Part shown: piece by piece, positions 1-64,000 of the stretch
Numbering within the stretch: position 1 is the stretch's first letter
Layout: the number at the start of each line of letters is the position of its first letter
From: Lachnospiraceae bacterium
GTDB lineage: Bacteria; Bacillota; Clostridia; Lachnospirales; Lachnospiraceae
Direction: 5' to 3'
Assembly (NCBI GenBank): GCA_024690605.1
Contig: JAILOV010000062.1
Span: forward strand, 62,001 to 126,000
Length of the DNA: 64,000 nt
Notes under the pieces: generated by a model
What the model was told of the DNA's origin: nothing
The model's database searches: none
Seen by the model: the letters and a program-made list of their open reading frames with translations, nothing else
Program-made: the position numbers and the translations under genes

Positions 1-27
1 TATACTGAACGCAGTTCACTTGGCTTC

Positions 28-43
28 GCACGCAAAGGCGTGC
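28..43 (+). promoter_or_regulatory. Short stem-loop in the leader of the sugar-binding lipoprotein gene
   Basis: GCACGC (28-33) and GCGTGC (38-43) form a 6-bp stem with an AAAG loop, 10 bases ahead of the ribosome site AAAGGAGG (53-60). It could be the tail of a processed leader or an mRNA-stabilising hairpin. The promoter, if any, lies left of the window. Confidence 0.35.
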
Positions 44-65
44 AGATGAAGAAAAGGAGGAAACC

Positions 66-1451
66 ATGAAGAAACGACTGATCAGCATGTTGATGGGCAT
101 GACGCTCGTGGTGGCTTCTCTTGCGGGCTGCGGCAGCGCCGCAGAGACAGCGGCCCCCGCGGCGGAAGCTCCGGCGGCGGAAGCACCCAAGGCGGAGGAG
201 AAGCCCGCAGAGGCTCCGGCGGCGGAGGCACCTGCGGCTGAGGAGACGACGAATGACGCGCCTGTCACTCTGAAATGGGCACTGTGGGATAAGGACGCGA
301 CCGTCTACTATCAGCCCCTCATTGACGGCTATACGGCGGCACATCCCAATGTCACGATCGAGATGGTCGACCTCGGCTCCACGGATTATTCCACGGTCCT
401 CGGCACACAGCTCTCCGGTTCCGATTCCGATTTCGATGTTGTCACGATCAAAGATGTTCCCGGTCTTGTGACCCTTGCCAACAAAGGCGTGCTTGAGCCT
501 CTCGACAGCCTGATCGCGCAGGACGGTATCGATCTCGCGGCATACAGCGGCATCACGGATCAGGTCAAGGTCAAGGATGCTCTCTATGAGCTTCCGTTCC
601 GCCGTGATATCTGGGTCCTGTTCTACAACAAGGATGTTTTTGACAAGGCAGGTGTTGACTACCCGACCAATGATATGACCTGGGAGCAGTATGACGAGCT
701 CGCCCGCAAGATCACCGACACGACGCCCGGCGCCGAGGTTTACGGTGCACACTATCACACCTGGAGATCCACGATCCAGCTGATGGGCATTCTCGACGGC
801 AAGCACTCCATCGTTGACGGCACCTATGACTTCACGAAGCCTTACTATGAGATGGTCCTCAATCAGCAGAAGGATGGCGTCTGCATGGATTACGCGACGC
901 TGAAGACACAGGGCCTGCACTATTCCGCAGCATTCTATCAGGGTAATGTCGGTATGCTGAACATGGGCTCCTGGTTCATCCCGACCCTGATCTCCAAGAT
1001 CAAGGACGGTGAGGCGGCCGCCGCTTCGAACTGGGGCATTGTCAAGTATCCGCACGCAGACGGTGTTGAGCCCGGCTCCACGCTGGCGACGATCACCGCG
1101 CTTGCGATCCCGACCTCCGCGCCGAACAAGGATGTGGCATGGGATTTCGTGAAGTTTGTTTCCGGCGCCGAGGGTGCCGAGATCATGGCCGGCACCGGCA
1201 ACACGCCTGCGATGTCCAGCGAAGCGATCAACTCCAAGATCGCAGAGATGGATGGCTTCCCGACCGATGCGAACTCCAAGGATGCGCTGAACGCAAGCCA
1301 CGCGTATCTTGAGATGCCCGCCAACGAGAAGTCTTCCGAGATCGAAACCGTGCTCAATGAGCAGCACGACAACATCATGAACGAGGTCTCCTCTGTCGAT
1401 GATGCGATCGCGGCGATGAACGAGGGCGTCAAGGCGATTCTCGGTCAGTAA
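66..1451 (+). CDS. Carbohydrate ABC transporter substrate-binding lipoprotein (family 1)
   Basis: This is the extracellular solute-binding lipoprotein of a sugar importer; it should capture an oligosaccharide outside the membrane and deliver it to the permeases that follow. A lipoprotein signal peptide ends in LAGC with C22 as the lipidated residue. An Ala/Pro/Glu-rich linker (about residues 27-68) precedes the family-1 binding domain, which shows the typical WALWDKD start and a GNVGMLNMGSW segment. At 461 aa it has normal length. The ATG follows AAAGGAGG by 5 bases. No ATPase subunit lies in the operon, so a shared MsmK/UgpC-type ATPase encoded elsewhere is expected. The GH88 gene downstream suggests an unsaturated-uronate oligosaccharide as cargo (inference). 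Confidence 0.93.
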   Translation: MKKRLISMLMGMTLVVASLAGCGSAAETAAPAAEAPAAEAPKAEEKPAEAPAAEAPAAEETTNDAPVTLKWALWDKDATVYYQPLIDGYTAAHPNVTIEMVDLGSTDYSTVLGTQLSGSDSDFDVVTIKDVPGLVTLANKGVLEPLDSLIAQDGIDLAAYSGITDQVKVKDALYELPFRRDIWVLFYNKDVFDKAGVDYPTNDMTWEQYDELARKITDTTPGAEVYGAHYHTWRSTIQLMGILDGKHSIVDGTYDFTKPYYEMVLNQQKDGVCMDYATLKTQGLHYSAAFYQGNVGMLNMGSWFIPTLISKIKDGEAAAASNWGIVKYPHADGVEPGSTLATITALAIPTSAPNKDVAWDFVKFVSGAEGAEIMAGTGNTPAMSSEAINSKIAEMDGFPTDANSKDALNASHAYLEMPANEKSSEIETVLNEQHDNIMNEVSSVDDAIAAMNEGVKAILGQ

Positions 1452-1466
1452 TATGCATTCTCTTTC

Positions 1467-1493
1467 GGGGACGGCTGTCTGACAGCCGTCCCC
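1467..1493 (+). terminator. Strong stem-loop between binding protein and permease genes
   Basis: GGGGACGGCTG (1467-1477) pairs with CAGCCGTCCCC (1483-1493): an 11-bp perfect stem with a 5-base loop. The tail (TCCCTTGTTC) is only moderately U-rich. This position in sugar ABC operons usually holds an attenuating or 3'-protecting hairpin that lets the binding protein be made in excess over the permeases. Confidence 0.65.
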
Positions 1494-1590
1494 TCCCTTG
1501 TTCAGACCATCCGGCTGACAAACATCATTATTCTCATCCCTTTGTCCGATCGATCATCAGTTGCGCGTTTTGCGCGGAAACGGGGGCGAA

Positions 1591-2496
1591 ATGAACACCC
1601 AAGGTGCAAAAAAACGAAAAATGCGGCAGGCTCTGGTGGCGTATTCCTTTATCGCTCCGAACTTTATCGGCTTTGCCGTCTTTACGCTGGGACCGATCAT
1701 TCTGGCTTTCATCATGGCGTTTGCGGAATGGGACGGCAACAACCCGATGAAATTCGTCGGATTGAAGAATTTCGCGGATCTGTTTGCCAATGACCGCTTT
1801 ACCGCCGCACTCAAAAACACGATCGTCTACAGTATCTTCACGGTGCCCTTCACACTGATCGTTGCACTGGGACTGGCGATCCTCCTGAATCAGAAGATCA
1901 GGGCACGGACCTTTTTCAGGACCGTCGCTTTCTTTCCTTATGTTGCTTCTCTGGTGGCCGTAGCGGCGGTGTGGAACATGCTGTTCACACCTGCCAAGGG
2001 CGGTCTGATGAACCAGCTTCTCATGAACGTGTTCCAAACGGCGCCTCTGAAATGGGCAGCGGCTCCGAATACCGTGATGCTCACGATCGTGCTGTTCTCC
2101 ATCTGGAAGAACATGGGCTATTATATGGTAATCTACCTCGCCGGTCTGCAGGGGATCAGCGAGGATCTCTACGAGGCCGCCTCGCTGGACGGGGCGGGTG
2201 CCCTGCAGAAATTCTGGTATGTGACGCTTCCGCAGTTAAAGCCCACGACCTTCTTTGTGACGATCATGCTGACGATCAGCTGCTTCAAGATCTATGATAT
2301 CGTCTACATGCTGGCCGGCGGCTCCAACGGCGTTGTCAACAAGAGCGCCATCGTGCTGGTCTACTATATCTACGAGGAAGCTTTCCGCAACTGGAAACTG
2401 GGAAGTGCCTCGGCGGCAGCCCTTGTCCTGTTTGCCATCGTTCTTGCCGTCACCCTGATCCAGTTCAGGGGCGAAAAGAACTATGCGAATGACTGA
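1591..2496 (+). CDS. Sugar ABC transporter permease, MalF/UgpA type
   Basis: One of the two membrane subunits of the importer. The 301-aa protein has about six hydrophobic helices and the inner-membrane-component (EAA) loop at about residues 195-215, where the ATPase docks (EAASLDGAG followed by LPQL). An ATG at 1591 preceded by GGGGGCGA is preferred over a TTG 30 bases upstream because it follows a ribosome site and begins with the basic N-terminus MNTQGAKKRK. It follows the binding-protein gene after a stem-loop and ends 13 bases before the second permease start. Confidence 0.93.
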   Translation: MNTQGAKKRKMRQALVAYSFIAPNFIGFAVFTLGPIILAFIMAFAEWDGNNPMKFVGLKNFADLFANDRFTAALKNTIVYSIFTVPFTLIVALGLAILLNQKIRARTFFRTVAFFPYVASLVAVAAVWNMLFTPAKGGLMNQLLMNVFQTAPLKWAAAPNTVMLTIVLFSIWKNMGYYMVIYLAGLQGISEDLYEAASLDGAGALQKFWYVTLPQLKPTTFFVTIMLTISCFKIYDIVYMLAGGSNGVVNKSAIVLVYYIYEEAFRNWKLGSASAAALVLFAIVLAVTLIQFRGEKNYAND

Positions 2497-2509
2497 GGAG
2501 GGCCGGACG

Positions 2510-3346
2510 ATGAGAACAAAAACCACCAACCGCGTCATCAGCCGGATCATCATCTACGCATTGCTGCTGTTCCTTGCGTTTATCATGCTGATCCCCTTCG
2601 TGTGGATGATCAGTGCGTCACTGAAACTGAACAAGGATATCTTTGTGATCCCCTATCAGTGGATCTCCGCGGAACCCCGCTGGCAGAACTACATCGATAT
2701 CTGGACCAAGATCCCGCTCGCGAAATACGCGCTCAACACGGCGAAGCTCACGATCATCGTGACGCTCCTGCAGATCCTGACTTCGAGCTTCGCTGCCTAC
2801 GCTTTTGCCAAGCTCCAGTTCAGAGGACGGAATCTTCTGTTCCTTGCCTACATCGCGACGATCGCCGTGCCATGGCAGGTCTACATGGTGCCGCAGTTCA
2901 TGTTCATGCGAAAACTCGGGCTGGCGGACACCCATCTGGCCATCATCATCCTGCAGGCATTCTCGGCGTTCGGCGTGTTCCTTATGCGCCAGTTCTATGA
3001 GGGAATCCCGGATTCTCTCTGTGAGGCCGCGAGGATCGACGGCATGAGCGAGTACGGGATCTACGCAAAGATCATGCTGCCGCTGTCAAAGCCGGCACTT
3101 TCTACACTGACGATCTTTACTTTTGTCAATACCTGGAATGATTTTCTGGGACCCCTGATCTATCTGACCACCGATTCCAAAAAGACGCTGCAGATCGGTA
3201 TCAAGATGTTCATTTCGCAGTATTCGGCGGAATACGGTCTGATCATGGCGGCCTCGGTGCTCTCGCTGATCCCGGTGCTCATCGTGTTCATGGCGCTGCA
3301 GAAATACTTTGTGGCGGGCATCACGACCGGCGCGGTGAAGGGATGA
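2510..3346 (+). CDS. Sugar ABC transporter permease, MalG/UgpE type
   Basis: Second membrane subunit of the importer, 278 aa, with a first transmembrane helix at about residues 12-32 and the EAA docking loop starting near E172 (EAARIDGMSE then LPLSKP). The ATG at 2510 lies 7 bases after GAGGAGGG and gives MRTKTTNR, the usual basic start; an earlier in-frame ATG at 2483 overlaps the upstream gene without a ribosome site. It pairs with the preceding MalF-type subunit as a heterodimer. Confidence 0.93.
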   Translation: MRTKTTNRVISRIIIYALLLFLAFIMLIPFVWMISASLKLNKDIFVIPYQWISAEPRWQNYIDIWTKIPLAKYALNTAKLTIIVTLLQILTSSFAAYAFAKLQFRGRNLLFLAYIATIAVPWQVYMVPQFMFMRKLGLADTHLAIIILQAFSAFGVFLMRQFYEGIPDSLCEAARIDGMSEYGIYAKIMLPLSKPALSTLTIFTFVNTWNDFLGPLIYLTTDSKKTLQIGIKMFISQYSAEYGLIMAASVLSLIPVLIVFMALQKYFVAGITTGAVKG

Positions 3347-3376
3347 CGGGACAGGGAAAAGAAAGGACAGAGCGAC

Positions 3377-4597
3377 ATGGCGGATAAATGGAAGGCGATC
3401 GCCGACCGGATCATCGAAAAGGAACGGGCGGTCGCGGAACGAAACCGGGGCAGGATCCCTTATACAACGGAAACGCCGCATGCTTTCGGTGACTGGTCCG
3501 GGCCGGACAGGATCTCCTGGTGGACCAACGGCTTCTGGGGCGGGATGCTCTGGCAGCTCTGGCATGCGACCGGGGAAGATCTTTTCCGGGAGAGCGCACT
3601 GGATGTAGAAAAGAAGCTAGACGCGGTGCTCCTTGATTACAACGGCATGGATCATGATGCGGGCTTTCGGTGGCTGCCGACGGCAGTGGCGCATTACCGG
3701 ACAGAAGGTGACGCGGCGTCGAGGAATCGTGGGCTCCTGGCTGCGGCGAATCTCGCCGGTCGTTTCAATCTCTTCGGCAATTTCATCCGGGCCTGGAATG
3801 ACTGGGGGGATGACCGTGACACCACGGGCTGGGCGATCATCGACTGCATGATGAACCTGCCGCTTCTGCACTGGGCGACGGATGAACTGAACGATCCCCG
3901 TTTCAGGATGATCGCCGATAAGCATGCCGATACGGTGATCCGGCATTTCATCCGCAAGGACAATTCTGTCTGCCACATCATCGGATTCGATCCGGGTACC
4001 GGATCGATGCTCAGGGAATACGGCGGACAGGGGATCTCCGAAGGCTCGTCGTGGACGCGCGGACAGAGCTGGGCGCTCTACGGCTTCACGCTGAGCGCTC
4101 TGCATACCGGCGGGGAACCTTATCTTGCCGTCGCCATGCGGGTGGCGGATCGCTATATCGAACGGATCCCGGAGGACGGCCTGATCCCGGTGGATTTTGA
4201 TCAGGAAGCGTCCTGCCCGTGGCGGGATGCGACCTCGGCGGCTATCGCCGCCTGCGGACTGCTCACGCTGGCCGGACTCCTTAGGGGAGAGATCCCCGAG
4301 GGGCTTCCGGACAAAGAGCGTGCGAAAATGCGATTTCTGCTGCGGAAGCCGCAGGAGGGATCCAAACAGGCCGAGAAGTATCGGCAGGCAGCGGAGCATT
4401 ATCGGGAGGCGGCGGAACGACTGCTCCTTGCTCTGGACAGCGGCGACGCCGACTACGATCCGGCGCATGACGAGCTGCTGACAAAGTGCACGGCGGCCTA
4501 TCATGACAGAGAGCATAACTTCCCGATCATCTACGGGGACTATTTCTATATCGAGGCGATCTGGAAACTGACCGGAAGAGAACTGTTCATCTGGTGA
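3377..4597 (+). CDS. Glycoside hydrolase family 88, unsaturated glucuronyl/galacturonyl hydrolase
   Basis: GH88 enzymes hydrate the C4-C5 double bond of unsaturated uronic acids at the non-reducing end of fragments made by polysaccharide lyases, releasing a 5-keto uronate. The 406-aa protein has the family landmarks: WWTNGFWGGMLW near residue 45, HDAGF with D94 and IIDCMMNL with D156, which by position and spacing match the two catalytic Asp of Bacillus unsaturated glucuronyl hydrolase (D88 and D149), and RGQSWALYGF. No signal peptide is visible, so it should act in the cytoplasm on imported oligosaccharides. It lies 30 bp after the permease gene in the same operon. The exact substrate (glycosaminoglycan or pectic/rhamnogalacturonan) cannot be read from sequence. 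Confidence 0.9.
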   Translation: MADKWKAIADRIIEKERAVAERNRGRIPYTTETPHAFGDWSGPDRISWWTNGFWGGMLWQLWHATGEDLFRESALDVEKKLDAVLLDYNGMDHDAGFRWLPTAVAHYRTEGDAASRNRGLLAAANLAGRFNLFGNFIRAWNDWGDDRDTTGWAIIDCMMNLPLLHWATDELNDPRFRMIADKHADTVIRHFIRKDNSVCHIIGFDPGTGSMLREYGGQGISEGSSWTRGQSWALYGFTLSALHTGGEPYLAVAMRVADRYIERIPEDGLIPVDFDQEASCPWRDATSAAIAACGLLTLAGLLRGEIPEGLPDKERAKMRFLLRKPQEGSKQAEKYRQAAEHYREAAERLLLALDSGDADYDPAHDELLTKCTAAYHDREHNFPIIYGDYFYIEAIWKLTGRELFIW

Positions 4598-4635
4598 GGC
4601 AGGGTGCCTGCAGAGAGGATCTGTGATACAATGAT

Positions 4636-4659
4636 AAGCGGCGGTGAAAACTGCCGCTT
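4636..4659 (+). promoter_or_regulatory. Small stem-loop between the GH88 and DUF2264 genes
   Basis: AAGCGGC (4636-4642) pairs with GCCGCTT (4653-4659), loop of 10 bases, followed by TCTT. It may be a weak attenuator within the operon; the U-tract is too short to call a terminator with confidence. Confidence 0.3.
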
Positions 4660-4681
4660 TCTTCAAACTGAGGGGGTGCAT

Positions 4682-6778
4682 ATGGGGTATACGCCGGAAT
4701 CCATCGATCAGACGATCAGTCCTTTCACCGGTCTCACCAGAGACAGCTGGCGGGCGGCCGGAAAATACCTCCTGCGCGGACTGTTTGAGAACCTGCCGGA
4801 TGTTTCCGCGCCTCCGATCCTTCCGCGGACGGAGACGGAGATCACCTATCCGCATCTTCGCGATCCCGAGGGCGCGCAGGCGGCGCAGAAAAAGGCCGAG
4901 ATCTTCGAGGGCCTTACGCGCACGCTTTTTATCGCGTCCGTTCTTCTTGCCGACGAACCGGATCTGTCGATCGGCGGCATTTCTCTGAAGGAATACTATA
5001 AACTGCACATTCTCCGCGCCTGCGCGCAGCCGGACAGTGACGAATACGCCGGCAGTTATGAAGACATGCAGGCGCTCACCAAAGACCCCGATCCTTTCCG
5101 CCCCTATCAGCAGACCGTGGAGACCTGCGCGCTGGTGATCGGTCTCACCATGTGCGAGGAGGTGATCTGGCAGGACTATACCGGTGAGGAGCGGGATGCG
5201 ATCGCGGCATTTCTCACCGGATATGCGCATGCCAACACGGTGCCGCAGAACTGGCGCCTGTTTAACATGCTCGATATGGCGTTCCTGCACCTGCACGGCT
5301 ATCCGATCGATGAGAACATCATGCTGGATCATGCGCAGGCAATCCTCGCCTGGTATGCGGGGGACGGCTGGTATCGTGACGGGCATTCCTTTGATTATTA
5401 TTCCTGCTGGGCGTTCAATTTCTATGCGCCGCTCTGGAACCGGTGGTACGGGTATGCGCAGATGCCGGCGATCGCCGCGGCATTTGAGGAACACTCCAAC
5501 GCGCTGATGAAGAGCTACGCATCATTCTTTGACCGGGACGGTTATGTGAACATGTGGGGCAGGAGCTGTATCTACCGCAATGCCGCAACGAGCGCCTTTG
5601 ACGGTAATCTGTTCCTTGACCGGTCGATCCTTGCGGAGGATCCCGCTGCCTGCGGATGGGCAAGGCGGATCTGCTCGGGCGCGCTCCTGCAGTTTTTATC
5701 CCGCGATGATTTCCTGTCGGCGGGAGCACCGTCGCTTGGTTTCTATGGTCAGTTTCTGCCGCTGGTGCAGGGCTATTCCTGTGCGGAATCGCCCTTCTGG
5801 CTCGGAAAGGCGTTTCTGTGCCTGCATCTTCCCGCCGGGCATCCTTTCTGGACGATCCCGGAAAGGGAGGGTATCTGGGAGACGCTTCCCGAAAACGGGG
5901 TGAAGGAGACGGTCCTGGAGGGACCCGCTCTCGTGTTCACGAATCATAGGGCAAACGGCGAGACGATCCTCAGGACCGGCAGGGTGGTCAAGGCAAAAGG
6001 GGATATCCACGGGATGTGGAATTACGGAAAGCTGTCCTTTAACAGCAAATATCCCTGGGAGAGTACGCCGCGCAATGCTTCGTCGACAGATGACGGCGCT
6101 GTCGAATCCCAGCAGTATGTGCTCAAAAATCTTCTGAACGGCGAGACGGAGCGCGCCAATGTGACTTTTTACGCGGGTGTGCGGGACGGGGTTCTCTACC
6201 GCAGACAGTTTTTTGATTACTGTCTCGAAAAGGAGGGACATTGGCTGCAGGCGATCAATCTGGCGGATTGCCCGATGCCGTTCGGCATTCTGCGTGCGGA
6301 CAGACTGCGGCTGTTCAGACGTCCGACACAGATCACACTCGGCGCTTACGGATTCCCCGACAACGGAACGGAGATACGCAGGATCGCAAAGGACGGAGCC
6401 CGGGCGATCGTGCTGAAGGGGCAGAATGCCTGCGGACACCCGCGGTGTCTTGCCATGACGGTCTGGGACGGCTGGCAGGAGCTTGCCTGCATGGAGAGCA
6501 GAGGGACCAGCCCCGACAGCGACCGGTCGATCGTGATCTACGCAAAGGGTGCGCTGATGCGGCAGTATGACGCATCGGAGCCGTATCTTTTCCTTTCCCA
6601 GGTCATCACGAGAGATGACGGCGGGGATTTCTCCGAGGCGGATCTCTTCCCGATCCGTCAGATCGACTACACGGATGCGGGCCGCACCGGTGCCTACGGC
6701 CCCGTGCGGATCACACTGCAAAACGGTGATGCGCGGGTGATCTATTTTGACGGGATCGAGGGGCGGCTTTCTCTTTGA
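4682..6778 (+). CDS. DUF2264 domain-containing protein
   Basis: A 698-aa protein of the DUF2264 family, which is typically found in polysaccharide utilisation loci beside uronyl hydrolases and lyases; its biochemical role is not settled. The N-terminal 350 residues are alpha-helical and rich in Trp/Tyr/His, as in alpha/alpha-toroid carbohydrate enzymes, and the C-terminal half is beta-rich. No signal peptide is seen. The ATG at 4682 follows AGGGGGTG (4671-4678) with good spacing; an earlier in-frame ATG at 4604 has no ribosome site. It closes the sugar operon, and its neighbours suggest a step in breakdown of the same imported saccharide. Confidence 0.82.
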   Translation: MGYTPESIDQTISPFTGLTRDSWRAAGKYLLRGLFENLPDVSAPPILPRTETEITYPHLRDPEGAQAAQKKAEIFEGLTRTLFIASVLLADEPDLSIGGISLKEYYKLHILRACAQPDSDEYAGSYEDMQALTKDPDPFRPYQQTVETCALVIGLTMCEEVIWQDYTGEERDAIAAFLTGYAHANTVPQNWRLFNMLDMAFLHLHGYPIDENIMLDHAQAILAWYAGDGWYRDGHSFDYYSCWAFNFYAPLWNRWYGYAQMPAIAAAFEEHSNALMKSYASFFDRDGYVNMWGRSCIYRNAATSAFDGNLFLDRSILAEDPAACGWARRICSGALLQFLSRDDFLSAGAPSLGFYGQFLPLVQGYSCAESPFWLGKAFLCLHLPAGHPFWTIPEREGIWETLPENGVKETVLEGPALVFTNHRANGETILRTGRVVKAKGDIHGMWNYGKLSFNSKYPWESTPRNASSTDDGAVESQQYVLKNLLNGETERANVTFYAGVRDGVLYRRQFFDYCLEKEGHWLQAINLADCPMPFGILRADRLRLFRRPTQITLGAYGFPDNGTEIRRIAKDGARAIVLKGQNACGHPRCLAMTVWDGWQELACMESRGTSPDSDRSIVIYAKGALMRQYDASEPYLFLSQVITRDDGGDFSEADLFPIRQIDYTDAGRTGAYGPVRITLQNGDARVIYFDGIEGRLSL

Positions 6779-6782
6779 CGGC

Positions 6783-6812
6783 ATGACATCATATTGACAG
6801 TTGTAGTATAAT
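6783..6812 (+). promoter_or_regulatory. Likely promoter of the 6897-8929 regulatory cluster
   Basis: A consensus -10 TATAAT (6807-6812) has ATGACA (6783-6788) 18 bases upstream. A perfect TTGACA (6794-6799) is also present but lies only 7 bases from the TATAAT, so it cannot pair with it; it could serve a second start with GATTAT (6819-6824, spacing 19). Confidence 0.55.
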
Positions 6813-6896
6813 AATGAGGATTATGTGAGTTATGAAATGGCAGAGCGATCCTTAGGCATCATGATCATATTATGAGTACAAAGAACGGGAGGTTCT

Positions 6897-7538
6897 ATGG
6901 AAACGGAACACATCTATGTCAACGGGGATGAAGAGAGCATAAAGGAAGCGATGAGCACAGCCGAGCAGTTTGCCGACGCGGAAGGGTTTTCCGAAAAGGA
7001 CGCGCTCCGTCTCCGGCTCCTGTCCGAGGAGCTGCTCGGTCTTCTGAACGGGATCACGAGCGATGATTATTCTGCGATGTTCTGGATCGAGGGCGACCGC
7101 AAATCCAGCCGCCTCCATCTGGCGGGCAAGGTCGAGATGACACTGAAGCGCCGGGAGGAACTGCTGGCATCCGCGAGGAACGGCAAGAACGCTGCGGCAA
7201 AGGGCATCATGGGAAAACTCAGGGAGATGATCGCCGTCAGTGCCCTGCAGATGGATGAATCCGGATTCGCCGAGGCGGCCGCAATGGATTTCTATTCCGG
7301 CGGACTGGATGCGATGGCTTCCAACCCGGGGCAGCTGGCGTGGTCACTGTCCGGTTACCGCTCCTTTATCGAGGAACGCTACATCGATCTGGATGCCTCC
7401 GATGAGTTTGAGAACAGGGAACCCTGGGATGAACTGGAGCGATCCGTCATCGCCAATCTGGCCGACGATGTCCTCGTCCGCATCAAGGGGGACGATGTAG
7501 AGATCACGGTCGAGCGCGGGGAAACAAAGAAAAAATAA
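6897..7538 (+). CDS. Hypothetical protein with an RsbW-like N-terminal region
   Basis: A 213-aa acidic soluble protein. Residues 25-52 (KDALRLRLLSEELLGLL) resemble the helix of anti-sigma GHKL kinases (RsbW/SpoIIAB) that precedes the N box, but the canonical Asn and the downstream G1 (DxGxG) box are not evident, so it is probably a diverged, non-catalytic relative. The C-terminal part is helical and ends in a charged WDELERSVIANLADDVLV segment followed by a Lys tail. It starts with a good ribosome site (ACGGGAGGTTCT) and heads a cluster with a sigma factor and a STAS protein, which fits a role as sigma-factor antagonist. Function is inferred from context only. Confidence 0.6.
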   Translation: METEHIYVNGDEESIKEAMSTAEQFADAEGFSEKDALRLRLLSEELLGLLNGITSDDYSAMFWIEGDRKSSRLHLAGKVEMTLKRREELLASARNGKNAAAKGIMGKLREMIAVSALQMDESGFAEAAAMDFYSGGLDAMASNPGQLAWSLSGYRSFIEERYIDLDASDEFENREPWDELERSVIANLADDVLVRIKGDDVEITVERGETKKK

Positions 7539-7572
7539 AACTGCTGTAGATTTCCGACGAATCATCTGTATA

Positions 7573-7578
7573 TATAAT
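7573..7578 (+). promoter_or_regulatory. Candidate -10 box ahead of the leader-peptide gene
   Basis: TATAAT (7573-7578) sits 53 bases before the ATG at 7631 in the AT-rich gap after the RsbW-like gene. The -35 is weak (TTTCCG, spacing 16). It suggests the peptide, sigma and STAS genes can be transcribed separately from the upstream gene. Confidence 0.45.
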
Positions 7579-7630
7579 CAGATACCGAGATATGCGCGAT
7601 CCGTTGCGCACAGAAAGGGAGGTACGAGCG

Positions 7631-7873
7631 ATGAGCGACAAGGCAAAGAAGCAGGAATTGAATGATGAGATGCTTGAGGAAGTGACGGGCGGTGTTCAGG
7701 CCACGAAGAATCTGATCGCCAAAGACGGTCTTGCCGTCAGGAAGAAGGGTGAAAATGTGATCGCCTCGTCATTGGATTATCGTCACGCCGCGGGACAGAA
7801 GCCGATCACGACGGATATGAGCACGAAAAAGTCCGGAGCCGGTGACGGCGGGATCCCGGTGTTGAAATGCTGA
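7631..7873 (+). CDS. Short peptide with a double-glycine (bacteriocin/RiPP-type) leader
   Basis: An 80-aa product starting at the ATG preceded by AAAGGGAGGT. Residues 1-21 form a charged leader ending in ELNDEMLEEVTGG, the form recognised by C39-peptidase ABC exporters in class II bacteriocins and several RiPP families. Cleavage after GG would release a 59-residue basic product with a single Cys as its last residue (ending IPVLKC) and a Gly-rich segment before it. No exporter, peptidase or modification enzyme is encoded nearby, so processing would need a distant system. It sits between an anti-sigma-like gene and a sigma factor gene. Whether it is a secreted peptide or a regulator is not known. 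Confidence 0.65.
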   Translation: MSDKAKKQELNDEMLEEVTGGVQATKNLIAKDGLAVRKKGENVIASSLDYRHAAGQKPITTDMSTKKSGAGDGGIPVLKC

Positions 7874-7882
7874 GAGGGTGCC

Positions 7883-8101
7883 ATGACAATTGAGAGAATG
7901 GAAGAGATGTTCCGACAGGCGGATTTTTCCGCCGGCTCTCCGTTAAAGGAGGAGTTGCGGAAACGGCTGTTCGGAGCGGGAGGCGCGAGGGCGAGGATCG
8001 TGTCCATGCCGGGTGCGCTGTCCGATGATGATCTTTCCATGGTGTCCGCAGCCGGCGTTGATCAGCCAGCAAAGAAAGAGAGGCGGCCGGAAACTATTTG
8101 A
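7883..8101 (+). CDS. Small protein with a C-terminal leader-like motif, coupled to the sigma factor
   Basis: A 72-aa protein starting 9 bases after the previous stop. The N-terminal 30 residues form an amphipathic helix (MTIERMEEMFRQADFS, then LKEELRKRLFG). Residues 47-57 read LSDDDLSMVSAAG, which resembles the double-glycine leader consensus but lies near the C-terminus. Its stop overlaps the start of the sigma factor gene (TTGA, 8098-8101), implying translational coupling and perhaps direct interaction. It could be a short anti-sigma factor or a substrate adaptor; I do not recognise a characterised homologue. Confidence 0.6.
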   Translation: MTIERMEEMFRQADFSAGSPLKEELRKRLFGAGGARARIVSMPGALSDDDLSMVSAAGVDQPAKKERRPETI

Positions 8102-8604
8102 AAGAACCGTTTGAGGACGTCTACGACGCGAATTTCAAGTACATATACAACTATCTGTATGCACAGACGCTCCATCGGGAGACCGCAGAGGATCTCTCGA
8201 TGGAGGTTTTTGCGCGTGCATTGGAGCATTATGCCGGCTATGATCCGAGCCGCGCACAGGTCAGGACCTGGCTTGTCACGATCGCAAGGAATCTCCTGAT
8301 CAATCACCAGCGCGCTGCGCAGTTTCGGAGGATCGAGAATCTGGATGATATCGAGGAACCCGGGAAACGGGATGATTACGGGTTCCGCCAGAATGCGATC
8401 ACGGCCGAGGTCGAGAGGATCTTTTCTCTGCTGGAACAGTCCGACAGAGAGCTTCTGACGATGCGTTACATGATGGAGATGGACAATCAGGCGATCGGAG
8501 AAGTGCTGGGCATAAACAGCAAAACCGTCAGCCAGCGGATCATGCGTCTTCTGCAGAAGTGCGCGAAGCTGGCCGGGGACAGAAGTCTTCTCGCCGAAGA
8601 CTGA
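8098..8604 (+). CDS. RNA polymerase sigma factor, sigma-70 family (ECF type)
   Basis: A 168-aa sigma factor with region 2 at residues 8-70 (ETAEDLSMEVFARAL and the TWLVTIARNLLINHQR segment that contacts core and -10 DNA) and region 4 at about 110-160 (SDRELLTMRYMMEMDNQAIGE followed by the helix-turn-helix). There is no sigma region 3, as in ECF sigmas. The start is TTG, overlapping the stop of the preceding small gene by 4 bases; no ATG exists upstream in frame. It is flanked by an RsbW-like protein and a STAS protein, so control by partner switching is likely. Confidence 0.9.
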   Translation: MKEPFEDVYDANFKYIYNYLYAQTLHRETAEDLSMEVFARALEHYAGYDPSRAQVRTWLVTIARNLLINHQRAAQFRRIENLDDIEEPGKRDDYGFRQNAITAEVERIFSLLEQSDRELLTMRYMMEMDNQAIGEVLGINSKTVSQRIMRLLQKCAKLAGDRSLLAED

Positions 8605-8623
8605 CAGGTAGAAAGGAGCTGTT

Positions 8624-8929
8624 ATGGAAACGAGGAGTGAGAGAAACGGTGCTTCACTGGTCTTTTATATCAGGGGCGTGCTGGATACGCAGGCCGCGCC
8701 GGACCTGGAAGCGGAGCTGATCCCTGCGCTGGAAGGTGTGACGGATCTGACACTGGATGTCTCGGAGATGAGCTACATCCTGTCCGCCGGCATCTGTGTC
8801 ATCATGAAGGCCGGCAAGACCATTATGAAGCAGAAGGGCTCCATGAAGGTCAGGGGTGCCAATGACAGCGTCAAGGATATCTTCCGTACCACCGGACTGA
8901 CACGGATCTTCATCATGACGGATTTCTAG
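8624..8929 (+). CDS. STAS-domain anti-anti-sigma factor
   Basis: A 101-aa single STAS domain. The pattern LVFYIRGVLDTQAAPDLEAEL at the N-terminus, then TLDVSEMSYILSAGICVIM, matches SpoIIAA/RsbV proteins, in which a Ser in this loop is phosphorylated by the anti-sigma kinase. Here the loop reads L-S-A-G, so the Ser at about residue 51 is the only candidate phospho-site. AAAGGAG precedes the ATG. It follows the sigma factor gene by 19 bases and would be expected to bind the RsbW-like protein encoded at 6897. Confidence 0.85.
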   Translation: METRSERNGASLVFYIRGVLDTQAAPDLEAELIPALEGVTDLTLDVSEMSYILSAGICVIMKAGKTIMKQKGSMKVRGANDSVKDIFRTTGLTRIFIMTDF

Positions 8930-8955
8930 ATCACACACTTTAAGGAGATGAAAAG

Positions 8956-9930
8956 ATGAAGAAAAGGATGGGCGCGCTGCTTCTGGGCGCGGTACTTGCG
9001 GTCACGGTCTGCGGTTGCGGACATGAGCACGATTTTCAGCCGGTCAGCTGTGACGAGCCGCTGACCTGCACGATCTGCCACAAGACGGAGGGCGATCCGA
9101 TCGGCCATGATTTTGCGGAAGCGACCTGCACGGAGCCGAAGACCTGCAAACGCTGCGGGGAGACGGAGGGTGAGGCGCTCGGGCACGATTTTTCGGAGGC
9201 GACCTGCACGGAGCCGAAGACCTGCAAACGCTGCGGGGAGACGGAGGGCGAGGCACTCGGACATCAGCTTACCGAAGCCAACTATCAGGATCCGCCGACC
9301 TGTGAACGGTGCGGCGCGACAGTGGGCGAGCCGATGAAGTCTTCCTTTGAAGCTCACGGACTCAAGCTCACCGACGCAAAGCCCGATGAGGAAATCCCCT
9401 ATGTGACGGGCACCTATGACGGGAAGGGGCTTGTGACGCATGGCACTGCGCGTTTTTCCGCTCTGGAAAGACCGGAGGAAGGAACGATCTTTACGAAAAA
9501 GGACGGCTATGAAACGCTGGCCGTGAGCATGCAGGTGGATTATACGGATGATGCCGCCTGGGAAAACGGATACATGACCGGCATCTGCCTGGAAGACTAT
9601 TACACCATCGAGTTTCACGATGACACGACGGTGTATACGGAGAAAACACCGGAGGAGTACAAGGGCTACGAAGGGTATTCCACCTACAAGGTCAATTTCC
9701 ACGGTAAGGAATATGAGTGCGAGAAAATGTACAAGCCTTTCGAATCGACCGGGTGGATCGGGGAAAAACACGCGCTCATCGGTGACACCTATTATTTCCA
9801 CGTTCCGGTTGGCTATGACGGAACGGTGATCGGGCTTTATCATAACAGCAATGATCTCGAATGGAAGGATGGCATGTACATCTTCGATATCGCGGATGAC
9901 GATGCGATCTTCTATCGTCTCAAAGACTGA
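8956..9930 (+). CDS. Lipoprotein with tandem CxxC zinc-ribbon-like repeats
   Basis: A 324-aa exported lipoprotein: signal peptide with VCGC lipobox, then about three and a half tandem 26-residue repeats (residues 25-128), each of the form GHDF-x-EATC...TCKRCGETEGEAL with CxxC and His residues able to bind metal. Two repeats are nearly identical in DNA (9103-9180 and 9181-9258). The remaining 200 residues are acidic and beta-rich with no recognised fold. Such repeats occur in many clostridial surface lipoproteins. It lies 26 bp after the STAS gene and may be transcribed with it. Confidence 0.75.
   Translation: MKKRMGALLLGAVLAVTVCGCGHEHDFQPVSCDEPLTCTICHKTEGDPIGHDFAEATCTEPKTCKRCGETEGEALGHDFSEATCTEPKTCKRCGETEGEALGHQLTEANYQDPPTCERCGATVGEPMKSSFEAHGLKLTDAKPDEEIPYVTGTYDGKGLVTHGTARFSALERPEEGTIFTKKDGYETLAVSMQVDYTDDAAWENGYMTGICLEDYYTIEFHDDTTVYTEKTPEEYKGYEGYSTYKVNFHGKEYECEKMYKPFESTGWIGEKHALIGDTYYFHVPVGYDGTVIGLYHNSNDLEWKDGMYIFDIADDDAIFYRLKD
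9103..9258 (+). repeat. Two tandem 78-bp coding repeats in the CxxC lipoprotein
   Basis: Units 9103-9180 and 9181-9258 differ at only a handful of positions, and a diverged partial third unit continues to about 9333. The unit is in frame (26 codons), so copy number can change without breaking the gene. Confidence 0.9.
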
Positions 9931-9948
9931 GCATGCATTCACCTGCGT

Positions 9949-11481
9949 ATGGGGGGATCCGGAGAGAGGCGATTCGCCGCTATCGATCTGAAGTCCTTTT
10001 ACGCCTCCTGTGAGTGCGTCGACAGGGGACTGGATCCCCTGACAGCAAATCTTGTCGTGGCGGACAGATCGCGCACATCCAAGACGATCTGTCTCGCCGT
10101 TTCACCGGGGCTCAAATCCTTTGGCGTTCCCGGGCGCCCGCGTCTTTTTGAGGTGGAACAGCGTGTGAAAGCGGTCAACGCGGAAAGACTGCGGCACGCG
10201 CCGTCACACAGATTCACTGGCACATTTACCGATATCGGGCAGCGGGACGATCCGTCGCTCGCTCTCGATTTTCTTGTGGCACCTCCGCGGATGGCGCGGT
10301 ACATGGAGATCAGCACGAAGATCTACAGCATCTATCTGCGTCACGTCGCGCCGGAGGATATCTTTGCCTACAGCATCGACGAGGTGTTCATCGATCTGAC
10401 GGGATATCTGAACACCGGCGGCATGACGGCCCATGAGATGGTCATGGGCATGGTCCGGGAGGTACTGGGAGAGACCGGCATCACGGCGACGGCGGGGATC
10501 GGGACCAATCTGTTCCTTGCCAAGGTGGCCATGGATGTCGTCGCCAAGCATGTCGATGCGGACGCTGACGGTGTCAGGATTGCCGAGCTGGATGAGCGGA
10601 GTTACCGCGAAAAGCTCTGGGCACACCGTCCGATCACGGATATCTGGCGCGTCGGACGAAGGACGGCAGCGAAGCTGGCCGATCACGGCTTCTGCACGAT
10701 GGGAGATATCGCGCGCGCATCTCTTTCGCATGACCCTGTCCGGGGGGAACCGGTACTGTACCGGCTTTTCGGTGTGAACGCCGAGTTGCTGATCGATCAT
10801 GCCTGGGGCTATGAGCCGGCGACGATCGCCTCGATAAAAGCTTACCGGCCGGAGAGTTCGAGCCTGGGAAGCGGGCAGGTTCTGAAGCGGCCCTATGCGT
10901 TTGCCGAGGCAAAACTCGTCACGATGGAGATGACGGACCTGCTGGTGCTGGATCTGGTGGATAAAGGTCTGGTCTGTGATGCCGTCGTGCTGACGATCCA
11001 TTATGATGTGGAGAATCTGACGGATCCCGAACGGAGAGCGCGATACCGAGGAGAGATCACCAGGGATTTCTACGGGCGGGAAGTGCCGAAATACGCGCAC
11101 GGAACGGAAAACCTGGACGGTTTTTCCAGTTCGACCCAAAAGATCATGGCAGCCATGAGCAGGCTTTTTGACCGGGTCGTCGATCCGGATCTCCTCGTGC
11201 GCCGCATTGCCGTCACAGCCAGTCACACGGTCCGAGAAGAGGACGCACCGGGGCGACGGGAGGAAAACTATGAGCAGCTGGATCTCTTTACCGATTACGC
11301 CGCGGTGGAACGGCAGAGAGATGCCGAGCGGGCGGCCATGGAGAAGGAGAGAAACCTGCAGCATGCGCTTCTGGATATCAAAAAGAAATACGGGAAGAAT
11401 GCCGTTCTCAGGGGCATGAACCTGCAGGAGGGCGCCACGGCCGTCGAGCGCAACGGGCAGGTCGGCGGGCACCGCGCATAG
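9949..11481 (+). CDS. Y-family DNA polymerase (UmuC/UvrX-like)
   Basis: A translesion polymerase of the Gram-positive UmuC/UvrX (YqjW) class, 510 aa. Metal-binding carboxylates are present: D13 in AAIDLKSFYASCE and D144/E145 in AYSIDEVFIDLT. The thumb helix-hairpin region (ITDIWRVGRRTAAKLADHGF) and a long little-finger domain follow. The ATG at 9949 has no clear ribosome site, so translation may depend on the upstream gene or on a nearby alternative start. It is followed at 12 bp by a YolD-like gene, the usual arrangement of this polymerase class in Firmicutes. Confidence 0.93.
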   Translation: MGGSGERRFAAIDLKSFYASCECVDRGLDPLTANLVVADRSRTSKTICLAVSPGLKSFGVPGRPRLFEVEQRVKAVNAERLRHAPSHRFTGTFTDIGQRDDPSLALDFLVAPPRMARYMEISTKIYSIYLRHVAPEDIFAYSIDEVFIDLTGYLNTGGMTAHEMVMGMVREVLGETGITATAGIGTNLFLAKVAMDVVAKHVDADADGVRIAELDERSYREKLWAHRPITDIWRVGRRTAAKLADHGFCTMGDIARASLSHDPVRGEPVLYRLFGVNAELLIDHAWGYEPATIASIKAYRPESSSLGSGQVLKRPYAFAEAKLVTMEMTDLLVLDLVDKGLVCDAVVLTIHYDVENLTDPERRARYRGEITRDFYGREVPKYAHGTENLDGFSSSTQKIMAAMSRLFDRVVDPDLLVRRIAVTASHTVREEDAPGRREENYEQLDLFTDYAAVERQRDAERAAMEKERNLQHALLDIKKKYGKNAVLRGMNLQEGATAVERNGQVGGHRA

Positions 11482-11493
11482 GAGCGGAAAAAT

Positions 11494-11715
11494 ATGGAAG
11501 AACGAAGGATCGAGGATTATGCGGATATCATCGATCACGACTATCGGGGCAGCGTGACGCATCCGCGCATGGCGGAGGAAAAACGCGCGGCGCAGTTTTC
11601 CCCCTTTGCGGCACTCACGGGCTATGAGGATGCGGTGGATGAGACCGTGCGGGAACAGGAAGAGCTCGCCGAACAGAGAAATGATCCCTTTTGGGATGAC
11701 TGGCAGGAGGGATAG
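11494..11715 (+). CDS. YolD-like small protein, partner of the Y-family polymerase
   Basis: A 73-aa protein with the segment HPRMAEEKRAAQFSPFAALT followed by GYEDAV, characteristic of YolD-like proteins encoded directly downstream of UmuC-type polymerases. These are thought to modulate polymerase activity in a UmuD-like way, though this is not proven for this subgroup. AGGAGCGG precedes the ATG. The C-terminus is very acidic (EQRNDPFWDDW). Confidence 0.8.
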   Translation: MEERRIEDYADIIDHDYRGSVTHPRMAEEKRAAQFSPFAALTGYEDAVDETVREQEELAEQRNDPFWDDWQEG

Positions 11716-11735
11716 CGCGGCAGGAGAGCGCGGGC

Positions 11736-11764
11736 TTGCGCATTCCGGGGGAAAATGCTATATT
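11736..11764 (+). promoter_or_regulatory. Promoter of the 97-aa gene and cdd
   Basis: TTGCGC (11736-11741), 17-base spacer, TATATT (11759-11764) with a TGC immediately before it (extended -10). It lies 59 bases upstream of the ATG at 11823. Confidence 0.7.
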
Positions 11765-11822
11765 GAGCGTACGATCGGCGGTTCGAAAGATCCGTCCGTA
11801 TTACTGCACAGGAGGAGACAAA

Positions 11823-12116
11823 ATGAACGACGCAGAGATCCGGAAACTGTTTGAAACGGGAGCACAGGGAATCGAACTGCAGCCCGAAACCCCCGAGGAT
11901 CCCACAGAGGCAAAGCTTAATAAGGCCAGAGAGGCTTTGCGGCCTCATCTGGAGAAGATGCAGGATGATCAGCGCAAGCGCGTGGAAAACGCCATGCACA
12001 CGCTGCGCCTCTTCAAACCCGCCTACTACAGCAATGAGGCCTATGAATACCAGTGTGTCCTGCCGCTCACCAGAACGCTTCTGGAGATCGGTGAAGAACT
12101 CGGCAGGGAAGGCTGA
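11823..12116 (+). CDS. Conserved-looking hypothetical protein, 97 aa
   Basis: I do not recognise this gene. The ATG at 11823 follows AGGAGGAGA, and a clear promoter lies upstream, so it is very likely expressed. The protein is soluble and helical, with a charged middle (LEKMQDDQRKRVENAMHTLR) and a Tyr-rich segment (FKPAYYSNEAYEYQCVLP). It ends 25 bases before the cytidine deaminase gene and is probably cotranscribed with it. Confidence 0.7.
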   Translation: MNDAEIRKLFETGAQGIELQPETPEDPTEAKLNKAREALRPHLEKMQDDQRKRVENAMHTLRLFKPAYYSNEAYEYQCVLPLTRTLLEIGEELGREG

Positions 12117-12141
12117 GCACCGCGCACCGGATGAGATCAAC

Positions 12142-12594
12142 ATGGATCGGGATAAGGAAGAAAAACTGATCGGCGAGGCGATCCGGGCCAGAAGGAGGGC
12201 TTATGCTCCCTATTCCGGGTATGCGGTGGGAGCCGCAGTCCTCACCGCGGACGGCAGGATCTTCGGCGGATGCAACATCGAGAACGCGAGCTACGGCGCT
12301 TCCAACTGCGCCGAGCGCACAGCGGTCTTTAAAGCGGTGAGTGAGGGCGCGGCCGGGATCGAGGCGATCGCCGTGATCGGCGGTCCGGCCGCATACGGGG
12401 ACGAGGTGCCGGAGGAAGCCACCCCTTGCGGGATCTGCCGTCAGGTGATCCGCGAGTTTACGGATCCTGCGGCCTGTGAAGTGATTATCGCTAAATCGTT
12501 AACAAATTATCGAAAAACAACTCTTGAAAAACTTCTTCCGGAGAGCTTCGGGCCGGAGAAGCTTCAGCGCCAGAACACCCAGAGAAACACATAG
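12142..12594 (+). CDS. cdd: Cytidine deaminase
   Basis: Converts cytidine and deoxycytidine to uridine forms in pyrimidine salvage. The 150-aa product has the zinc-site residues C56 and E58 (NCAERT, with Glu as the proton shuttle) and C96/C99 (PCGICRQ), plus the substrate motif GCNIENASYG. The ATG at 12142 gives the standard N-terminus; the frame is open further upstream, but that part overlaps the preceding gene. The last 14 residues (GPEKLQRQNTQRNT) extend past the usual family end and run 31 bp into the convergent transporter gene. Confidence 0.93.
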   Translation: MDRDKEEKLIGEAIRARRRAYAPYSGYAVGAAVLTADGRIFGGCNIENASYGASNCAERTAVFKAVSEGAAGIEAIAVIGGPAAYGDEVPEEATPCGICRQVIREFTDPAACEVIIAKSLTNYRKTTLEKLLPESFGPEKLQRQNTQRNT

Positions 12595-13832
12595 GCGGAG
12601 ATGACCGCCGCAAGCGTGAACGGAATGCCGATCCGGGCGAAATCCCGGAAACTCACTTCGTAGCCTTCCTTGCGCAGCATGCCGACACCGGCAATATTGC
12701 AGCTGGCCCCCACGGGAGTGATGTTGCCGCCGAGGGTCGCGCCGCACAGCAGGCCGAAGTAGAGCAGATAAGGTTCCACACCCATGGCAAGCGTCACGCC
12801 CTGCAGGACCGGCAGCATGGTCGCGACATAGGGAATGTTGTCGATAAAGGCTGAGATCAGAACGGATCCCCAGACGACGATCGTGAACAGCAGGAAGGTA
12901 TTGGTGCCGCCGACGGATGCGATGAGAGCGGCAAGATCGTCGATGACACCGACTTCGGTGATACCGGCGATCACGGCAAAGAGTCCTGTCAGCAGCAGCA
13001 TGGTATCATAATCAAGATTCTTCAGGACGCGGACCACCCGGTCTTTGTCCCTGTCCTTGGCGTATTCCCAGAGGATGCCGATGATACCGCAGGCCATGCA
13101 GATCACGCCGTTGGTGATCTCCGGCTTTTCGGGAATAAAGGAAGCGATCACGAGAAACACCACATGCGCGAGCATCATGATCGTCGGAACAAGATCCGTG
13201 ACGACCGTTTTCTCCGTCGAATCGACCGGTTCCCGATCCTTGCGGAACAGCACCATCATGATCGGAACGGTGACCAGCGCGCCGAGTTCAACGGCAAAGA
13301 AGATCCCGGGCCGGCCGTTCATCCAGAAGAAATCATTGAAATCCATGGAAGCATAGGAGGCGAGCATGATGGAGGTCGTGTCACCGACCAGCGTTGCTGC
13401 GCCCTGCAGATTGGAAGAAACGGCGATGGAGATGATCATCGGAACGGGATTGATCTTTAGTTTTTTGCACACGGCGAGCCCCACCGGCGCGACCATGAGA
13501 AGGGTTGCCACGTTGTCGATGAAGGCGGAGATGATGCCCGAGAAGAGCGACATCAGGATCGTCACCCACATGACATTGGGGGCGATCGCAAGGAGCTTAT
13601 CCGCGATGAGGTTGGGCATTTTGGATTCGATGAAATAGTCGACCAGAAGGAGCGTCCCGAGGATCATGAGCAGGACATTCCAGTCGATCGCTGTCGGGAG
13701 CTTGGCAAACGGCAGGATTCCCGTTACAAGAAAGATGCCGGCGGTGATGAGTGCGGTGACCGCACGCCGCTTCGGCAGCGCGATCAGAAGAACATACATG
13801 ACAATGAACAGAACAATGGCAACAATTTTCAT
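12564..13832 (-). CDS. SLC13/ArsB-NhaD-type ion transporter
   Basis: A 422-aa membrane protein with 11-12 hydrophobic segments. Two inverted-repeat halves carry near-identical motifs, ISAFIDNVATLLMVAPV (about residue 103) and ISAFIDNIPYVATMLPV (about residue 340), which in the ion transporter superfamily mark the re-entrant ion-binding hairpins. A GNITPVGASCNI motif follows. It could be an Na+/H+ antiporter, an anion or arsenite-type permease; sequence alone does not decide. The gene is transcribed leftward, divergent from a formate/nitrite transporter and convergent with cdd. Confidence 0.85.
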   Translation of the reverse strand: MKIVAIVLFIVMYVLLIALPKRRAVTALITAGIFLVTGILPFAKLPTAIDWNVLLMILGTLLLVDYFIESKMPNLIADKLLAIAPNVMWVTILMSLFSGIISAFIDNVATLLMVAPVGLAVCKKLKINPVPMIISIAVSSNLQGAATLVGDTTSIMLASYASMDFNDFFWMNGRPGIFFAVELGALVTVPIMMVLFRKDREPVDSTEKTVVTDLVPTIMMLAHVVFLVIASFIPEKPEITNGVICMACGIIGILWEYAKDRDKDRVVRVLKNLDYDTMLLLTGLFAVIAGITEVGVIDDLAALIASVGGTNTFLLFTIVVWGSVLISAFIDNIPYVATMLPVLQGVTLAMGVEPYLLYFGLLCGATLGGNITPVGASCNIAGVGMLRKEGYEVSFRDFARIGIPFTLAAVISAYVFLWVFWR

Positions 13833-13863
13833 AGGAATCCCCCCTTATTTCTGTTCAAGATTA

Positions 13864-13886
13864 TCCGACGGCGGCCGGTTTGTCAA
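13864..13886 (-). promoter_or_regulatory. Divergent promoter of the ArsB/NhaD-type transporter
   Basis: On the minus strand TTGACA (13886-13881) is followed after 15 bases by GATAAT or after 17 by TAATCT. It shares 5 bp with the -35 of the plus-strand promoter, so the two cannot be occupied at once. Confidence 0.5.
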
Positions 13887-13909
13887 CCGCCAATCCGATG
13901 TGTTACAAT
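13880..13909 (+). promoter_or_regulatory. Promoter of the formate/nitrite transporter gene
   Basis: TTGTCA (13880-13885), 18-base spacer, TACAAT (13904-13909) with an extended -10 TGT. Its -35 overlaps, on the other strand, the perfect TTGACA (13886-13881) of the divergent transporter gene. Confidence 0.7.
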
Positions 13910-13932
13910 GGTGTCCGTGCAGGAGGTGCAGG

Positions 13933-14727
13933 ATGAAGTCAGCAAAAGAAGTAGCGGAAAACTACATGAACGTGGGCAAAAACAAGGTTTCCATGCCGTT
14001 GTGGAAAATGTTCCTGTCAGCGGTTTTTGCGGGTGCGTTTATCGCGTTCGGGGCGCTGGGAAGCCAGATCGCCGGTGCCTGCATCGGCGGGACCGCCGGG
14101 CGGATCGCCTCGGCGTGTATCTTTCCGGTGGGACTGATCCTCGTGGTGTCTCTGGGGGTGGAACTGTTTACCGGAAACTGTCTGCTCTTTCTTCCCTGTC
14201 TGGCCGGAAAGATCACCGTCTCTTCGATGCTCAAAAACTGGGGAGTCGTCTATCTCGGCAATTTTGTCGGCAGTGTTCTGGTTGCCCTGGCGGCAGCCTT
14301 CGGACACACGTACGGGATCATCGTGAGCGCCGCCGGAGACTGGCGGTCCGTTCAGGATACCGCCGTCTCCAAGTGCGGGCTTTCCGTTACCGATGATATC
14401 CTGCGCGGGATCCTGTGCAATGTGCTCGTGTGTCTTGCCGTGTGGCTGGCGATGGCGGCCACGGACAGCGCGGGGAAACTGATCGGCACTTATCTTCCGG
14501 TCATGCTGTTTGTTCTGTGCGGTTTTGAACACAGTGTCGCCAACATGTATTTTATTCCCGCGGGAGCGCTCGTGGCTTCCCTGTCGGGAGAGCGTGCAGG
14601 GATCACATGCCTGCAGTTTCTCCATAATCTGCTTCCCGTCACACTGGGCAACATTCTGGGCGGCGCCTGTATTGTGGGCGGCGGGATTTTCCTCCTGTTC
14701 GTGAAGAACGCGCCGGCAAAGAACTGA
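13933..14727 (+). CDS. Formate/nitrite transporter (FNT) family protein
   Basis: A 264-aa FNT channel with six transmembrane helices, forming pentameric channels for formate, nitrite or related small anions. Motifs include GSQIAGACIGGTAG in the N-terminal repeat, ELFTGNCLLF after helix 2 and GFEHSVANMYFIPAGA, carrying the channel His. The ATG at 13933 follows GCAGGAGGTG. The last 89 bp overlap the 3' end of a convergent DUF5688 gene. Confidence 0.9.
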   Translation: MKSAKEVAENYMNVGKNKVSMPLWKMFLSAVFAGAFIAFGALGSQIAGACIGGTAGRIASACIFPVGLILVVSLGVELFTGNCLLFLPCLAGKITVSSMLKNWGVVYLGNFVGSVLVALAAAFGHTYGIIVSAAGDWRSVQDTAVSKCGLSVTDDILRGILCNVLVCLAVWLAMAATDSAGKLIGTYLPVMLFVLCGFEHSVANMYFIPAGALVASLSGERAGITCLQFLHNLLPVTLGNILGGACIVGGGIFLLFVKNAPAKN

Positions 14728-15382
14728 TCACCGGATCTGCGATCCCGACGACTCCGTTTCTGCACAGATACACATGGTCCGAGAGCCGCTCGCAGGGATC
14801 GACGCAACTTTCATTGATCTCCCGCACCATGGAGGAAAAACGCACCGCATCTTCCTCGTTGTCGCAGGGGAGGCAGAGCACCTCGTGCACGGAGGATGGC
14901 AGGATACAGAAGCACGGCCCCAGTTCCCCGTGAAGTCTTGCGCGTGTGCTCTCGCATAAAAGAGCCGCGGCACCGAAGCTTCTCTGAATGTTTGAAACAA
15001 ACCAGGCCGGTACGGAGCTGTCTTCCCCTTCGTCAAGGAAGGGGATCTCATTTTGGAAATTCTCCGAGAGCTGCCTGAGGATTTCGGAGAACGGGAGCAG
15101 GAGCACTTCGTCGGACAGATGCCGCACGGCAGAAGCGAGCAGATCCTCCTCCGTCATCTCCAGTTTCCGAAACAGACTTCGCGTCAGCAGGGCGCAGGCA
15201 CTCCTGTCCGGTTCGGAGAGTTCCGGGAGCGGGAGATAAAAGCAGATCGTGAGATCGAGCCAGGGAACAAACAGGGTATCCTTGTCTTTCAGTTCCTTCT
15301 TTCTTTTCTCCGAGATGAATTTCGGCAGCACGTGCTCCTTCATGGAAGCGATGATCTGTTCGGATGTCATGTCAAATTGCAT
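14639..15382 (-). CDS. DUF5688 family protein
   Basis: A 247-aa soluble protein. The C-terminal third carries the DUF5688 signature: ILPSSVHEVLCLP, then FSSMVREINESCVDPCERLSDHVY. The family is common in Lachnospiraceae, often in several copies, and has no assigned function. The last 35 residues (Arg/Ser/Pro-rich) lie beyond the usual domain end and run antisense through the 3' end of the FNT gene, suggesting that the native stop was lost or moved. The ATG at 15382 is preceded on its strand by AAGGAGGAAACCC. Confidence 0.8.
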   Translation of the reverse strand: MQFDMTSEQIIASMKEHVLPKFISEKRKKELKDKDTLFVPWLDLTICFYLPLPELSEPDRSACALLTRSLFRKLEMTEEDLLASAVRHLSDEVLLLPFSEILRQLSENFQNEIPFLDEGEDSSVPAWFVSNIQRSFGAAALLCESTRARLHGELGPCFCILPSSVHEVLCLPCDNEEDAVRFSSMVREINESCVDPCERLSDHVYLCRNGVVGIADPVISSLPARSSRTGGKSRRPQYRRRPECCPV

Positions 15383-15439
15383 GGGTTTCCTCCTTCGTCA
15401 GCAGAAAGATGAGAAATAAACGACAGAAACACGGGGACA

Positions 15440-15478
15440 GGCCATCCGCCGGTCCTGCTGTCAGGGAGCCGGATGGCC
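15440..15478 (-). promoter_or_regulatory. Stem-loop in the leader of the DUF5688 gene or downstream of the rRNA methyltransferase
   Basis: GGCCATCCG (15440-15448) pairs with CGGATGGCC (15470-15478); CCTG/CAGG pairs extend inside the loop. There is no proper U-run on the minus strand, so it may be a structured 5' leader element rather than a terminator. Confidence 0.4.
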
Positions 15479-15522
15479 CGATCATTGCTGCTGCGTGGAG
15501 ATCGGATCAGAAATGTGAAAAG

Positions 15523-15551
15523 AGAGTAGCACGGATCGGATGCGCTGTCCA
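15523..15551 (-). promoter_or_regulatory. Candidate promoter of the DUF5688 gene
   Basis: On the minus strand TGGACA (15551-15546), 17-base spacer and TACTCT (15528-15523) preceded by TGC. It would give a leader of about 140 bases that includes the stem-loop at 15440-15478. The rest of the 15383-15633 gap holds two copies of TTTGTGCA and a TTTGTGC/GCACAAA inverted repeat, and no gene that I can see. Confidence 0.5.
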
Positions 15552-15633
15552 GTTGTTTTCCCGTGACGGATTTATTTTGTGAGAAATGCACAAAGAGGTG
15601 TGCGTTTTTTTGTGCAGATTGCACAAAGGATCA

Positions 15634-17103
15634 TCATCCGGCGGTGCGGATCCCCTTCGGATAACGGTTCTTGAGCATGCCGGCGCCCGCCCGGGCCCAG
15701 CCGAGGGAGAAGCCGCGGCAGCACATGAGAACATAGCCGGCAGCCGTACCGTCCACGTCCCCGGCATGGATCAGCCGGTCGGGCCGCAGGGTCTGACCGT
15801 TCAGAAATGCCGCAGCCTCATCGTCGGTCAGTTCCGCACAACGGAATACCTGCGACGGTGAGAGTGCGTGAGAGAGCGCATGAGCCGGCTCGATCCGGTT
15901 TTCTTTCCTGTTCGGGCGGATGTCCGCAAGATGGAGACCCGGACGCAACACCCGGAGACCGTGCAGATCGGGAAGACAGGGCGGAACGAGATAGAGATGA
16001 TCACCGAAAAGGATCAGCCGCGCGGGATCGAAATCGATGCAGACGGGGTCGCATAATAGCGAGGACAGCCAGACGCGGATCTCCTCCGCCAGTGCCTTTC
16101 CGGGAATGCCGGCCTGACTGCTTCCGGCGCCTTTTCCCGCTCTTCCGGAACGGGCGATCCCTGCGGAAAAACGACCGGCGTCCGGAATCGGTACCGTTCC
16201 CTCCCGCAGGAGCAGCGCCGAGAAATGCCCCTCCCCGTGGATCCTGTGCGGCAGCAGTTTTTCCTGTTTTTCCGGGGTAAAGTCGGGATGATCCGCAAGA
16301 AACGATGCGATCTGCTCCTCATCCTCCGCGGGGGCAAAGGTGCAGGTGGAATAGACGAGCCGGCCGCCCGGAGCAAGCATATCGGCCGCGGCCCGGAGAA
16401 TGGTGCGCTGTCTTTCGGCGCATAGACGGACCGCATCGGGAGACCATTCCCGGATGGCCTCCGGATTCTTGCGGAACATCCCCTCTCCCGAGCAGGGGGC
16501 GTCGACGAGGATCCGGTCAAAAAAGGCGGGAAAAGCGGCTGCCAGCCGCTCCGGGGATTCATTCAGAACGATCGCGTTGCGGATCCCCATGCGTTCGATG
16601 TTCTGTGAGAGGATCTTAGCGCGTGCGGGATGGATCTCGTTGGACACGAGCAGTCCCTGTCCCCGCATCGTCAGAGCCAGTTGCACACTTTTGCCGCCGG
16701 GGGCGGCGCAGAGATCCAGAACACGGAGATGACGGGAGGAGTCATTATCCGCCGAAAGCAGCATACGGGCCGGCAGCATGGCGCTCGCCTCCTGGATATA
16801 GAAGGCCCCTGCGTCGTGGAGCGGGTGCCGGCCGGGACGGTTGTCATCGGTCTCTTCATAGTAAAACCCGTCCGGGTTCCACGGTATCGGGGGATCGGAG
16901 AGTGAAAACGGAAGGCCGGAGCGGTCCGCACCGCGCAGTGTGTTCAGTTGCAGGGAATGGACCGGCGGTTCGTCAAAAGAGGAGAGGAACCGCTCAAAAT
17001 CCGCCGGTGTTTCGCCGGCGGAAGAAAGATCCACGCGCATACGGGACAGATATTCTTCCGGAAGGCCGGGCGTCGGCGCGGATTCTCGCTGCCCGCTTTT
17101 CAC
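15634..17103 (-). CDS. RsmF/NOL1-NOP2-Sun family rRNA (cytosine-C5) methyltransferase
   Basis: A 489-aa SAM-dependent RNA m5C methyltransferase. The AdoMet site LDLCAAPGGKS is at about residue 130, the first catalytic-loop Cys is in DAPCSGEGMFRKNPE, and the second Cys in YSTCTFAPAEDE. An N-terminal RsmF-type segment and a C-terminal PUA-like tail, as in the YebU/RsmF subgroup, complete it. It starts with GTG overlapping the stop of rarA by 4 bases (GTGA, 17103-17100), so it is translationally coupled to it. It acts on ribosomal RNA; the target cytosine cannot be told. Confidence 0.88.
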   Translation of the reverse strand: MKSGQRESAPTPGLPEEYLSRMRVDLSSAGETPADFERFLSSFDEPPVHSLQLNTLRGADRSGLPFSLSDPPIPWNPDGFYYEETDDNRPGRHPLHDAGAFYIQEASAMLPARMLLSADNDSSRHLRVLDLCAAPGGKSVQLALTMRGQGLLVSNEIHPARAKILSQNIERMGIRNAIVLNESPERLAAAFPAFFDRILVDAPCSGEGMFRKNPEAIREWSPDAVRLCAERQRTILRAAADMLAPGGRLVYSTCTFAPAEDEEQIASFLADHPDFTPEKQEKLLPHRIHGEGHFSALLLREGTVPIPDAGRFSAGIARSGRAGKGAGSSQAGIPGKALAEEIRVWLSSLLCDPVCIDFDPARLILFGDHLYLVPPCLPDLHGLRVLRPGLHLADIRPNRKENRIEPAHALSHALSPSQVFRCAELTDDEAAAFLNGQTLRPDRLIHAGDVDGTAAGYVLMCCRGFSLGWARAGAGMLKNRYPKGIRTAG

Positions 17104-18422
17104 GCGCCATGCTCCCGCTTCCAGTTTTTGATATAGTCCAGCCGTTCGGCGAACCTCTTCTCCTCCCCCTCACCGGTGGGACGGTAATAGGAGCGGTCCA
17201 GAAGGGAATCCGGCAGGCACTGCAGCGTGGTGAGACGGTCCTCATAGTCGTGCGCGTACATGTAGCCTTTGCCGTAGTCCAGATCGGACATGAGCTCTGT
17301 CGGTGCGTTGCGGATCTGTAGCGGCACGGGCTCCGCCAGCTGTTCCAGCGCGTCCTCTCTGGCTTCGTTGTAGGCAATCTCCATCGCATTGGATTTGGGC
17401 GCCAGCGACATGTAGACGACAGCCTCGGTCAGGTGGACCGAACATTCCGGCATGCCGATCAGACGGCAGGCTTCAAAAGCGGCGATCGCGATCTGAATGG
17501 CGCGGGGATCCGCAAGGCCGATATCCTCGCTGGCCATGCGCGTCACACGCCGGGCGATGTAGATCGGATCCTCACCGGATTCCAGCATCCTGGCCAGCCA
17601 GTAGACGGCGGCGTCCGGATCGGAATTGCGCACGGACTTGTGGAGTGCCGAGATCAGGTTGTAGTGCTCCTCGCCGTTCTTGTCATACAGCAGGGATTTC
17701 TTGGATGTGCACTGCTCGATGATCTCTGTTGTGACCGTGACCGAGCCGTCCGGCTGCATGTCTCCGTTGGTGACGACCATCTCCAGCGTGGAGAGCGCAC
17801 TCCGGGCATCGCCGTTCGAGAAATGCGCGATCAGTTCGATGTCGTCATCGGAGATATCGATCTTCTGTCCGCCGAAGCCGCGGCTGTCCGTCAGCGCGTG
17901 ATGCAAAAGCTTTGCGATATCTCCGGTCGTGAGCGCCCGGAGCACAAAAACACGGCAGCGGGAGAGCAGAGCGTTGTTCAGCTCAAAGGAGGGGTTTTCC
18001 GTCGTCGCGCCGATCAGTGTGATGCTGCCTTTTTCGACAAAGGGCAGGAATGCGTCCTGCTGTGCTTTGTTAAAGCGATGGATCTCATCAACAAAGACGA
18101 TCGTGCGGACACCGGCGAAGCGGTTGTCCTCCGCCTGTTTCATGACATCACGGATCTCCTTGATACCGCTGGTCACGGCAGAGAAGTCGATGAAATTGGC
18201 TTTGGTCCTGTTCGCGATGATCCGGGCGAGCGTGGTCTTGCCTACACCGGGCGGACCCCAGAAGATCATCGAAGAGATCTGATCGCTGTCGATGAGACGC
18301 TTCAGCACTTTGCCCTCGCCGATCAGATGCTCCTGTCCGATATAATCCTCGAGATCCCGGGGTCTTAAACGTGCCGCGAGCGGTTCCGGAACGGTATTCA
18401 TGAATAAGGACATCTGTTCCAT
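17100..18422 (-). CDS. rarA: Replication-associated recombination protein A (AAA ATPase)
   Basis: RarA/MgsA is a clamp-loader-like AAA+ ATPase that acts at stalled replication forks. The 440-aa protein shows RPRDLEDYIGQEHLIG at the start, Walker A GPPGVGKTTL (about residue 55), Walker B VDEIHRFNKAQQD, sensor 1 GATTENPSFE, and the C-terminal tetramerisation region ending in GEGEEKRFAERL. The ATG at 18422 lies just 7 bases after the -10 box, so the mRNA may be leaderless; a second ATG at 18413 is an alternative. It is followed by the coupled methyltransferase gene. Confidence 0.94.
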   Translation of the reverse strand: MEQMSLFMNTVPEPLAARLRPRDLEDYIGQEHLIGEGKVLKRLIDSDQISSMIFWGPPGVGKTTLARIIANRTKANFIDFSAVTSGIKEIRDVMKQAEDNRFAGVRTIVFVDEIHRFNKAQQDAFLPFVEKGSITLIGATTENPSFELNNALLSRCRVFVLRALTTGDIAKLLHHALTDSRGFGGQKIDISDDDIELIAHFSNGDARSALSTLEMVVTNGDMQPDGSVTVTTEIIEQCTSKKSLLYDKNGEEHYNLISALHKSVRNSDPDAAVYWLARMLESGEDPIYIARRVTRMASEDIGLADPRAIQIAIAAFEACRLIGMPECSVHLTEAVVYMSLAPKSNAMEIAYNEAREDALEQLAEPVPLQIRNAPTELMSDLDYGKGYMYAHDYEDRLTTLQCLPDSLLDRSYYRPTGEGEEKRFAERLDYIKNWKREHGA

Positions 18423-18429
18423 GCATCCT

Positions 18430-18457
18430 ATTATATCCGTTTTTTTTCTGTCTGCAA
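18430..18457 (-). promoter_or_regulatory. rarA promoter placing the start codon at about +1
   Basis: On the minus strand TTGCAG (18457-18452), 16-base spacer, TATAAT (18435-18430), then AGGATGC and the ATG at 18422. The predicted transcription start falls on or next to the ATG. Confidence 0.7.
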
Positions 18458-18465
18458 TTCCCGCA

Positions 18466-18494
18466 TTGCCGCCACATGCAAAATCGTGTAAGAT
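18466..18494 (+). promoter_or_regulatory. Promoter of the three-gene NTPase operon
   Basis: TTGCCG (18466-18471), 17-base spacer, TAAGAT (18489-18494), 37 bases before the ATG at 18532. It is divergent from the rarA promoter with a 9-bp interval between the -35 boxes. Confidence 0.6.
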
Positions 18495-18531
18495 AGAAAC
18501 CGTTCTGAAAAAGCGCCATGGGGAGGTAACG

Positions 18532-21500
18532 ATGATCGGCGTGCGGTATTACGGATTCATCCTGTTTTTCGATCCGAGCGGTGAGAGATCTTCCTGGATC
18601 GGATCATCCATATCCACGACCCCGGACAGGATCAAAGGCGATGTGCGCTTTCAGCCGGAAAACCTGACCTTTCAGCTTACCGGATGGAATCATGTTTACC
18701 TTGTGAGCTATGTGCAGAAGACCCGGCCGAATTCCTCCCAGGTTACGGCGGATGACATCCGGCTGGTCGGCGCGTTTCCGAAAAAGCAGTATAAGGGGAC
18801 ACTTTCCGTTGACGGGCTGGGCGTGGTCACCTTCCGTGATGCACAGACCGGCGCGACGCATGTGCTGAACGGGTCCCCCGCGGGAAGCGTTGATGGCGGG
18901 TCCGCCACCGTCCATGCGGCTCTGTCCGCGGCGGGACAGGCTCCCGATCTGCCGGTCTATTCCGACGGTCAGCGTGTGCCCGTGCGGGAGCTTTCTCTTC
19001 CCGTAACTTTTCCCTTTTCCGTTTCCGATCTGGAAGCCGTGATCCGCAAACAGGACAACGGCGATCTTCTTGCGGAGATGACCCTGCCGGCAGCACGCTT
19101 CTTTTCCGGGGAAGCGGGATCCGGAGAACGCGTGGGCGTCATCAATTTCTACATGCCGAAGGGTGAGTTCGCACTCATCCGCAGTTGTTATCAGAATCAT
19201 CTGTTCGGGACGGACGATCAGTCCGCGGAATCTCATCTGATGGTTCCGTCGGAAGCGGATACGCAGGCTGTCGGAGCGGTCAAAACGGCGGGCAATCTGT
19301 ATTTTGTTTCCTATCGGGATACGGGAGAGCGAAGGCAGCATCCGAGGAATGCGGGAGAGACGCTGCCCGTGGCCGAGGCCGTGCGCTTTCTGTTTGCTGT
19401 CCCTTCCCGTCCGGTCTGCCGGGTTGAGACGGGGGAACGGGAGATCCGCGTCCTGCTTGCGCTTAAGATGGCGGAACGTCAGAAAACGGAAGTGCTGGAG
19501 CACATCCTGTCGGGTCCCACGCCCGGGCAGACGCTGGAGAGCTACCTGAATACCGTCGCATCCTCCTGTCTCAAAAACGGGCAGATGGAGATCGGACTCG
19601 AAACGGTCGAAAAATATCGGGACCGCATCGACGAGGATACCTATTACAGTGTGCGTTACCGTCTGCTTCTCAGGCTCTGCAGGGAAAAGAACGACGGAAA
19701 GATCATCCGCGACACCATCGACTGCATCGACCGGATCCTGACGTTCACAACGAAACCCAAATTCCAGCTGACCCTCCTCATCGATAAAGGCAACAAACTG
19801 GCATCGATCGGCGAGCAGGAGGCGGCGGCCGACACCTTCCGGGAATGGATGCGCAGATACCGCGTGTTTGTCGCTTCGCACCCCGAGGAGACGGAAGGAC
19901 TCAAGGTCAGCTTGCAGCTGGTGCAGAACCGCCTGCAGAGCACGGAGGAGAACGGGGCGGATGCGGACTTCCTCGACGGAGATATGCTCACGCAGGACGC
20001 CGATGAACTGTTCATGGACAGTTTTGTCACCGAGACGCTGGAGGATGAGAAATACAGCTGCGCGGCGATCTTCGGGACGGAATATGCCCGCTATGACGAT
20101 CCGCAGACACTCACGGAGGAGGATGCCGTTTCGATCCGGGAATTTCTGGATGCGCAGCCGCCGGCAGTGGAACAGGTGAAACCGGAAAAACTCTGGGCAC
20201 TGGCCAGGCTCTGTCACAGACTGGAGGAGGCATCGGTCCATGTATCGGAAGAGGACGCTCTGTCCTCGCTGCGGGATGAGTTTATCCGGGAGGCACTCTA
20301 CCGGGAAGCCGAGAAACAGCTGATCGCGGCTGAGAAAGCGCCGGACGGCGGATCGCCTTTCCGGAATACGGCGCTGCTGTTCAGCCAGTCGGCACTGTCC
20401 TATTATGTCGGTGACGACGAGATCGCCGCGGCGGTCGGGACGGTCTGTCTGCAGGCCGGGGAATTTCGCAGTGCACTGGACGGCGGCCTGACACTGGATG
20501 CGGTTCTTGCAAAGGCCGCAGCCGGCAATGCGCTGCCGGCAGCCGTTCGGGCGCTGGTCTTCCTGAGCGGCAGAAACCGGACGGTCAGAGACTATGCGGA
20601 GAAAGCGCTGGCAGGGATCGCCCGGGACGGCCGGGCGGCAGGTTGGAATGAACTGCTCGCGGGCCTGCGCCGTTTTGCGGATGACCGTGACGCTGCGCCG
20701 GCGGACGCGCTGGAAACCGCAGCCGGGCGTTTTGAGACCTTTGTCCGCACGTTTTCCAAAGCACCGGTCAGCGGGAAACTCCCGGGGATCGCGGCGGAAT
20801 ACGCGGACCTTCTGTCACAGATCACGGCCGCCGGCTGGGATGAGGGCGAAGAGATTCCGGCAGACAGTCTGCGGATGCAGTTTCTGGAACTTCTGAAATA
20901 TGACGCTGCCAAAGGCTTTGCCAACAAGTCGGAGATCCTCACCGGCTTTCTGCGGGATCTTCACAACGCGGTCGAGACGATCGGGCAGCAGCCGACGATC
21001 CTGTCGGATGCCTGTTATCGCAGGAAATTCGAAGCACTGGAGGAACAGGTCACGCAGGCATACAGAAAGCTGTGTCAGACGACCAAGCCGATCGTGAAGA
21101 TCGGAGATAAAGGCAGGGTCGCGCAGTCACCGGGAGAAAACGGCGAACTGGTGCTGGAGATCCCGGTCATCAGCGCTGACAATTATGTGCAGAATGCGGC
21201 AAATGTCTGTCTGCATCTGCGCCCGGATGAGAGCGGCAGCTGTTCCTTCGCGGAGACGATCCCGCTGTCCGGGGAGATCCCCAGTGACGGAAGGACGGTG
21301 ATCGTCCGCGTGCCGGTGAATCTGAAGCGCCCGGCGGAGATCATCACGGTCCGGGCCCAGCTGACCTATGACTATATCAGTGATATCGATATCAAGTACG
21401 GGAAAAAACGCAGAATCACCCGGACGGAAAAGGTCAGCGGAACAGCGGTCTTTCCCGATCTGGCGCAGTGGAAGAGCCTGGATATCGCGGTGGAACAGAT

Positions 21501-22935
21501 CACAAGGCATCCGCTGACGCTGGACCGTGTGGATCAGTTTGCCGAGAACGGCAATGTCAGGCTGACCGATCCCGGGATCAGGCAGATCCTGAAAAACCGT
21601 GATGAGACGATCAGGGAAGCCATCGACTGTCTGACCTGCCCCGATCCGTCCGCTCCGGAACGGCGTATCCCCAATCCGATGGGTCGATGGGTGATCGAGC
21701 ACGGACAGTGGCGTTCCGGCAAGACGGTGGTGATGAAGATCATCGAGGACAGGCTGAAGGATCGGGCAAGCTTTCCGCATGTCTATGTGCTTTATCTTGA
21801 TCTGTCAAAGGTCAAGCCGCAGCGGAAGGACGCCGGTGACGGAGCGCTTTCGGAGGCGACCGGCAGTTTTGATGATGCCATCGCCTATCACATCTATTTC
21901 GGGCTGCGCAAACTGATCGGCAGGGAAAACGAGGAGGATTTCCGGCTGTTTGAAGAACTCCGGGAGGAATATGATCTGCCGGAGAAGATGCATGCGGACA
22001 GGAAACTGACCTATGTTCCCTGGGAGATCATGACCCTCTTCCTGAGGGATTTTGTGCAGGATCTGCAGGAGCGGGATCCAGAAGCGGGGATCGCGCTGCT
22101 TGTCGATGAATTCACGGAGGTCTATCCGGCCATCCGTTCGGGACGGGTGGACGCGGATTTCCTGAAGCGCTGGGTCGCGATGCTCGCCGAGGCGCGGGTG
22201 CTGTGCGTGACGGCAGGCGGAGAGCACATGAAGACCATGCTGCAGACCTATGCGCCGAATGCGCAGCAGAAGGCGAACAAATATCTGCTCATCGATTATC
22301 TCTCCAGGGAGGACACGGAACTCTTTGTCCGCTATGTTCTCGGAGAATCCGCGCAGGATGCCGTCCCGGAGCGTAACGCCTATCTGACCCCCGCGTTCGC
22401 GGAGGAGACGATCAACCGGATCTATCGCCTGACCCGCGGAAACGCCTACATGCTCAAGAGACTGTGCAGCTGGCTGATCAACTACATCAGGATGACGGAT
22501 CAGGGGATCCTCAAAGCCACCACCGTGCTGGCCGCAGTTGATGATTTCCTCGAGCGGTCGGGAAGAGAGGGGGATCAGATCGAGACCGATCTGTTCCATT
22601 CGCTCTTCGACCCGTTCCGCGAACTGTCCGAAGAGGCCGCGGACCGGTACGCGGACGACGCACCCCGTATCGAGGATGACGAGGTCCGCGAGGACAATCT
22701 GCTGATCCTGCACACGATCGTGGCACTGGCCAATCCGGAGAGCCATCTCTGCACCTATGAGGAACTCCGGAGTGCCTGCGGCGACCGGATGGGCGGTACG
22801 GATCGCTTTGAAAAGCGCTTCCGGACGCTGAAGGACCGCAGGATCGTGGTGCTTGACGCCAATGATAATGTCTCTGTCTACGTGGATCTCTACTACGAGG
22901 TGATCTCCCGGGTGGGTAGAAAGGAGAGTGTCTGA
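18532..22935 (+). CDS. Large multidomain P-loop NTPase with cold-shock-like and helical-repeat regions
   Basis: A 1467-aa protein with no close characterised relative that I recognise. Residues 1-88 and about 199-300 each follow the order of a cold-shock OB fold (GVINFYMPKGEFALI versus the usual GxVKWFNxxKGFGFI, ending in an LYFVSY strand); this is a reading by eye. Residues 305-445 look like helical (TPR-like) repeats, and 870-985 are beta-rich. The NTPase has Walker A GQWRSGKT (1058-1065, K1064) and Walker B ALLVDE (D1192, E1193), as in STAND-like ATPases. A winged-helix-like C-terminus follows (1378-1467). The ATG at 18532 follows GGGGAGGT. It heads a three-gene operon with two more NTPase-type proteins. 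Confidence 0.75.
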   Translation: MIGVRYYGFILFFDPSGERSSWIGSSISTTPDRIKGDVRFQPENLTFQLTGWNHVYLVSYVQKTRPNSSQVTADDIRLVGAFPKKQYKGTLSVDGLGVVTFRDAQTGATHVLNGSPAGSVDGGSATVHAALSAAGQAPDLPVYSDGQRVPVRELSLPVTFPFSVSDLEAVIRKQDNGDLLAEMTLPAARFFSGEAGSGERVGVINFYMPKGEFALIRSCYQNHLFGTDDQSAESHLMVPSEADTQAVGAVKTAGNLYFVSYRDTGERRQHPRNAGETLPVAEAVRFLFAVPSRPVCRVETGEREIRVLLALKMAERQKTEVLEHILSGPTPGQTLESYLNTVASSCLKNGQMEIGLETVEKYRDRIDEDTYYSVRYRLLLRLCREKNDGKIIRDTIDCIDRILTFTTKPKFQLTLLIDKGNKLASIGEQEAAADTFREWMRRYRVFVASHPEETEGLKVSLQLVQNRLQSTEENGADADFLDGDMLTQDADELFMDSFVTETLEDEKYSCAAIFGTEYARYDDPQTLTEEDAVSIREFLDAQPPAVEQVKPEKLWALARLCHRLEEASVHVSEEDALSSLRDEFIREALYREAEKQLIAAEKAPDGGSPFRNTALLFSQSALSYYVGDDEIAAAVGTVCLQAGEFRSALDGGLTLDAVLAKAAAGNALPAAVRALVFLSGRNRTVRDYAEKALAGIARDGRAAGWNELLAGLRRFADDRDAAPADALETAAGRFETFVRTFSKAPVSGKLPGIAAEYADLLSQITAAGWDEGEEIPADSLRMQFLELLKYDAAKGFANKSEILTGFLRDLHNAVETIGQQPTILSDACYRRKFEALEEQVTQAYRKLCQTTKPIVKIGDKGRVAQSPGENGELVLEIPVISADNYVQNAANVCLHLRPDESGSCSFAETIPLSGEIPSDGRTVIVRVPVNLKRPAEIITVRAQLTYDYISDIDIKYGKKRRITRTEKVSGTAVFPDLAQWKSLDIAVEQITRHPLTLDRVDQFAENGNVRLTDPGIRQILKNRDETIREAIDCLTCPDPSAPERRIPNPMGRWVIEHGQWRSGKTVVMKIIEDRLKDRASFPHVYVLYLDLSKVKPQRKDAGDGALSEATGSFDDAIAYHIYFGLRKLIGRENEEDFRLFEELREEYDLPEKMHADRKLTYVPWEIMTLFLRDFVQDLQERDPEAGIALLVDEFTEVYPAIRSGRVDADFLKRWVAMLAEARVLCVTAGGEHMKTMLQTYAPNAQQKANKYLLIDYLSREDTELFVRYVLGESAQDAVPERNAYLTPAFAEETINRIYRLTRGNAYMLKRLCSWLINYIRMTDQGILKATTVLAAVDDFLERSGREGDQIETDLFHSLFDPFRELSEEAADRYADDAPRIEDDEVREDNLLILHTIVALANPESHLCTYEELRSACGDRMGGTDRFEKRFRTLKDRRIVVLDANDNVSVYVDLYYEVISRVGRKESV

Positions 22936-22937
22936 CC

Positions 22938-23576
22938 ATGCAGGAGGAAAGACGGATCAAGAGAAGCTGGAAGGAATTCAGCGAACGCCTGATCGCGAGG
23001 GTGCAGGACGGCAGGCATTTCGCGGAGGCTGTGTATGAACCGGACAGGGCAGCGCAGACGGAGAGAGCCGCTGCCGCCGCGCAGCAGTTTGCCGCGGCAC
23101 TGCCGGGCTGTATCCCCGTCTGCGTCGATCTGGAAAAAGCGGGGGATTTTGCCGGTCTTCTGCGCATCGTGCTGGATGCGATCTTCACGCAGATCCCGGA
23201 AAAAGCCGGCGGGGAAGCCGGGGAAGAGATCGATGAACTGGCTGCGGAATTCTACAAAGAAGAGGAAGGCGCGGACCGGTCCGCGGAGAGCGAATATCTC
23301 AAGGTTGTCTTCCAGGAACTCCTGGAGGATATCCTCCCCGAAACCGGTGTCCGGGTGATCCTCATCCTGGCGCATTTTGAGGCGGCCGCGGACAGCTGGG
23401 ACCGGTATGACTTTGGCTTCATGCGCGCCAACAATTTCATCGACTGTCCGCCGTCGCTGCTGCTCTACGCCGACCGTGCGCTCTGTGAGGTGAGCGAGCT
23501 TCCGGACGGTTCCTCTCCGTTCTACAATATCTTCGGTGACAGCGGGAGCCTTCTGATGGAGTTTGCCTATGAATGA
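22938..23576 (+). CDS. Degenerate NTPase-like protein without nucleotide-binding motifs
   Basis: A 212-aa protein related to the NTPase core of the next gene. Its segment GVRVILILAHFEAAADSW aligns with GVRTVLILDEFEAVAENW of that protein, but Walker B Asp-Glu is replaced by Ala-His (A145, H146), and no Walker A is present. The part after the missing P-loop (PVCVDLEKAGDFAGLLRIV) also aligns. It is therefore probably an inactive partner subunit rather than a broken gene: the frame is intact, the ribosome site (AAGGAGAG) is good, and it overlaps the next gene by 8 bases. Coding style matches its neighbours. Confidence 0.65.
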   Translation: MQEERRIKRSWKEFSERLIARVQDGRHFAEAVYEPDRAAQTERAAAAAQQFAAALPGCIPVCVDLEKAGDFAGLLRIVLDAIFTQIPEKAGGEAGEEIDELAAEFYKEEEGADRSAESEYLKVVFQELLEDILPETGVRVILILAHFEAAADSWDRYDFGFMRANNFIDCPPSLLLYADRALCEVSELPDGSSPFYNIFGDSGSLLMEFAYE

Positions 23577-25566
23577 TCAGATGTTTGCGGTCAGTAAGGG
23601 CGCCGTGACCGGTGCGGATTTTATCGGTCGGGAAGAGGAACTCGGTTTTCTCGATGCGGCCGCGGACGCAGGCCTCGTAAAGCACATTTCGCTCCACGGT
23701 CTGCCGCATGTCGGGAAAAGCTCGCTGGTGATGGAGTGGGTGCACCGGCGGGAAGCTGACGGGATGCGCACGGCTTCCGGCCGGCCGCTTCTTGTCCTCT
23801 CGGAGACGACCAACCGGTATGCCGGATTTGCTCCGCTTTTTAGGCGCCTTGCCCGCAGTCTTTCCAGAGAGATCAGGAACGCCATGCGGGACGACCGTCT
23901 GCCTGCGCAGGAAGAGACGCTGACGGCACTGTCGGACAGACTGAAGGAGATCTCCCGGGATCCCCGCCGGGAGGGGGTCCGGACGGACGCATCCGAAGCT
24001 TCCGGAGACGGCGATCTGACGGAGGTGATCTCCTCTGCGCTTCATGCGATCGGCGGAAACGGCGTCCGCACGGTGCTCATCCTGGATGAATTCGAAGCTG
24101 TCGCGGAAAACTGGACGGAGGAGGAGTTCCTTGCCTTCGCGGCGCTTCTCCTGGACAGACGGACGGAGCTGTTCTGCATTGCGGTTTCCCGCCCGCATAT
24201 TTCCTATATCACGTCAGCCTTTGAGAGGCAGATCGCACCCTTTGTGCCGCATCTTCTCCCGTCCTTTCCGGACCGGGATGTGCTCTGTCTTCTGAAACGG
24301 CTCGCAGAGGCCGGCGGAGAAGAAGCGGATCTGACCGGCCCGCAGCATGCCGCCGGTCGAAACCGGATGCTGTACTACTGCGGCAGGAACCCGTATCTGC
24401 TGACCTGCATGGCCGGTGCGATGCTGGAGGAGAACTGTTTTTCTCCCGATGAGATCTTCGCCCGTCGGAGGGCGACCTATCGGCAGCATTTTCACGATGT
24501 CGTGCGTTTTATGCTCCGGGAGGAGAAGGGGGCGCAGAAGAGTTTTTCCCATGTGATCAAGTGCTATTTCGGCACCTCCGAGGACTATGCCGACATCCTG
24601 AAGGGCTATCTTCCGCTCGGTTATATCGAGCGGGAAGACAGGGAAGGGATGTTCGCAGAGGTCTTTGACCGTTTCTCCTTTACCGATGAGGAGACCGGGG
24701 AGGCCTGGTACTATGTCACGGTGAGTCCTGCGTTCATCGACTATCTCTACACGGACACGCTGGATGAGATCCGCGATGTACGGGATCTCCTGACGGGTTT
24801 CATCCATTCCCTCAGGGACATCACCAGGCGGGAACTGGAAGAGGTGTATCCCGCGCCGGCGGACTGGAACGAGGAACTGCTCCTCCGGTTCCGCGGACAT
24901 ACGAAAAACGATCCGTCGAGGGCGGAATACCGTGCGGAGAGCAACACGCTCTATGCGGTCTGGCTGCCGGTCAAAAGAAGTTATATCTGGTGCACGATGG
25001 CGGCGCTCCGCTCGGGGCAGATCCTCGGTCATTCCAATTCCCCGGACGAGCCCTGGATCAAAGACCGGCGGGAATGGATCGAGAGGAACGAGCAGCAGAT
25101 GATCGATATGGCGAGCACTTCGCTGTTCTTTGCGGCGCAGAAGTTCAATGAGAAAAAGAGGCGCCGGGATGCGCTGGATGTGATGCCGGTGCTGGATGCC
25201 ATCAGTCTCACGGATCACGCGGCGATCCTGAAACGGTATGCCAATCGCTTCGTAAAATACTTCGGTGTGCTGGGCGATCTGCGGAACGATCCGGAGGCGT
25301 TCGATCTTTTGAACGGGCATCTGCAGTATGTGCAGGACAGGATCCGCAATCCGATCAGTCATTATGCCCGCAGCAGTTTTTCTCCCGAGGAAAAGCTGAA
25401 GAACAGGAGCCTGTGTATCTATCTGCTGGGGAGCATCTACAGCTGTTTTGCCGATGGCAGGGTAGCGGAGAAAAAGGCGTTCCGGCCGGAGACGGCGGAA
25501 ACCGTCAGGGCGGCACACGAAGCGAGAGAGCGGTACAGGGAGAGCGGTGTTCCGGGCACTCCCTGA
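23569..25566 (+). CDS. STAND-like NTPase with a C-terminal HEPN-like segment
   Basis: A 665-aa protein. It starts with FIGREEEL, then Walker A GLPHVGKSS (44-52, K50) and Walker B TVLILDEFE (D173, E174), and continues with AAA/STAND-type helices. The C-terminal 120 residues are helical and contain R593-N-P-I-S-H598, the RNxxxH (Rx4H) pattern of HEPN ribonuclease domains, in a helix like that of STAND-associated HEPN domains. If active, it would be an NTPase-gated RNase, as in many defence systems. The ATG at 23569 overlaps the previous stop (8 bp); an in-frame TTG 6 bases upstream is less likely. Confidence 0.75.
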   Translation: MNDQMFAVSKGAVTGADFIGREEELGFLDAAADAGLVKHISLHGLPHVGKSSLVMEWVHRREADGMRTASGRPLLVLSETTNRYAGFAPLFRRLARSLSREIRNAMRDDRLPAQEETLTALSDRLKEISRDPRREGVRTDASEASGDGDLTEVISSALHAIGGNGVRTVLILDEFEAVAENWTEEEFLAFAALLLDRRTELFCIAVSRPHISYITSAFERQIAPFVPHLLPSFPDRDVLCLLKRLAEAGGEEADLTGPQHAAGRNRMLYYCGRNPYLLTCMAGAMLEENCFSPDEIFARRRATYRQHFHDVVRFMLREEKGAQKSFSHVIKCYFGTSEDYADILKGYLPLGYIEREDREGMFAEVFDRFSFTDEETGEAWYYVTVSPAFIDYLYTDTLDEIRDVRDLLTGFIHSLRDITRRELEEVYPAPADWNEELLLRFRGHTKNDPSRAEYRAESNTLYAVWLPVKRSYIWCTMAALRSGQILGHSNSPDEPWIKDRREWIERNEQQMIDMASTSLFFAAQKFNEKKRRRDALDVMPVLDAISLTDHAAILKRYANRFVKYFGVLGDLRNDPEAFDLLNGHLQYVQDRIRNPISHYARSSFSPEEKLKNRSLCIYLLGSIYSCFADGRVAEKKAFRPETAETVRAAHEARERYRESGVPGTP

Positions 25567-25574
25567 GGAGTTGC

Positions 25575-25603
25575 TTGCCGTGACCGCTGTTTGTTGATAT
25601 AAT
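25575..25603 (+). promoter_or_regulatory. leuCD promoter
   Basis: TTGCCG (25575-25580), 17-base spacer, consensus TATAAT (25598-25603), 46 bases before the leuC start. The 83-bp gap is too short for a T-box leader, so leucine control through one is unlikely here. Confidence 0.75.
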
Positions 25604-25649
25604 TTTGAAGATTGCGTGAGTTGCGAGACTTTTCAAGGAGGTGTTCCCT

Positions 25650-26918
25650 ATGAGCGGCATGACGATGAGCCAGAAGATCCTGGCGAAGCACGCGGGACTG
25701 GAAAAGGTGCAGGCCGGCGACCTGATCGAGGCCGGGCTGGATCTGGTCCTGGGCAATGACATCACGAGCCCCGTTGCCATAAAAGAGATGGAAAAATTCA
25801 GAAAGGATGGGGTCTTCGATAAAGCGAAGATCGCGCTGGTGCCGGATCATTTTGTCCCGAACAAGGACATCAAATCGGCGGAGCACTGCAAGATCGTGCG
25901 TGAATTCGCAAAGAAGCATGACATCGACAATTATTTTGAGGTCGGCGAGATGGGGATCGAACATGCGCTTCTCCCGGAAAAGGGACTGACGCTTCCCGGC
26001 GACGTGATCATCGGCGCCGACTCGCACACCTGCACCTATGGCGCACTCGGTGCTTTTTCTACCGGCGTCGGTTCCACCGATATGGCGGCCGGCATGGCGA
26101 CCGGGAAGACCTGGTTCAAGGTGCCCGGCGCGATCCGCGTTGTGATCACCGGCGCGTTTCAGCCCTGGGTGTCCGGCAAGGATGTGATCCTGCATCTGAT
26201 CGGACAGATCGGCGTTGACGGTGCCCTGTACAAATCGCTGGAGTTTACCGGTGACGGTATTGCGAGCCTCACGATGGACGACCGGTTCACGATCGCCAAC
26301 ATGGCGATCGAAGCGGGAGCCAAGAACGGGATCTTCCCCGTGGATGACCGGGCGATCGCATATCTTAAGGAGCATGCGCCGGGAAAGACCTGGGAGGTTT
26401 TCACGGCTGATGACGATGCCGTTTATGAGCAGACGATCACGATCGATCTGGGGAGTCTGAAATCCACGGTCGCCTTCCCGCATCTGCCGGAAAACGCGAA
26501 AACGGTGGATGAGGCCGGCGAGATCCGGATCGATCAGGCTGTGATCGGTTCCTGCACCAACGGACGGCTGGACGATCTGCGCGTGGCGGCACAGGTGCTG
26601 AAGGGCCGTCATGTGGCGAAGGGGATCCGCTGCATCGTGATCCCGGCCACGCAGAAGATCTATCTGCAGGCAATGGAAGAGGGACTCTTAAAGATCTTTG
26701 TCGAAGCGGGCGCCGTTGTGAGCACCCCTACCTGCGGACCGTGCCTGGGCGGCTATATGGGGATCCTCGCCTCCGGCGAGAAGTGTGTCTCGACGACCAA
26801 CCGCAATTTTGTCGGCCGCATGGGTGCGATCGATTCCGAGATCTATCTCGCGTCCCCGGCGGTTGCCGCGGCAAGTGCCGTCGCAGGCAGGATCGTGACA
26901 CCTGCAGCGCTTGACTAA
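25650..26918 (+). CDS. leuC: 3-isopropylmalate dehydratase large subunit
   Basis: LeuC carries the iron-sulfur cluster of isopropylmalate isomerase, step two of leucine biosynthesis from 2-isopropylmalate. The 422-aa protein belongs to the short LeuC/HacA type. Cluster ligands C302 (GSCTNGR), C362 and C365 (CGPCLGG) are present, along with [20 protein letters not shown]. The ATG at 25650 follows AAGGAGGTG by 6 bases. The small subunit follows 19 bases downstream. Close relatives work on other hydroxy acids, so specificity rests on the leucine label of the pair. Confidence 0.92.
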
Positions 26919-26937
26919 AGAAATAAAGGAGAATGAT

Positions 26938-27432
26938 ATGGAACAGGCATACGGCAGAGTACATCAATACGGAGACAACGTCGATACCGATGTCATCATC
27001 CCGGCACGGTATCTGAACACATCCGATCCCGGCGAGCTGGCGGCGCACTGCATGGAGGACATTGACAGTGATTTCGTGAAAAAGGTGCAGCCGGGGGATA
27101 TCATCGTGGCACACAGGAATTTCGGCTGCGGTTCCTCGAGAGAACACGCGCCGATCGCGATCAAGGCATCCGGCGTCTCCTGCGTGATCGCGGAGACCTT
27201 TGCCCGGATCTTTTACCGCAACAGCATCAATATCGGCCTTGCGATCATCGAGTGCCCGGAGGCAGCGCGGGAGATCGTCGCCGGGGATATGGTCCGCGTG
27301 GATTTTGACAGCGGTGTGATCACCGATGAGACGACCGGGAAGACCTATCAGGGACAGGCGTTCCCGCCGTTCATGCAAAAACTCATCGATCAGGGCGGCC
27401 TGATCAGCTATATCAACGCGGAGAATGCCTGA
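26938..27432 (+). CDS. leuD: 3-isopropylmalate dehydratase small subunit
   Basis: LeuD supplies the swivelling domain that closes the active site on LeuC. The 164-aa protein shows the family motifs [15 protein letters not shown] near the N-terminus, [11 protein letters not shown] and a C-terminal beta segment. The ATG at 26938 has AAAGGAG six bases upstream. Its last 8 bases overlap the next gene (glycosyltransferase), so the two are cotranscribed though functionally unrelated. Confidence 0.92.
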
Positions 27433-28453
27433 ACTCATGGAGACCGCGGTGGAAAAGCAGATGCGCGGCGGCCGGCTCTTCGTGGTCGTGCCCTGCTATA
27501 ATGAGGAGGAGGTCCTGCCGGAAACGGCAAAGAGGCTCAAAGAGGAGCTGTCCAAACTGGCCGCCGCCGGGACGATCGATGATAACAGCAGGATCCTGTT
27601 TGTCGATGACGGTTCGGCGGACCGGACATGGGAACTGATCGCCGGTCTGCATGCGCAGGATCCGGTCTTTCAGGGGATCCGGCTCGCGAGGAACAGCGGG
27701 CATCAGAACGCACTGATCGCCGGTCTCTTTACGGCAGGCAGTCTCTGCGACATGACGATCTCCATGGATGCCGATCTGCAGGATGATGTTCACGTGATCG
27801 GGCAGATGGTGGAGCGTTATCACGCGGGAGCGGATATCGTCTACGGCGTGCGGAGCGCCCGCAGGAGTGACACCTGGTTCAAGCGGGTGACCGCCGAGGG
27901 CTTTTACCGGCTGATGAACCGCATGGGAGCCAACACGGTCTACAATCACGCGGACTGCCGCCTGATGAGCGCCCGGGCCCTTGCGGGGCTGCGCCAGTTC
28001 GGAGAGGTCAATCTGTTCCTGCGCGGCATGGTGCCGCTTGTCGGTTTCTCCTCCGATACGGTGACCTATGAGCGGGCGGAGCGCTTCGCCGGCGAGAGCA
28101 AGTATCCGATTTCCAAGATGCTGCAGTTTGCGGCGCAGGGCATCACGTCGCTTTCCGTGCGGCCGATCCGCATGATCACCGGACTCGGTTTCTTTATTTT
28201 CTTCGTGAGCATCGTCGTGTTCATCTACTCCCTGGTGCGGTATTTTACCGGACACACGATCACCGGCTGGACGACGACCGTGTTGTCTGTCTGGGCGATC
28301 GGGGGACTGATGATGATCTCACTCGGCGTGATCGGCGAGTACATCGGCAAGATCTATCTGGAGAGCAAGGGGCGTCCGCGCTACATCATTGCAGACTATC
28401 AGGGGGATGCGACGGACACGCCGGATCTCATCGACAGAAAGGGAGTTATATAA
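27425..28453 (+). CDS. Family 2 glycosyltransferase, membrane-anchored (DPM1/GtrB-like)
   Basis: A 342-aa inverting glycosyltransferase. The GT-A domain has [22 protein letters not shown] and DADLQDD for UDP/GDP-sugar and metal binding, and two C-terminal transmembrane helices (about residues 241-264 and 278-305). This is the form of polyprenyl-phosphate glycosyltransferases that feed sugars to membrane-lipid carriers. The ATG overlaps the leuD stop; another ATG 12 bases later is an alternative and neither has a well-spaced ribosome site. Donor and acceptor sugars are not predictable. Confidence 0.85.
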
Positions 28454-29389
28454 ATGGCAGGGAAACACGAAGTGCGGGAAGAGGAAGAATATATCGTTGT
28501 GGACGGACACCGGATCCGCAGAACGAAGCCCGCGGAAGCGGAGGAGGCGGAAACTGGAGCACCGGCAGAGGAGCATACGCACACGGGTGCACCGGGTCCG
28601 GAGCCGGGTAATGCCAACTCGAGGATCCGTCTGGTCGTGGGTGTGGTCTCCGGAAAGGGCGGCGTCGGCAAGAGCTTTGTGACGGCGCTCACGGCGGCGA
28701 TGTTGCGGAGAAAGGGACACAAGGTGGCCATTCTTGACGCGGATATCACGGGACCTTCGATCCCGAAGATGTTCGGGATCAACCGCGGCGGCGGGGCGGA
28801 TGCGGCCAGCGAGACGGAGATCCTGCCCGGCGAGACGCAGACGGGGATCCGTCTGATGTCCCTGAATCTTCTGATGCCCAATGAAACGGATCCGGTGATC
28901 TGGCGGGGGCCGGTGATCGCCGGTGTGGTGAAGCAGTTCTGGAACGATGTCCGCTGGGGGGATATCGATGTCATGCTTGTTGATATGCCGCCGGGAACGG
29001 GCGATGTGCCGCTCACGGTCTTCCAGTCCCTGCCCGTGGACGGGATCGTAGTGGTCACCACACCGCAGGAGCTGGTGTCGATGATCGTGGAAAAGGCGAT
29101 CAACATGGCGGACATGATGTCGATCCCGGTGATCGGACTGGTCGAGAACATGAGTTATATCCGCTGCCCGCACTGCAACGAGCTGATCTGGCCTTTCGGA
29201 GAAAGGGAGCATGATGCCGGCGCGATCCGCCGCGGTATTGATGTGGCGGGACGCCTGCCGATGGATCCGGCGTTCGCCGCCTGTGCGGATGCGGGAGAGA
29301 TGGAAAAGGCGGAGACGGAGGATCTTGATCCGCTGATCGCGAAGATCGAAGGACTGCTCGCGCAGAAGAAATCGGAGGCGGCAGATTGA
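28454..29389 (+). CDS. Mrp/ApbC family iron-sulfur carrier ATPase
   Basis: A 311-aa P-loop ATPase of the Mrp/Nbp35 group that carries or inserts [4Fe-4S] clusters. The deviant Walker A GKGGVGKS (67-74) and D-x-D-I-x-G-P switch region (DADITGPSIPKMFG) are typical, and the bridging cluster Cys pair is C238 and C241 (CPHC). The first 55 residues form a charged, Glu/Ala-rich extension unusual for the family. The ATG directly follows the stop of the glycosyltransferase gene. It may serve the iron-sulfur enzyme LeuC nearby (inference). Confidence 0.88.
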   Translation: MAGKHEVREEEEYIVVDGHRIRRTKPAEAEEAETGAPAEEHTHTGAPGPEPGNANSRIRLVVGVVSGKGGVGKSFVTALTAAMLRRKGHKVAILDADITGPSIPKMFGINRGGGADAASETEILPGETQTGIRLMSLNLLMPNETDPVIWRGPVIAGVVKQFWNDVRWGDIDVMLVDMPPGTGDVPLTVFQSLPVDGIVVVTTPQELVSMIVEKAINMADMMSIPVIGLVENMSYIRCPHCNELIWPFGEREHDAGAIRRGIDVAGRLPMDPAFAACADAGEMEKAETEDLDPLIAKIEGLLAQKKSEAAD

Positions 29390-30831
29390 AGTGGCGGCCG
29401 GATAAAAATCAGATCCGCTGGGGTGTGACGCTCTTTGTCGTGTCCGTGAGCGTCCTGTTCGTATACTATCTGCTGTTCCACGGTTCCAAACTCACGGCAG
29501 GTGTGGGCGGACTGCTTCACGCGATGATGCCCGTGCTCTACGGCATCGTGATCGCCTATGTGCTCTCGCCGGTCCTTCATTTTACGGAGAAGCGGTTTTT
29601 CGCGCCGCATTACAAAAAGAAGGGGATCGATCTGCATGATCCGGCGAACGGGAAGGCGCAGCGCCATGTCCGCAGATGGTCCATCCTGATCACGATCGTG
29701 TTCTTCCTGCTGATCGTCGGCATTCTGCTCATGGTCATCATTCCACAGCTGATCAAGAGCGTGCAGAGCATCGTGAAGAGCTTTCCGACCTATGTCGGCA
29801 ACATCACGCGGATGAGCAACACGTATCTCGCGGATCATCCGGATGTCGCTGCGACGCTGAACAGCTATCTGGGACAGGCCTCCGCCTGGATCACCGATTT
29901 CACGAACAACACGGTCATCCCGCAGGCAACGCTCATCCTGAGGCGTCTCTCCAGGAGTGTGATCGGGTTTATGGCCGGGGTCTTCAATTTCATCATCGGC
30001 ATCATCGTGGCGGTCTATCTCCTGAACGGCAAGGAAACCTTCAAGTCTCAGGGAAAGAAATTCGTTTATTCGGTCTTTAAGGAGAAGACGGCCAATGAAC
30101 TGATCTCCGGCGCCCGTTATGCCCATTACACCTTCTCGGGCTTTATCGTCGGGAAACTCGTAGACTCGCTGATCGTCGGTATCGTCTGTTACATCGGCGC
30201 GCGGATCCTGAAAACGTCGTATCCGATGCTGATGGCGGTGATCGTCGGCGTGACGAACATCATCCCGTTTTTCGGTCCGTACATCGGTGAGATCCTGACT
30301 TTCCTGCTGCTGTTCCTGATCCATCCGATATCGGCACTTGTCTTTTTCGCGTTCCTGTTCGTCCTGCAGCAGTTTGACGGCAACATCCTGGGCCCCAAGA
30401 TCCTCGGCAATTCCACGGGACTGTCGAGCTTCTGGGTGATCTTTTCCGTCCTGTTCTTCGGCAACCTCTTCGGCGTCGTGGGCTGGATCCTCGGCGTTCC
30501 GCTCTTTGCGGTCTTCTATGCTTTTATCGGAAGACTGGAGGACAGAGCGCTCGAAAAGCGCGGCCTGCCGACGGAGACGGAGCTTTACGGCGAAGCGGCC
30601 TATGTGGAGAAGGGCAGGGTGGTGCCGAAAAAGGACGCCGACTGGGATCTCTATCATGTGCGGCATCCGCAGTCGATCTGGAAACGGATCTTCCGTGTCC
30701 GCAAGGAGGTCGGCAGCAGACTGAGCGGTGTGGTGCACTCCGCATCCGCCGGAGACAGGAGGGAAGCGGACGGATCGGATGTCACGGACGACAGAGGAAT
30801 CGGTAACGGGGATCAAAGCGGCGATTCTTGA
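29386..30831 (+). CDS. AI-2E family transporter
   Basis: A 481-aa membrane protein of the AI-2E/UPF0118 family: five N-terminal helices in two groups, a helical soluble part, then the conserved C-terminal helices with PFFGPYIGE and the FDGNILGPKILGNSTGLSSFWV motif. Substrates differ among members (quorum signals, Na+/H+), so no specific cargo is assigned. It starts at TTG overlapping the previous stop (TTGA), with GGAGG upstream. The C-terminus is a long cytosolic tail, and its stop lies inside the next gene's promoter. Confidence 0.85.
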   Translation: MKWRPDKNQIRWGVTLFVVSVSVLFVYYLLFHGSKLTAGVGGLLHAMMPVLYGIVIAYVLSPVLHFTEKRFFAPHYKKKGIDLHDPANGKAQRHVRRWSILITIVFFLLIVGILLMVIIPQLIKSVQSIVKSFPTYVGNITRMSNTYLADHPDVAATLNSYLGQASAWITDFTNNTVIPQATLILRRLSRSVIGFMAGVFNFIIGIIVAVYLLNGKETFKSQGKKFVYSVFKEKTANELISGARYAHYTFSGFIVGKLVDSLIVGIVCYIGARILKTSYPMLMAVIVGVTNIIPFFGPYIGEILTFLLLFLIHPISALVFFAFLFVLQQFDGNILGPKILGNSTGLSSFWVIFSVLFFGNLFGVVGWILGVPLFAVFYAFIGRLEDRALEKRGLPTETELYGEAAYVEKGRVVPKKDADWDLYHVRHPQSIWKRIFRVRKEVGSRLSGVVHSASAGDRREADGSDVTDDRGIGNGDQSGDS

Positions 30832-30855
30832 CATTGCCGGTGACGGATTTATAAT
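30828..30855 (+). promoter_or_regulatory. ilvE promoter
   Basis: Perfect TTGACA (30828-30833), 16-base spacer, perfect TATAAT (30850-30855), 66 bases ahead of the ATG. The -35 box overlaps the stop codon of the transporter gene. Confidence 0.85.
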
Positions 30856-30920
30856 AGGATGATGCGAAGAAACGGAGCGATCCGTTGGCATCTTTGTTTC
30901 GATGATAAGGAGGGAACACA

Positions 30921-31955
30921 ATGGCAAAAAAGGATCTGGACTGGGGAAATCTGGGGTTTACCTACATCAGGACGGACAAGCGCTATGTCTCGAATTTCCG
31001 GGACGGAAAATGGGATGATGGTGTCATCACGGACGATGCGACGATCGTCATGAGCGAGGATGCCGGTGTTCTCCACTATGCGCAGGAGTGCTTCGAAGGC
31101 CTGAAGGCCTACACAACGGCGGACGGCCGTATCGTCACCTTCCGGCCGGATCAGAACGCGAAGCGCATGGTCTCGACGGCAAAACGGCTGGAGATGCCGC
31201 CTTTCCCCGAAGAGCGGTTCATTGAGGCGGTCGAGCAGACGGTCCGGGCAAATGCCGACTGGGTGCCGCCGCACGGCTCGGGTGCCACGCTCTATGTGCG
31301 TCCCGTGATGTTCGCGACCGGCGACGTGATCGGTGTGAAGCCTGCGGATGAGTATCAGTTCCGCATCTTTGTGACGCCGGTGGGTCCCTATTTCAAGGGC
31401 GGCGCCAAGCCGATCGTCATCAAGGTGAGTGATTTTGACCGCGCGGCACCGCACGGCACCGGCAACATCAAGGCCGGTCTGAACTACGCGATGAGTCTGC
31501 ATGCGATCGTGACGGCGCATGAGGAAGGTTTTGCCGAGAATCTCTATCTGGACGCTGCGACACGCACCTATGTCGAGGAAACGGGCGGCGCCAATCTGTT
31601 GTTCGTCGATAAGGACGGAAAGCTCATTGTGCCGAAGTCCCATTCCGATTCGATCCTGCCTTCGATCACCAGACGTTCGATCGTGGATGTTGCGCGGGAT
31701 TATCTGCACCTGACCGTCGAGGAACGCTATGTGCGCATGGATGAGGTGGAGAACTTCGTGGAGATGGGTCTGTGCGGAACGGCCGCGGTCATCTCGCCGG
31801 TCGGCAGGATCAATGATCACGGTAAGGAGATCTCCTTTGCGAGCGGCATGGAGAAGATGGGACCGGTCACACAGAAACTCTATGACGCGCTGACCGGCAT
31901 GCAGATGGGAGATATCGAGGCACCGGAGGGCTGGATCCACGAGATCACCCTTTAA
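30921..31955 (+). CDS. ilvE: Branched-chain amino acid aminotransferase
   Basis: A PLP enzyme (fold IV) that interconverts branched-chain amino acids and their 2-keto acids with glutamate. The 344-aa protein is of the longer (class II) BCAT type. K184 in GNIKAGLNYA is the Schiff-base lysine, and it has the ECFEGLKAY and GTAAVISPVG segments. AGGAGG precedes the ATG. It has its own strong promoter and lies near leuCD, consistent with branched-chain amino acid metabolism. It also ends with the ribosome site of an overlapping gene. Confidence 0.93.
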   Translation: MAKKDLDWGNLGFTYIRTDKRYVSNFRDGKWDDGVITDDATIVMSEDAGVLHYAQECFEGLKAYTTADGRIVTFRPDQNAKRMVSTAKRLEMPPFPEERFIEAVEQTVRANADWVPPHGSGATLYVRPVMFATGDVIGVKPADEYQFRIFVTPVGPYFKGGAKPIVIKVSDFDRAAPHGTGNIKAGLNYAMSLHAIVTAHEEGFAENLYLDAATRTYVEETGGANLLFVDKDGKLIVPKSHSDSILPSITRRSIVDVARDYLHLTVEERYVRMDEVENFVEMGLCGTAAVISPVGRINDHGKEISFASGMEKMGPVTQKLYDALTGMQMGDIEAPEGWIHEITL

Positions 31956-32001
31956 AAAGATCTTCTTTTGCGTCACGGCGGCGATCCTGCTGATCGCTGC
32001 C
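31925..32001 (+). other. Likely N-terminal extension of the SGNH hydrolase, starting at an ACG codon
   Basis: In the frame of the hydrolase at 32002, the codons back to 31939 encode a basic then hydrophobic segment (KKIFFCVTAAILLIAAVAF) that looks like a signal anchor. No ATG, GTG or TTG lies in this stretch. ACG at 31939-31941 sits exactly 8 bases after GGAGGG (31925-31930). ACG may be a mutated or near-cognate ATG, or a base-call error. Confidence 0.55.
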
Positions 32002-33198
32002 GTGGCTTTTTTATACCTTCGGACCGGTGCGGATCCCGGGGTAACGGACATTTCGACTGTCCCGCAGACGGAAGTGCCGGCCGATGCGTCTGCCGGCGGG
32101 CAGCAGACCGCGGAGACGACAGGATCTGCGGGAGACGCGGAAACGGTCATGCCGCGGGAAGAAACCGGGGAAGATCCGGCATCTCTGCCAACTGACGCGC
32201 TCACACAGGCCGGCTGGCAGAAGCGCATCAACGAAGCGGTCCCGGCGATCGATTGCTGGGGAGACAGCATTACCGAGGGTTATCTCGGCGACGGGGAAAG
32301 CTTCCCGCAGACGCTGGCGGCGCTGATCGATGAGGAACTCATCGAGCCGATCAGGAAAACCAGCGGTTTTTCCGGTCTCAAGGCACCGATCGTGCGCAAT
32401 ATGGGCGTTTCCACGGAGACCGTTCCGGAGATCGCCGGCCGCCGCGGCGCGATCCCGTTTGTGATGAGTGAGGATATCGTGATCCCGGCGGACACGGCCG
32501 CCGTCGAGTGTCCCTTTGTTTCGTCCGACCGCGGACAGACCACCAAGCCTCTTAGGAAGGGAGACGGGAAATACGGCGGAAACGGCATCAATCCGGTCCG
32601 GATCGCCGGTGTGGAGGGGGAATTGATCCGCTATTATGATGTGGAGGCGGATTTCTCCCGCTACCGGTTCGCAAGGAGCGTGCCGGGAAAAGAAATGCCG
32701 GTCCCGGCGGGGGAAGCGGTGATCACGGATGCCGCGGGAAAATACGCCGATGATCTCTGCGTGGTCCTTATGGGGGCGAACGGCGGCTATGAGGACACGG
32801 CCAATCTGGTCGGTCAGTTCGCCGCCATGGCGGGGATGCAGCGGGAGGAGCGTTTCCTCCTGATCGGTATGGGGCACCGTCCGGAGAACAACGGCCTGCT
32901 CTCCGCGGAGGAAAAACAGGCACTTGCCGGTGCCTTCGGAGACAGATTCCTAAGTCTCCAGGACTGGATGGCTGCCTATGGCATCGACTGCGCCAACCAT
33001 GAATTCGCGGCGGGGATCGTGCCGACCGCGGAGGATGAGAGACGGGTCCGGGCGGGCGTCACGCCGTCCAGTCTCTTAAACGAAGATGACCTGCATTACA
33101 CGCCGACCGGTTATCGGGTCATCGGCTATATGGTCTTTGCGGAAATGGACAGCCGGGGCTATTTTGACGGACTCAAGGCTCTTGCGGGCGGCTCGTGA
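32002..33198 (+). CDS. SGNH/GDSL-type hydrolase
   Basis: A 398-aa (419 aa if started at ACG 31939) esterase/lipase-fold protein. Block I is CWGDSITEGY with catalytic Ser in GDS, and the C-terminal block is DDLHYTPTGY with the D-x-x-H pair. A Ser/Thr/Glu-rich linker (about 20-70) separates the active domain from the hydrophobic N-terminus, so it should be anchored outside the membrane. GTG at 32002 is the first conventional start, but the anchor would then be lost. It may act as an acyl- or acetyl-esterase on envelope polymers. It follows ilvE and is probably cotranscribed with it. Confidence 0.8.
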   Translation: MAFLYLRTGADPGVTDISTVPQTEVPADASAGGQQTAETTGSAGDAETVMPREETGEDPASLPTDALTQAGWQKRINEAVPAIDCWGDSITEGYLGDGESFPQTLAALIDEELIEPIRKTSGFSGLKAPIVRNMGVSTETVPEIAGRRGAIPFVMSEDIVIPADTAAVECPFVSSDRGQTTKPLRKGDGKYGGNGINPVRIAGVEGELIRYYDVEADFSRYRFARSVPGKEMPVPAGEAVITDAAGKYADDLCVVLMGANGGYEDTANLVGQFAAMAGMQREERFLLIGMGHRPENNGLLSAEEKQALAGAFGDRFLSLQDWMAAYGIDCANHEFAAGIVPTAEDERRVRAGVTPSSLLNEDDLHYTPTGYRVIGYMVFAEMDSRGYFDGLKALAGGS

Positions 33199-33333
33199 GC
33201 ATCCCGAAGAAAAGATGCGGGATGACATCACCGGCATGTTGCGGCAGATGCTCGAAAACGGTGGCGAAACGGAGCGATTCGGTGTATCATTATTAGAGTT
33301 CTGAAACCGGGCATCACACTTTTGGGAGGATTC

Positions 33334-35478
33334 TTGAGATCCGGATCGACTGAAATCACAGGCAGCCCCTGGGCAAGGAGGATCGCGGTCGCCATCGGCG
33401 TCGCGGTCAACTGCGGTCTGGCGTATGTTGTCAACCGGTCCGGTCTTCCGCTGCTTTTCGATACCGCGGGGACCATCTGCGTCGCCGCGCTGGCAGGTGC
33501 CTTTCCGGGCATGCTGACCGGCGTTCTGACCAATCTGCTGTGCGGCATCTTCAATCCCTATTCCGTTTTCTATACACTGATCAGCGTGCTCATCGCCATG
33601 TTCTGCTCGTGGTATGTTCACCGCTCCCATGCGGAAAAGAAGTCGGGGATCCTCCTGCTGGCTCTGATCCTCGGTCTGTTCAGCGGTGTGGCCGGCATGC
33701 TCTTCCAGTGGATCCTGATCGGCGGACCGCAGTTTGAAAGTGTCGCTGAGGCGGTCAGACTGCTGGGGCTGTCGGGGATCGGCTTTTTCTTCGGTTCGGT
33801 GCTCATCAATACCGCGAACAATCTGATCGACAAGCTGGTGATGACGATACTGGCTTTTCTGGTCATTTCCCTTCTGCCGCGGAGGATAAAGGACGCACTC
33901 AAAAACTGCGGATGGAAGCAGAAACCGCTGCCTGACCAGGTGCAGGATGAGTTCTACGGAATGCGGGACAAAAACTCCCTGAGTGTGCGGACGGCTGTGA
34001 TGCTGGTCTTCGCGTCCCTTGCGCTCACGGCCACCATGGCCTCGATCGTCATCAGCCTTTACTACGGCAACAAGAAACAGGAATACAGGGAAAACGCGGA
34101 GTATGCGGCCAGGCTTGCCGCCGGCGTCATCGATCCCGATAAGGTGGACGAATACATCGTGAACGGGGAAGAGGAACCGGGTTATACCGAGACGAGAGAA
34201 AAACTCAGGCAGATCCGCGACAACTCGCAGGGGGTCAAATATCTCTATATCCTCAAGGTGCGGGAAGACGGATGTTACATCGTCTTTGACCTGGATACAC
34301 CGGACACGCCCGCGTTGGAGCGCGGTTCCCGGCTGGAGTTCGAGGAAGCCTTCATGGATGATCTTCCGTCGCTGCTGGCGGGAGAGGAGATCGAACCGAT
34401 CGAGTCCGATGATGTCTCCGGATGGGTGCTCACGGCCTACCATCCCGTGCGGAATGCCGCGGGCAAGACTGTTTGCTACGCCGGCGCCGACGTTTCCATG
34501 CTCTATCTCTCCGGTTTCGTCAGGGATTTCCTTGTCAAAACGATCCTGATCTTTTCCGGCTTTTTCATCCTGGTCCTTTCCTACGGTCTGTGGGTCACGA
34601 AATACTACTACATCTTTCCGGTCGTCAGCATTACCCGGGTGGCCAAGGGGTTTGCCGAGAACACCTCGGATCAGAAGGCACTCGATGAAAATGTGCGAAA
34701 GATCAAGGATCTGTCGATCCACACGGGCGACGAGGTGGAAGAACTCTATCAGTCACTGAACCGGATGTCCGCCGACATGGCGGAGCAGGTGCGCAGGATC
34801 CGCTACTATGCAGCGGAGACCGCCAGCATGCAGAACGGTCTCATCATCACCATGGCGGATATGGTGGAAAGCCGTGATTCCGACACCGGTGCGCACGTGC
34901 AGAAGACGGCGGCCTATGTGCGGATCATCCTGGAAGGGCTGAAGAAAAAGGGATACTACACCAAAAAGATCACGCCCAATTACATCTCGGATGTGGAGAT
35001 GTCCGCACCGCTTCATGATGTCGGCAAGATCAATATTCCGGACGCCGTTTTGAACAAGCCCGGGAAGCTGACGGAGGAGGAATACGAGATCATGAAGACG
35101 CACACGACCGCAGGCAAGAGGATCCTGGAGAACGCGATCAACACCGTGCACGGCGGGAGCTATCTGCGGGAGGCCAGGAACATGGCGGCCTATCATCATG
35201 AACGCTGGGACGGCAAAGGCTATCCGGAGAAGCTCCACGGCGAAGTCATCCCGCTCTCCGCGCGCGTGATGGCGGTGGCCGACGTGTTTGACGCGCTGAC
35301 TTCGAAACGTGTCTACAAGCCGCCGTTTTCTCTGGAAAAAGCACTGGAGATCATTCAGGATGGATCCGGTACGCAGTTTGATCCCAAGTGTGTCGAGGCC
35401 TTGATGGATTCACTGCCCGAGGTCAAGGTGGTGCTCAAAAAATATAACAATTACCGCGAGGAGAGAAACCTGTCATGA
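33334..35478 (+). CDS. HD-GYP-type membrane signalling protein
   Basis: A 714-aa protein likely to degrade cyclic di-GMP. It has an N-terminal multi-helix membrane region (about residues 12-190), a second membrane pair flanking an extracellular sensor (about 215-425), a HAMP-like linker, and an HD-GYP domain with H561-D562 in the HDVGK motif and HHERWDGKGYP near residue 624. I choose TTG 33334 with GGGAGGA four bases upstream; a TTG at 33322 lies before that site. Its stop overlaps the start of the following kinase (ATGA), so the three signalling genes form one unit. Confidence 0.85.
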   Translation: MRSGSTEITGSPWARRIAVAIGVAVNCGLAYVVNRSGLPLLFDTAGTICVAALAGAFPGMLTGVLTNLLCGIFNPYSVFYTLISVLIAMFCSWYVHRSHAEKKSGILLLALILGLFSGVAGMLFQWILIGGPQFESVAEAVRLLGLSGIGFFFGSVLINTANNLIDKLVMTILAFLVISLLPRRIKDALKNCGWKQKPLPDQVQDEFYGMRDKNSLSVRTAVMLVFASLALTATMASIVISLYYGNKKQEYRENAEYAARLAAGVIDPDKVDEYIVNGEEEPGYTETREKLRQIRDNSQGVKYLYILKVREDGCYIVFDLDTPDTPALERGSRLEFEEAFMDDLPSLLAGEEIEPIESDDVSGWVLTAYHPVRNAAGKTVCYAGADVSMLYLSGFVRDFLVKTILIFSGFFILVLSYGLWVTKYYYIFPVVSITRVAKGFAENTSDQKALDENVRKIKDLSIHTGDEVEELYQSLNRMSADMAEQVRRIRYYAAETASMQNGLIITMADMVESRDSDTGAHVQKTAAYVRIILEGLKKKGYYTKKITPNYISDVEMSAPLHDVGKINIPDAVLNKPGKLTEEEYEIMKTHTTAGKRILENAINTVHGGSYLREARNMAAYHHERWDGKGYPEKLHGEVIPLSARVMAVADVFDALTSKRVYKPPFSLEKALEIIQDGSGTQFDPKCVEALMDSLPEVKVVLKKYNNYREERNLS

Positions 35479-38081
35479 ACGAAAAGCAAATCAGGGATGA
35501 GCTGTCGCAGACATCGCACATCGTGATCCTCATCAGCTACACGATCCTGTCCGTCATTCTGATCGGGGAATCTCTTCTGCTGGGGTGGGAGACCTGGGCG
35601 CTGATCCTGATCGCCGTGGGCCTGTGCATCGCGTGGATCCTTCATATCCGGCAGACCCTGAGCACCTACACCAGACAGTGGATCTATTCCGTGATGATGA
35701 TGGCGACGTTTTTCTTCTACGGGATCCATCCGACGTCGACCTATGATCTCTGCGGCGTCATGGGCGCCGTCATCATGATCTACTCCATGACCGGGGTGGA
35801 GGCGCTGATCTATCTCTGTCAGGGAACCTATATCGTGACCTTCCTCTACGGGATCATTGCCATGGCTCACGGCGGAGAGGCACTGGACGCGCTGATGATC
35901 ACGCGATCGCTCCTGCATGTGGGACTCATTCTTCTCATGGGCAGGATCGCGCGTGTCATCATCGACCGGTGGGGATCGATCCTGAGCAGGGTGAAGGGAG
36001 AATCCTTTGATCTGAAAAGGCAGATCGAACGTCTCAACGATTTCCTGGTGAACATCTCCCATGAGATCCGGACGCCGGTCAATGCGATCATCGGTCTGGC
36101 GGGTGTCTGCGCCAAAGAGGAAACGAATGAGAAGATCAGGGGGGATCTTGCCTCCGTTTCCGATGCCGGAAAAAAGATCGGCGAGCTGATGGGGGATATC
36201 CTGGACTATTCCGAGATCGATATGAACCGGCTGGCGGTCAGCACCGAGGAGTATATGCTGTCCTCCCTCATGAGCGATATCGTCGTGGAGATCACGCCGC
36301 ACATGAACGAAGAGGTGGAGCTGGTGATCGATGTGGATTCCGGCATCCCTTCCGTCATGCGCACGGATGTCGGCAAGCTCAAGAAGATCCTGAAGCATCT
36401 GATCGACAATTCGATCAAGTATACCAGAGAGGGCGGCATCTACGTGCATCTGTTCGCCGAACGGAGAGATTACGGCATCAACCTGTGTATCGAGGTGTCC
36501 GACACCGGGATCGGCATGAGCGCAAAGGAGATCGAGCGGGTGTTCGATCGTTTCTTCCAGGCCGATTCGGGAAGGGCAAGGACCACGAGCGGCCTGGGAC
36601 TCGGCCTTTCCATCGTGAACGGTTTTGTGCGGAGCCTGAACGGTTTCCTCACGCTGGAGAGCGAACCGGGGAAGGGAACTTCCGTCCGGGTCAGCATTCC
36701 GCAGGAGATCGTGGACGATCAGAAATGCATGAGCCTCAAAGCCTCCTCGGAACGGACGGTGGGCTCCTATTTCCATTTTGAGAAATATCCGCATCCGCAG
36801 GTCAGACACTACTACAACGCCATGGTCCGCGATCTGACGATCGGTCTGGATGTGAAGATGCAGCGGGCGGACAACATCGAAGGATTCCGGAAATTGGCCC
36901 GAGCGACACATTTCACGCATGTCTTCGTCGGCAAAGAGGAATATGAGGAGGATGTAGAATTCTTTGAGGAACTGGCAAAGGAAACGCTGGTGGTGGTCGT
37001 TGCCGATCATTCGTTCAGACCGGGCAGGAACACAAATGTCCGCGTTCTGTACAAGCCGTTCTACTGCTTCCCCGTGATCGCCTTCCTGAACAAGATGAAG
37101 GGCGAGGAAGAGGAGGAAGAAGGCAGACTCTACACGAGAGGTGTCAAGGCACTGGTGGTGGATGACGAGCCGATGAACCACATGGTCGCCAGGGAGGTCT
37201 TCGGCGAATACGGGATGGAGGTGCATTCGGTGATGTCCGGAGAGGACGCGATCACCGCCGTTTCCGATACGGATTATGATATTGTCTTCATGGATCACAT
37301 GATGCCGGGAATGGACGGTGTGGAAGCCATGAAGCGGATCCGTGCCAGGATGGGAAGACTGGGCAAGGATATGCCGATCGTTGCCCTGACCGCCAACGCG
37401 GTGAGCACGGCCAAGGAAATGTTCCTCAGAGAGGGCTTTGACGGCTTCATCGCCAAACCGATCGAGATCTTTGAACTGGAACGCGTGCTCAGAAAAGTGC
37501 TGCCGAAGTCCATGATCACGATCGAGGTGGAATCCGGTACGCACGGGGGATCGTCGGGAGCGGGGCCGTCCGCAGAGAACGGATCCTCGGGCGGCCCCTT
37601 CGCCGAGCTGGAAAACCACGGGGTGAACACAAAGACCGGCATGACCTTCTGCCAGAACGACCGGGAATTCTACGGGCAGATGCTCGCCCAGTACGGATCG
37701 GAGGGGGAGAAGAAGCATGCGGATCTGGACAGATATCTCGCTGCCGGGGATCTGAAGAACTATGAGGTGCTCATCCATTCGGTCAAGAGCAGTTCCAAGA
37801 TGATCGGCGCCATGGACCTGTTTGAGCGGGCGAGGCAGCTTGAGGAAGCGGCAAAGGCCGGTGACGGAGAGACGATCCGGCGGGATCACGGCGGCGTCAT
37901 GGCGGACTATGACGGGCTGACGGGCCTGATCCGGCTTCTGTTCGGCGGGCCGGCCGCGGGGGATGCGACAGACGGCGCCGGTGCTTCTCCGGATGACGAC
38001 ATCCTCGAGTTTGCTGCCGAGGAGGCGCCGGAGGACGGGATCACGGAATTTGTGCCGGAAGCGGGGGAGGAACCGGTATGA
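35475..38081 (+). CDS. Hybrid histidine kinase with receiver and HPt domains
   Basis: An 868-aa phosphorelay protein. Six hydrophobic helices (about 15-170) form the input. The dimerisation domain has H196 in NISHEIRTP. The kinase domain has N-box LIDNSIKYT, G1 DTGIGM and G2 GLGLGLS. A degenerate receiver (about 430-545) lacks the acidic pocket. The true receiver has D563/D564 and phosphoacceptor D607 (FMDHMMPGMDG). The HPt domain has H768 (IHSVKSSSKMIG). A 40-residue acidic tail ends it. It overlaps both neighbours by 4 bases. It should send phosphate by an internal four-step relay; its output regulator is not in the window. Confidence 0.88.
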   Translation: MNEKQIRDELSQTSHIVILISYTILSVILIGESLLLGWETWALILIAVGLCIAWILHIRQTLSTYTRQWIYSVMMMATFFFYGIHPTSTYDLCGVMGAVIMIYSMTGVEALIYLCQGTYIVTFLYGIIAMAHGGEALDALMITRSLLHVGLILLMGRIARVIIDRWGSILSRVKGESFDLKRQIERLNDFLVNISHEIRTPVNAIIGLAGVCAKEETNEKIRGDLASVSDAGKKIGELMGDILDYSEIDMNRLAVSTEEYMLSSLMSDIVVEITPHMNEEVELVIDVDSGIPSVMRTDVGKLKKILKHLIDNSIKYTREGGIYVHLFAERRDYGINLCIEVSDTGIGMSAKEIERVFDRFFQADSGRARTTSGLGLGLSIVNGFVRSLNGFLTLESEPGKGTSVRVSIPQEIVDDQKCMSLKASSERTVGSYFHFEKYPHPQVRHYYNAMVRDLTIGLDVKMQRADNIEGFRKLARATHFTHVFVGKEEYEEDVEFFEELAKETLVVVVADHSFRPGRNTNVRVLYKPFYCFPVIAFLNKMKGEEEEEEGRLYTRGVKALVVDDEPMNHMVAREVFGEYGMEVHSVMSGEDAITAVSDTDYDIVFMDHMMPGMDGVEAMKRIRARMGRLGKDMPIVALTANAVSTAKEMFLREGFDGFIAKPIEIFELERVLRKVLPKSMITIEVESGTHGGSSGAGPSAENGSSGGPFAELENHGVNTKTGMTFCQNDREFYGQMLAQYGSEGEKKHADLDRYLAAGDLKNYEVLIHSVKSSSKMIGAMDLFERARQLEEAAKAGDGETIRRDHGGVMADYDGLTGLIRLLFGGPAAGDATDGAGASPDDDILEFAAEEAPEDGITEFVPEAGEEPV

Positions 38082-40774
38082 TGAGGATATTCAATAAATC
38101 GAGCGAAGAGGCGCTCATCAGAACCTATCGTTCATCGATCCTGTCCTCCTGCGTGGCGCTTTTCTGTGTGGCTGCACTGGAGATCATCATGCTCGGCGCG
38201 TCCGCTCTCAACCCGGGACTGTACGGAGACTATCTGGTGATCTATCGCTGCCTTTATCTGATGCTGTTTGCCGTCTCGCTGGCCTGCGCGTTCCTGTGCC
38301 TTTATGTCCGCAGGGATTTTCCGAACCGGTACCGGATGCTGGGTGTTGGCTATCCGGTCGCGGCGGTCATCTTTTTCCTGTGGATCCTTGCGATCAGCTA
38401 CTATGATACAAAGGTCAACGGTGTCGCCGATCCGATCGCCTATATGACCTTTTCTCTGGCGGTCCCGCTTTGCTTCTACATGCCGGCGCCGCTGTATACC
38501 GTGATCTCCGTGGCTGCCGATGCGATGATGGCGCAGATCCTGTTCCTTGCGCCGGCATCCGCGGCGTCCATGCCCAACATGATCGTTTTCTTCTTTTTTC
38601 AGCTGGTCCTCGGCATCGGGTTTCTCCGGATCAAAAAGGATCTGACGGAGCAGATCATCGCTTCCGAAGCCAAGACGGCCGAGGTGGAGGAGATCTCCCG
38701 CGCGCAGAGCCATTTCTTCTCCAACATGAGCCATGAGATCCGCACGCCCATCAACACGATCATCGGGCTGAATGAGATGATCCTCAGGGAGAACGCCTCG
38801 GACGAGATCAACGAGGATGCAGAAAACATCCAGGCGGCCAGCAGGATGCTGCTTCATCTGATCAACGACATCCTTGACATGTCCAAGATCGAATCGGGCC
38901 AGATGCAGCTGAACGAAGCCCCCTATCACCCGGGGGACATGCTCTCGGATATCGTGGGCATGCTCTGGCTGCGTGCAAGGGAAAAGGATCTGGAATTCCA
39001 TATCGACATCTCGCCGGAGATCCCTGCCGTGCTCTACGGGGATGAGGTCAGGATCAAGCAGATTCTGATCAATGTGCTGAACAATGCGATCAAATACACG
39101 CAGGAGGGCTCGGTGAAGCTTTCCGTTCATTGCAAACGGGATGACGCCGGCGGTGCGGTGATCACCTATGCAGTCAAGGACACCGGGATCGGGATCAAAA
39201 AGGAGAACCTGCCTTATCTTTTCACGGCGTTCAAACGGGTGGACGAGGAAAAGAACAAGCATATTGAGGGAACGGGTCTGGGACTCTCCATTGTCAAACA
39301 GATGGTGAACATGATGAACGGCACCATTTCCGTCAACAGTGTCTACACCAAGGGCTCCACGTTCCTGATCGAGATCCCGCAGAAGATCGTCAACAATTCC
39401 TATATCGGGGAGATCGATCTGGAAAGAAGACGGCGGGAAAAGAAAGAACATATCTACGTAGAATCCTTTGAGGCACCGGAGGCCAGAGTGCTGGCGGTGG
39501 ATGACACGGCGGCCAATCTCATGGTGGTGCAGAAGCTTCTCAAGGCGACCCGCGTGCAGCTGGATATCGCTTCTTCGGGTGAAGAGGCGCTGAAAAAGAC
39601 GCTGGCGGAATCCTATCATGTGGTGCTGATGGATCACAAGATGCCGGAGATGGACGGTGTGGAGTGCATGCATGCCATGCGGAAGCAGACGGGCGGCCGC
39701 TGCCATGATGCCAAGATCATCGCGCTGACCGCCAATGCCGGGAGCGATATGGAGGCAAAGTATATCAATGAGGGCTTTGACGGCTATCTGCTCAAGCCCG
39801 TGACGGGAGATGAGCTGGAAAGCACCCTTTTCCGCTTCCTGCCCAGAGATCTGGTCACGGTGACGGGTTCCGCGGAGAAACTTGCCGAGGAGAGCACCGC
39901 CTGGCTTGATGACCACAGGAAAAAAGTGTCCGTCAGGATCACGACGGAAAGCGTGGCGGATCTGCCGGGTGAACTCATCGCAAAGCATAACATCGCCGTG
40001 CTTCCGCATACCGTGCAGACCGAACACGGTCTGTTCAAGGACGGCCTGGAGATCGATACCAGAGGGCTGCTGCCGCTCATGGAGAGCGGGTCTGAGGTGG
40101 TCCTGACAAAGGCTCCGTCACAGGAGGATCATGAGCGTTTCTTCTCAAGACAGCTGGATGAGGCAAACAATATCGTGCATATCTCGATCTCCAGCAAGCT
40201 TGCCGAGAGCGGCTGTATCATCGCCGAGAGGGCTGCGGACTGCTTTGAGAACGTGAGCGTTGTGGATACCGGACATCTCTCCAGCGGGCAGGGACTCATG
40301 GCGATCGAGGCGGCCAGACTTGCCGAGGAGGGACTGCCGCCCGAGGAGATCACGAAGGAACTGGATAAGATGAAGAGCCATGTCTACACCAGTTTCATTG
40401 TGGACTCCATGGATTTCCTCGCAAGACAGAAGCAGGTGAGCGAGCGGATCGCACGGCTGGCAGACGCTTTGATGGTGCATCCGGTCCTCGCGCTGAAGAA
40501 GGGCAGAATGGGTGTTTCCAGGATCTATTTCGGCTCCAGAGAGCGGGCCTGGGAGAGATACATCGCCTCTGTTTTCCGGGTGCCCGGCGTGATCGACAAA
40601 CGGATGCTGTTCATCACCTATGTCGGCATGACGGTGCGGGAGATCGAAGAGGTGCGCGCCATGGCGGAAAAATATGTCCGGTTTGACAAGGTCTATTACC
40701 AGAAGGCTTCGCCCGCCATCGCCGCAAACTGCGGTCCCGGGACATTCGGGCTGCTGTTCTTCACGAGATATTGA
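38078..40774 (+). CDS. Hybrid histidine kinase fused to a DegV domain
   Basis: An 898-aa protein joining a membrane histidine kinase to a full DegV (EDD-fold, fatty-acid-binding) domain. Helices occupy about 24-190; H219 is in NMSHEIRTP, kinase boxes follow (NNAIKYT, DTGIGI, GTGLGLS), then a receiver with D519 (LMDHKMPEMDG). Residues 617-898 match DegV/FakB: TTESVADLP, a TKAPSQEDH segment, ISISSKLAES and VDTGHLSSGQGLM. DegV proteins bind fatty acids or acyl phosphates. The fusion suggests lipid-state input or output for a phosphorelay (inference). The stop overlaps the opposite-strand phosphatase gene by 14 bp. Confidence 0.85.
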   Translation: MMRIFNKSSEEALIRTYRSSILSSCVALFCVAALEIIMLGASALNPGLYGDYLVIYRCLYLMLFAVSLACAFLCLYVRRDFPNRYRMLGVGYPVAAVIFFLWILAISYYDTKVNGVADPIAYMTFSLAVPLCFYMPAPLYTVISVAADAMMAQILFLAPASAASMPNMIVFFFFQLVLGIGFLRIKKDLTEQIIASEAKTAEVEEISRAQSHFFSNMSHEIRTPINTIIGLNEMILRENASDEINEDAENIQAASRMLLHLINDILDMSKIESGQMQLNEAPYHPGDMLSDIVGMLWLRAREKDLEFHIDISPEIPAVLYGDEVRIKQILINVLNNAIKYTQEGSVKLSVHCKRDDAGGAVITYAVKDTGIGIKKENLPYLFTAFKRVDEEKNKHIEGTGLGLSIVKQMVNMMNGTISVNSVYTKGSTFLIEIPQKIVNNSYIGEIDLERRRREKKEHIYVESFEAPEARVLAVDDTAANLMVVQKLLKATRVQLDIASSGEEALKKTLAESYHVVLMDHKMPEMDGVECMHAMRKQTGGRCHDAKIIALTANAGSDMEAKYINEGFDGYLLKPVTGDELESTLFRFLPRDLVTVTGSAEKLAEESTAWLDDHRKKVSVRITTESVADLPGELIAKHNIAVLPHTVQTEHGLFKDGLEIDTRGLLPLMESGSEVVLTKAPSQEDHERFFSRQLDEANNIVHISISSKLAESGCIIAERAADCFENVSVVDTGHLSSGQGLMAIEAARLAEEGLPPEEITKELDKMKSHVYTSFIVDSMDFLARQKQVSERIARLADALMVHPVLALKKGRMGVSRIYFGSRERAWERYIASVFRVPGVIDKRMLFITYVGMTVREIEEVRAMAEKYVRFDKVYYQKASPAIAANCGPGTFGLLFFTRY

Positions 40775-41558
40775 TCTCCTGTAAAACAGGACCGAAAGCG
40801 CCGGACGCGGAGACCGGTTCACCGCCTTCCTTCAGATGCGAGGTATCTCCGAGCGTCTGGAGGCGGAAGATCGCGTTGCCGTTGTAGCGGCGCTCTTCAT
40901 TCAGGACCGTGACGGCGGTCGGCGCGATGTAGATACCGTGCCACAGGAGCACGGGAGAGATGCCCAGAAGGCGCCCCACCAGGAGAAGCTCGGCACCCAG
41001 GTGGCAGAAGAAAAGAAGCGTCTCGTCGTCATCCGTCGGATGGAAATCATGATCGAAACCGGGCCGGTCATCGTCCGGGATCAGGGACGAAGCCGCCTCC
41101 TCCACGTGATAGTAGGCATCATTTCCGTGCCGGCGGTAGCCGTGTGAGGACATGAGCTCATCGAAGCCGCGGTACGCAGCCGGCGCGTTCTCCGGGATCT
41201 CCGGATTGGTCTGATAGAGCGGCGCCTCATACCAGTGATCCTTATCGAAGAACTGCGGCACCTGCGTGTAGTATTCCGGCGGGAGATCCCACGGGACATG
41301 CAGCCTGCCCGTCAGCGGATCCTCGATGCGGTAGCTGAACTCCCGAAGCCACGGAAGGGTCACGGCCTCACGGGACAGAAGCTTCAGGGCCGGCCGGGCC
41401 GTCGCCTGCGCCCGCCCGAAGGGGGAAACATAGATCTCCCGGATGTTCCTGATCGCCGCGATGCGCGGTGCCAGAAGCGCAGCTTCCCGCTGTCCCTTTT
41501 CGGTGAGATCATCGTGCTCATAGTCCGGATCGGCGTGTCGGATAAAGATCAGTCTCAT
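40761..41558 (-). CDS. Histidine phosphatase family protein
   Basis: A 265-aa protein of the phosphoglycerate-mutase-like (branch 1) superfamily. The first phosphate-binding motif is clear (FIRHADP), followed by EIYVSPFGRAQATA. The second catalytic-site His lies in FFCHLGAEL rather than the usual SHG, and a large insertion (about 85-175) separates the halves. The ATG at 41558 follows GAGGTG; a GTG 9 bases upstream has no ribosome site. Substrate unknown. It converges with the DegV-kinase gene. Confidence 0.8.
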   Translation of the reverse strand: MRLIFIRHADPDYEHDDLTEKGQREAALLAPRIAAIRNIREIYVSPFGRAQATARPALKLLSREAVTLPWLREFSYRIEDPLTGRLHVPWDLPPEYYTQVPQFFDKDHWYEAPLYQTNPEIPENAPAAYRGFDELMSSHGYRRHGNDAYYHVEEAASSLIPDDDRPGFDHDFHPTDDDETLLFFCHLGAELLLVGRLLGISPVLLWHGIYIAPTAVTVLNEERRYNGNAIFRLQTLGDTSHLKEGGEPVSASGAFGPVLQEINIS

Positions 41559-41591
41559 GCGGATCACCTCGTTTGCGGTTTTGTCACAGTG

Positions 41592-43373
41592 TCATTCCGT
41601 GACCGCCTCCAGTTCGGAGATATCCGGACGGACGGCCATCGAATAGTTGGTGTAGTAGACAACGAAGCCGGGATGCGCACCGTTCGGCTTTTTCACTTCT
41701 TTTTTCCGGACATAGTCGACCTCGACCTGTGTCTGTTCCCTGCCTTTGGAATAAAAGGCTGCCAGCGACGCGGCAAGCTCGAAGACATGATCCGGGATCT
41801 CCTGTTCGGTCCTGCCTTCCGTGCGCAGGATCACATGAGAACCCGGCATCTGCTTGGCGTGAAACCACCAGTCGCCTCCGGCGGCAAAACGGAAGGTCAG
41901 CCGGTCATTCTGCAGGTTGTTCTTGCCGACATAGAGATCGTAGATGACGCCGTCAAAGGGCGCGGTCCGGTAATGCAGAGGGAGACTCTTCTCCGCACGT
42001 TCTTTGCCCCTGCCGGCACCGGCGGATCTTCTGACATATCCCGAGGCGGCGAGTTCCTCACGGATCTCCTTAAGATCCGCCTCCGTTCTGGCGATGGAGA
42101 GTGCTTCCTCCACGCTTTCCAGATGGGCGATGTCGAGGCGCGTCTGCTCTGTCTGCACCGATAACGCCTCGGCAGTCCGCTTGAGCTTCTGATAGCGGTC
42201 GAAATAGCGAACGGCATTCTCCTGTGCGGAGAGCTGCGGATCCAGAGGGATCGTGAGGGGGGTGCCCGTGTGGTAGTCCTCTACGGTGACGGAGGAAGCC
42301 TTCGGATCCGCCTGCCACCCGTAGGTCTGCAGAAGCTCACCGAAGAGCCGGTAACGGTCCCGCTTCTCCGTGTCCGCCATCTGCTTCTCCTGCAGATCCA
42401 GCTTTTTCCGGCATCGTTCGAGGGAGGTGCCGAGCAGGTGACGCAGATCCGCTGAGCGCTGTCTGATGCGGTCGATCAGTGATTTTTCCCTGTAGAAGGA
42501 GCCGATCAGTTCACTCATGGAGGAACAGGGTCTTGCGGTCGCTCCGGGCGTGTCATCATAGAGCGTGAGAGCAAATGCGGCGTATTCCTGCGGGGTGTCG
42601 CCGATATAAACGGCGGTCGGCGAGAAAACTCCGTCGCGGATATGCTGCATCATGTCGGAAAACGAACGGAAAAGCCGGTCAAATTCGTCGTCCGTCAGGG
42701 CGATGGCCGATTTGTCCGCGTCGATGCCGGCCCGGTGGGCGATCTCCTGCGAAAGAATGGGGGAGAGCCCGCAGTAGGAAGCGTAGAGCGCCTTGTAAAC
42801 CGGCTGCCCCTTCCCGCGGATCGCCTGCTGGAAATTCAGCCGGTCGGCGGCTAACGGGATCTCCTTGTTCTGCGACGGGACAAAATAGTGTCGGCCGGGA
42901 AGCACTTCCCGGACGGAACTCATCGAGGCGCTTACCCTGCGGATGCTGTCGATGACCGTGTCCACGCTGTCGGTCAGGATGATGTTGGAATACTTGCCCA
43001 TGAGTTCGATGATAAGGATATGGGTCTGCCTGTCCCCCATCTCATCCAGCCCCTCGATGCGGATGCGGAGGATCCGTTCAAAATCCGGCTGGGTGACATC
43101 GAGGATCCGGCCGCCCTGCAGATGCTTGCGCAGCAGCATGCAGAAGGCGGGAGCCTGCATCGGCCCCTGCTTGTTTTCTTCCGTGAGATAGACCAGCGGG
43201 AGCGAGGCGCTTGCGGAGAGCACAAGACGAAGCGGCCTGCCGGATCCGGCAGGCTTGACGGTGAGATAGAGCTCGTCACTCTCGGTCTGCGTGATCTTGC
43301 TCACTCTGCCGCCGTTCAGCTTCTGATTCAGTTCCTGTGCGAGGGCCGCAACGGTCACACCGTCAAACGCCAT
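41592..43373 (-). CDS. rqcH: Ribosome quality control protein RqcH (NFACT/Rqc2 family)
   Basis: RqcH binds peptidyl-tRNA on split 50S subunits and drives C-terminal alanine tailing of stalled nascent chains. The 593-aa protein begins at ATG 43373 after AGGAGGAG, giving MAFDGVTVAALAQEL; the frame stays open 93 bases upstream without a ribosome site. It has the NFACT-N domain, helix-hairpin-helix, a central coiled coil (about 280-415) and the NFACT-R domain (VGKNNLQNDRLTF, AGGDWWFHAKQMPGSHV). Older annotations call this fibronectin-binding protein; that is less likely the primary role. Confidence 0.92.
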   Translation of the reverse strand: MAFDGVTVAALAQELNQKLNGGRVSKITQTESDELYLTVKPAGSGRPLRLVLSASASLPLVYLTEENKQGPMQAPAFCMLLRKHLQGGRILDVTQPDFERILRIRIEGLDEMGDRQTHILIIELMGKYSNIILTDSVDTVIDSIRRVSASMSSVREVLPGRHYFVPSQNKEIPLAADRLNFQQAIRGKGQPVYKALYASYCGLSPILSQEIAHRAGIDADKSAIALTDDEFDRLFRSFSDMMQHIRDGVFSPTAVYIGDTPQEYAAFALTLYDDTPGATARPCSSMSELIGSFYREKSLIDRIRQRSADLRHLLGTSLERCRKKLDLQEKQMADTEKRDRYRLFGELLQTYGWQADPKASSVTVEDYHTGTPLTIPLDPQLSAQENAVRYFDRYQKLKRTAEALSVQTEQTRLDIAHLESVEEALSIARTEADLKEIREELAASGYVRRSAGAGRGKERAEKSLPLHYRTAPFDGVIYDLYVGKNNLQNDRLTFRFAAGGDWWFHAKQMPGSHVILRTEGRTEQEIPDHVFELAASLAAFYSKGREQTQVEVDYVRKKEVKKPNGAHPGFVVYYTNYSMAVRPDISELEAVTE

Positions 43374-43408
43374 GATCTCCTCCTGTGCCGAGATGCTCTT
43401 CCTAACCG

Positions 43409-43438
43409 ATGCTACCACCAAGCCTTGCCCGCAGGCAA
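43409..43438 (-). promoter_or_regulatory. Candidate rqcH promoter
   Basis: On the minus strand TTGCCT (43438-43433), 18-base spacer, TAGCAT (43414-43409). About 36 bases before the rqcH ATG. Confidence 0.45.
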
Positions 43439-43467
43439 GAAGAATCGTGAAAAAAGTGAAAAACACA

Positions 43468-43498
43468 TTGACCGTCCACGGGGAAAATATGGTAATAT
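43468..43498 (+). promoter_or_regulatory. Candidate promoter of the 44-aa ORF and uxaB
   Basis: TTGACC (43468-43473) and TAATAT (43493-43498) with a TGG extended -10; the 19-base spacer is long. It points right, away from rqcH. Confidence 0.45.
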
Positions 43499-43535
43499 AG
43501 AATAAGAATTTTTGACATACTGAAGGGAGATGACG

Positions 43536-43670
43536 ATGGATTTTACACTCTGGTTGTTCGCGATCAAAAAGCTCGGACAGACCTATGATGCGGCAAAGAC
43601 CGTGTTTGATGCGATGCCGCCCGAGGAGCAGGAGGAACTCCGCAAGGAATATGAGGCCTCGCAGAAATGA
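43536..43670 (+). CDS. Small hypothetical protein, 44 aa
   Basis: A short ORF preceded by AAGGGAGATGACG. The product starts with a Trp/Leu/Phe helix (MDFTLWLFAIKKLG) and ends in a Glu/Lys helix (PEEQEELRKEY). It has its own candidate promoter and lies 56 bases before uxaB. Not recognised; codon usage and the ribosome site suggest it is real rather than chance. Confidence 0.5.
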   Translation: MDFTLWLFAIKKLGQTYDAAKTVFDAMPPEEQEELRKEYEASQK

Positions 43671-43726
43671 GGATCCGCTGCGCCGGTGCGGGCGCAGGGC
43701 TGTTTTCTTAAAGGAGGAAAGGAAGT

Positions 43727-45220
43727 ATGGACAGGTTGAACTATGAGGTGTTGGAAAGATCCGGCTATGCGGGCTATGTGCTCCGGGATGCCCCGATCAG
43801 GGTGTTGCAGTTCGGCGAAGGCAATTTCATGCGCGCTTTCGTCGACTATTTCTTTGACGTGAGCAACGAAAAGGCCGGATGGAACGGCAAGGTCGCGCTC
43901 GTGCAGCCGATTGCCCAGGGCCTGACAAAGCTGATCAACGAACAGGACGGCCTCTACACGCTTTATCTGCGCGGATCCGAGAACGGGCAGAAGGTGGACG
44001 AGAAGCGCGTGATCTCTTCGTGCGCCTGCTGTCTCAACCCCTATGAGAGCGCGGACTATGACCGGATCATGTCCATCGCCGAGAGCGACGATCTGGACAT
44101 CATCGCCTCCAACACGACCGAGGCGGGGATCGCCTATGATCCCGCATGCAAATTCGAGGATCGGCCGGCGGCCAGCTTCCCCGGCAAGCTCACACAGGTC
44201 CTGCACCGGAGATTCAAGGCCGGAAAGGGCGGCATCGTGGTGCTCTCCTGTGAACTGATCGACAACAACGGCAAGGAACTCCTCAGGTGCGTCAATCAGT
44301 ATATCGATCAGTGGGCGCTGGGAGAGGATTTCAAAAACTGGATCAACCGGGACAATATCTTCTGTTCCACACTCGTCGACCGCATCGTGCCGGGACGCAT
44401 CCGCGACCCCAAAGAGGTGGAGGCGCTGGAGCAGGCCAACGGCTATCACGATGAGCTGATCGATGTCGGTGAGATCTTCGGTGTCTGGATCATTGAGGGA
44501 CCGGACGGACTGGAGGACCGGCTGCCGTTCAAGAAGGCGGGCGTCAATGTTCATGTGGTCCCCGATGTCATGCCATATAAGCACCGCAAGGTGAGGATCT
44601 TAAACGGCGCTCACACCGGGTTTGTTCTGGGCGCTTATCTCGCCGGGCAGGATATCGTCCGCGACTGCATGCACAATGAGACGATCGCGGGCTTCATGAA
44701 CAAGATGCTCTATGACGAGGTGATCCCCACGCTCGACCTGGACAAAGACGATCTGATGAACTTTGCGGCGGCCGTGAAGGACCGTTTCAACAATCCTTTC
44801 GTCAATCACGAACTGATGAGCATTTCACTGAATTCCACCAGCAAATGGAAGGCCCGCAACATGCCGTCCTTCCTGCGGTATATCGAGATCAACGGGAAGC
44901 TTCCCGCCTGCCTGACCATGTCACTCGCGGCCTATATCGCATTCTATTCCAGTGACATACAGGAACTTACGGATGCAGGCCTTGTCTGCAAAAGACCTGC
45001 GGGGAACACCTATACGGTCAGCGATGACCGCTGGGCGCTGGAGTTCTTCAACAGCCACAAGAGCGATGATGAACAGACACTGGTCCGGGCGGTGCTCGGC
45101 AACCGGCAGATGTGGGACCGGGATCTGAATGAGATCGACGGCCTCACGGACGCGGTGACGGCGGATCTGAAGAAGATCCGGGAAGAGGGGGCGGAAGCCG
45201 CCTATCGGAGCGTTCTGTAA
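43727..45220 (+). CDS. uxaB: Tagaturonate/altronate oxidoreductase, mannitol-dehydrogenase family
   Basis: UxaB reduces tagaturonate to altronate with NADH in galacturonate catabolism. The 497-aa protein has the family start VLQFGEGNFMRAFVDYF, the catalytic Lys-containing segment NGAHTGFVLGAYLAG, and the DRIVPG motif. Fructuronate reductase (UxuB) is the nearest alternative; the length and GNFMRAF start favour UxaB. AAAGGAGGAAAGGA precedes the ATG. It fits with the GH88 operon at the left of the window as part of uronate catabolism, although no uxaC or uxaA is present. Confidence 0.85.
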   Translation: MDRLNYEVLERSGYAGYVLRDAPIRVLQFGEGNFMRAFVDYFFDVSNEKAGWNGKVALVQPIAQGLTKLINEQDGLYTLYLRGSENGQKVDEKRVISSCACCLNPYESADYDRIMSIAESDDLDIIASNTTEAGIAYDPACKFEDRPAASFPGKLTQVLHRRFKAGKGGIVVLSCELIDNNGKELLRCVNQYIDQWALGEDFKNWINRDNIFCSTLVDRIVPGRIRDPKEVEALEQANGYHDELIDVGEIFGVWIIEGPDGLEDRLPFKKAGVNVHVVPDVMPYKHRKVRILNGAHTGFVLGAYLAGQDIVRDCMHNETIAGFMNKMLYDEVIPTLDLDKDDLMNFAAAVKDRFNNPFVNHELMSISLNSTSKWKARNMPSFLRYIEINGKLPACLTMSLAAYIAFYSSDIQELTDAGLVCKRPAGNTYTVSDDRWALEFFNSHKSDDEQTLVRAVLGNRQMWDRDLNEIDGLTDAVTADLKKIREEGAEAAYRSVL

Positions 45221-45240
45221 CGCATCCGCCATCAACTGTA

Positions 45241-45269
45241 TTGCTTTACAGCCGGCATTATGCTACAAT
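45241..45269 (+). promoter_or_regulatory. yicC-gmk-rpoZ promoter
   Basis: TTGCTT (45241-45246), 17-base spacer, TACAAT (45264-45269) with extended TGC. The transcription start should fall near 45276, giving only about 5 leader bases before the ATG at 45281. Confidence 0.75.
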
Positions 45270-45280
45270 AGGGAGTTGCT

Positions 45281-46168
45281 ATGGTTTGCAGCATGACTGG
45301 ATTCGGGCGCAGTGAGCTTACGCACGAGGGATATCGCATCACAACGGAGATCAGATCGGTCAACAACCGCTATCTTGATCTGAACATCAAACTGCCGAGA
45401 AAGCTCGGCATGGCGGAAGCCCAGGTGCGCGCGCTGCTGAAGAATTACATGAAGCGCGGCAAGGTGGATGTGTTCATCACCTGCGTGAACGATCAGGGTT
45501 CCGATGCCAGAGTGCGCTACAACCGCCAGATCGCCGGGGAATACCTGACGAGCCTGCGGCAGATGGCCGAGGACTTCGGCCTTGAGGATGATGTGCATCT
45601 GGCTTCTCTTGCACGTTTTCCCGATGTCTTCACAACCGAAGAAGAGGAACTGAACGAGGATGTGCTGACCGCCGGTGTTCTGAAGGCCGTTGAGGAGGCA
45701 TGCAGGCAGTTCGTCGCCGCGAGAGAGCGTGAGGGCGCCTTCTTAAAAACAGATCTGCTCGACAAGCTTGCGACAATGGAAAAGAGTGTCGCATTTATCA
45801 AGGAACGCTCTCCGCAGATCGTTGAAGAATACAAAACATCGCTCAGGGCCAGGGTCGCCGATCTGCTGGAGGACAGGCAGCTGGATGATGCGCGGCTGAC
45901 CACGGAGATCACGCTGTTTGCCGACAAGATCTGCGTTGACGAGGAACTGGTCCGGCTGTCCAGTCACATCGGACAGGTGAAGCAGACGCTGGAGACCGGT
46001 GACGAAAAGGACGGCATCGGGAGAAAACTGGATTTTATCGCGCAGGAGATGAACCGGGAGGCGAACACCATCCTGTCCAAATCAACGGATCTCAGTGTTT
46101 CTGACTGCGGCATCGAACTGAAGACCACCATCGAAAAGGTGCGCGAACAGATTCAAAACGTGGAATAG
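45281..46168 (+). CDS. yicC: YicC family endoribonuclease
   Basis: A 295-aa protein of the YicC/YloC family, recently shown in other bacteria to be hexameric endoribonucleases acting on small RNAs or mRNA. It has the family N-terminus SMTGFGRSE, NNRYLDLNIKLPR and the C-terminal EMNREANTILSKSTD segment. Normal length. It is the first gene of a housekeeping run with gmk and rpoZ. The remA (DUF370) gene that usually lies between yicC and gmk in Clostridia is absent. Confidence 0.92.
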   Translation: MVCSMTGFGRSELTHEGYRITTEIRSVNNRYLDLNIKLPRKLGMAEAQVRALLKNYMKRGKVDVFITCVNDQGSDARVRYNRQIAGEYLTSLRQMAEDFGLEDDVHLASLARFPDVFTTEEEELNEDVLTAGVLKAVEEACRQFVAAREREGAFLKTDLLDKLATMEKSVAFIKERSPQIVEEYKTSLRARVADLLEDRQLDDARLTTEITLFADKICVDEELVRLSSHIGQVKQTLETGDEKDGIGRKLDFIAQEMNREANTILSKSTDLSVSDCGIELKTTIEKVREQIQNVE

Positions 46169-46215
46169 TTTCGAGCCTGAGCATGGCTCGTAAAGGTGGA
46201 TTGATAAGGAGCGGC

Positions 46216-46839
46216 ATGGCGGAGAGAAGGGGCATTATCGTTGTGGTGAGCGGCTTTTCCGGAACCGGAAAGGGGACGCTCATGAAGCAGCTGACCGCCC
46301 GGTATGACAATTACACACTTTCCGTGTCCATGACGACACGCAAACCCCGTGAGGGTGAGGTCGACGGCCGGGAATATTTTTTCACGACCGATGAGAATTT
46401 TGAAAAGCTGATCTCGGAGGGACAGTTCATCGAACATGCCGGATACTGCGGGCATTATTACGGGACCCCCAGGGAATTTGTCGACCGGATGCTCGCTTCG
46501 GGCAAGGATGTTCTTCTTGAGATCGAAGTGCAGGGCGCTCTGCAGGTACGGGAGATCTATCCGGATGCCGTGCTCCTGTTTGTGACGGCACCGAGTGCCG
46601 CAGAGCTGGTGAACAGGCTGAACAAGCGCGGAACGGAGAGCCCCGAGATCATCGCGCAGCGCATGGCGCGCGCCAGAGAAGAAGCCCGCTACATCGACCG
46701 CTATGATTATCTGCTCGTCAATGATGATCTCGACCGATGCACGCAGCTTATGCACGAGATCATCACGGCGGCGCACGCAACACCCAGATGCAACAGGGAG
46801 TTTATCGGGGAGATCACACGATCCCTCGATGAGGAATAA
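46216..46839 (+). CDS. gmk: Guanylate kinase
   Basis: Phosphorylates GMP to GDP with ATP. The 207-aa protein has P-loop GFSGTGKGT, the GMP-binding SVSMTTRKPREGEVDGREYFF region and the lid (RMARAREEARYIDRYDYLLVN). The ATG at 46216 with AAGGAG just upstream is preferred over an ATG at 46183, which would add 11 residues outside the family profile. It is followed by rpoZ, as in most Firmicutes. Confidence 0.94.
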   Translation: MAERRGIIVVVSGFSGTGKGTLMKQLTARYDNYTLSVSMTTRKPREGEVDGREYFFTTDENFEKLISEGQFIEHAGYCGHYYGTPREFVDRMLASGKDVLLEIEVQGALQVREIYPDAVLLFVTAPSAAELVNRLNKRGTESPEIIAQRMARAREEARYIDRYDYLLVNDDLDRCTQLMHEIITAAHATPRCNREFIGEITRSLDEE

Positions 46840-46861
46840 AAGAGGAAGAGGAGGCAGAAAC

Positions 46862-47275
46862 ATGATTCATCCGTCTTATGTAGACCTGATGAAGGTCGTC
46901 AACCAGGGAGTCGAGGAGGGCGAGGAGCCGATCATCTCCAGCCGCTATTCCATCGTGATGGCGACTGCCCGCAGAGCCAGACAGCTTGTTGCCGGCGATG
47001 ATCCGCTGGTTGAGGATGCCGAAGGGCGCAAAGCACTTTCGGTCGCTGTCGAGGAGCTGAACGAGAACAAGATCAAGATCCTGACCGACGAGGAAAAGGC
47101 CGAGATGCAGGCCCGCATGGAGGAAGAGGCGCGTGCGGCCAAAAAGCGCGGCCGTGACGAAGAGAACGGAGAGGATGCCGGGGAGAATACCGCAGAAGAG
47201 GCGTCTGCCGACGGGACGGATCCCGATGATGCAGGCGCAGAAGGGGCATCTGCCGAAGAGAGCGAAGAAGCCTGA
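46862..47275 (+). CDS. rpoZ: RNA polymerase omega subunit with a long acidic tail
   Basis: Omega helps assemble beta-prime into RNA polymerase. Residues 1-75 hold the omega core (HPSYVDLMKVVNQG, then SSRYSIVMATARRARQL). The 137-aa protein is about 50-60 residues longer than usual: residues 75-137 are a charged stretch with a terminal run of Glu/Asp/Ala. AGAGGAGG precedes the ATG, and it lies 22 bp after gmk. Confidence 0.9.
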   Translation: MIHPSYVDLMKVVNQGVEEGEEPIISSRYSIVMATARRARQLVAGDDPLVEDAEGRKALSVAVEELNENKIKILTDEEKAEMQARMEEEARAAKKRGRDEENGEDAGENTAEEASADGTDPDDAGAEGASAEESEEA

Positions 47276-47283
47276 CACGATAG

Positions 47284-48669
47284 ATGAGAGTTTTAGCGGT
47301 TTCACTTGGCTGTGATAAAAATCGGGTGGACGCGGAGGTTATGCTGGGAAAGCTGAGATCCCGCGGACACACGTTTACCGATGAAGAGGAGCAGGCGGAG
47401 GCGGTCATCGTCAACACCTGCTGCTTTATTGATGCGGCAAAGGAGGAGAGCATCGAAGAGATCCTCTCTTTTGAGGAACGCCGCAAAAGCGGAGAACTGA
47501 AGGCGCTGATCGTCACCGGTTGTCTTGCCGAGCGCTATCGCGCGGAGATCATCAAGGAAATCCCGGCGGTGGACGCCGTTGTCGGCGTGACGGCGATCGA
47601 CCGGATCGCCGAGGTGCTGGAGCAGGCGGCGGGCGGCCGACTGACCGGGAAACAGGAACGGGTCGTCATCGGAGAAAAGGATCCGCCGGGGCACGGAAAT
47701 GCGGAGCGTGTGCTCACGACCGGCGGACACTATGAGTTCTTAAAGATCGCGGAGGGATGCGATAAACACTGCACCTATTGCGTGATCCCGAAGATCCGCG
47801 GCAGCTACCGCAGCGTGCCGATGGAGGAGCTTGTCGCCGAAGCGCAGAAACTTGCGGACGGAGGTGTCACGGAGCTGATCCTGGTCGCACAGGAGACCAC
47901 ACGGTACGGTGTCGATCTCTACGGGGAAAAAAGGCTGCCGGCGCTGCTGAAAGCGCTGTGTGCCATTGACACTCTGCACTGGATCCGGCTGCTTTACTGC
48001 TATCCCGAGGAGATCGACGATGCGCTGATCGACGTGATCGCCTCGGAGAAGAAGATCTGCAGATACCTGGACATCCCGATCCAGAGCGGCTCCGACCGGA
48101 TCCTGAAACGCATGGGACGCCGGGTGAACCGGGCACAGATCATCGAGCTGGTTGACAGACTCCGGACCCGTATTCCCGGACTCTGCATCCGGACGACGCT
48201 CATTGCGGGTTTCCCCGGAGAAACGGCGGCGGATCAGAGAGAGAGCATGGATCTTGTGCGGACCCTTCGGTTCGACCGGCTGGGCGTGTTCACCTATTCC
48301 CGTGAGGAGGGCACACCGGCGGCCGGATTCTCCGATCTGGTGACCGCCCGGGTGATGAAAACGCGGCGGACGAAGCTCATGAAGCTGCAGCAGGAAGTCG
48401 TGCGGGAGACGGCCGAGACGCTTGTGGGCACGACGATGGAGGCGGTGATCGAAGGCAGGATCGCGGAGGACTGCGATCCGGAGAACGGTCCGGTCTACAT
48501 CGCGAGAACGGAAAGAGATGCGCCGGATGTGGACGGTTATCTGTTCCTCGAGGGTGTTCCGCGGTCGCGGGATCTCCTCTCCGGGAGTTTTGTCCGTGTC
48601 CGGGTGACCGGTGTGAACGGCTATGATCTGACAGGAGTGCTGGATGATGAAAATGAATCTGCCGAATAA
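47284..48669 (+). CDS. rimO: Ribosomal protein S12 methylthiotransferase
   Basis: RimO adds a methylthio group to Asp of ribosomal protein S12 using two [4Fe-4S] clusters. The 461-aa protein has the UPF0004 Cys residues (C10 in SLGCDKN, C45 region in VNTCCF, C79 in VTGCLAERY), radical-SAM motif C159-x3-C163-x2-C166 and a C-terminal TRAM domain. The S12-type SLGCDKNRVDAE start distinguishes it from MiaB. Its last 26 bases overlap pgsA. Confidence 0.94.
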   Translation: MRVLAVSLGCDKNRVDAEVMLGKLRSRGHTFTDEEEQAEAVIVNTCCFIDAAKEESIEEILSFEERRKSGELKALIVTGCLAERYRAEIIKEIPAVDAVVGVTAIDRIAEVLEQAAGGRLTGKQERVVIGEKDPPGHGNAERVLTTGGHYEFLKIAEGCDKHCTYCVIPKIRGSYRSVPMEELVAEAQKLADGGVTELILVAQETTRYGVDLYGEKRLPALLKALCAIDTLHWIRLLYCYPEEIDDALIDVIASEKKICRYLDIPIQSGSDRILKRMGRRVNRAQIIELVDRLRTRIPGLCIRTTLIAGFPGETAADQRESMDLVRTLRFDRLGVFTYSREEGTPAAGFSDLVTARVMKTRRTKLMKLQQEVVRETAETLVGTTMEAVIEGRIAEDCDPENGPVYIARTERDAPDVDGYLFLEGVPRSRDLLSGSFVRVRVTGVNGYDLTGVLDDENESAE

Positions 48670-49204
48670 ACTGACGATGCTCAGGGTCTTCCTGATCCCT
48701 TTCTTTGTGTTCTTCCTGCTGGTGCCGGTATTCGGTGACGCCGGGAAGTGGATCGCGCTGGGGATTTTTATCGCCGCGTCCCTGACGGATCTGGCGGACG
48801 GAAAGATCGCCCGGAAATATAATCTGATCACCGATTTCGGAAAATTCATGGATCCGCTGGCGGACAAGCTACTCGTCTGTTCGGCGATGATCTGTCTGAC
48901 CTCTCCGGAGCTGTGGTCTCCGGACCGGATCCCCGCATGGATCGTCGTGATCATCATCGCGAGGGAATTTACGATCAGCGGCTTCCGCCTGATCGCAGCG
49001 GAAAAAGGAACGGTCATTGCCGCCGGCTGGTGGGGAAAATGGAAGACGACCTTTCAGATGATCATGGTGATCTTAAAGATCGCGGACATCGATTCTCTCC
49101 GGATCGTCGCCAATGTCGTCATGGTGATCGCCCTGATCCTGACGGTGGTCTCCCTGGCGGATTATCTTGTGAAGAACCGGTCGGTACTGGACGGGGAGAT
49201 GTGA
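48644..49204 (+). CDS. pgsA: CDP-diacylglycerol-glycerol-3-phosphate phosphatidyltransferase
   Basis: Makes phosphatidylglycerol phosphate, the first step to PG and cardiolipin. The 186-aa membrane protein has several helices and the CDP-alcohol phosphotransferase motif (D-x2-DG-x2-AR-x8-G-x3-D-x3-D) in the segment beginning DLADGKIAR. Two adjacent ATG codons (48644, 48647) are possible; the frame overlaps rimO by 26 bases. The 3' end overlaps the region just before the next lipoprotein start. Confidence 0.93.
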   Translation: MMKMNLPNKLTMLRVFLIPFFVFFLLVPVFGDAGKWIALGIFIAASLTDLADGKIARKYNLITDFGKFMDPLADKLLVCSAMICLTSPELWSPDRIPAWIVVIIIAREFTISGFRLIAAEKGTVIAAGWWGKWKTTFQMIMVILKIADIDSLRIVANVVMVIALILTVVSLADYLVKNRSVLDGEM

Positions 49205-49206
49205 AG

Positions 49207-50019
49207 ATGAAGAAACGGATGAGCCGTCGTTTATGCAGTCTGTGCGTGTGCATCTTGAGTTTTGCGCTTCTGCTCTGCGGGTGCGCGGATTTTCAGGTGC
49301 TGATGCCCTATAAGGAAGCGCCTTATCTGGAACCGTGGCAGGAAGCGGAGGCCGAGCCCGAACCGGAGCCCGAGCCGGAACCCGAGCCGGAACCAGAGCC
49401 CGAGCCGGAACCGGAGCCCGAGCCGGAACCCGAGCCGGAACCCGAGCCCGAGCCGGAACCGGAGAAGCCTCGCGTGTTCAACCCCGGCGTGGTGGACGGC
49501 CAGACCTATGAGAACACCACACTGGAGCTGGGCCTCAAACTGGACAGGGAATGGACCTATACCGGTGATCAGGAGATCGCCGAGATCAACAAGCTCAAGG
49601 AGCCGGCGACAACGGAGACGGCAACGGCCTTTCTGGAAGAGCCCGAGGAATACACGGACATGAACGCGCTGTCCACGGGGATCGGCAATGAGATCACGAT
49701 CAGCGTCATCAACTCCACCTTTATCGGAACGGACGATCTCGCACAGGTGGCGGCAGATGACTGTGAGGCGGTCAAGGAACAGTTTGCCGCCGCCAAATAT
49801 GAGGAGATCCAGGGGGAGATCCTGACAGTCAATTTCCTCGGCGAGGAGCTCAACGCCAACCGGGTCACCTGCGTCAATGACGGCAACCAGTATACGGCCA
49901 TGCGGATCCAGAATATCAAAAACGGCTATTTCTACACGATCATGTTCCTGTATTTCGGCAATGACATATCCGAGGATCTGATCCGGTGCTTCTATGAGGT
50001 GAGCGAGGAGACGGCATAG
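49207..50019 (+). CDS. Lipoprotein with an (EP)n linker
   Basis: A 270-aa exported lipoprotein: signal peptide MKKRMSRRLCSLCVC... with lipobox LLCGC, an 18-copy Glu-Pro dipeptide repeat (about residues 50-85), then a globular domain of about 180 residues that begins at GVVDGQTYENTTLELGL and has beta-strand periodicity. The (EP)n rod would lift this domain off the membrane, as in TonB-like or clostridial surface proteins. Function unknown. ATG at 49207 with GGGGAGA upstream; an in-frame GTG lies 6 bases earlier. Confidence 0.75.
   Translation: MKKRMSRRLCSLCVCILSFALLLCGCADFQVLMPYKEAPYLEPWQEAEAEPEPEPEPEPEPEPEPEPEPEPEPEPEPEPEPEPEPEKPRVFNPGVVDGQTYENTTLELGLKLDREWTYTGDQEIAEINKLKEPATTETATAFLEEPEEYTDMNALSTGIGNEITISVINSTFIGTDDLAQVAADDCEAVKEQFAAAKYEEIQGEILTVNFLGEELNANRVTCVNDGNQYTAMRIQNIKNGYFYTIMFLYFGNDISEDLIRCFYEVSEETA
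49354..49461 (+). repeat. Glu-Pro dipeptide repeat (18 copies)
   Basis: Eighteen GAR-CCN codon pairs in a row, with mixed synonymous codons, giving an extended polyproline-like rod. The codon mixing points to selection on the protein rather than simple slippage. Confidence 0.95.
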
Positions 50020-50020
50020 C

Positions 50021-51484
50021 ATGGAAAAGAAAGATGTCATCATCATCGGCGCGGGCGTCACGGGCTGCGCGATCGCGCGGGAGCTGGCCGCCTGGAAGCT
50101 GGATGTCCTTGTCCTGGAGAAGGAGGAGGACGTCTGCAGCGGCACCTCCAAGGCAAACAGTGCGATCGTGCACGCGGGTTTTGATGCGAAGACGGGGAGT
50201 CTGAAGGCGCGGTTCAACATCGAGGGGAGCCGCCGGATGGAGGTGCTCGCCGGAGAACTGGATTTTGCCTACCGGAAGAACGGTGCCTTCGTGCTGTGTT
50301 TCTCCGAGGAGGAGCGCGGACAGGTGCAGGAGCTCTATGACCGCGGGATAAAGAACGGTCTCACCGCCGGGGATCTGGAGATCCTCTCCGGTGATGAAGC
50401 ACGCGCACTGGAACCGGCACTTTCCGATGAGGTCGTCTGCGCGCTCTACGCGAAGAGCAGCGCGATCGTGTGCCCGTTCGAACTGACCTGCGCACTGGCG
50501 GAAAACGCGGTGAAGAACGGGACGGAGTTCCGGTTCCTCTCCGAGGTGACAGCGATCACACGGGAAGGCGCAGACGGATTTGTTGTGGAACTTGCGGGCA
50601 AAGAACGGGTCGCGGCGCGTTTTGTCGTGAACGCGGCGGGTGTCTTCGCGGATAAGATACACAATCTCGTATCGGGAAAGAAGCTTTCGATACAGCCGAG
50701 AAAGGGTGACTATCTGCTGATGGACAAGGAAGTCGGCGGCACGGTGGACCGCACGATCTTCCAGCTTCCCGGGAAGCTGGGAAAGGGCGTGCTCGTCACG
50801 CCGACGGTGCACGGCAATCTCCTGGCAGGCCCCACGGCGGAAGATGTCGACGACCCCGAAAACACGGCAACGACGGCGGAGGCACTTGCCGACGTGCAGG
50901 CGCGTGCCGGACGCAGCGTAAAAGCGATGCCCTTCCGTCAGGTGATCACCTCGTTCACCGGTCTCCGCGCCCATGAGGCGGGCGGGGATTTCGTGATCGG
51001 CCCCTGTGCGGACGCTCCCGGCTTCTATGATGCCGCGGGGATCGAATCTCCGGGGCTCACGGCCGCACCGGCGATCGGTCTGTATCTTGCCGGAGAGATC
51101 GCGAAGGCCGCAGGGGCGGAGCGCAGAACGGATTTTGACGGCACGCGGAAAGCGATCCCGCATGTCGCGCTGATGACGGATGAAGAGCGTGCGGCGCTCA
51201 TCAGGCAGGACGCGGATTATGCCCAGATCGTCTGTCGCTGTGAGACGGTCACGGAGGGTGAGATCCGGGAGTCGATCCGCAGAAATCCCGGTGCGAGATC
51301 CATGGACGGCGTGAAACGCCGTGTCCGCGCCGGAATGGGACGCTGTCAGGCGGGATTCTGCACGCCGCGCGTCATGGAGATCCTGTCGGAGGAACTGGGG
51401 ATCCCCATGGAGGAGGTCTGCAAGAACCGGCCGGGATCCGAGCTTCTGTGCACCGCTTCCGCGGACGAGGGAGGTGTGTCATGA
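50021..51484 (+). CDS. FAD-dependent oxidoreductase of the GlpA (glycerol-3-phosphate dehydrogenase) type with BFD-like domain
   Basis: A 487-aa protein with N-terminal FAD site GAGVTGCAIAREL and the GlpA/GlpD-like catalytic region (SKANSAIVHAGFDAK, FQLPGKLGKGVLVTPTVHGN, RAHEAGGDFVIG). The C-terminal 90 residues form a [2Fe-2S] BFD-like domain with C405, C407, C442 and C447. This is the GlpA subunit layout of an anaerobic-type glycerol-3-phosphate dehydrogenase. It is followed, overlapping by 4 bases, by the GlpB-like partner and a DUF1667 gene, so it probably oxidises glycerol-3-phosphate to dihydroxyacetone phosphate. The start ATG is 2 bases after the previous stop. Confidence 0.88.
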   Translation: MEKKDVIIIGAGVTGCAIARELAAWKLDVLVLEKEEDVCSGTSKANSAIVHAGFDAKTGSLKARFNIEGSRRMEVLAGELDFAYRKNGAFVLCFSEEERGQVQELYDRGIKNGLTAGDLEILSGDEARALEPALSDEVVCALYAKSSAIVCPFELTCALAENAVKNGTEFRFLSEVTAITREGADGFVVELAGKERVAARFVVNAAGVFADKIHNLVSGKKLSIQPRKGDYLLMDKEVGGTVDRTIFQLPGKLGKGVLVTPTVHGNLLAGPTAEDVDDPENTATTAEALADVQARAGRSVKAMPFRQVITSFTGLRAHEAGGDFVIGPCADAPGFYDAAGIESPGLTAAPAIGLYLAGEIAKAAGAERRTDFDGTRKAIPHVALMTDEERAALIRQDADYAQIVCRCETVTEGEIRESIRRNPGARSMDGVKRRVRAGMGRCQAGFCTPRVMEILSEELGIPMEEVCKNRPGSELLCTASADEGGVS

Positions 51485-52773
51485 CGGATGCGAACACGAT
51501 CATCGAACGCGGGCGGGTCGGCATTCTTGTGATCGGAGGAGGCCCGGCGGGTCTCGCGGCCGCCGTGGCGGCAAAAAGAGCCGGTGTTGACGATGTGCTG
51601 ATCGCCGAGCGGGACCGGATGCTCGGCGGGATCCTGAACCAGTGCATTCACAATGGTTTTGGCCTGCACACCTTTAAAGAGGAACTGACGGGTCCGGAAT
51701 ATGCGGCGCGTTTCATCTCGCAGGCCGCGGAACTGAGGATCCCGTATCTCCTGAACACGATGGTCCTGTCGGTCGACCGGGACAGAAATGTCACGATCAT
51801 GGGGCGGGAGATCGGCGTGCGCACGATCACGGCAGACGCGATCGTGCTGGCCATGGGCTGCAGAGAGCGTTCCCGCGGCGCGCTTTCGATCCCCGGATAC
51901 CGTCCGGCGGGTGTCTATACGGCCGGAACGGCGCAGCGCCTGATGAACATAGAGGGATTCCGCATCGGAAAACGGGTGGTGATCCTTGGTTCCGGCGATA
52001 TCGGACTCATCATGGCAAGACGCATGACGCTGGAGGGGGCAAAGGTCCTTACCGTCGCGGAACTCATGCCGTATTCGGGCGGCCTCAAGCGCAACATCGT
52101 GCAGTGTCTCAATGACTATGACATCCCGCTGCAGCTGTCCCACACGGTGGTGGACATCCGCGGCAAAAGGCGCGTGGAGGGCGTGACGATCGCCGAGGTG
52201 GATCAGGCGCGCAGACCGATCCCGGGGACGGAGGTCTCCTATGACTGCGACACCCTGCTTCTGTCCTGCGGACTGCTGCCGGAGAATGAGCTCACGCGCA
52301 TGATGAAGGCGGGGATCAGTCCGGTCACCGGCGGCGCCTCGGTGGATGATCTTTTACAGACGGACATTCCGGGCGTTTTTGCCTGCGGAAATGTGCTTCA
52401 TGTGCATGATCTGGTGGATTATGTTTCGGAGGAGGCGACACTTGCCGGGGAGAATGCGGCAGCCTATGTGTCCGGAAGCACCGGCAGATCGGCAGCGGAC
52501 GCGATCGTGGAGATCGGCGTGGACGGCGGTGTCCGCTACACGGTGCCGCAGCGGATCGATGTCGGACACATGCGGGACAGCGTGACGGTACGCTTTCGTG
52601 TGGCCGATGTCTACCGGGACAGGACGATCGCCGTTTACCGCGGGGAGAAATGCCTCAGCAGACGCAAGACTAGAGTCCTCGCACCCGGCGAAATGGAGCA
52701 GGTGAAGCTGAAAAAGGAAGAACTCGCGGGACTGACTGCGGACGAGGGCCTGCGGGTCGTGCTCGAGGATTGA
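51481..52773 (+). CDS. NAD(P)/FAD-dependent oxidoreductase, partner of the GlpA-like protein
   Basis: A 430-aa flavoprotein with two nucleotide-binding sites, GGGPAGLAAAVAA near residue 18 (FAD) and GSGDIGLIMAR near residue 171 (NAD), plus a C-terminal VFACGNVLHVHD FAD segment. The ATG at 51481 follows GAGGGAGGT and overlaps the previous stop (ATGA). With the GlpA-like and DUF1667 genes it forms the three-gene set often seen in Firmicutes for glycerol-3-phosphate oxidation, where this subunit would pass electrons to NAD or quinone. Confidence 0.85.
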   Translation: MTDANTIIERGRVGILVIGGGPAGLAAAVAAKRAGVDDVLIAERDRMLGGILNQCIHNGFGLHTFKEELTGPEYAARFISQAAELRIPYLLNTMVLSVDRDRNVTIMGREIGVRTITADAIVLAMGCRERSRGALSIPGYRPAGVYTAGTAQRLMNIEGFRIGKRVVILGSGDIGLIMARRMTLEGAKVLTVAELMPYSGGLKRNIVQCLNDYDIPLQLSHTVVDIRGKRRVEGVTIAEVDQARRPIPGTEVSYDCDTLLLSCGLLPENELTRMMKAGISPVTGGASVDDLLQTDIPGVFACGNVLHVHDLVDYVSEEATLAGENAAAYVSGSTGRSAADAIVEIGVDGGVRYTVPQRIDVGHMRDSVTVRFRVADVYRDRTIAVYRGEKCLSRRKTRVLAPGEMEQVKLKKEELAGLTADEGLRVVLED

Positions 52774-52804
52774 GATCGGGAGTTTTTCCGGGAGGTCACG
52801 GACA

Positions 52805-53170
52805 ATGGCGGAAACGAGAGAATTAACCTGTATCAACTGCCCGCTGGGCTGCGCGCTCACGGTGACGATCGACGGCGAAAACATCACGGTCACCGGCAAC
52901 ACCTGCCCGCGCGGAGAGGCCTATGGAAAAAAGGAAGTGACAAACCCGACGAGGATCGTCACCTCCACGGTGCCCGTGGACGGGGGCGATATTGCCCGCG
53001 TGCCGGTGAAGACCGCTTCGGACATTCCCAAGGACAGGATCTTCGCGGTCATGGAAGCGATCCACGCAGTCCGGGTCAAGGCACCCGTGAAGATCGGCGA
53101 TGTGATCGTGAAGGACGCGGCCGGTACCGGCGTGGATATCGTGGCGGCAAGGGATGTTTCGGCAGCCTGA
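52805..53170 (+). CDS. DUF1667 iron-sulfur-type protein
   Basis: A 121-aa DUF1667 protein with a Cys-rich N-terminus (C9, C12, C16: CINCPLGC) and NTCPRGEAYG, which may bind a metal cluster. The C-terminal half is a small beta-rich domain. In this family the gene follows the two GlpA/GlpB-like flavoproteins, so it is likely their third subunit. Ribosome site GGAGGT precedes the ATG. Confidence 0.85.
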   Translation: MAETRELTCINCPLGCALTVTIDGENITVTGNTCPRGEAYGKKEVTNPTRIVTSTVPVDGGDIARVPVKTASDIPKDRIFAVMEAIHAVRVKAPVKIGDVIVKDAAGTGVDIVAARDVSAA

Positions 53171-53226
53171 CGTCCGTTGCCTGATCATGTGATGCGAACA
53201 GGATACTAACGATAAACAGATAATAT

Positions 53227-54126
53227 ATGGACAAAATATCGTTGATCAAACAGACGGAGCTCTTCGTGCTCGACATGGACGGCACCTATTATCTGGGGGA
53301 TCGGATCCTGCCGGGGGCGAGAGCGTTTCTGGATGCGGTGACGGATTCGGGCAGGGACTACCTGTTTTTTACGAACAATTCCTCGAAATCACCGCGGGAT
53401 TACATCGACAAGCTCGCACGGATGGACACGCCGATCACGAAAGAGCGGATCATGACCAGCGGTGATGTGATGCTCGAGTATCTTCAGGCGCACCATCCCG
53501 GAGAGAGCATTTATCTTCTCGGCACGCCGCCGCTGTTTGAGAGTTTTGAGGAAGCGGGGATCCGGCCGGTGAATCGGGACGGGGATCCCGGAGAGCGCCC
53601 CGATCTGGTGGTGCTGGGCTTTGACCAGACACTCACCTATGCGCGGCTGACAGCAGCCTGCACCTATATCCGCGAAGGCGCGGGTTTTCTTGCCACGCAT
53701 CCGGACATCAACTGTCCGGTCGATGGCGGTTTCATTCCGGACTGCGGCGCGATGATCGCGGCGATGGCACTCTCCACCGGTGTGCAGCCGAAGATCACCG
53801 GCAAACCCTATTCGGAGACCCTGGAGGCGGTGATCAGACATGTCAACCGCGTGCGGGAAAAAGATGGCAGGCAGCCGGTCAAACGGGAGGGGGTCACCTT
53901 TGTCGGTGACCGCCTGTACACCGATGTTGCGACCGGTGTCAACAACGGGGCGCACGGCGCGCTGGTGCTGTCGGGAGAGACCACGGCCTACCCGCCGCCC
54001 GCCGGAGAAGTGCCCGCGGCTTCCGGCTTCCTCCCGGAGTCGGCGGTCAGTGCGGAGCCGGACGCGGTGTATGCATCCCTCGGCGAGATGGGGGAGATCC
54101 TGAGAAATAGTTCAATAAACTGTTGA
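53227..54126 (+). CDS. HAD-IIA family phosphatase (NagD/AraL-like)
   Basis: A 299-aa HAD hydrolase with nucleophile D16 and acid D18 (LDMDGTYYLGD), motif II in FFTNNSS, the Lys of TGKPYSE and motif IV VGDRLYTDV; a C2B cap lies between. Such enzymes dephosphorylate small sugar or glycerol phosphates. The neighbouring glycerol-3-phosphate genes suggest glycerol phosphate, but this is context only. No clear ribosome site precedes the ATG (CAGATAATATATG). Confidence 0.82.
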   Translation: MDKISLIKQTELFVLDMDGTYYLGDRILPGARAFLDAVTDSGRDYLFFTNNSSKSPRDYIDKLARMDTPITKERIMTSGDVMLEYLQAHHPGESIYLLGTPPLFESFEEAGIRPVNRDGDPGERPDLVVLGFDQTLTYARLTAACTYIREGAGFLATHPDINCPVDGGFIPDCGAMIAAMALSTGVQPKITGKPYSETLEAVIRHVNRVREKDGRQPVKREGVTFVGDRLYTDVATGVNNGAHGALVLSGETTAYPPPAGEVPAASGFLPESAVSAEPDAVYASLGEMGEILRNSSINC

Positions 54127-54169
54127 TATATAAACGAAATAACAACAATGCGAAGAAGGGAGAAAAAGC

Positions 54170-54814
54170 ATGAGAATCGCACTGATCAATGAAAACAGCC
54201 AGGCGGCGAAGAACGCCGTCATCGAGAAGGCACTGAAAAAGGTCGTGGAGCCCATGGGGCACGCGGTCGACAACTACGGGATGTACGCGGCGGAGGACGC
54301 GGCGCAGCTGACTTATGTGCAGAACGGGATCCTCGCCTGCACCCTCCTCAATTCCGGCGCGGCGGATTTTGTCGTGACGGGCTGCGGCACGGGAGAGGGC
54401 GCGATGCTCGCGCTCAACAGTTTTCCGAATGTGATCTGCGGTCACGTGGCGACACCGCTGGATGCCTATACCTTTGCCCAGATCAACGACGGCAACGCGA
54501 TCGCGATCCCGTTCGCACTGGGCTTCGGCTGGGGCGGAGACCTGAACCTGGAGTATATCTTCGAAAAACTGTTCTCCGAGCCCTTCGGCGGCGGCTATCC
54601 CAAGGAGCGTGCGGTTCCGGAACAGCGCAACAAGAAGATCCTGGATGAGGTGCGCCGGGTGACGCTTGTGCAGGACGTGCCTGCTATTCTCAAGGGACTT
54701 GACAGAGAACTTGTGAAAGGCGCATTTGCCGGCGAGCACTTTATGGAGCTGTTTGAAAAGAATGCCAAGGATCAGGCGATCGTTGCCTGTGTAAAGGAGC
54801 TTATTGCGAAATAA
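54170..54814 (+). CDS. RpiB/LacAB-type sugar-phosphate or uronate isomerase (possibly DhuI-like)
   Basis: A 214-aa protein with the RpiB signature, including the active-site Cys in TGCGTGEGAMLALN and the DAYTFAQINDGNAI segment. It is about 60 residues longer than ribose-5-phosphate isomerase B. That length fits the RpiB-type 4-deoxy-5-hexosulose-uronate isomerase (DhuI) of streptococcal glycosaminoglycan clusters, which acts after GH88. The GH88 operon in this window makes this attractive, but the genes lie 50 kb apart. AAGGGAGAAAAAGC precedes the ATG. It could also be an ordinary pentose or galactose-6-phosphate isomerase. Confidence 0.78.
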   Translation: MRIALINENSQAAKNAVIEKALKKVVEPMGHAVDNYGMYAAEDAAQLTYVQNGILACTLLNSGAADFVVTGCGTGEGAMLALNSFPNVICGHVATPLDAYTFAQINDGNAIAIPFALGFGWGGDLNLEYIFEKLFSEPFGGGYPKERAVPEQRNKKILDEVRRVTLVQDVPAILKGLDRELVKGAFAGEHFMELFEKNAKDQAIVACVKELIAK

Positions 54815-54875
54815 GGGCAACGCTGTCTGTATTATCCGCAGCAGAAAAAAGCTGCAGGGTTGCTATACGATCTTC

Positions 54876-54904
54876 TTGTGCGGATCGTCATTTTTGCCTA
54901 TAAT
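54876..54904 (+). promoter_or_regulatory. gpmI promoter
   Basis: TTGTGC (54876-54881), 17-base spacer, consensus TATAAT (54899-54904), 41 bases before the gpmI ATG. Confidence 0.75.
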
Positions 54905-54944
54905 ACGGAATGATTGACAGAAGTGTATCTGGAGGAGGAAGAAA

Positions 54945-56492
54945 ATGAGAGGCAGTAAACCTACGGTACTGGTGATCATGGACGGACTCGGGCTCAGAGA
55001 GGAGCGCGAGGCCAATGCGGTGGCAATCGCGAACACGCCGACGCTCGACATGCTCAAAGAGAACTATCCCTTTGTGAAGGGCTATGCTTCGGGCCTGGCG
55101 GTCGGCCTGCCGGACGGGCAGATGGGCAATTCCGAGGTCGGTCACATGAACATGGGCGCGGGGCGCATCGTGTATCAGGAGCTGACGCGCATCACCAAAT
55201 CCATTGAGGACGGCGATTTCTTCACCAATGAGGGACTGATGGCGGCGGTGAACAACTGCAAGACCAAAGGTTCGGCGCTGCATCTCTACGGTCTGGTCTC
55301 GGACGGCGGCGTGCACAGTCACAACACGCATATCTACGGCCTGCTGGAGCTTGCGAAGCGCAACGGCCTGAACAAGGTCTATGTGCACTGCTTCATGGAC
55401 GGCCGCGACACGCCTCCCGAGAGCGGCATTGACTACATCCGCGAGCTGGAAGCGAAGATGAAGGAGATCGGAGTTGGCGAAATTGCGTCAATTTCAGGAC
55501 GATATTACGCAATGGATCGTGACAACAACTATGACCGCGTGCAGAAGGCCTATGTCGCGCTGACCAAGGGAGAGGGAAATACGGCGAACAGCGCGGAGGA
55601 AGCGATGCAGGCGTCCTATGCCGACGGCAAGAGCGACGAGTTTGTGATCCCGGTGGTGATCCTCAGGGACGGAAAGCCCACGGCGACCATTCAGGACGGC
55701 GATTCCATCATTTTCTACAATTTCCGTCCCGACCGGGCACGCGAGATCACGCACTGCTTCTGCGATGACGAATTCGACCGGTTTGACCGCGGCCCCCGTC
55801 CGCAGGTGACTTATGTCTGCTTCACCGATTATGATCCGACGATCCCGAACAAGGAGGTCGCGTTCAAAAAGGTGCTGCTGAACAATACCTTTGGCGAGTG
55901 GCTCGCGGCGAAGGGCATGAAGCAGATCCGGATCGCCGAGACCGAGAAATATGCGCATGTGACCTTTTTCTTCAACGGCGGCGTGGAGACACCCAATGAC
56001 GGCGAGGACCGCGTGCTGGTTCCCAGTCCCAAGGAGGTGCCGACCTATGATCTGAAGCCTCAGATGAGCGCCCCCGAGGTCTGCGAAAAGGTGCTGGAGG
56101 CGATCGCGTCCGACAAGTATGATGTGGTCATCGTGAACTTCGCCAATCCCGATATGGTCGGACACACGGGTGTGCTGGAGGCCGCCGTCAAAGCGGTGGA
56201 GACGGTCGACGGCTGTGTGGGCAGGATCGTCGAGGCGGTGAAGGAGAAAAACGGGACGATGTTCATCTGTGCGGATCACGGAAACTGCGACTGCATGGTC
56301 AATCCCGCGACCGGCGAACCGCACACGGCGCACACGACGAACCCGGTTCCGTTCATCCTCGTGAACTACGACCCGGCCTACACGCTTGCGGAGGGCGGGT
56401 GCCTCGCGGACATCATCCCGACCCTGATCGAGTGCATGGGCGAAGAGAAACCCGCGGAGATGACGGGAAAGAGCCTTCTGGTGAAGAAGTAA
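54945..56492 (+). CDS. gpmI: 2,3-bisphosphoglycerate-independent phosphoglycerate mutase
   Basis: Interconverts 3- and 2-phosphoglycerate in glycolysis with two Mn2+ ions. The 515-aa protein has the alkaline-phosphatase-like metal motif VLVIMDGLGLRE, the catalytic Ser S63 in GNSEVGHMNMGAGR, the DGRDTPP segment and the metal-site ADHGNCD/HTAHTTNPVP motifs. It has its own promoter and a good ribosome site (GGAGGAGGAAGAAA), and lies upstream of secG. Confidence 0.96.
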   Translation: MRGSKPTVLVIMDGLGLREEREANAVAIANTPTLDMLKENYPFVKGYASGLAVGLPDGQMGNSEVGHMNMGAGRIVYQELTRITKSIEDGDFFTNEGLMAAVNNCKTKGSALHLYGLVSDGGVHSHNTHIYGLLELAKRNGLNKVYVHCFMDGRDTPPESGIDYIRELEAKMKEIGVGEIASISGRYYAMDRDNNYDRVQKAYVALTKGEGNTANSAEEAMQASYADGKSDEFVIPVVILRDGKPTATIQDGDSIIFYNFRPDRAREITHCFCDDEFDRFDRGPRPQVTYVCFTDYDPTIPNKEVAFKKVLLNNTFGEWLAAKGMKQIRIAETEKYAHVTFFFNGGVETPNDGEDRVLVPSPKEVPTYDLKPQMSAPEVCEKVLEAIASDKYDVVIVNFANPDMVGHTGVLEAAVKAVETVDGCVGRIVEAVKEKNGTMFICADHGNCDCMVNPATGEPHTAHTTNPVPFILVNYDPAYTLAEGGCLADIIPTLIECMGEEKPAEMTGKSLLVKK

Positions 56493-56513
56493 GCGGCCCG
56501 GACAACATTTTTC

Positions 56514-56542
56514 TTGCATTTGCCTGTAAACTGTGCTATGGT
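56514..56542 (+). promoter_or_regulatory. secG promoter
   Basis: TTGCAT (56514-56519), 17-base spacer, TATGGT (56537-56542), 35 bases before the secG ATG. Confidence 0.65.
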
Positions 56543-56577
56543 GTATAGGCTTTGTTGTCGGAACAGGAGTTGAGGAT

Positions 56578-56823
56578 ATGAACGCACTTTCCATTATCAT
56601 CGGCATTTTGTATGCGATCATCTGTGTCGTGCTCGTGGTGATCGTGCTCTCACAGGAGGGCAAGGAGCAGGGGCTCGGAGCGATCGGCGGCGGTTATTCG
56701 CCGGACACCTATTGGAACAAGATCAAGGGGCATTCCCGCGAGGGGGTGTTAAAGAAGGCCACGGTCACACTTGCAGTGCTGTTTGTCGTGCTTTCGGTTC
56801 TCTTAAACATGAGCTTCCTTTGA
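56578..56823 (+). CDS. secG: Preprotein translocase subunit SecG
   Basis: The small third subunit of the SecYEG export channel, 81 aa with two transmembrane helices (about 4-24 and 58-78) and the connecting loop VLSQEGKEQGLGAIGG typical of SecG. The ATG at 56578 follows AGGAG; an in-frame ATG at 56533 would add a short stretch before the conserved start and precedes the predicted transcript. A terminator separates it from smpB, so the usual secG-rnr-smpB run is broken and rnr is absent here. Confidence 0.93.
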   Translation: MNALSIIIGILYAIICVVLVVIVLSQEGKEQGLGAIGGGYSPDTYWNKIKGHSREGVLKKATVTLAVLFVVLSVLLNMSFL

Positions 56824-56848
56824 TCCGGTCATTCTGAAAGGGAAACGG

Positions 56849-56878
56849 ACTGCCGCGCGTGATGATCACCGCGGCAGT
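56849..56878 (+). terminator. Rho-independent terminator after secG
   Basis: ACTGCCGCG (56849-56857) pairs with CGCGGCAGT (56870-56878), with GTGAT/ATCAC extending the stem, then TTTTGCG. A strong hairpin with a short U-run. Confidence 0.75.
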
Positions 56879-56905
56879 TTTGCGTATATTGTGTAAGGAG
56901 AGATC

Positions 56906-57373
56906 ATGGCAAGGGATGCGGGCGAGAAGCTTGTCGCCAACAATAAAAAAGCCTATCATGACTATTTCATCGAGGAGCAGATCGAGGCGGGCATTGAACT
57001 GTTCGGAACGGAGGTCAAGTCGATCCGTCAGGGCAAATGCTCGATCAAGGAGTCCTATGTCCAGCTGAAGGGAAACGAGGCGTGGATCCTGGGCATGAAC
57101 GTGAGTCCCTACGAACAGGGCAACATCTTTAACCGCGATCCGCTCCGGATCCGGCGGCTTCTGCTCCACAAAAAGGAGATCCTGAAGCTTTCCCAGCGGA
57201 TCAAAACGGACGGCTACACGGTCGTGCCGCTCAGGGTCTATCTGAAAAAGGGTCTGGTCAAGGTGGAGATCGGCCTCGCCAAGGGCAAAAAGCTCTTTGA
57301 CAAGCGCGAGGTCAAGGCCAAAAAGGATCAGGCGAGGAGCGCGGAGCGGGAATACAAGGTAAAACTTCGCTGA
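56906..57373 (+). CDS. smpB: SsrA-binding protein SmpB
   Basis: Binds tmRNA and brings it to stalled ribosomes in trans-translation. The 155-aa protein has the OB-fold segments KKAYHDYFIEEQIEAGIEL, FGTEVKSIRQGKCSIKESY and the basic C-terminal tail (KKLFDKREVKAKKDQARSAE) that mimics mRNA in the decoding site. AAGGAGAG precedes the ATG. No ssrA gene is next to it. Confidence 0.95.
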   Translation: MARDAGEKLVANNKKAYHDYFIEEQIEAGIELFGTEVKSIRQGKCSIKESYVQLKGNEAWILGMNVSPYEQGNIFNRDPLRIRRLLLHKKEILKLSQRIKTDGYTVVPLRVYLKKGLVKVEIGLAKGKKLFDKREVKAKKDQARSAEREYKVKLR

Positions 57374-57399
57374 CAGCGCCATAAAGTGCAAAAACGGGA

Positions 57400-57428
57400 T
57401 TGCGTTTTGGTTTTCATGCTGATAAAAT
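57400..57428 (+). promoter_or_regulatory. Promoter of the cell-envelope gene cluster
   Basis: TTGCGT (57400-57405), 17-base spacer, TAAAAT (57423-57428), 38 bases before the ATG at 57467. Confidence 0.65.
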
Positions 57429-57466
57429 AATTACTGTTTTGTTATGCATCCGATATGGAGGATAAG

Positions 57467-58399
57467 ATGAAAACAGGATTTTTGGGGAAACTGATGATCA
57501 GGACAGGCGCGGCGATCCTTGTCGCCACGGCCGTGTTCGGCACGGCGCAGCTGAAGACTGAGGCCGCCAAAGCCTCTGACTACGCGGCGGTGTTCAATGC
57601 CTCCTGGTACGCGGAGCATCATCCAGATGTGAAGAATGCCTGCGGGACCGATACCGCAAAGCTTCTGGATCACTTCCTTGCTTACGGGATGAACGAGGGC
57701 AGACAGGCCAGTGAAGAGTTCAATCTCGATGTCTACAAGAGCCGCTACGCGGATCTGAGAAACGCGTTCGGCAACAACAACACGGAATACTACCTTCATT
57801 ATATCCGTTACGGGAAAAAAGAGGGGCGCAGCGCCTCCGGAACGGCGGCTGCCGCTCCCGCGGCACAGGCGCAGCAGGCCGCCGCACCTGCCGCACAGCA
57901 GACGTCTTCGAACGGCAAGCAGCCCATTCAGAACGGCGACAACTGGCAGAGCATTCCCGGTACATCGGATCCCAGTTACGCCAAGGCTGCCGCGGTCTTG
58001 AAGACGCTGGACTGGAACATCACCAAGGCGTTCAAGTGGTCCGCCGGCCTCACCTATTACGGACACGGCAAAGCCGACATGCCCGAGGAGGGAAGCCCCG
58101 GGACGCACTGGTTCGCCAACTTCGGCTTTGACAATCAGAAGGGCAACTGCTTTGTCATGGCGGCAACCTTTTACGAATTCGCGAAGCTCTGCGGCTATCA
58201 GCCCAGGCAGATGTTCGGCTATGTACCCCGTCGTACGGGCGGCATGGCACCGCATTCCTGGGTGGAGATCGATGTCGACGGAGAGACCTATGTCTATGAT
58301 CCGGACTATACCTACGGTACCAAGAAGAACGGCTTCAAGATCAAGTACGGGCAGAGCGGGACATGGCACTATACGGATTATGGGCGCATGAGCGAATGA
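57467..58399 (+). CDS. Exported transglutaminase-like protein with two surface repeats
   Basis: A 310-aa secreted protein. Signal peptide (about 1-34), two 40-residue repeats (about 38-117) of the form Y-x4-DL/V-x2-A-G/N...HxxxYGxxEGR, an Ala/Gln linker (about 122-145), then a transglutaminase-like domain with a likely Cys-His-Asp triad C228 (GNCFVM), H263 (APHSWVEI) and D278 (YDPDY). It may be a cysteine peptidase or cross-linker acting on the cell wall. The ATG at 57467 follows GGAGG; an ATG 12 bases earlier overlaps that site. It precedes a VanX-type peptidase gene. Confidence 0.75.
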   Translation: MKTGFLGKLMIRTGAAILVATAVFGTAQLKTEAAKASDYAAVFNASWYAEHHPDVKNACGTDTAKLLDHFLAYGMNEGRQASEEFNLDVYKSRYADLRNAFGNNNTEYYLHYIRYGKKEGRSASGTAAAAPAAQAQQAAAPAAQQTSSNGKQPIQNGDNWQSIPGTSDPSYAKAAAVLKTLDWNITKAFKWSAGLTYYGHGKADMPEEGSPGTHWFANFGFDNQKGNCFVMAATFYEFAKLCGYQPRQMFGYVPRRTGGMAPHSWVEIDVDGETYVYDPDYTYGTKKNGFKIKYGQSGTWHYTDYGRMSE

Positions 58400-58418
58400 T
58401 CGGGGACGGGTCGTTCTC

Positions 58419-60773
58419 ATGCCGTTGATCTCGGAAAAAGACCGCCGCGCGTTGCGCGGCGTGGACTTAAACGGAAGCCCGAAGCATCGCCTGACCAAAA
58501 AGGAGAAAAAGAGACGGCTTCTGGCGCTCATTCTCACGATCCTCCCGGTCCTGATCGGCATTGTGGTCGTGTTTGTCTTCATCCTGCCGATCCTGGAAAA
58601 ACCTGCCGAGATCCGGGAGGATGCGGAACTTTCCCTCTCCGCAGGAAAACGGGGCAGCGTGGAACTCTCCTGGACACCGGCGAAATATGCGAGCGGTTAT
58701 CGGCTCGAATTGTTCGATCTCTCCGGCGAGAATCCGGAAACCCCGATCTATGAACGGTTCTGCAGGCGTGCGAAATGCACGCTGTCTTCCGTGGACATTC
58801 CCAAAGAAGCGTCCCCGCAGTCGCTGCATGTCAAGGTGACGGCGAGGGACTATCTCTATTTCCTGGAAAAGGAGGAAGAGGTGCAGGAGGCGAGCGTCTC
58901 CTGGGAGTGCTGTTTCTCCGTGCCGGTGATCAAGGATCTGCGCAGTAAGCTCGATAACGAGAACCAGAAGATCGATCTCAACTGGAGAGGCTGGGAAAAG
59001 GACACCTATACGGTCTATCTCGTGGATCCGGAAGGCAACAGGGAAATGATCCGGGAGGTCAGGCCGTCCGGGAGCATGACGGATCTGCCCGGCGAGTGGT
59101 TTGATTTTGAGGAATCCCTGTCCTTCGGTCCCCGGAGCAAATTCAAGCTTCCCAAGGGAGACGGAGAGTACCGGATCGAAATGGAGGTCGCCAGAGAGCA
59201 GGCCGGTGTGAATTTCCAGGGGGAGACTGCTCCCGTCACGACGGTGACGCGGAGCATGCTGATGAGCAAGACCGTTCTGGTCAGCTACGACAGGCTGGAG
59301 GGCAATCACTACAAGCTCTACTGGAATGACACGGGAAGCCGCAGCTATCAGGTGGAGGTGATGGCGCCGGGAACGCAGGACTATACCCGGATAGCCCGCG
59401 TGGACGGCGAACAGGAGCTGGTCTGCGACACCGGACATCTCCTTCCGGGCAGAGAGTATACCTTCCGTGTCGTGGCGATGGAGGACGCGGATATCTTTGC
59501 CGATGCCGATCCGTTCGTCGAAAAGAAGAGCGAACCCGGAGCCGGCATCGGGATCTGCACGGTCATGACGGAGCCGGAGGCGCTCTACGCGAGCATCTGG
59601 CCGGTCAAAACGCTGGATCTCTATAAGGATACGGGCAAGGCGGAGAAGATCGGCAGCGTGACCGTCGGGCAGTGCCTCTGCGTGCTCGATACGGACGATG
59701 AGCAGGCGCTGTTCCGTGTGCGCACGGATGATGGCGAGGGCTATATCGACAGCAACTACTGCATGATCAACCTGCCGGACTATCTCGGCGATCTTTGTCA
59801 GTATGACATCCCCAACAGCTATGCGTCCATCTACATGGTGAACGGCTACTATATCCCCAATGTGACGGGTCGTGTGACGCCCGGCTACGAGGATATCCTG
59901 CTGGATGACAACACCTTTGTCGTGCCGCTCCTGTATCCGGTCGCGCAGAAGCTTGTGGATGCCGCGAATGCGACACTGGCCGACGGCTACCGGATCGAGA
60001 TCAATGACAGCTTCCGTCCGCATGAGGCCACGCGTTCGATCTATGACGAGACGAACAAGGTCCTCTACTGGCGTCTGCCGGACATCCGTTATTTCGGTCT
60101 GCGCACGACGCTGGAAAAATATCTGATGAACGGCAGAACGGTCGAAGAACCGCCGGTTTCTGCACTTCCGCCCGGCGCGGTGGAGGAACAGCTGCAGGCG
60201 GCCGTGCAGGACGCCGTGGAGGAGCCCGCGGAGCAGGATGCGTCCGCCATGGCCGAAGGGATGGCAACGGAGACCGCTGTCACCGAAACGCAGATCGGGT
60301 TGACGGACAACACCCGGTACACCTATTACTGGGAGATGACGAACGGCACCTTCCGTCTGGGGAGCTTCCTGGCGGCCGGCGCGTCGAGGCACAACCTGGG
60401 CGTCGCCATGGACATGACGCTCGCCAGTGTGAGCAACGGATACAAGCCGATGGACATGCAGTCGGAGATGCACAACTTAAGCTGGTATTCCGCGATGAAC
60501 CGGAACAACGTGAACGCCGACCTGCTGAAAAAGTATCTGACGGACGCCGGGTTTGCGACGATCGGCAGTGAGTGGTGGCATTTCCAGGACAACGATCTGA
60601 CCAAGTCGCTGAATCCGCCGATCGTGGAGAAGGGCGTCTGTATCGAGGGCTGGAAAAAGGATGACTACGGGTGGCGCTATCGCGACCGGAAGGGCAATTA
60701 TCTCAAGAATCAGTCAAAGGAACTGAACGGTGTTTCCTACGCCTTTGATGAGAAGGGCTATACGGATCGGTGA
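58419..60773 (+). CDS. Membrane-anchored M15-type (VanX/VanY) peptidase with fibronectin-like and cell-wall-binding domains
   Basis: A 784-aa protein. A basic cytosolic start and a single transmembrane helix (about 33-58) anchor it. Fibronectin-like beta domains fill about 66-395, then an SH3-like segment (about 400-450). The M15 peptidase has zinc ligands H658 and D665 (SRHNLGVAMD) and H721, with E718 as the general base (EWWH). A final choline-binding-like repeat (GWKKDDYGWRYRD...) may hold the wall. It should trim D-Ala-containing peptidoglycan stems outside the cell. VanX-type dipeptidase and VanY-type carboxypeptidase cannot be separated by eye. Confidence 0.8.
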   Translation: MPLISEKDRRALRGVDLNGSPKHRLTKKEKKRRLLALILTILPVLIGIVVVFVFILPILEKPAEIREDAELSLSAGKRGSVELSWTPAKYASGYRLELFDLSGENPETPIYERFCRRAKCTLSSVDIPKEASPQSLHVKVTARDYLYFLEKEEEVQEASVSWECCFSVPVIKDLRSKLDNENQKIDLNWRGWEKDTYTVYLVDPEGNREMIREVRPSGSMTDLPGEWFDFEESLSFGPRSKFKLPKGDGEYRIEMEVAREQAGVNFQGETAPVTTVTRSMLMSKTVLVSYDRLEGNHYKLYWNDTGSRSYQVEVMAPGTQDYTRIARVDGEQELVCDTGHLLPGREYTFRVVAMEDADIFADADPFVEKKSEPGAGIGICTVMTEPEALYASIWPVKTLDLYKDTGKAEKIGSVTVGQCLCVLDTDDEQALFRVRTDDGEGYIDSNYCMINLPDYLGDLCQYDIPNSYASIYMVNGYYIPNVTGRVTPGYEDILLDDNTFVVPLLYPVAQKLVDAANATLADGYRIEINDSFRPHEATRSIYDETNKVLYWRLPDIRYFGLRTTLEKYLMNGRTVEEPPVSALPPGAVEEQLQAAVQDAVEEPAEQDASAMAEGMATETAVTETQIGLTDNTRYTYYWEMTNGTFRLGSFLAAGASRHNLGVAMDMTLASVSNGYKPMDMQSEMHNLSWYSAMNRNNVNADLLKKYLTDAGFATIGSEWWHFQDNDLTKSLNPPIVEKGVCIEGWKKDDYGWRYRDRKGNYLKNQSKELNGVSYAFDEKGYTDR

Positions 60774-60791
60774 TCCGGGAAAGCGGGGACG

Positions 60792-61796
60792 ATGAAAAAG
60801 AAGGGAAAACGCGACAGGGATTTCAGAGCCGGTGAGCATGTGAAGGACCGGCCTGATGTAGAAAAATCCGTCTCGGAAGAAAAAGAGACGGACGGTGTCA
60901 CAACTGCGGACAAGGAAGAACCTTCGGACACGGCGGATTCTTCGGACAGAGAGGTGTCTTCAAACAGAGAAGAATCTTCGAAAAAGGATAATTCTTCGAA
61001 CAGAGAAGGGACTTTGAATGAAGAGGCGTCTTCTGAAAAGGAGAAGTCCACTGACAAAGAAGTGTCCCCGGAAAATGCGGAGCCGACGGAAAGAAAGGAG
61101 ACGGCTGACGGAGATGCCGATAAAGACGCGGAAATGACCACGCATGTAAAGAAAAACTCAGTGAGCAAAGAAGAGAAGACGGATCGGAAAGAGGCTTCGG
61201 ATCGCAAAAAGTCTGCAGAAGAAGAAACCGCGGACGACAGAGAGCAGGAGTCCTCCGATGAGGAGGATACGGATGCCGAAAAGCCGGAGACGACCGTCCG
61301 GGTTTCCCGCCGGAGCGTCCTGGTGTGCGCGATCGCGGCAGCGGCCCTGATCATCCTCGCGGTGGTCGGCGCGGTCAACGAGCGGGTGCAGCAGGCGGCC
61401 ATCCAGGCCGAACAGCAGGCACAGGCCGAGGCGGAGGAAAAGGCCAGGATCGAGCAGGAAGAAAAGGAAAAGGCGGAAGCGGAAGAAAAGGCCAAAGCCG
61501 AGCAGGAAGAAAAGGAGAAGGCGGAGGCGGAAGCGAAGGCCAAAGCCGAGCAGGAAGAAAAAGAAAAGGCGGAGGCGGAAGCGAAGGCCAAAGCCGAACA
61601 GGAAGAAAAGGAAAAGGCCGAGGCGGAAGAAAAAGCCAGGATCGAACAGGAAGAAAAGGAAAAGGCGGAAGCGGCGGCGAAGGCCAAAGCGGAAGCGGAG
61701 AGAAAAGCCAAAGAAGAAGCGCAACAGGAGCAGGAAGCAGCGGGAGAAGCATCGGAGGATACCGGCTGCATCGGCGATGACGCGCTTGTCTGGTAA
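60792..61796 (+). CDS. Single-pass membrane protein with a charged single-alpha-helix repeat
   Basis: A 334-aa protein. Residues 1-170 are a low-complexity, Ser/Glu/Lys-rich, presumably disordered cytosolic region; one transmembrane helix spans about 175-193; residues 221-300 hold five 16-residue repeats (EQEEKEKAEA-x-x-KAKA) that should form a rigid charged helix outside. A short tail with DTGCIGDDALVW follows. The ATG at 60792 has GGGGAC upstream, 18 bases after the peptidase stop. It resembles envelope spacer or scaffold proteins; no function is assigned. Confidence 0.65.
   Translation: MKKKGKRDRDFRAGEHVKDRPDVEKSVSEEKETDGVTTADKEEPSDTADSSDREVSSNREESSKKDNSSNREGTLNEEASSEKEKSTDKEVSPENAEPTERKETADGDADKDAEMTTHVKKNSVSKEEKTDRKEASDRKKSAEEETADDREQESSDEEDTDAEKPETTVRVSRRSVLVCAIAAAALIILAVVGAVNERVQQAAIQAEQQAQAEAEEKARIEQEEKEKAEAEEKAKAEQEEKEKAEAEAKAKAEQEEKEKAEAEAKAKAEQEEKEKAEAEEKARIEQEEKEKAEAAAKAKAEAERKAKEEAQQEQEAAGEASEDTGCIGDDALVW
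61452..61691 (+). repeat. Five tandem 48-bp coding repeats (16-residue charged helix)
   Basis: Units of 48 bp encode EQEEKEKAEA-x-x-KA-x-x; E and K are spaced i,i+4. The period is 16, not a heptad multiple, which favours a single alpha helix over a two-stranded coiled coil. Confidence 0.85.
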
Positions 61797-61806
61797 GGGG
61801 TAGAAG

Positions 61807-62874
61807 ATGCAGGAACGGAATCGGAGTTATTCAATCCTCAGGGTCATTGCCAGCTTCGGCATTGTCCTGCTGCATACGGCCAATGTGTCCGAGATCCTCT
61901 ACAGGGACTCGATCACCCCGGGGCAGACCGCTTTTTCTCTCGGGATCGTCTACTGCATGATGTGGGCGGTGCCGTGCTTCCTCATGGTGTCCGGCGCGCT
62001 GTTATTGGATCCTGCCCGGAAGATCACCATGGAGAAACTGTTCTCCCGCTATGTGAAGCGGGTGTTTCTGGCGCTTCTCCTCTGCTGTGTGATCTTTAGG
62101 CTCTTTGACATGCTGATGGGAGGGGACGGCTTCTCTCTCATGTTCGTGCCGGACGGTGTCTGGCGGATGTTCCACGGAACGGGCTGGGCGCACCTGTGGT
62201 ATCTCTATCTGCTGATCGGCCTGTATCTGATGCTGCCGTTTTTCCGCATGATCTCGGCGCACAGCACGGACCGGGAACTCTGTTATCTGCTTGCCGTCTA
62301 CGCGGTGTTTCTCTCCGTGCTCCCGCTGTTTCGGACGATCGACGCGGAGATCGCTTTCACGATCCAGACCGCCGGGATCTACCCGTTCTACTTTTTTGCC
62401 GGCTATGTGCTGCAAACGGGCAAACTGAAGATTGACAGGAAAGCGGCCGGGATGCTTGCCATGATCGCAACGGTGCTCATCATCGTGCTGACGGAAGCCC
62501 GGTACAGCGGAATCTCCGGCAATGCGGCCTCCTTTGTGGACGGACTTATCGCCAGTTATTCCTCACCGCTCATCGTGCTGCAGTCCGTCGGACTGTTTGC
62601 CTTTGTCTGCTGCGGGTCTGCGAAGAAACCGGCGGAAAGCGGATCGTCCGGCAGCGTGTGGCTGGCGGAGTGCGTGGATCTGTTTGATTCCTGCGGCTTC
62701 GGGATCTATCTGCTGCACATGGTCTTCCTGCGGCTGTTCCTGCGCTATCAGGGATGGAACCTGTTCCTCATGGGCGGGTGGTCCTTCTTCGTGCTGGCTG
62801 TCGGCGTGTTTCTCCTTACCTGCGCGCTGGTGGAGGTTCTGCGCAGGATCCCGTATGTGAAGAGCGTGCTCTGA
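61807..62874 (+). CDS. Membrane acyltransferase, type 3 family (OatA/WecH-like)
   Basis: A 355-aa protein with about ten transmembrane helices. The family start is seen in LRVIASFGIVLLHT, with the conserved His, followed by CFLMVSGALLLDPARK and SRYVKRVFLALL. Such enzymes transfer acetyl or other acyl groups to peptidoglycan, capsule or wall polymers. No C-terminal SGNH domain is attached, unlike OatA. GGGGTAGAAG precedes the ATG. It follows the charged-helix gene by 10 bases. Confidence 0.85.
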   Translation: MQERNRSYSILRVIASFGIVLLHTANVSEILYRDSITPGQTAFSLGIVYCMMWAVPCFLMVSGALLLDPARKITMEKLFSRYVKRVFLALLLCCVIFRLFDMLMGGDGFSLMFVPDGVWRMFHGTGWAHLWYLYLLIGLYLMLPFFRMISAHSTDRELCYLLAVYAVFLSVLPLFRTIDAEIAFTIQTAGIYPFYFFAGYVLQTGKLKIDRKAAGMLAMIATVLIIVLTEARYSGISGNAASFVDGLIASYSSPLIVLQSVGLFAFVCCGSAKKPAESGSSGSVWLAECVDLFDSCGFGIYLLHMVFLRLFLRYQGWNLFLMGGWSFFVLAVGVFLLTCALVEVLRRIPYVKSVL

Positions 62875-62887
62875 AAGCGAGGGCGGC

Positions 62888-64000
62888 ATGAATCCTTTTG
62901 TTTACTACGCACCGACAAAGATCTGCTTCGGAAAGGGGCAGATCTCTCATTTATCGGAGCTTAAGGAGAGCGGCAGCCGTGCGCTTCTCGTCTACGGCGG
63001 CGGCAGCATCAAAAGGCAGGGGATCTACGATGAGGCGGTCCGAATCCTGACAGAGGCGGGGATCACGATCACCGAGCTGTCCGGGATCGAGCCGAACCCG
63101 CGTGTGGAATCCGTACGGAGAGGGATCGCTCTCTGCAGAGAGCACCGGATCGAGATGGTGCTGGGGATCGGCGGAGGAAGTGTCATCGACGCCGCCAAGG
63201 CGATCGCGGGCGGCGCCTGCTATGACGGGGATGTGTGGGATCTGGTCATGGATCACAGCCTGATCCGTGCGGCACTTCCGATCTACGCCGTGGTCACCAT
63301 GGCGGCCACCGGCTCAGAGATGAACAAAAACGCCGTGATCTCGGATCTGGGTCTTCGTGTGAAGAAGAGCATGGGCTCCGATCTTTTGAAGCCCCGCCTG
63401 AGCATCTGCGACCCTGTCTACACCTTTTCCGTTCCAGAAAAACAGACGGCCGCCGGCACGGCGGACATCATGAGCCATGCCTTCGAGAACTATTTCTCCA
63501 TGATCGATGATTTTGATCTCTCCGCGCGTTTCGGGGAAGCGGTGATCCGCTGCTGCATCCGATACGGTCCGGTTGCCCTCAGGGAACCCGACAATTATGA
63601 GGCGCGCGCCAATCTGATGTGGGCATCGACCAACGCCATCAACGGAATTACCAAGGCCGGGATGGAAGTGGGCTGGAGCTGTCACCCTATGGAGCACGAG
63701 CTCAGCGCGTTCTATGACATCACGCACGGCGTCGGCCTTGCGATCCTCACGCCGCGCTGGATGGAGTATGTTCTGAACGACAAAACCGTGCGGAAGTTCG
63801 CCGATTACGGGAGAAAGGTATGGGATCTGACGGGAACGGAGGATCTCGCGGTCGCGAAGGAAGCGATCGACAAAACGGCGTCCTTTTTCTTTGACACGCT
63901 GAAGCTCCCCCGCACGCTTCGGGATGTCGGCATCGGAGAGGAGAACTTCGAGGCGATGGCCGAACACTGCGCCCCGCGCCTTGCGGATGCGTTTGTGCCG
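62888..64000 (+). CDS. Iron-containing alcohol dehydrogenase (partial, right edge)
   Basis: The window holds the first 371 codons, and the frame runs off the end. The ATG at 62888 follows GAGGG. Motifs fit group III (YqhD/BdhA-type) dehydrogenases: YYAPTKICFGKGQI at the start, GIGGGSVIDAAKAIA for NAD(P), ATGSEMNKNAVIS, then metal-ligand His residues (MSHAFEN, HPMEHELSAFYDITHG). It should interconvert alcohols or aldehydes, probably butanol or other fermentation products. Lying 13 bp after the acyltransferase, it may share its transcript. Confidence 0.9.
   Translation, partial: MNPFVYYAPTKICFGKGQISHLSELKESGSRALLVYGGGSIKRQGIYDEAVRILTEAGITITELSGIEPNPRVESVRRGIALCREHRIEMVLGIGGGSVIDAAKAIAGGACYDGDVWDLVMDHSLIRAALPIYAVVTMAATGSEMNKNAVISDLGLRVKKSMGSDLLKPRLSICDPVYTFSVPEKQTAAGTADIMSHAFENYFSMIDDFDLSARFGEAVIRCCIRYGPVALREPDNYEARANLMWASTNAINGITKAGMEVGWSCHPMEHELSAFYDITHGVGLAILTPRWMEYVLNDKTVRKFADYGRKVWDLTGTEDLAVAKEAIDKTASFFFDTLKLPRTLRDVGIGEENFEAMAEHCAPRLADAFVP

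Follow-up and report, generated by a model that had tools for sequence, protein, structure and literature searches.

Here we analysed a three-gene operon (g1, g2 and g3) in the window, that is, the whole 64,000-nucleotide stretch of Lachnospiraceae DNA under study, and we conclude that it most likely encodes an NTPase-gated HEPN RNase device whose presumed function lies in phage defence or in another conflict. It looks like a rare defence device built from known kinds of parts, and we think it rather likely that these parts form a three-subunit STAND NTPase switch controlling a HEPN ribonuclease. The features on which the analysis is built are as follows:

18521..18525, + strand: GGAGG, likely ribosome-binding site of g1, read directly, preceding the ATG
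18532..22935, + strand: g1, 1467 aa, ATG start, open reading frame read from the sequence
22938..23576, + strand: g2, 212 aa, after a 2-bp gap behind g1
23569..25566, + strand: g3, 665 aa, overlapping g2 by 8 bp
25345..25362, + strand: encodes R593-N-P-I-S-H598, a putative active-site motif of HEPN type (translation and g3 alignment)

Three related NTPases in one operon

The coordinates of the open reading frames agree with the tight linkage that an earlier note on this DNA had described. The same gene order is found again in a second genome, at 29-37% identity, and the linkage is thereby kept in the sole other locus with visible context. A g2-like part is fused in front of g3 in 3/20 g3 proteins. 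The claim that one promoter serves the operon could not be upheld, as the sole promoter-like site 5' of g1 (18407-18434) matches 9/12 positions and the region contains 4 such sites versus 2.2 +/- 1.4 in shuffled sequences.

Computational comparison shows that all three proteins carry related predicted NTPases, two of which keep their motifs while one has lost them. In g1 a P-loop NTPase occupies approximately residues 1010-1330 and is followed by a conserved C-terminal tail; its Walker A (GQWRSGKT, K1064) and Walker B (LLVDEFTE, D1192 and E1193) are present, it is related to the g3 NTPase (pairwise profile E 2.5e-9), and PF01637 matches g1 weakly. Nearly the full length of g1 aligns to positions 5502-9761 of the homologous locus L002 at 29% identity. 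The Walker residues of g3 (K50, D173 and E174) are likewise in place, and both proteins are thus intact NTPases as had been noted. STAND proteins are characterised by an FxGR N-terminal motif, a Walker A, an Asp-Glu Walker B, an Arg after the next strand and a winged-helix GxP. These features occur in g3 at residues 18-21, 44-51, 173-174, 208-209 and 272-278, and are invariant or nearly so in 20/20 proteins of the g3 set, which comprises the window protein and 19 others that are 29-47% identical to it. In fold, residues 5-405 of g3 resemble STAND proteins such as CED-4 and plant NLRs, with an NTPase and a winged helix as in the AP-ATPase/MNS/NLR proteins, and a helical domain forms the C-terminus; ORC and TnsC chains are also among the structural matches of this NTPase.

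The product of g2 is a degenerate STAND-type NTPase core without the P-loop and without the Walker B Asp-Glu, as GK[ST] is absent and ILAHFEAA aligns where g3 has ILDEFEAV. Its kinship with the NTPases is established by profile comparison with g3 (hhalign E 1.4e-9 in one pairwise comparison); the g3 profile itself matches g2 at E 5.2e-6. Both GK[ST] and hhDE are missing in 5/5 g2-type sequences, in keeping with the earlier description of an NTPase-like protein that lacks Walker A, carries Ala-His for Asp-Glu and serves as an inactive partner. We propose that it acts as an inactive adaptor.

Pfam scanning of pieces of the large N-terminal part of g1 (about residues 1-1000) recognised no domain. 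A cold-shock-like region had been suggested there, and this suggestion was not borne out: the Pfam scan of the N-terminal pieces gave zero cold-shock matches, and residues 1-120 and 150-300, compared by hhalign with a cold-shock profile built from 22 sequences, did not outscore the top result among 20 column-shuffles made for each segment, in what is a weak test given a two-sequence g1 profile. Among seven segments compared with that profile, residues 835-1000 gave E 0.068 (best shuffle 0.18, probability 0.8%), which we took as chance. We propose g1 as the sensor or initiator subunit, in which sensing would be its contribution to the switch.

The C-terminal domain of g3 as a proposed HEPN effector

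The pattern RNxxxH, to which the earlier note had drawn attention, is present in g3 as R593-N-P-I-S-H598. Taken alone the pattern is weak, being found in 5.3% of 20,000 shuffles of g3, but we consider it more than a chance occurrence because R593 and H598 are invariant in 20/20 g3 proteins (the window protein included) despite the low identity of the other 19; free variation of these two residues among homologues, which would have spoken against the motif, is absent. Position 594 is N in 19/20 and D in 1/20. The part of PMC3710099 that defines the HEPN signature gives it as Rx4-6H with a polar residue following the R, and the g3 C-terminus has R593-x4-H598 in 20/20 proteins with a polar residue at 594.

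Profile searches of the C-terminal core pointed in the same direction. HEPN families came first in Pfam, weakly and with scores below the cut-offs, and HEPN-bearing models came first, also weakly, in NCBIfam, the window's own copy having no match in either; the best NCBIfam match was DS11_antiphage (5/19 members, best 2e-5). A PDB-sequence search with query A4 returned CRISPR-associated proteins in 4/11 rows (E 0.079-0.15), together with 2nrj (E 0.087), and RNxxxH was aligned in the one CRISPR-associated alignment displayed. The model of the domain is helical, and the motif closes helix 575-598. When PDB and BFVD were searched for similar folds with the isolated domain, nothing matched significantly, which is not evidence against HEPN. 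The four-helix HEPN fold expected around residue 593 is suggested by the profiles, and the fold search speaks neither for nor against it. Two other matches were set aside: RnlA_toxin (P0014), at first sight suggestive of HEPN, because it falls at 226-257 inside the NTPase part, and HEAT_IPO9_c, which matches 4/20 full-length g3 members versus 3/20 for HEPN_Apea and was judged a chance match in a helical region.

If the C-terminus were another helical domain in which RN-x3-H had arisen convergently, the operon might encode an NTPase assembly of the ORC/TnsC kind that works on DNA. The fold search without a significant HEPN structure, the match of TniB (PF05621) to 18/20 g3 proteins (best 9.8e-7) and the ORC and TnsC chains noted above would suit such an assembly, yet we consider it very unlikely, as both Pfam and NCBIfam rank HEPN first for the core, the R and the H are invariant, and none of 19 scanned neighbouring proteins resembles a transposase or recombinase. 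A defence system in which g1 or residues 314-352 of g3 provide the output, and in which the HEPN domain merely binds RNA, seems to us similarly improbable: the two catalytic positions of HEPN are conserved throughout the 20/20 proteins, and a domain used for binding only would presumably not need them, even though 11 of the 43 invariant g3 columns lie in 314-352 versus 5 in 515-665 and g1 1-1000 has no domain assignment. We keep to the reading of g3 as a STAND NTPase joined to HEPN, already put forward in the earlier note. This reading and that of g2 as the inactive partner are well supported by the invariance of R and H, the kept linkage, the g2-g3 fusions and the profiles pointing to HEPN. 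The C-terminus is probably a HEPN RNase effector, which would act by cleaving RNA, independently of metal if it behaves as a HEPN RNase should.

Comparison with known systems

STAND-HEPN fusions and pairs of active and inactive STANDs are already in print (PMC8195603, PMC3710099). The nSTAND2 section of PMC8195603 describes a mobile two-gene counter-invader operon, for which a hetero-multimer is proposed, with paired STANDs, of which one is active while the NTP-binding motifs of the other are eroded, and with GT4 or HEPN as the two commonest effectors, carried on the inactive STAND. A conserved arginine finger is a further mark of the nSTAND2 family. The present operon is alike in combining an active and an inactive STAND with a HEPN effector, and is set apart by that description in having three NTPase genes, HEPN on the active g3, and an inactive STAND that is free-standing or fused ahead of the active one; that section makes no mention of a g1-like protein. 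Bacterial HEPN-STAND proteins, in the part of PMC3710099 devoted to them, are single proteins with N-terminal HEPN and, in some, cold-shock-like OB folds. They share with g3 the union of HEPN RNase and STAND NTPase on one polypeptide, whereas in g3 the HEPN is C-terminal, two partner genes are present and the cold-shock domain is unconfirmed.

According to the passages of PMC12839542 on BREX, BrxB is a compact inactive STAND without Walker motifs and without the C-terminal helical bundle; by description g2 is similar, as an inactive STAND core beside active ATPases that is sometimes fused to another component, but no PglZ, methylase or BrxC of BREX is found among the examined neighbours. The DUF499/Hma-type systems of those passages are likewise multi-gene defence operons in which a HEPN RNase and a STAND/ORC-Cdc6 ATPase are fused, with an N-terminal HEPN and with methylase and helicase partners, unlike here. 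In the DS-11 anti-phage protein, defence requires its HEPN residues as reported in the relevant part of PMC13092281; this links to the best NCBIfam match of the g3 core if, as the name suggests, the model represents DS-11, which differs from g3 in being a single protein with a CBS domain in place of the STAND. Our literature search turned up no version in three subunits whose effector sits on an active STAND, so that the system can be called undescribed, as it had been, for its exact three-gene set in the literature searched but not for its close kinds.

Proposed mechanism

Well-known bacterial STAND immune proteins are mostly single chains that both sense and act. In the switch that we favour, the N-terminal region of g1 would recognise a trigger and the inactive STAND core of g2 would pair with g3; on sensing, the three related subunits would assemble with one another in an NTP-dependent manner, which would bring the HEPN domains of g3 together as a dimer, and this dimer would cleave cellular RNA, causing a growth stop or cell death that would limit the phage or other invader. 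Complex formation, the RNA target and the defence purpose are inferred. More tentatively, and with doubt prevailing, three paralogous NTPase subunits, one of them permanently inactive, might come together in bacteria as a hetero-oligomeric STAND assembly resembling the mixed active/inactive ATPase rings of ORC. The HEPN RNase would there be licensed by the 1467-aa sensor NTPase, and the whole would be an immune switch of three components, unlike the single-chain NLR-like proteins. With sensing, inactive adaptor and HEPN effector placed on three related NTPases, the operon would allow a direct test of the role of inactive STANDs in immunity, whose domains are predicted in part of PMC8195603 to be nucleic-acid receptors.

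Distribution and genomic context

The operon is rare and patchily distributed. The junction at which it lies was not observed in 20 same-genus genomes, and no matches were found in phages, in plasmids or in viral contigs, the last screened first by short patterns. Protein searches with g1 and g2 each found only the query itself; because two protein searches scored about 8,000 candidates each, the homologue set may miss relatives. The g3 profile matched 231 of 391 class genomes (its own included) at E <= 1e-3, and we did not count these as relatives because nearly all listed rows cover the P-loop region: all but three lie within the first ~135 profile positions, the exceptions being g3, g2 and a G238 row at 478-577, and the best listed row other than its own reached 37.9 bits.

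PADLOC-DB 2.0.0 contains 0 families matching g1, g2 or g3 at E <= 1, making the operon a target beyond its profiles. Among eight homologues, both L002 g1 and L002 g2, as well as P0005, P0011 and P0012, had no match, and P0008, P0009 and P0018 gave weak ones, among them mad8 (best 3e-6) and PDC-S27 (best 4e-5). The defence island looked for around the operon was not found among the examined neighbours: 4/10 scanned neighbours matched PADLOC (rarA hit AAA+ models, mad2 was matched at 6.7e-24 by an RsmF-like methylase, and the ZorA and Cas3 hits were weak), matches that we read as shared superfamily.

No defence or mobile-element genes were seen among the examined neighbours and the base composition is ordinary, both of which would agree with a STAND-controlled HEPN RNase that acts in the stress response or in self-limitation, as an addiction module of the toxin-antitoxin type would, and in which g2 or g1 restrains g3; HEPN RNases serve toxin-antitoxin modules too, as stated in part of PMC3710099. 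We judge such a role unlikely, since the patchy distribution and the very large g1 fit invader sensing better and an antitoxin of 1467 aa would be unusual, and we continue to prefer the conflict device. In 79 class genomes PF18739 had no match, its control being equally silent and the scan therefore uninformative, and PF18731 was present in 2/79. The NaPRTase of L002 was at best 78% identical to same-genus genomes and 76% in another family.

Organization and conservation of the operon

The operon is real and rare. Gene reading placed three co-directional genes between rarA, on the opposite strand, and leuC, both flanking names being those that we take their sequences to indicate:

18532-22935, +, g1, large NTPase
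22938-23576, +, g2, degenerate STAND NTPase
23569-25566, +, g3, STAND NTPase with a C-terminal RNxxxH domain

A GGAGG box backs the start of g1 at 18532, as does its alignment to the beginning of the homologue in L002, the other contig carrying this gene order. The anatomy proposed in an earlier note was largely right, all the residues named in the three proteins being present on checking of sequences and alignments; its functional part is putative, and neither a cold-shock region in g1 nor a promoter for the operon was supported. The only domain above the Pfam cut-off in the operon was the g3 NTPase (AAA_16, 1.5e-11), while PADLOC models recognised none of the three proteins (0/3) and NCBIfam gave no match above model cut-off. 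In the open-access papers searched, no account of these three genes as a set came up, which does not in itself prove its absence.

Searching a large protein database yielded 20 g3-type proteins, self included, the 19 others being 29-47% identical to the g3 of the window, and only self-matches for g1 and g2. For 18 of these 19 relatives the only source named is 'ena' or 'lgn', and genomic context is visible for P0006 alone, the g3 protein of L002. This locus, in the MAG SUG1317, was the one further locus retrieved by the scan of genome contigs, and its adjacent genes match ours in the same order:

5502-9761, match to g1 (29% identity, nearly full length)
9758-10360, match to g2 (29% identity across 140 columns)
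10362-12182, match to g3 (37% identity, best segment)

The flanking genes of the L002 operon differ from those in the window. Because the gene order is the same, the linkage of g1, g2 and g3 is kept in the sole other locus with visible context. Moreover, a g2-like segment is fused ahead of g3 in three of the 20 g3 proteins (P0009, P0012 and P0013), which speaks for g2 and g3 being physically linked.

Distribution and genomic junction

None of the 60 relatives examined (36 of the same genus) gave a match to the g3 query at E <= 1e-3. At E <= 1e-15 the g3 profile found its own genome only, both among 383 genomes from the order and among 378 from the phylum (own included in each; the two draws overlap). 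The g1 profile found only its own genome among 299 genomes drawn from the family. A strong leuC match was present in 37 of 41 same-genus genomes (own included), and in about 6-10 kb of leuC upstream sequence, taken from 20 of the 36 others with this match, rarA, g1, g2 and g3 were found in none (tblastn, E <= 1e-8). In the two closest relatives rarA and leuC lie on different contigs, and genome G733 retains the segment running from the 12564 gene through rarA, the order breaking directly upstream of rarA. From these comparisons, the operon stands at a junction unseen in the examined relatives. Its base composition was not distinct.

The rarA gene (17100-18422, -) shares 88% and 85% identity with two same-genus genomes and about 44-49% with the eight others examined, a far sharper drop than that of leuC. 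Of the promoter-like matches in the region, the best (25575-25603, +; 10/12, with TG preceding the second hexamer) lies directly 3' of g3, ahead of leuC.

NTPase domains

The AlphaFold2 model of g3, built with 20 sequences, was good (pLDDT 82.4, pTM 0.79), and its residues 5-405 matched the archaeal ATPases 2qen and 2fna, CED-4 and plant NLR resistosomes; ORC and TnsC chains ranked lower. At the motif positions that characterise STAND proteins, the 20 sequences show little or no variation. Single pairwise profile comparisons with the g3 NTPase (E 1.4e-9 for g2, E 2.5e-9 for the g1 NTPase) show g2 to be a degenerate relative of it, to which the g1 NTPase is also related; the g3 profile in addition matches g2 directly (5.2e-6, calculated for one genome). 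In g1, ATPase_2 was matched weakly, at 7e-4 for the window protein and 2e-7 for that of L002. All five g2-type sequences lack both GK[ST] and Asp-Glu, the Glu two residues downstream being retained. On visual inspection, g2 stops near the expected start of the lid and winged helix, as PMC12839542 describes for BrxB-type inactive STANDs.

The stretch 314-352 of g3 holds 11 of the 43 invariant columns of the alignment (F314, E318, E319, S325, H328, K331, C332, D339, Y340, D342 and Y352), against five in 515-665.

The C-terminal domain of g3

In g3 the C-terminal domain is very probably HEPN. R593 and H598 are invariant in all 20 g3-type proteins, position 594 being N in 19 and D in one, the pattern that PMC3710099 gives for HEPN RNases. 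Since the RNxxxH pattern alone arises in 5.3% of shuffled g3 sequences, it is the invariance of both residues that constitutes real evidence. Full-length scans matched HEPN_Apea in 3/20 and HEPN_Swt1 in 2/20, covering the motif with scores under the cut-offs where these are given. Scans of the isolated core in 19 of the 20 sequences, available as family counts and best values without per-member scores, cut-offs or matched stretches, were topped among 16 Pfam families by HEPN_Apea (7/19, best 0.0006), Abi_2 (5/19) and HEPN_Swt1 (4/19), and the strongest three of six NCBIfam models were DS11_antiphage (5/19, 2e-5), Cas13b (1/19) and Cas13a (1/19). Abi2 belongs to the HEPN superfamily (PMC3710099), and PMC13092281 assigns a HEPN domain to DS-11 and describes Cas13 as a HEPN system. 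Against a HEPN identity we weighed that the core of the window's own g3 had no match, that a non-HEPN protein ranked level with CRISPR-associated proteins in the PDB-sequence search of the C-terminal part, and that the model of the isolated domain (pLDDT 82.9) had no significant structural match in PDB or BFVD.

A 286-aa protein of genome G238 (locus L033, 3254-4114, -) resembles g3 in its N-terminal half only, and there only the C-terminal domain (g3 profile, 1.8e-5 for one genome, among 391 genomes). It has an RN-x3-H of its own, RNKLYH, and no Pfam family at cut-off.

Proposed function

The likeliest mode of action, judging from STAND-effector and HEPN systems already published, is that a trigger would cause co-assembly of the three NTPases, which would bring the HEPN domains to dimerise, and the dimer would then cleave RNA, leading to growth arrest or death. 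The nearest kind, described in PMC8195603, is a mobile operon of two genes, one for an active STAND and one for an inactive STAND, the latter bearing HEPN or GT4. Because our operon has three NTPases and carries HEPN on an active one, it is not a member of that kind as so described, although it may work like it. The staphylococcal Tha system is, according to PMC11087260, a HEPN system that phage tail proteins can activate. CoCoNuTs, which have McrB-type GTPases (PMC11090510), and a type IX retron (PMC13405049) were considered and set aside.

Other genes of the window

A single protein (38078-40774, +) joins HisKA, HATPase_c, receiver and C-terminal DegV domains in an unusual fusion; before it come genes for an HD-domain protein and a hybrid histidine kinase (33322-38081). 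What is, judged by its sequence, an RsmF-like rRNA methylase (15634-17103, -) matched the PADLOC model mad2 at 6.7e-24, a likely false positive of which users of that model should take note.
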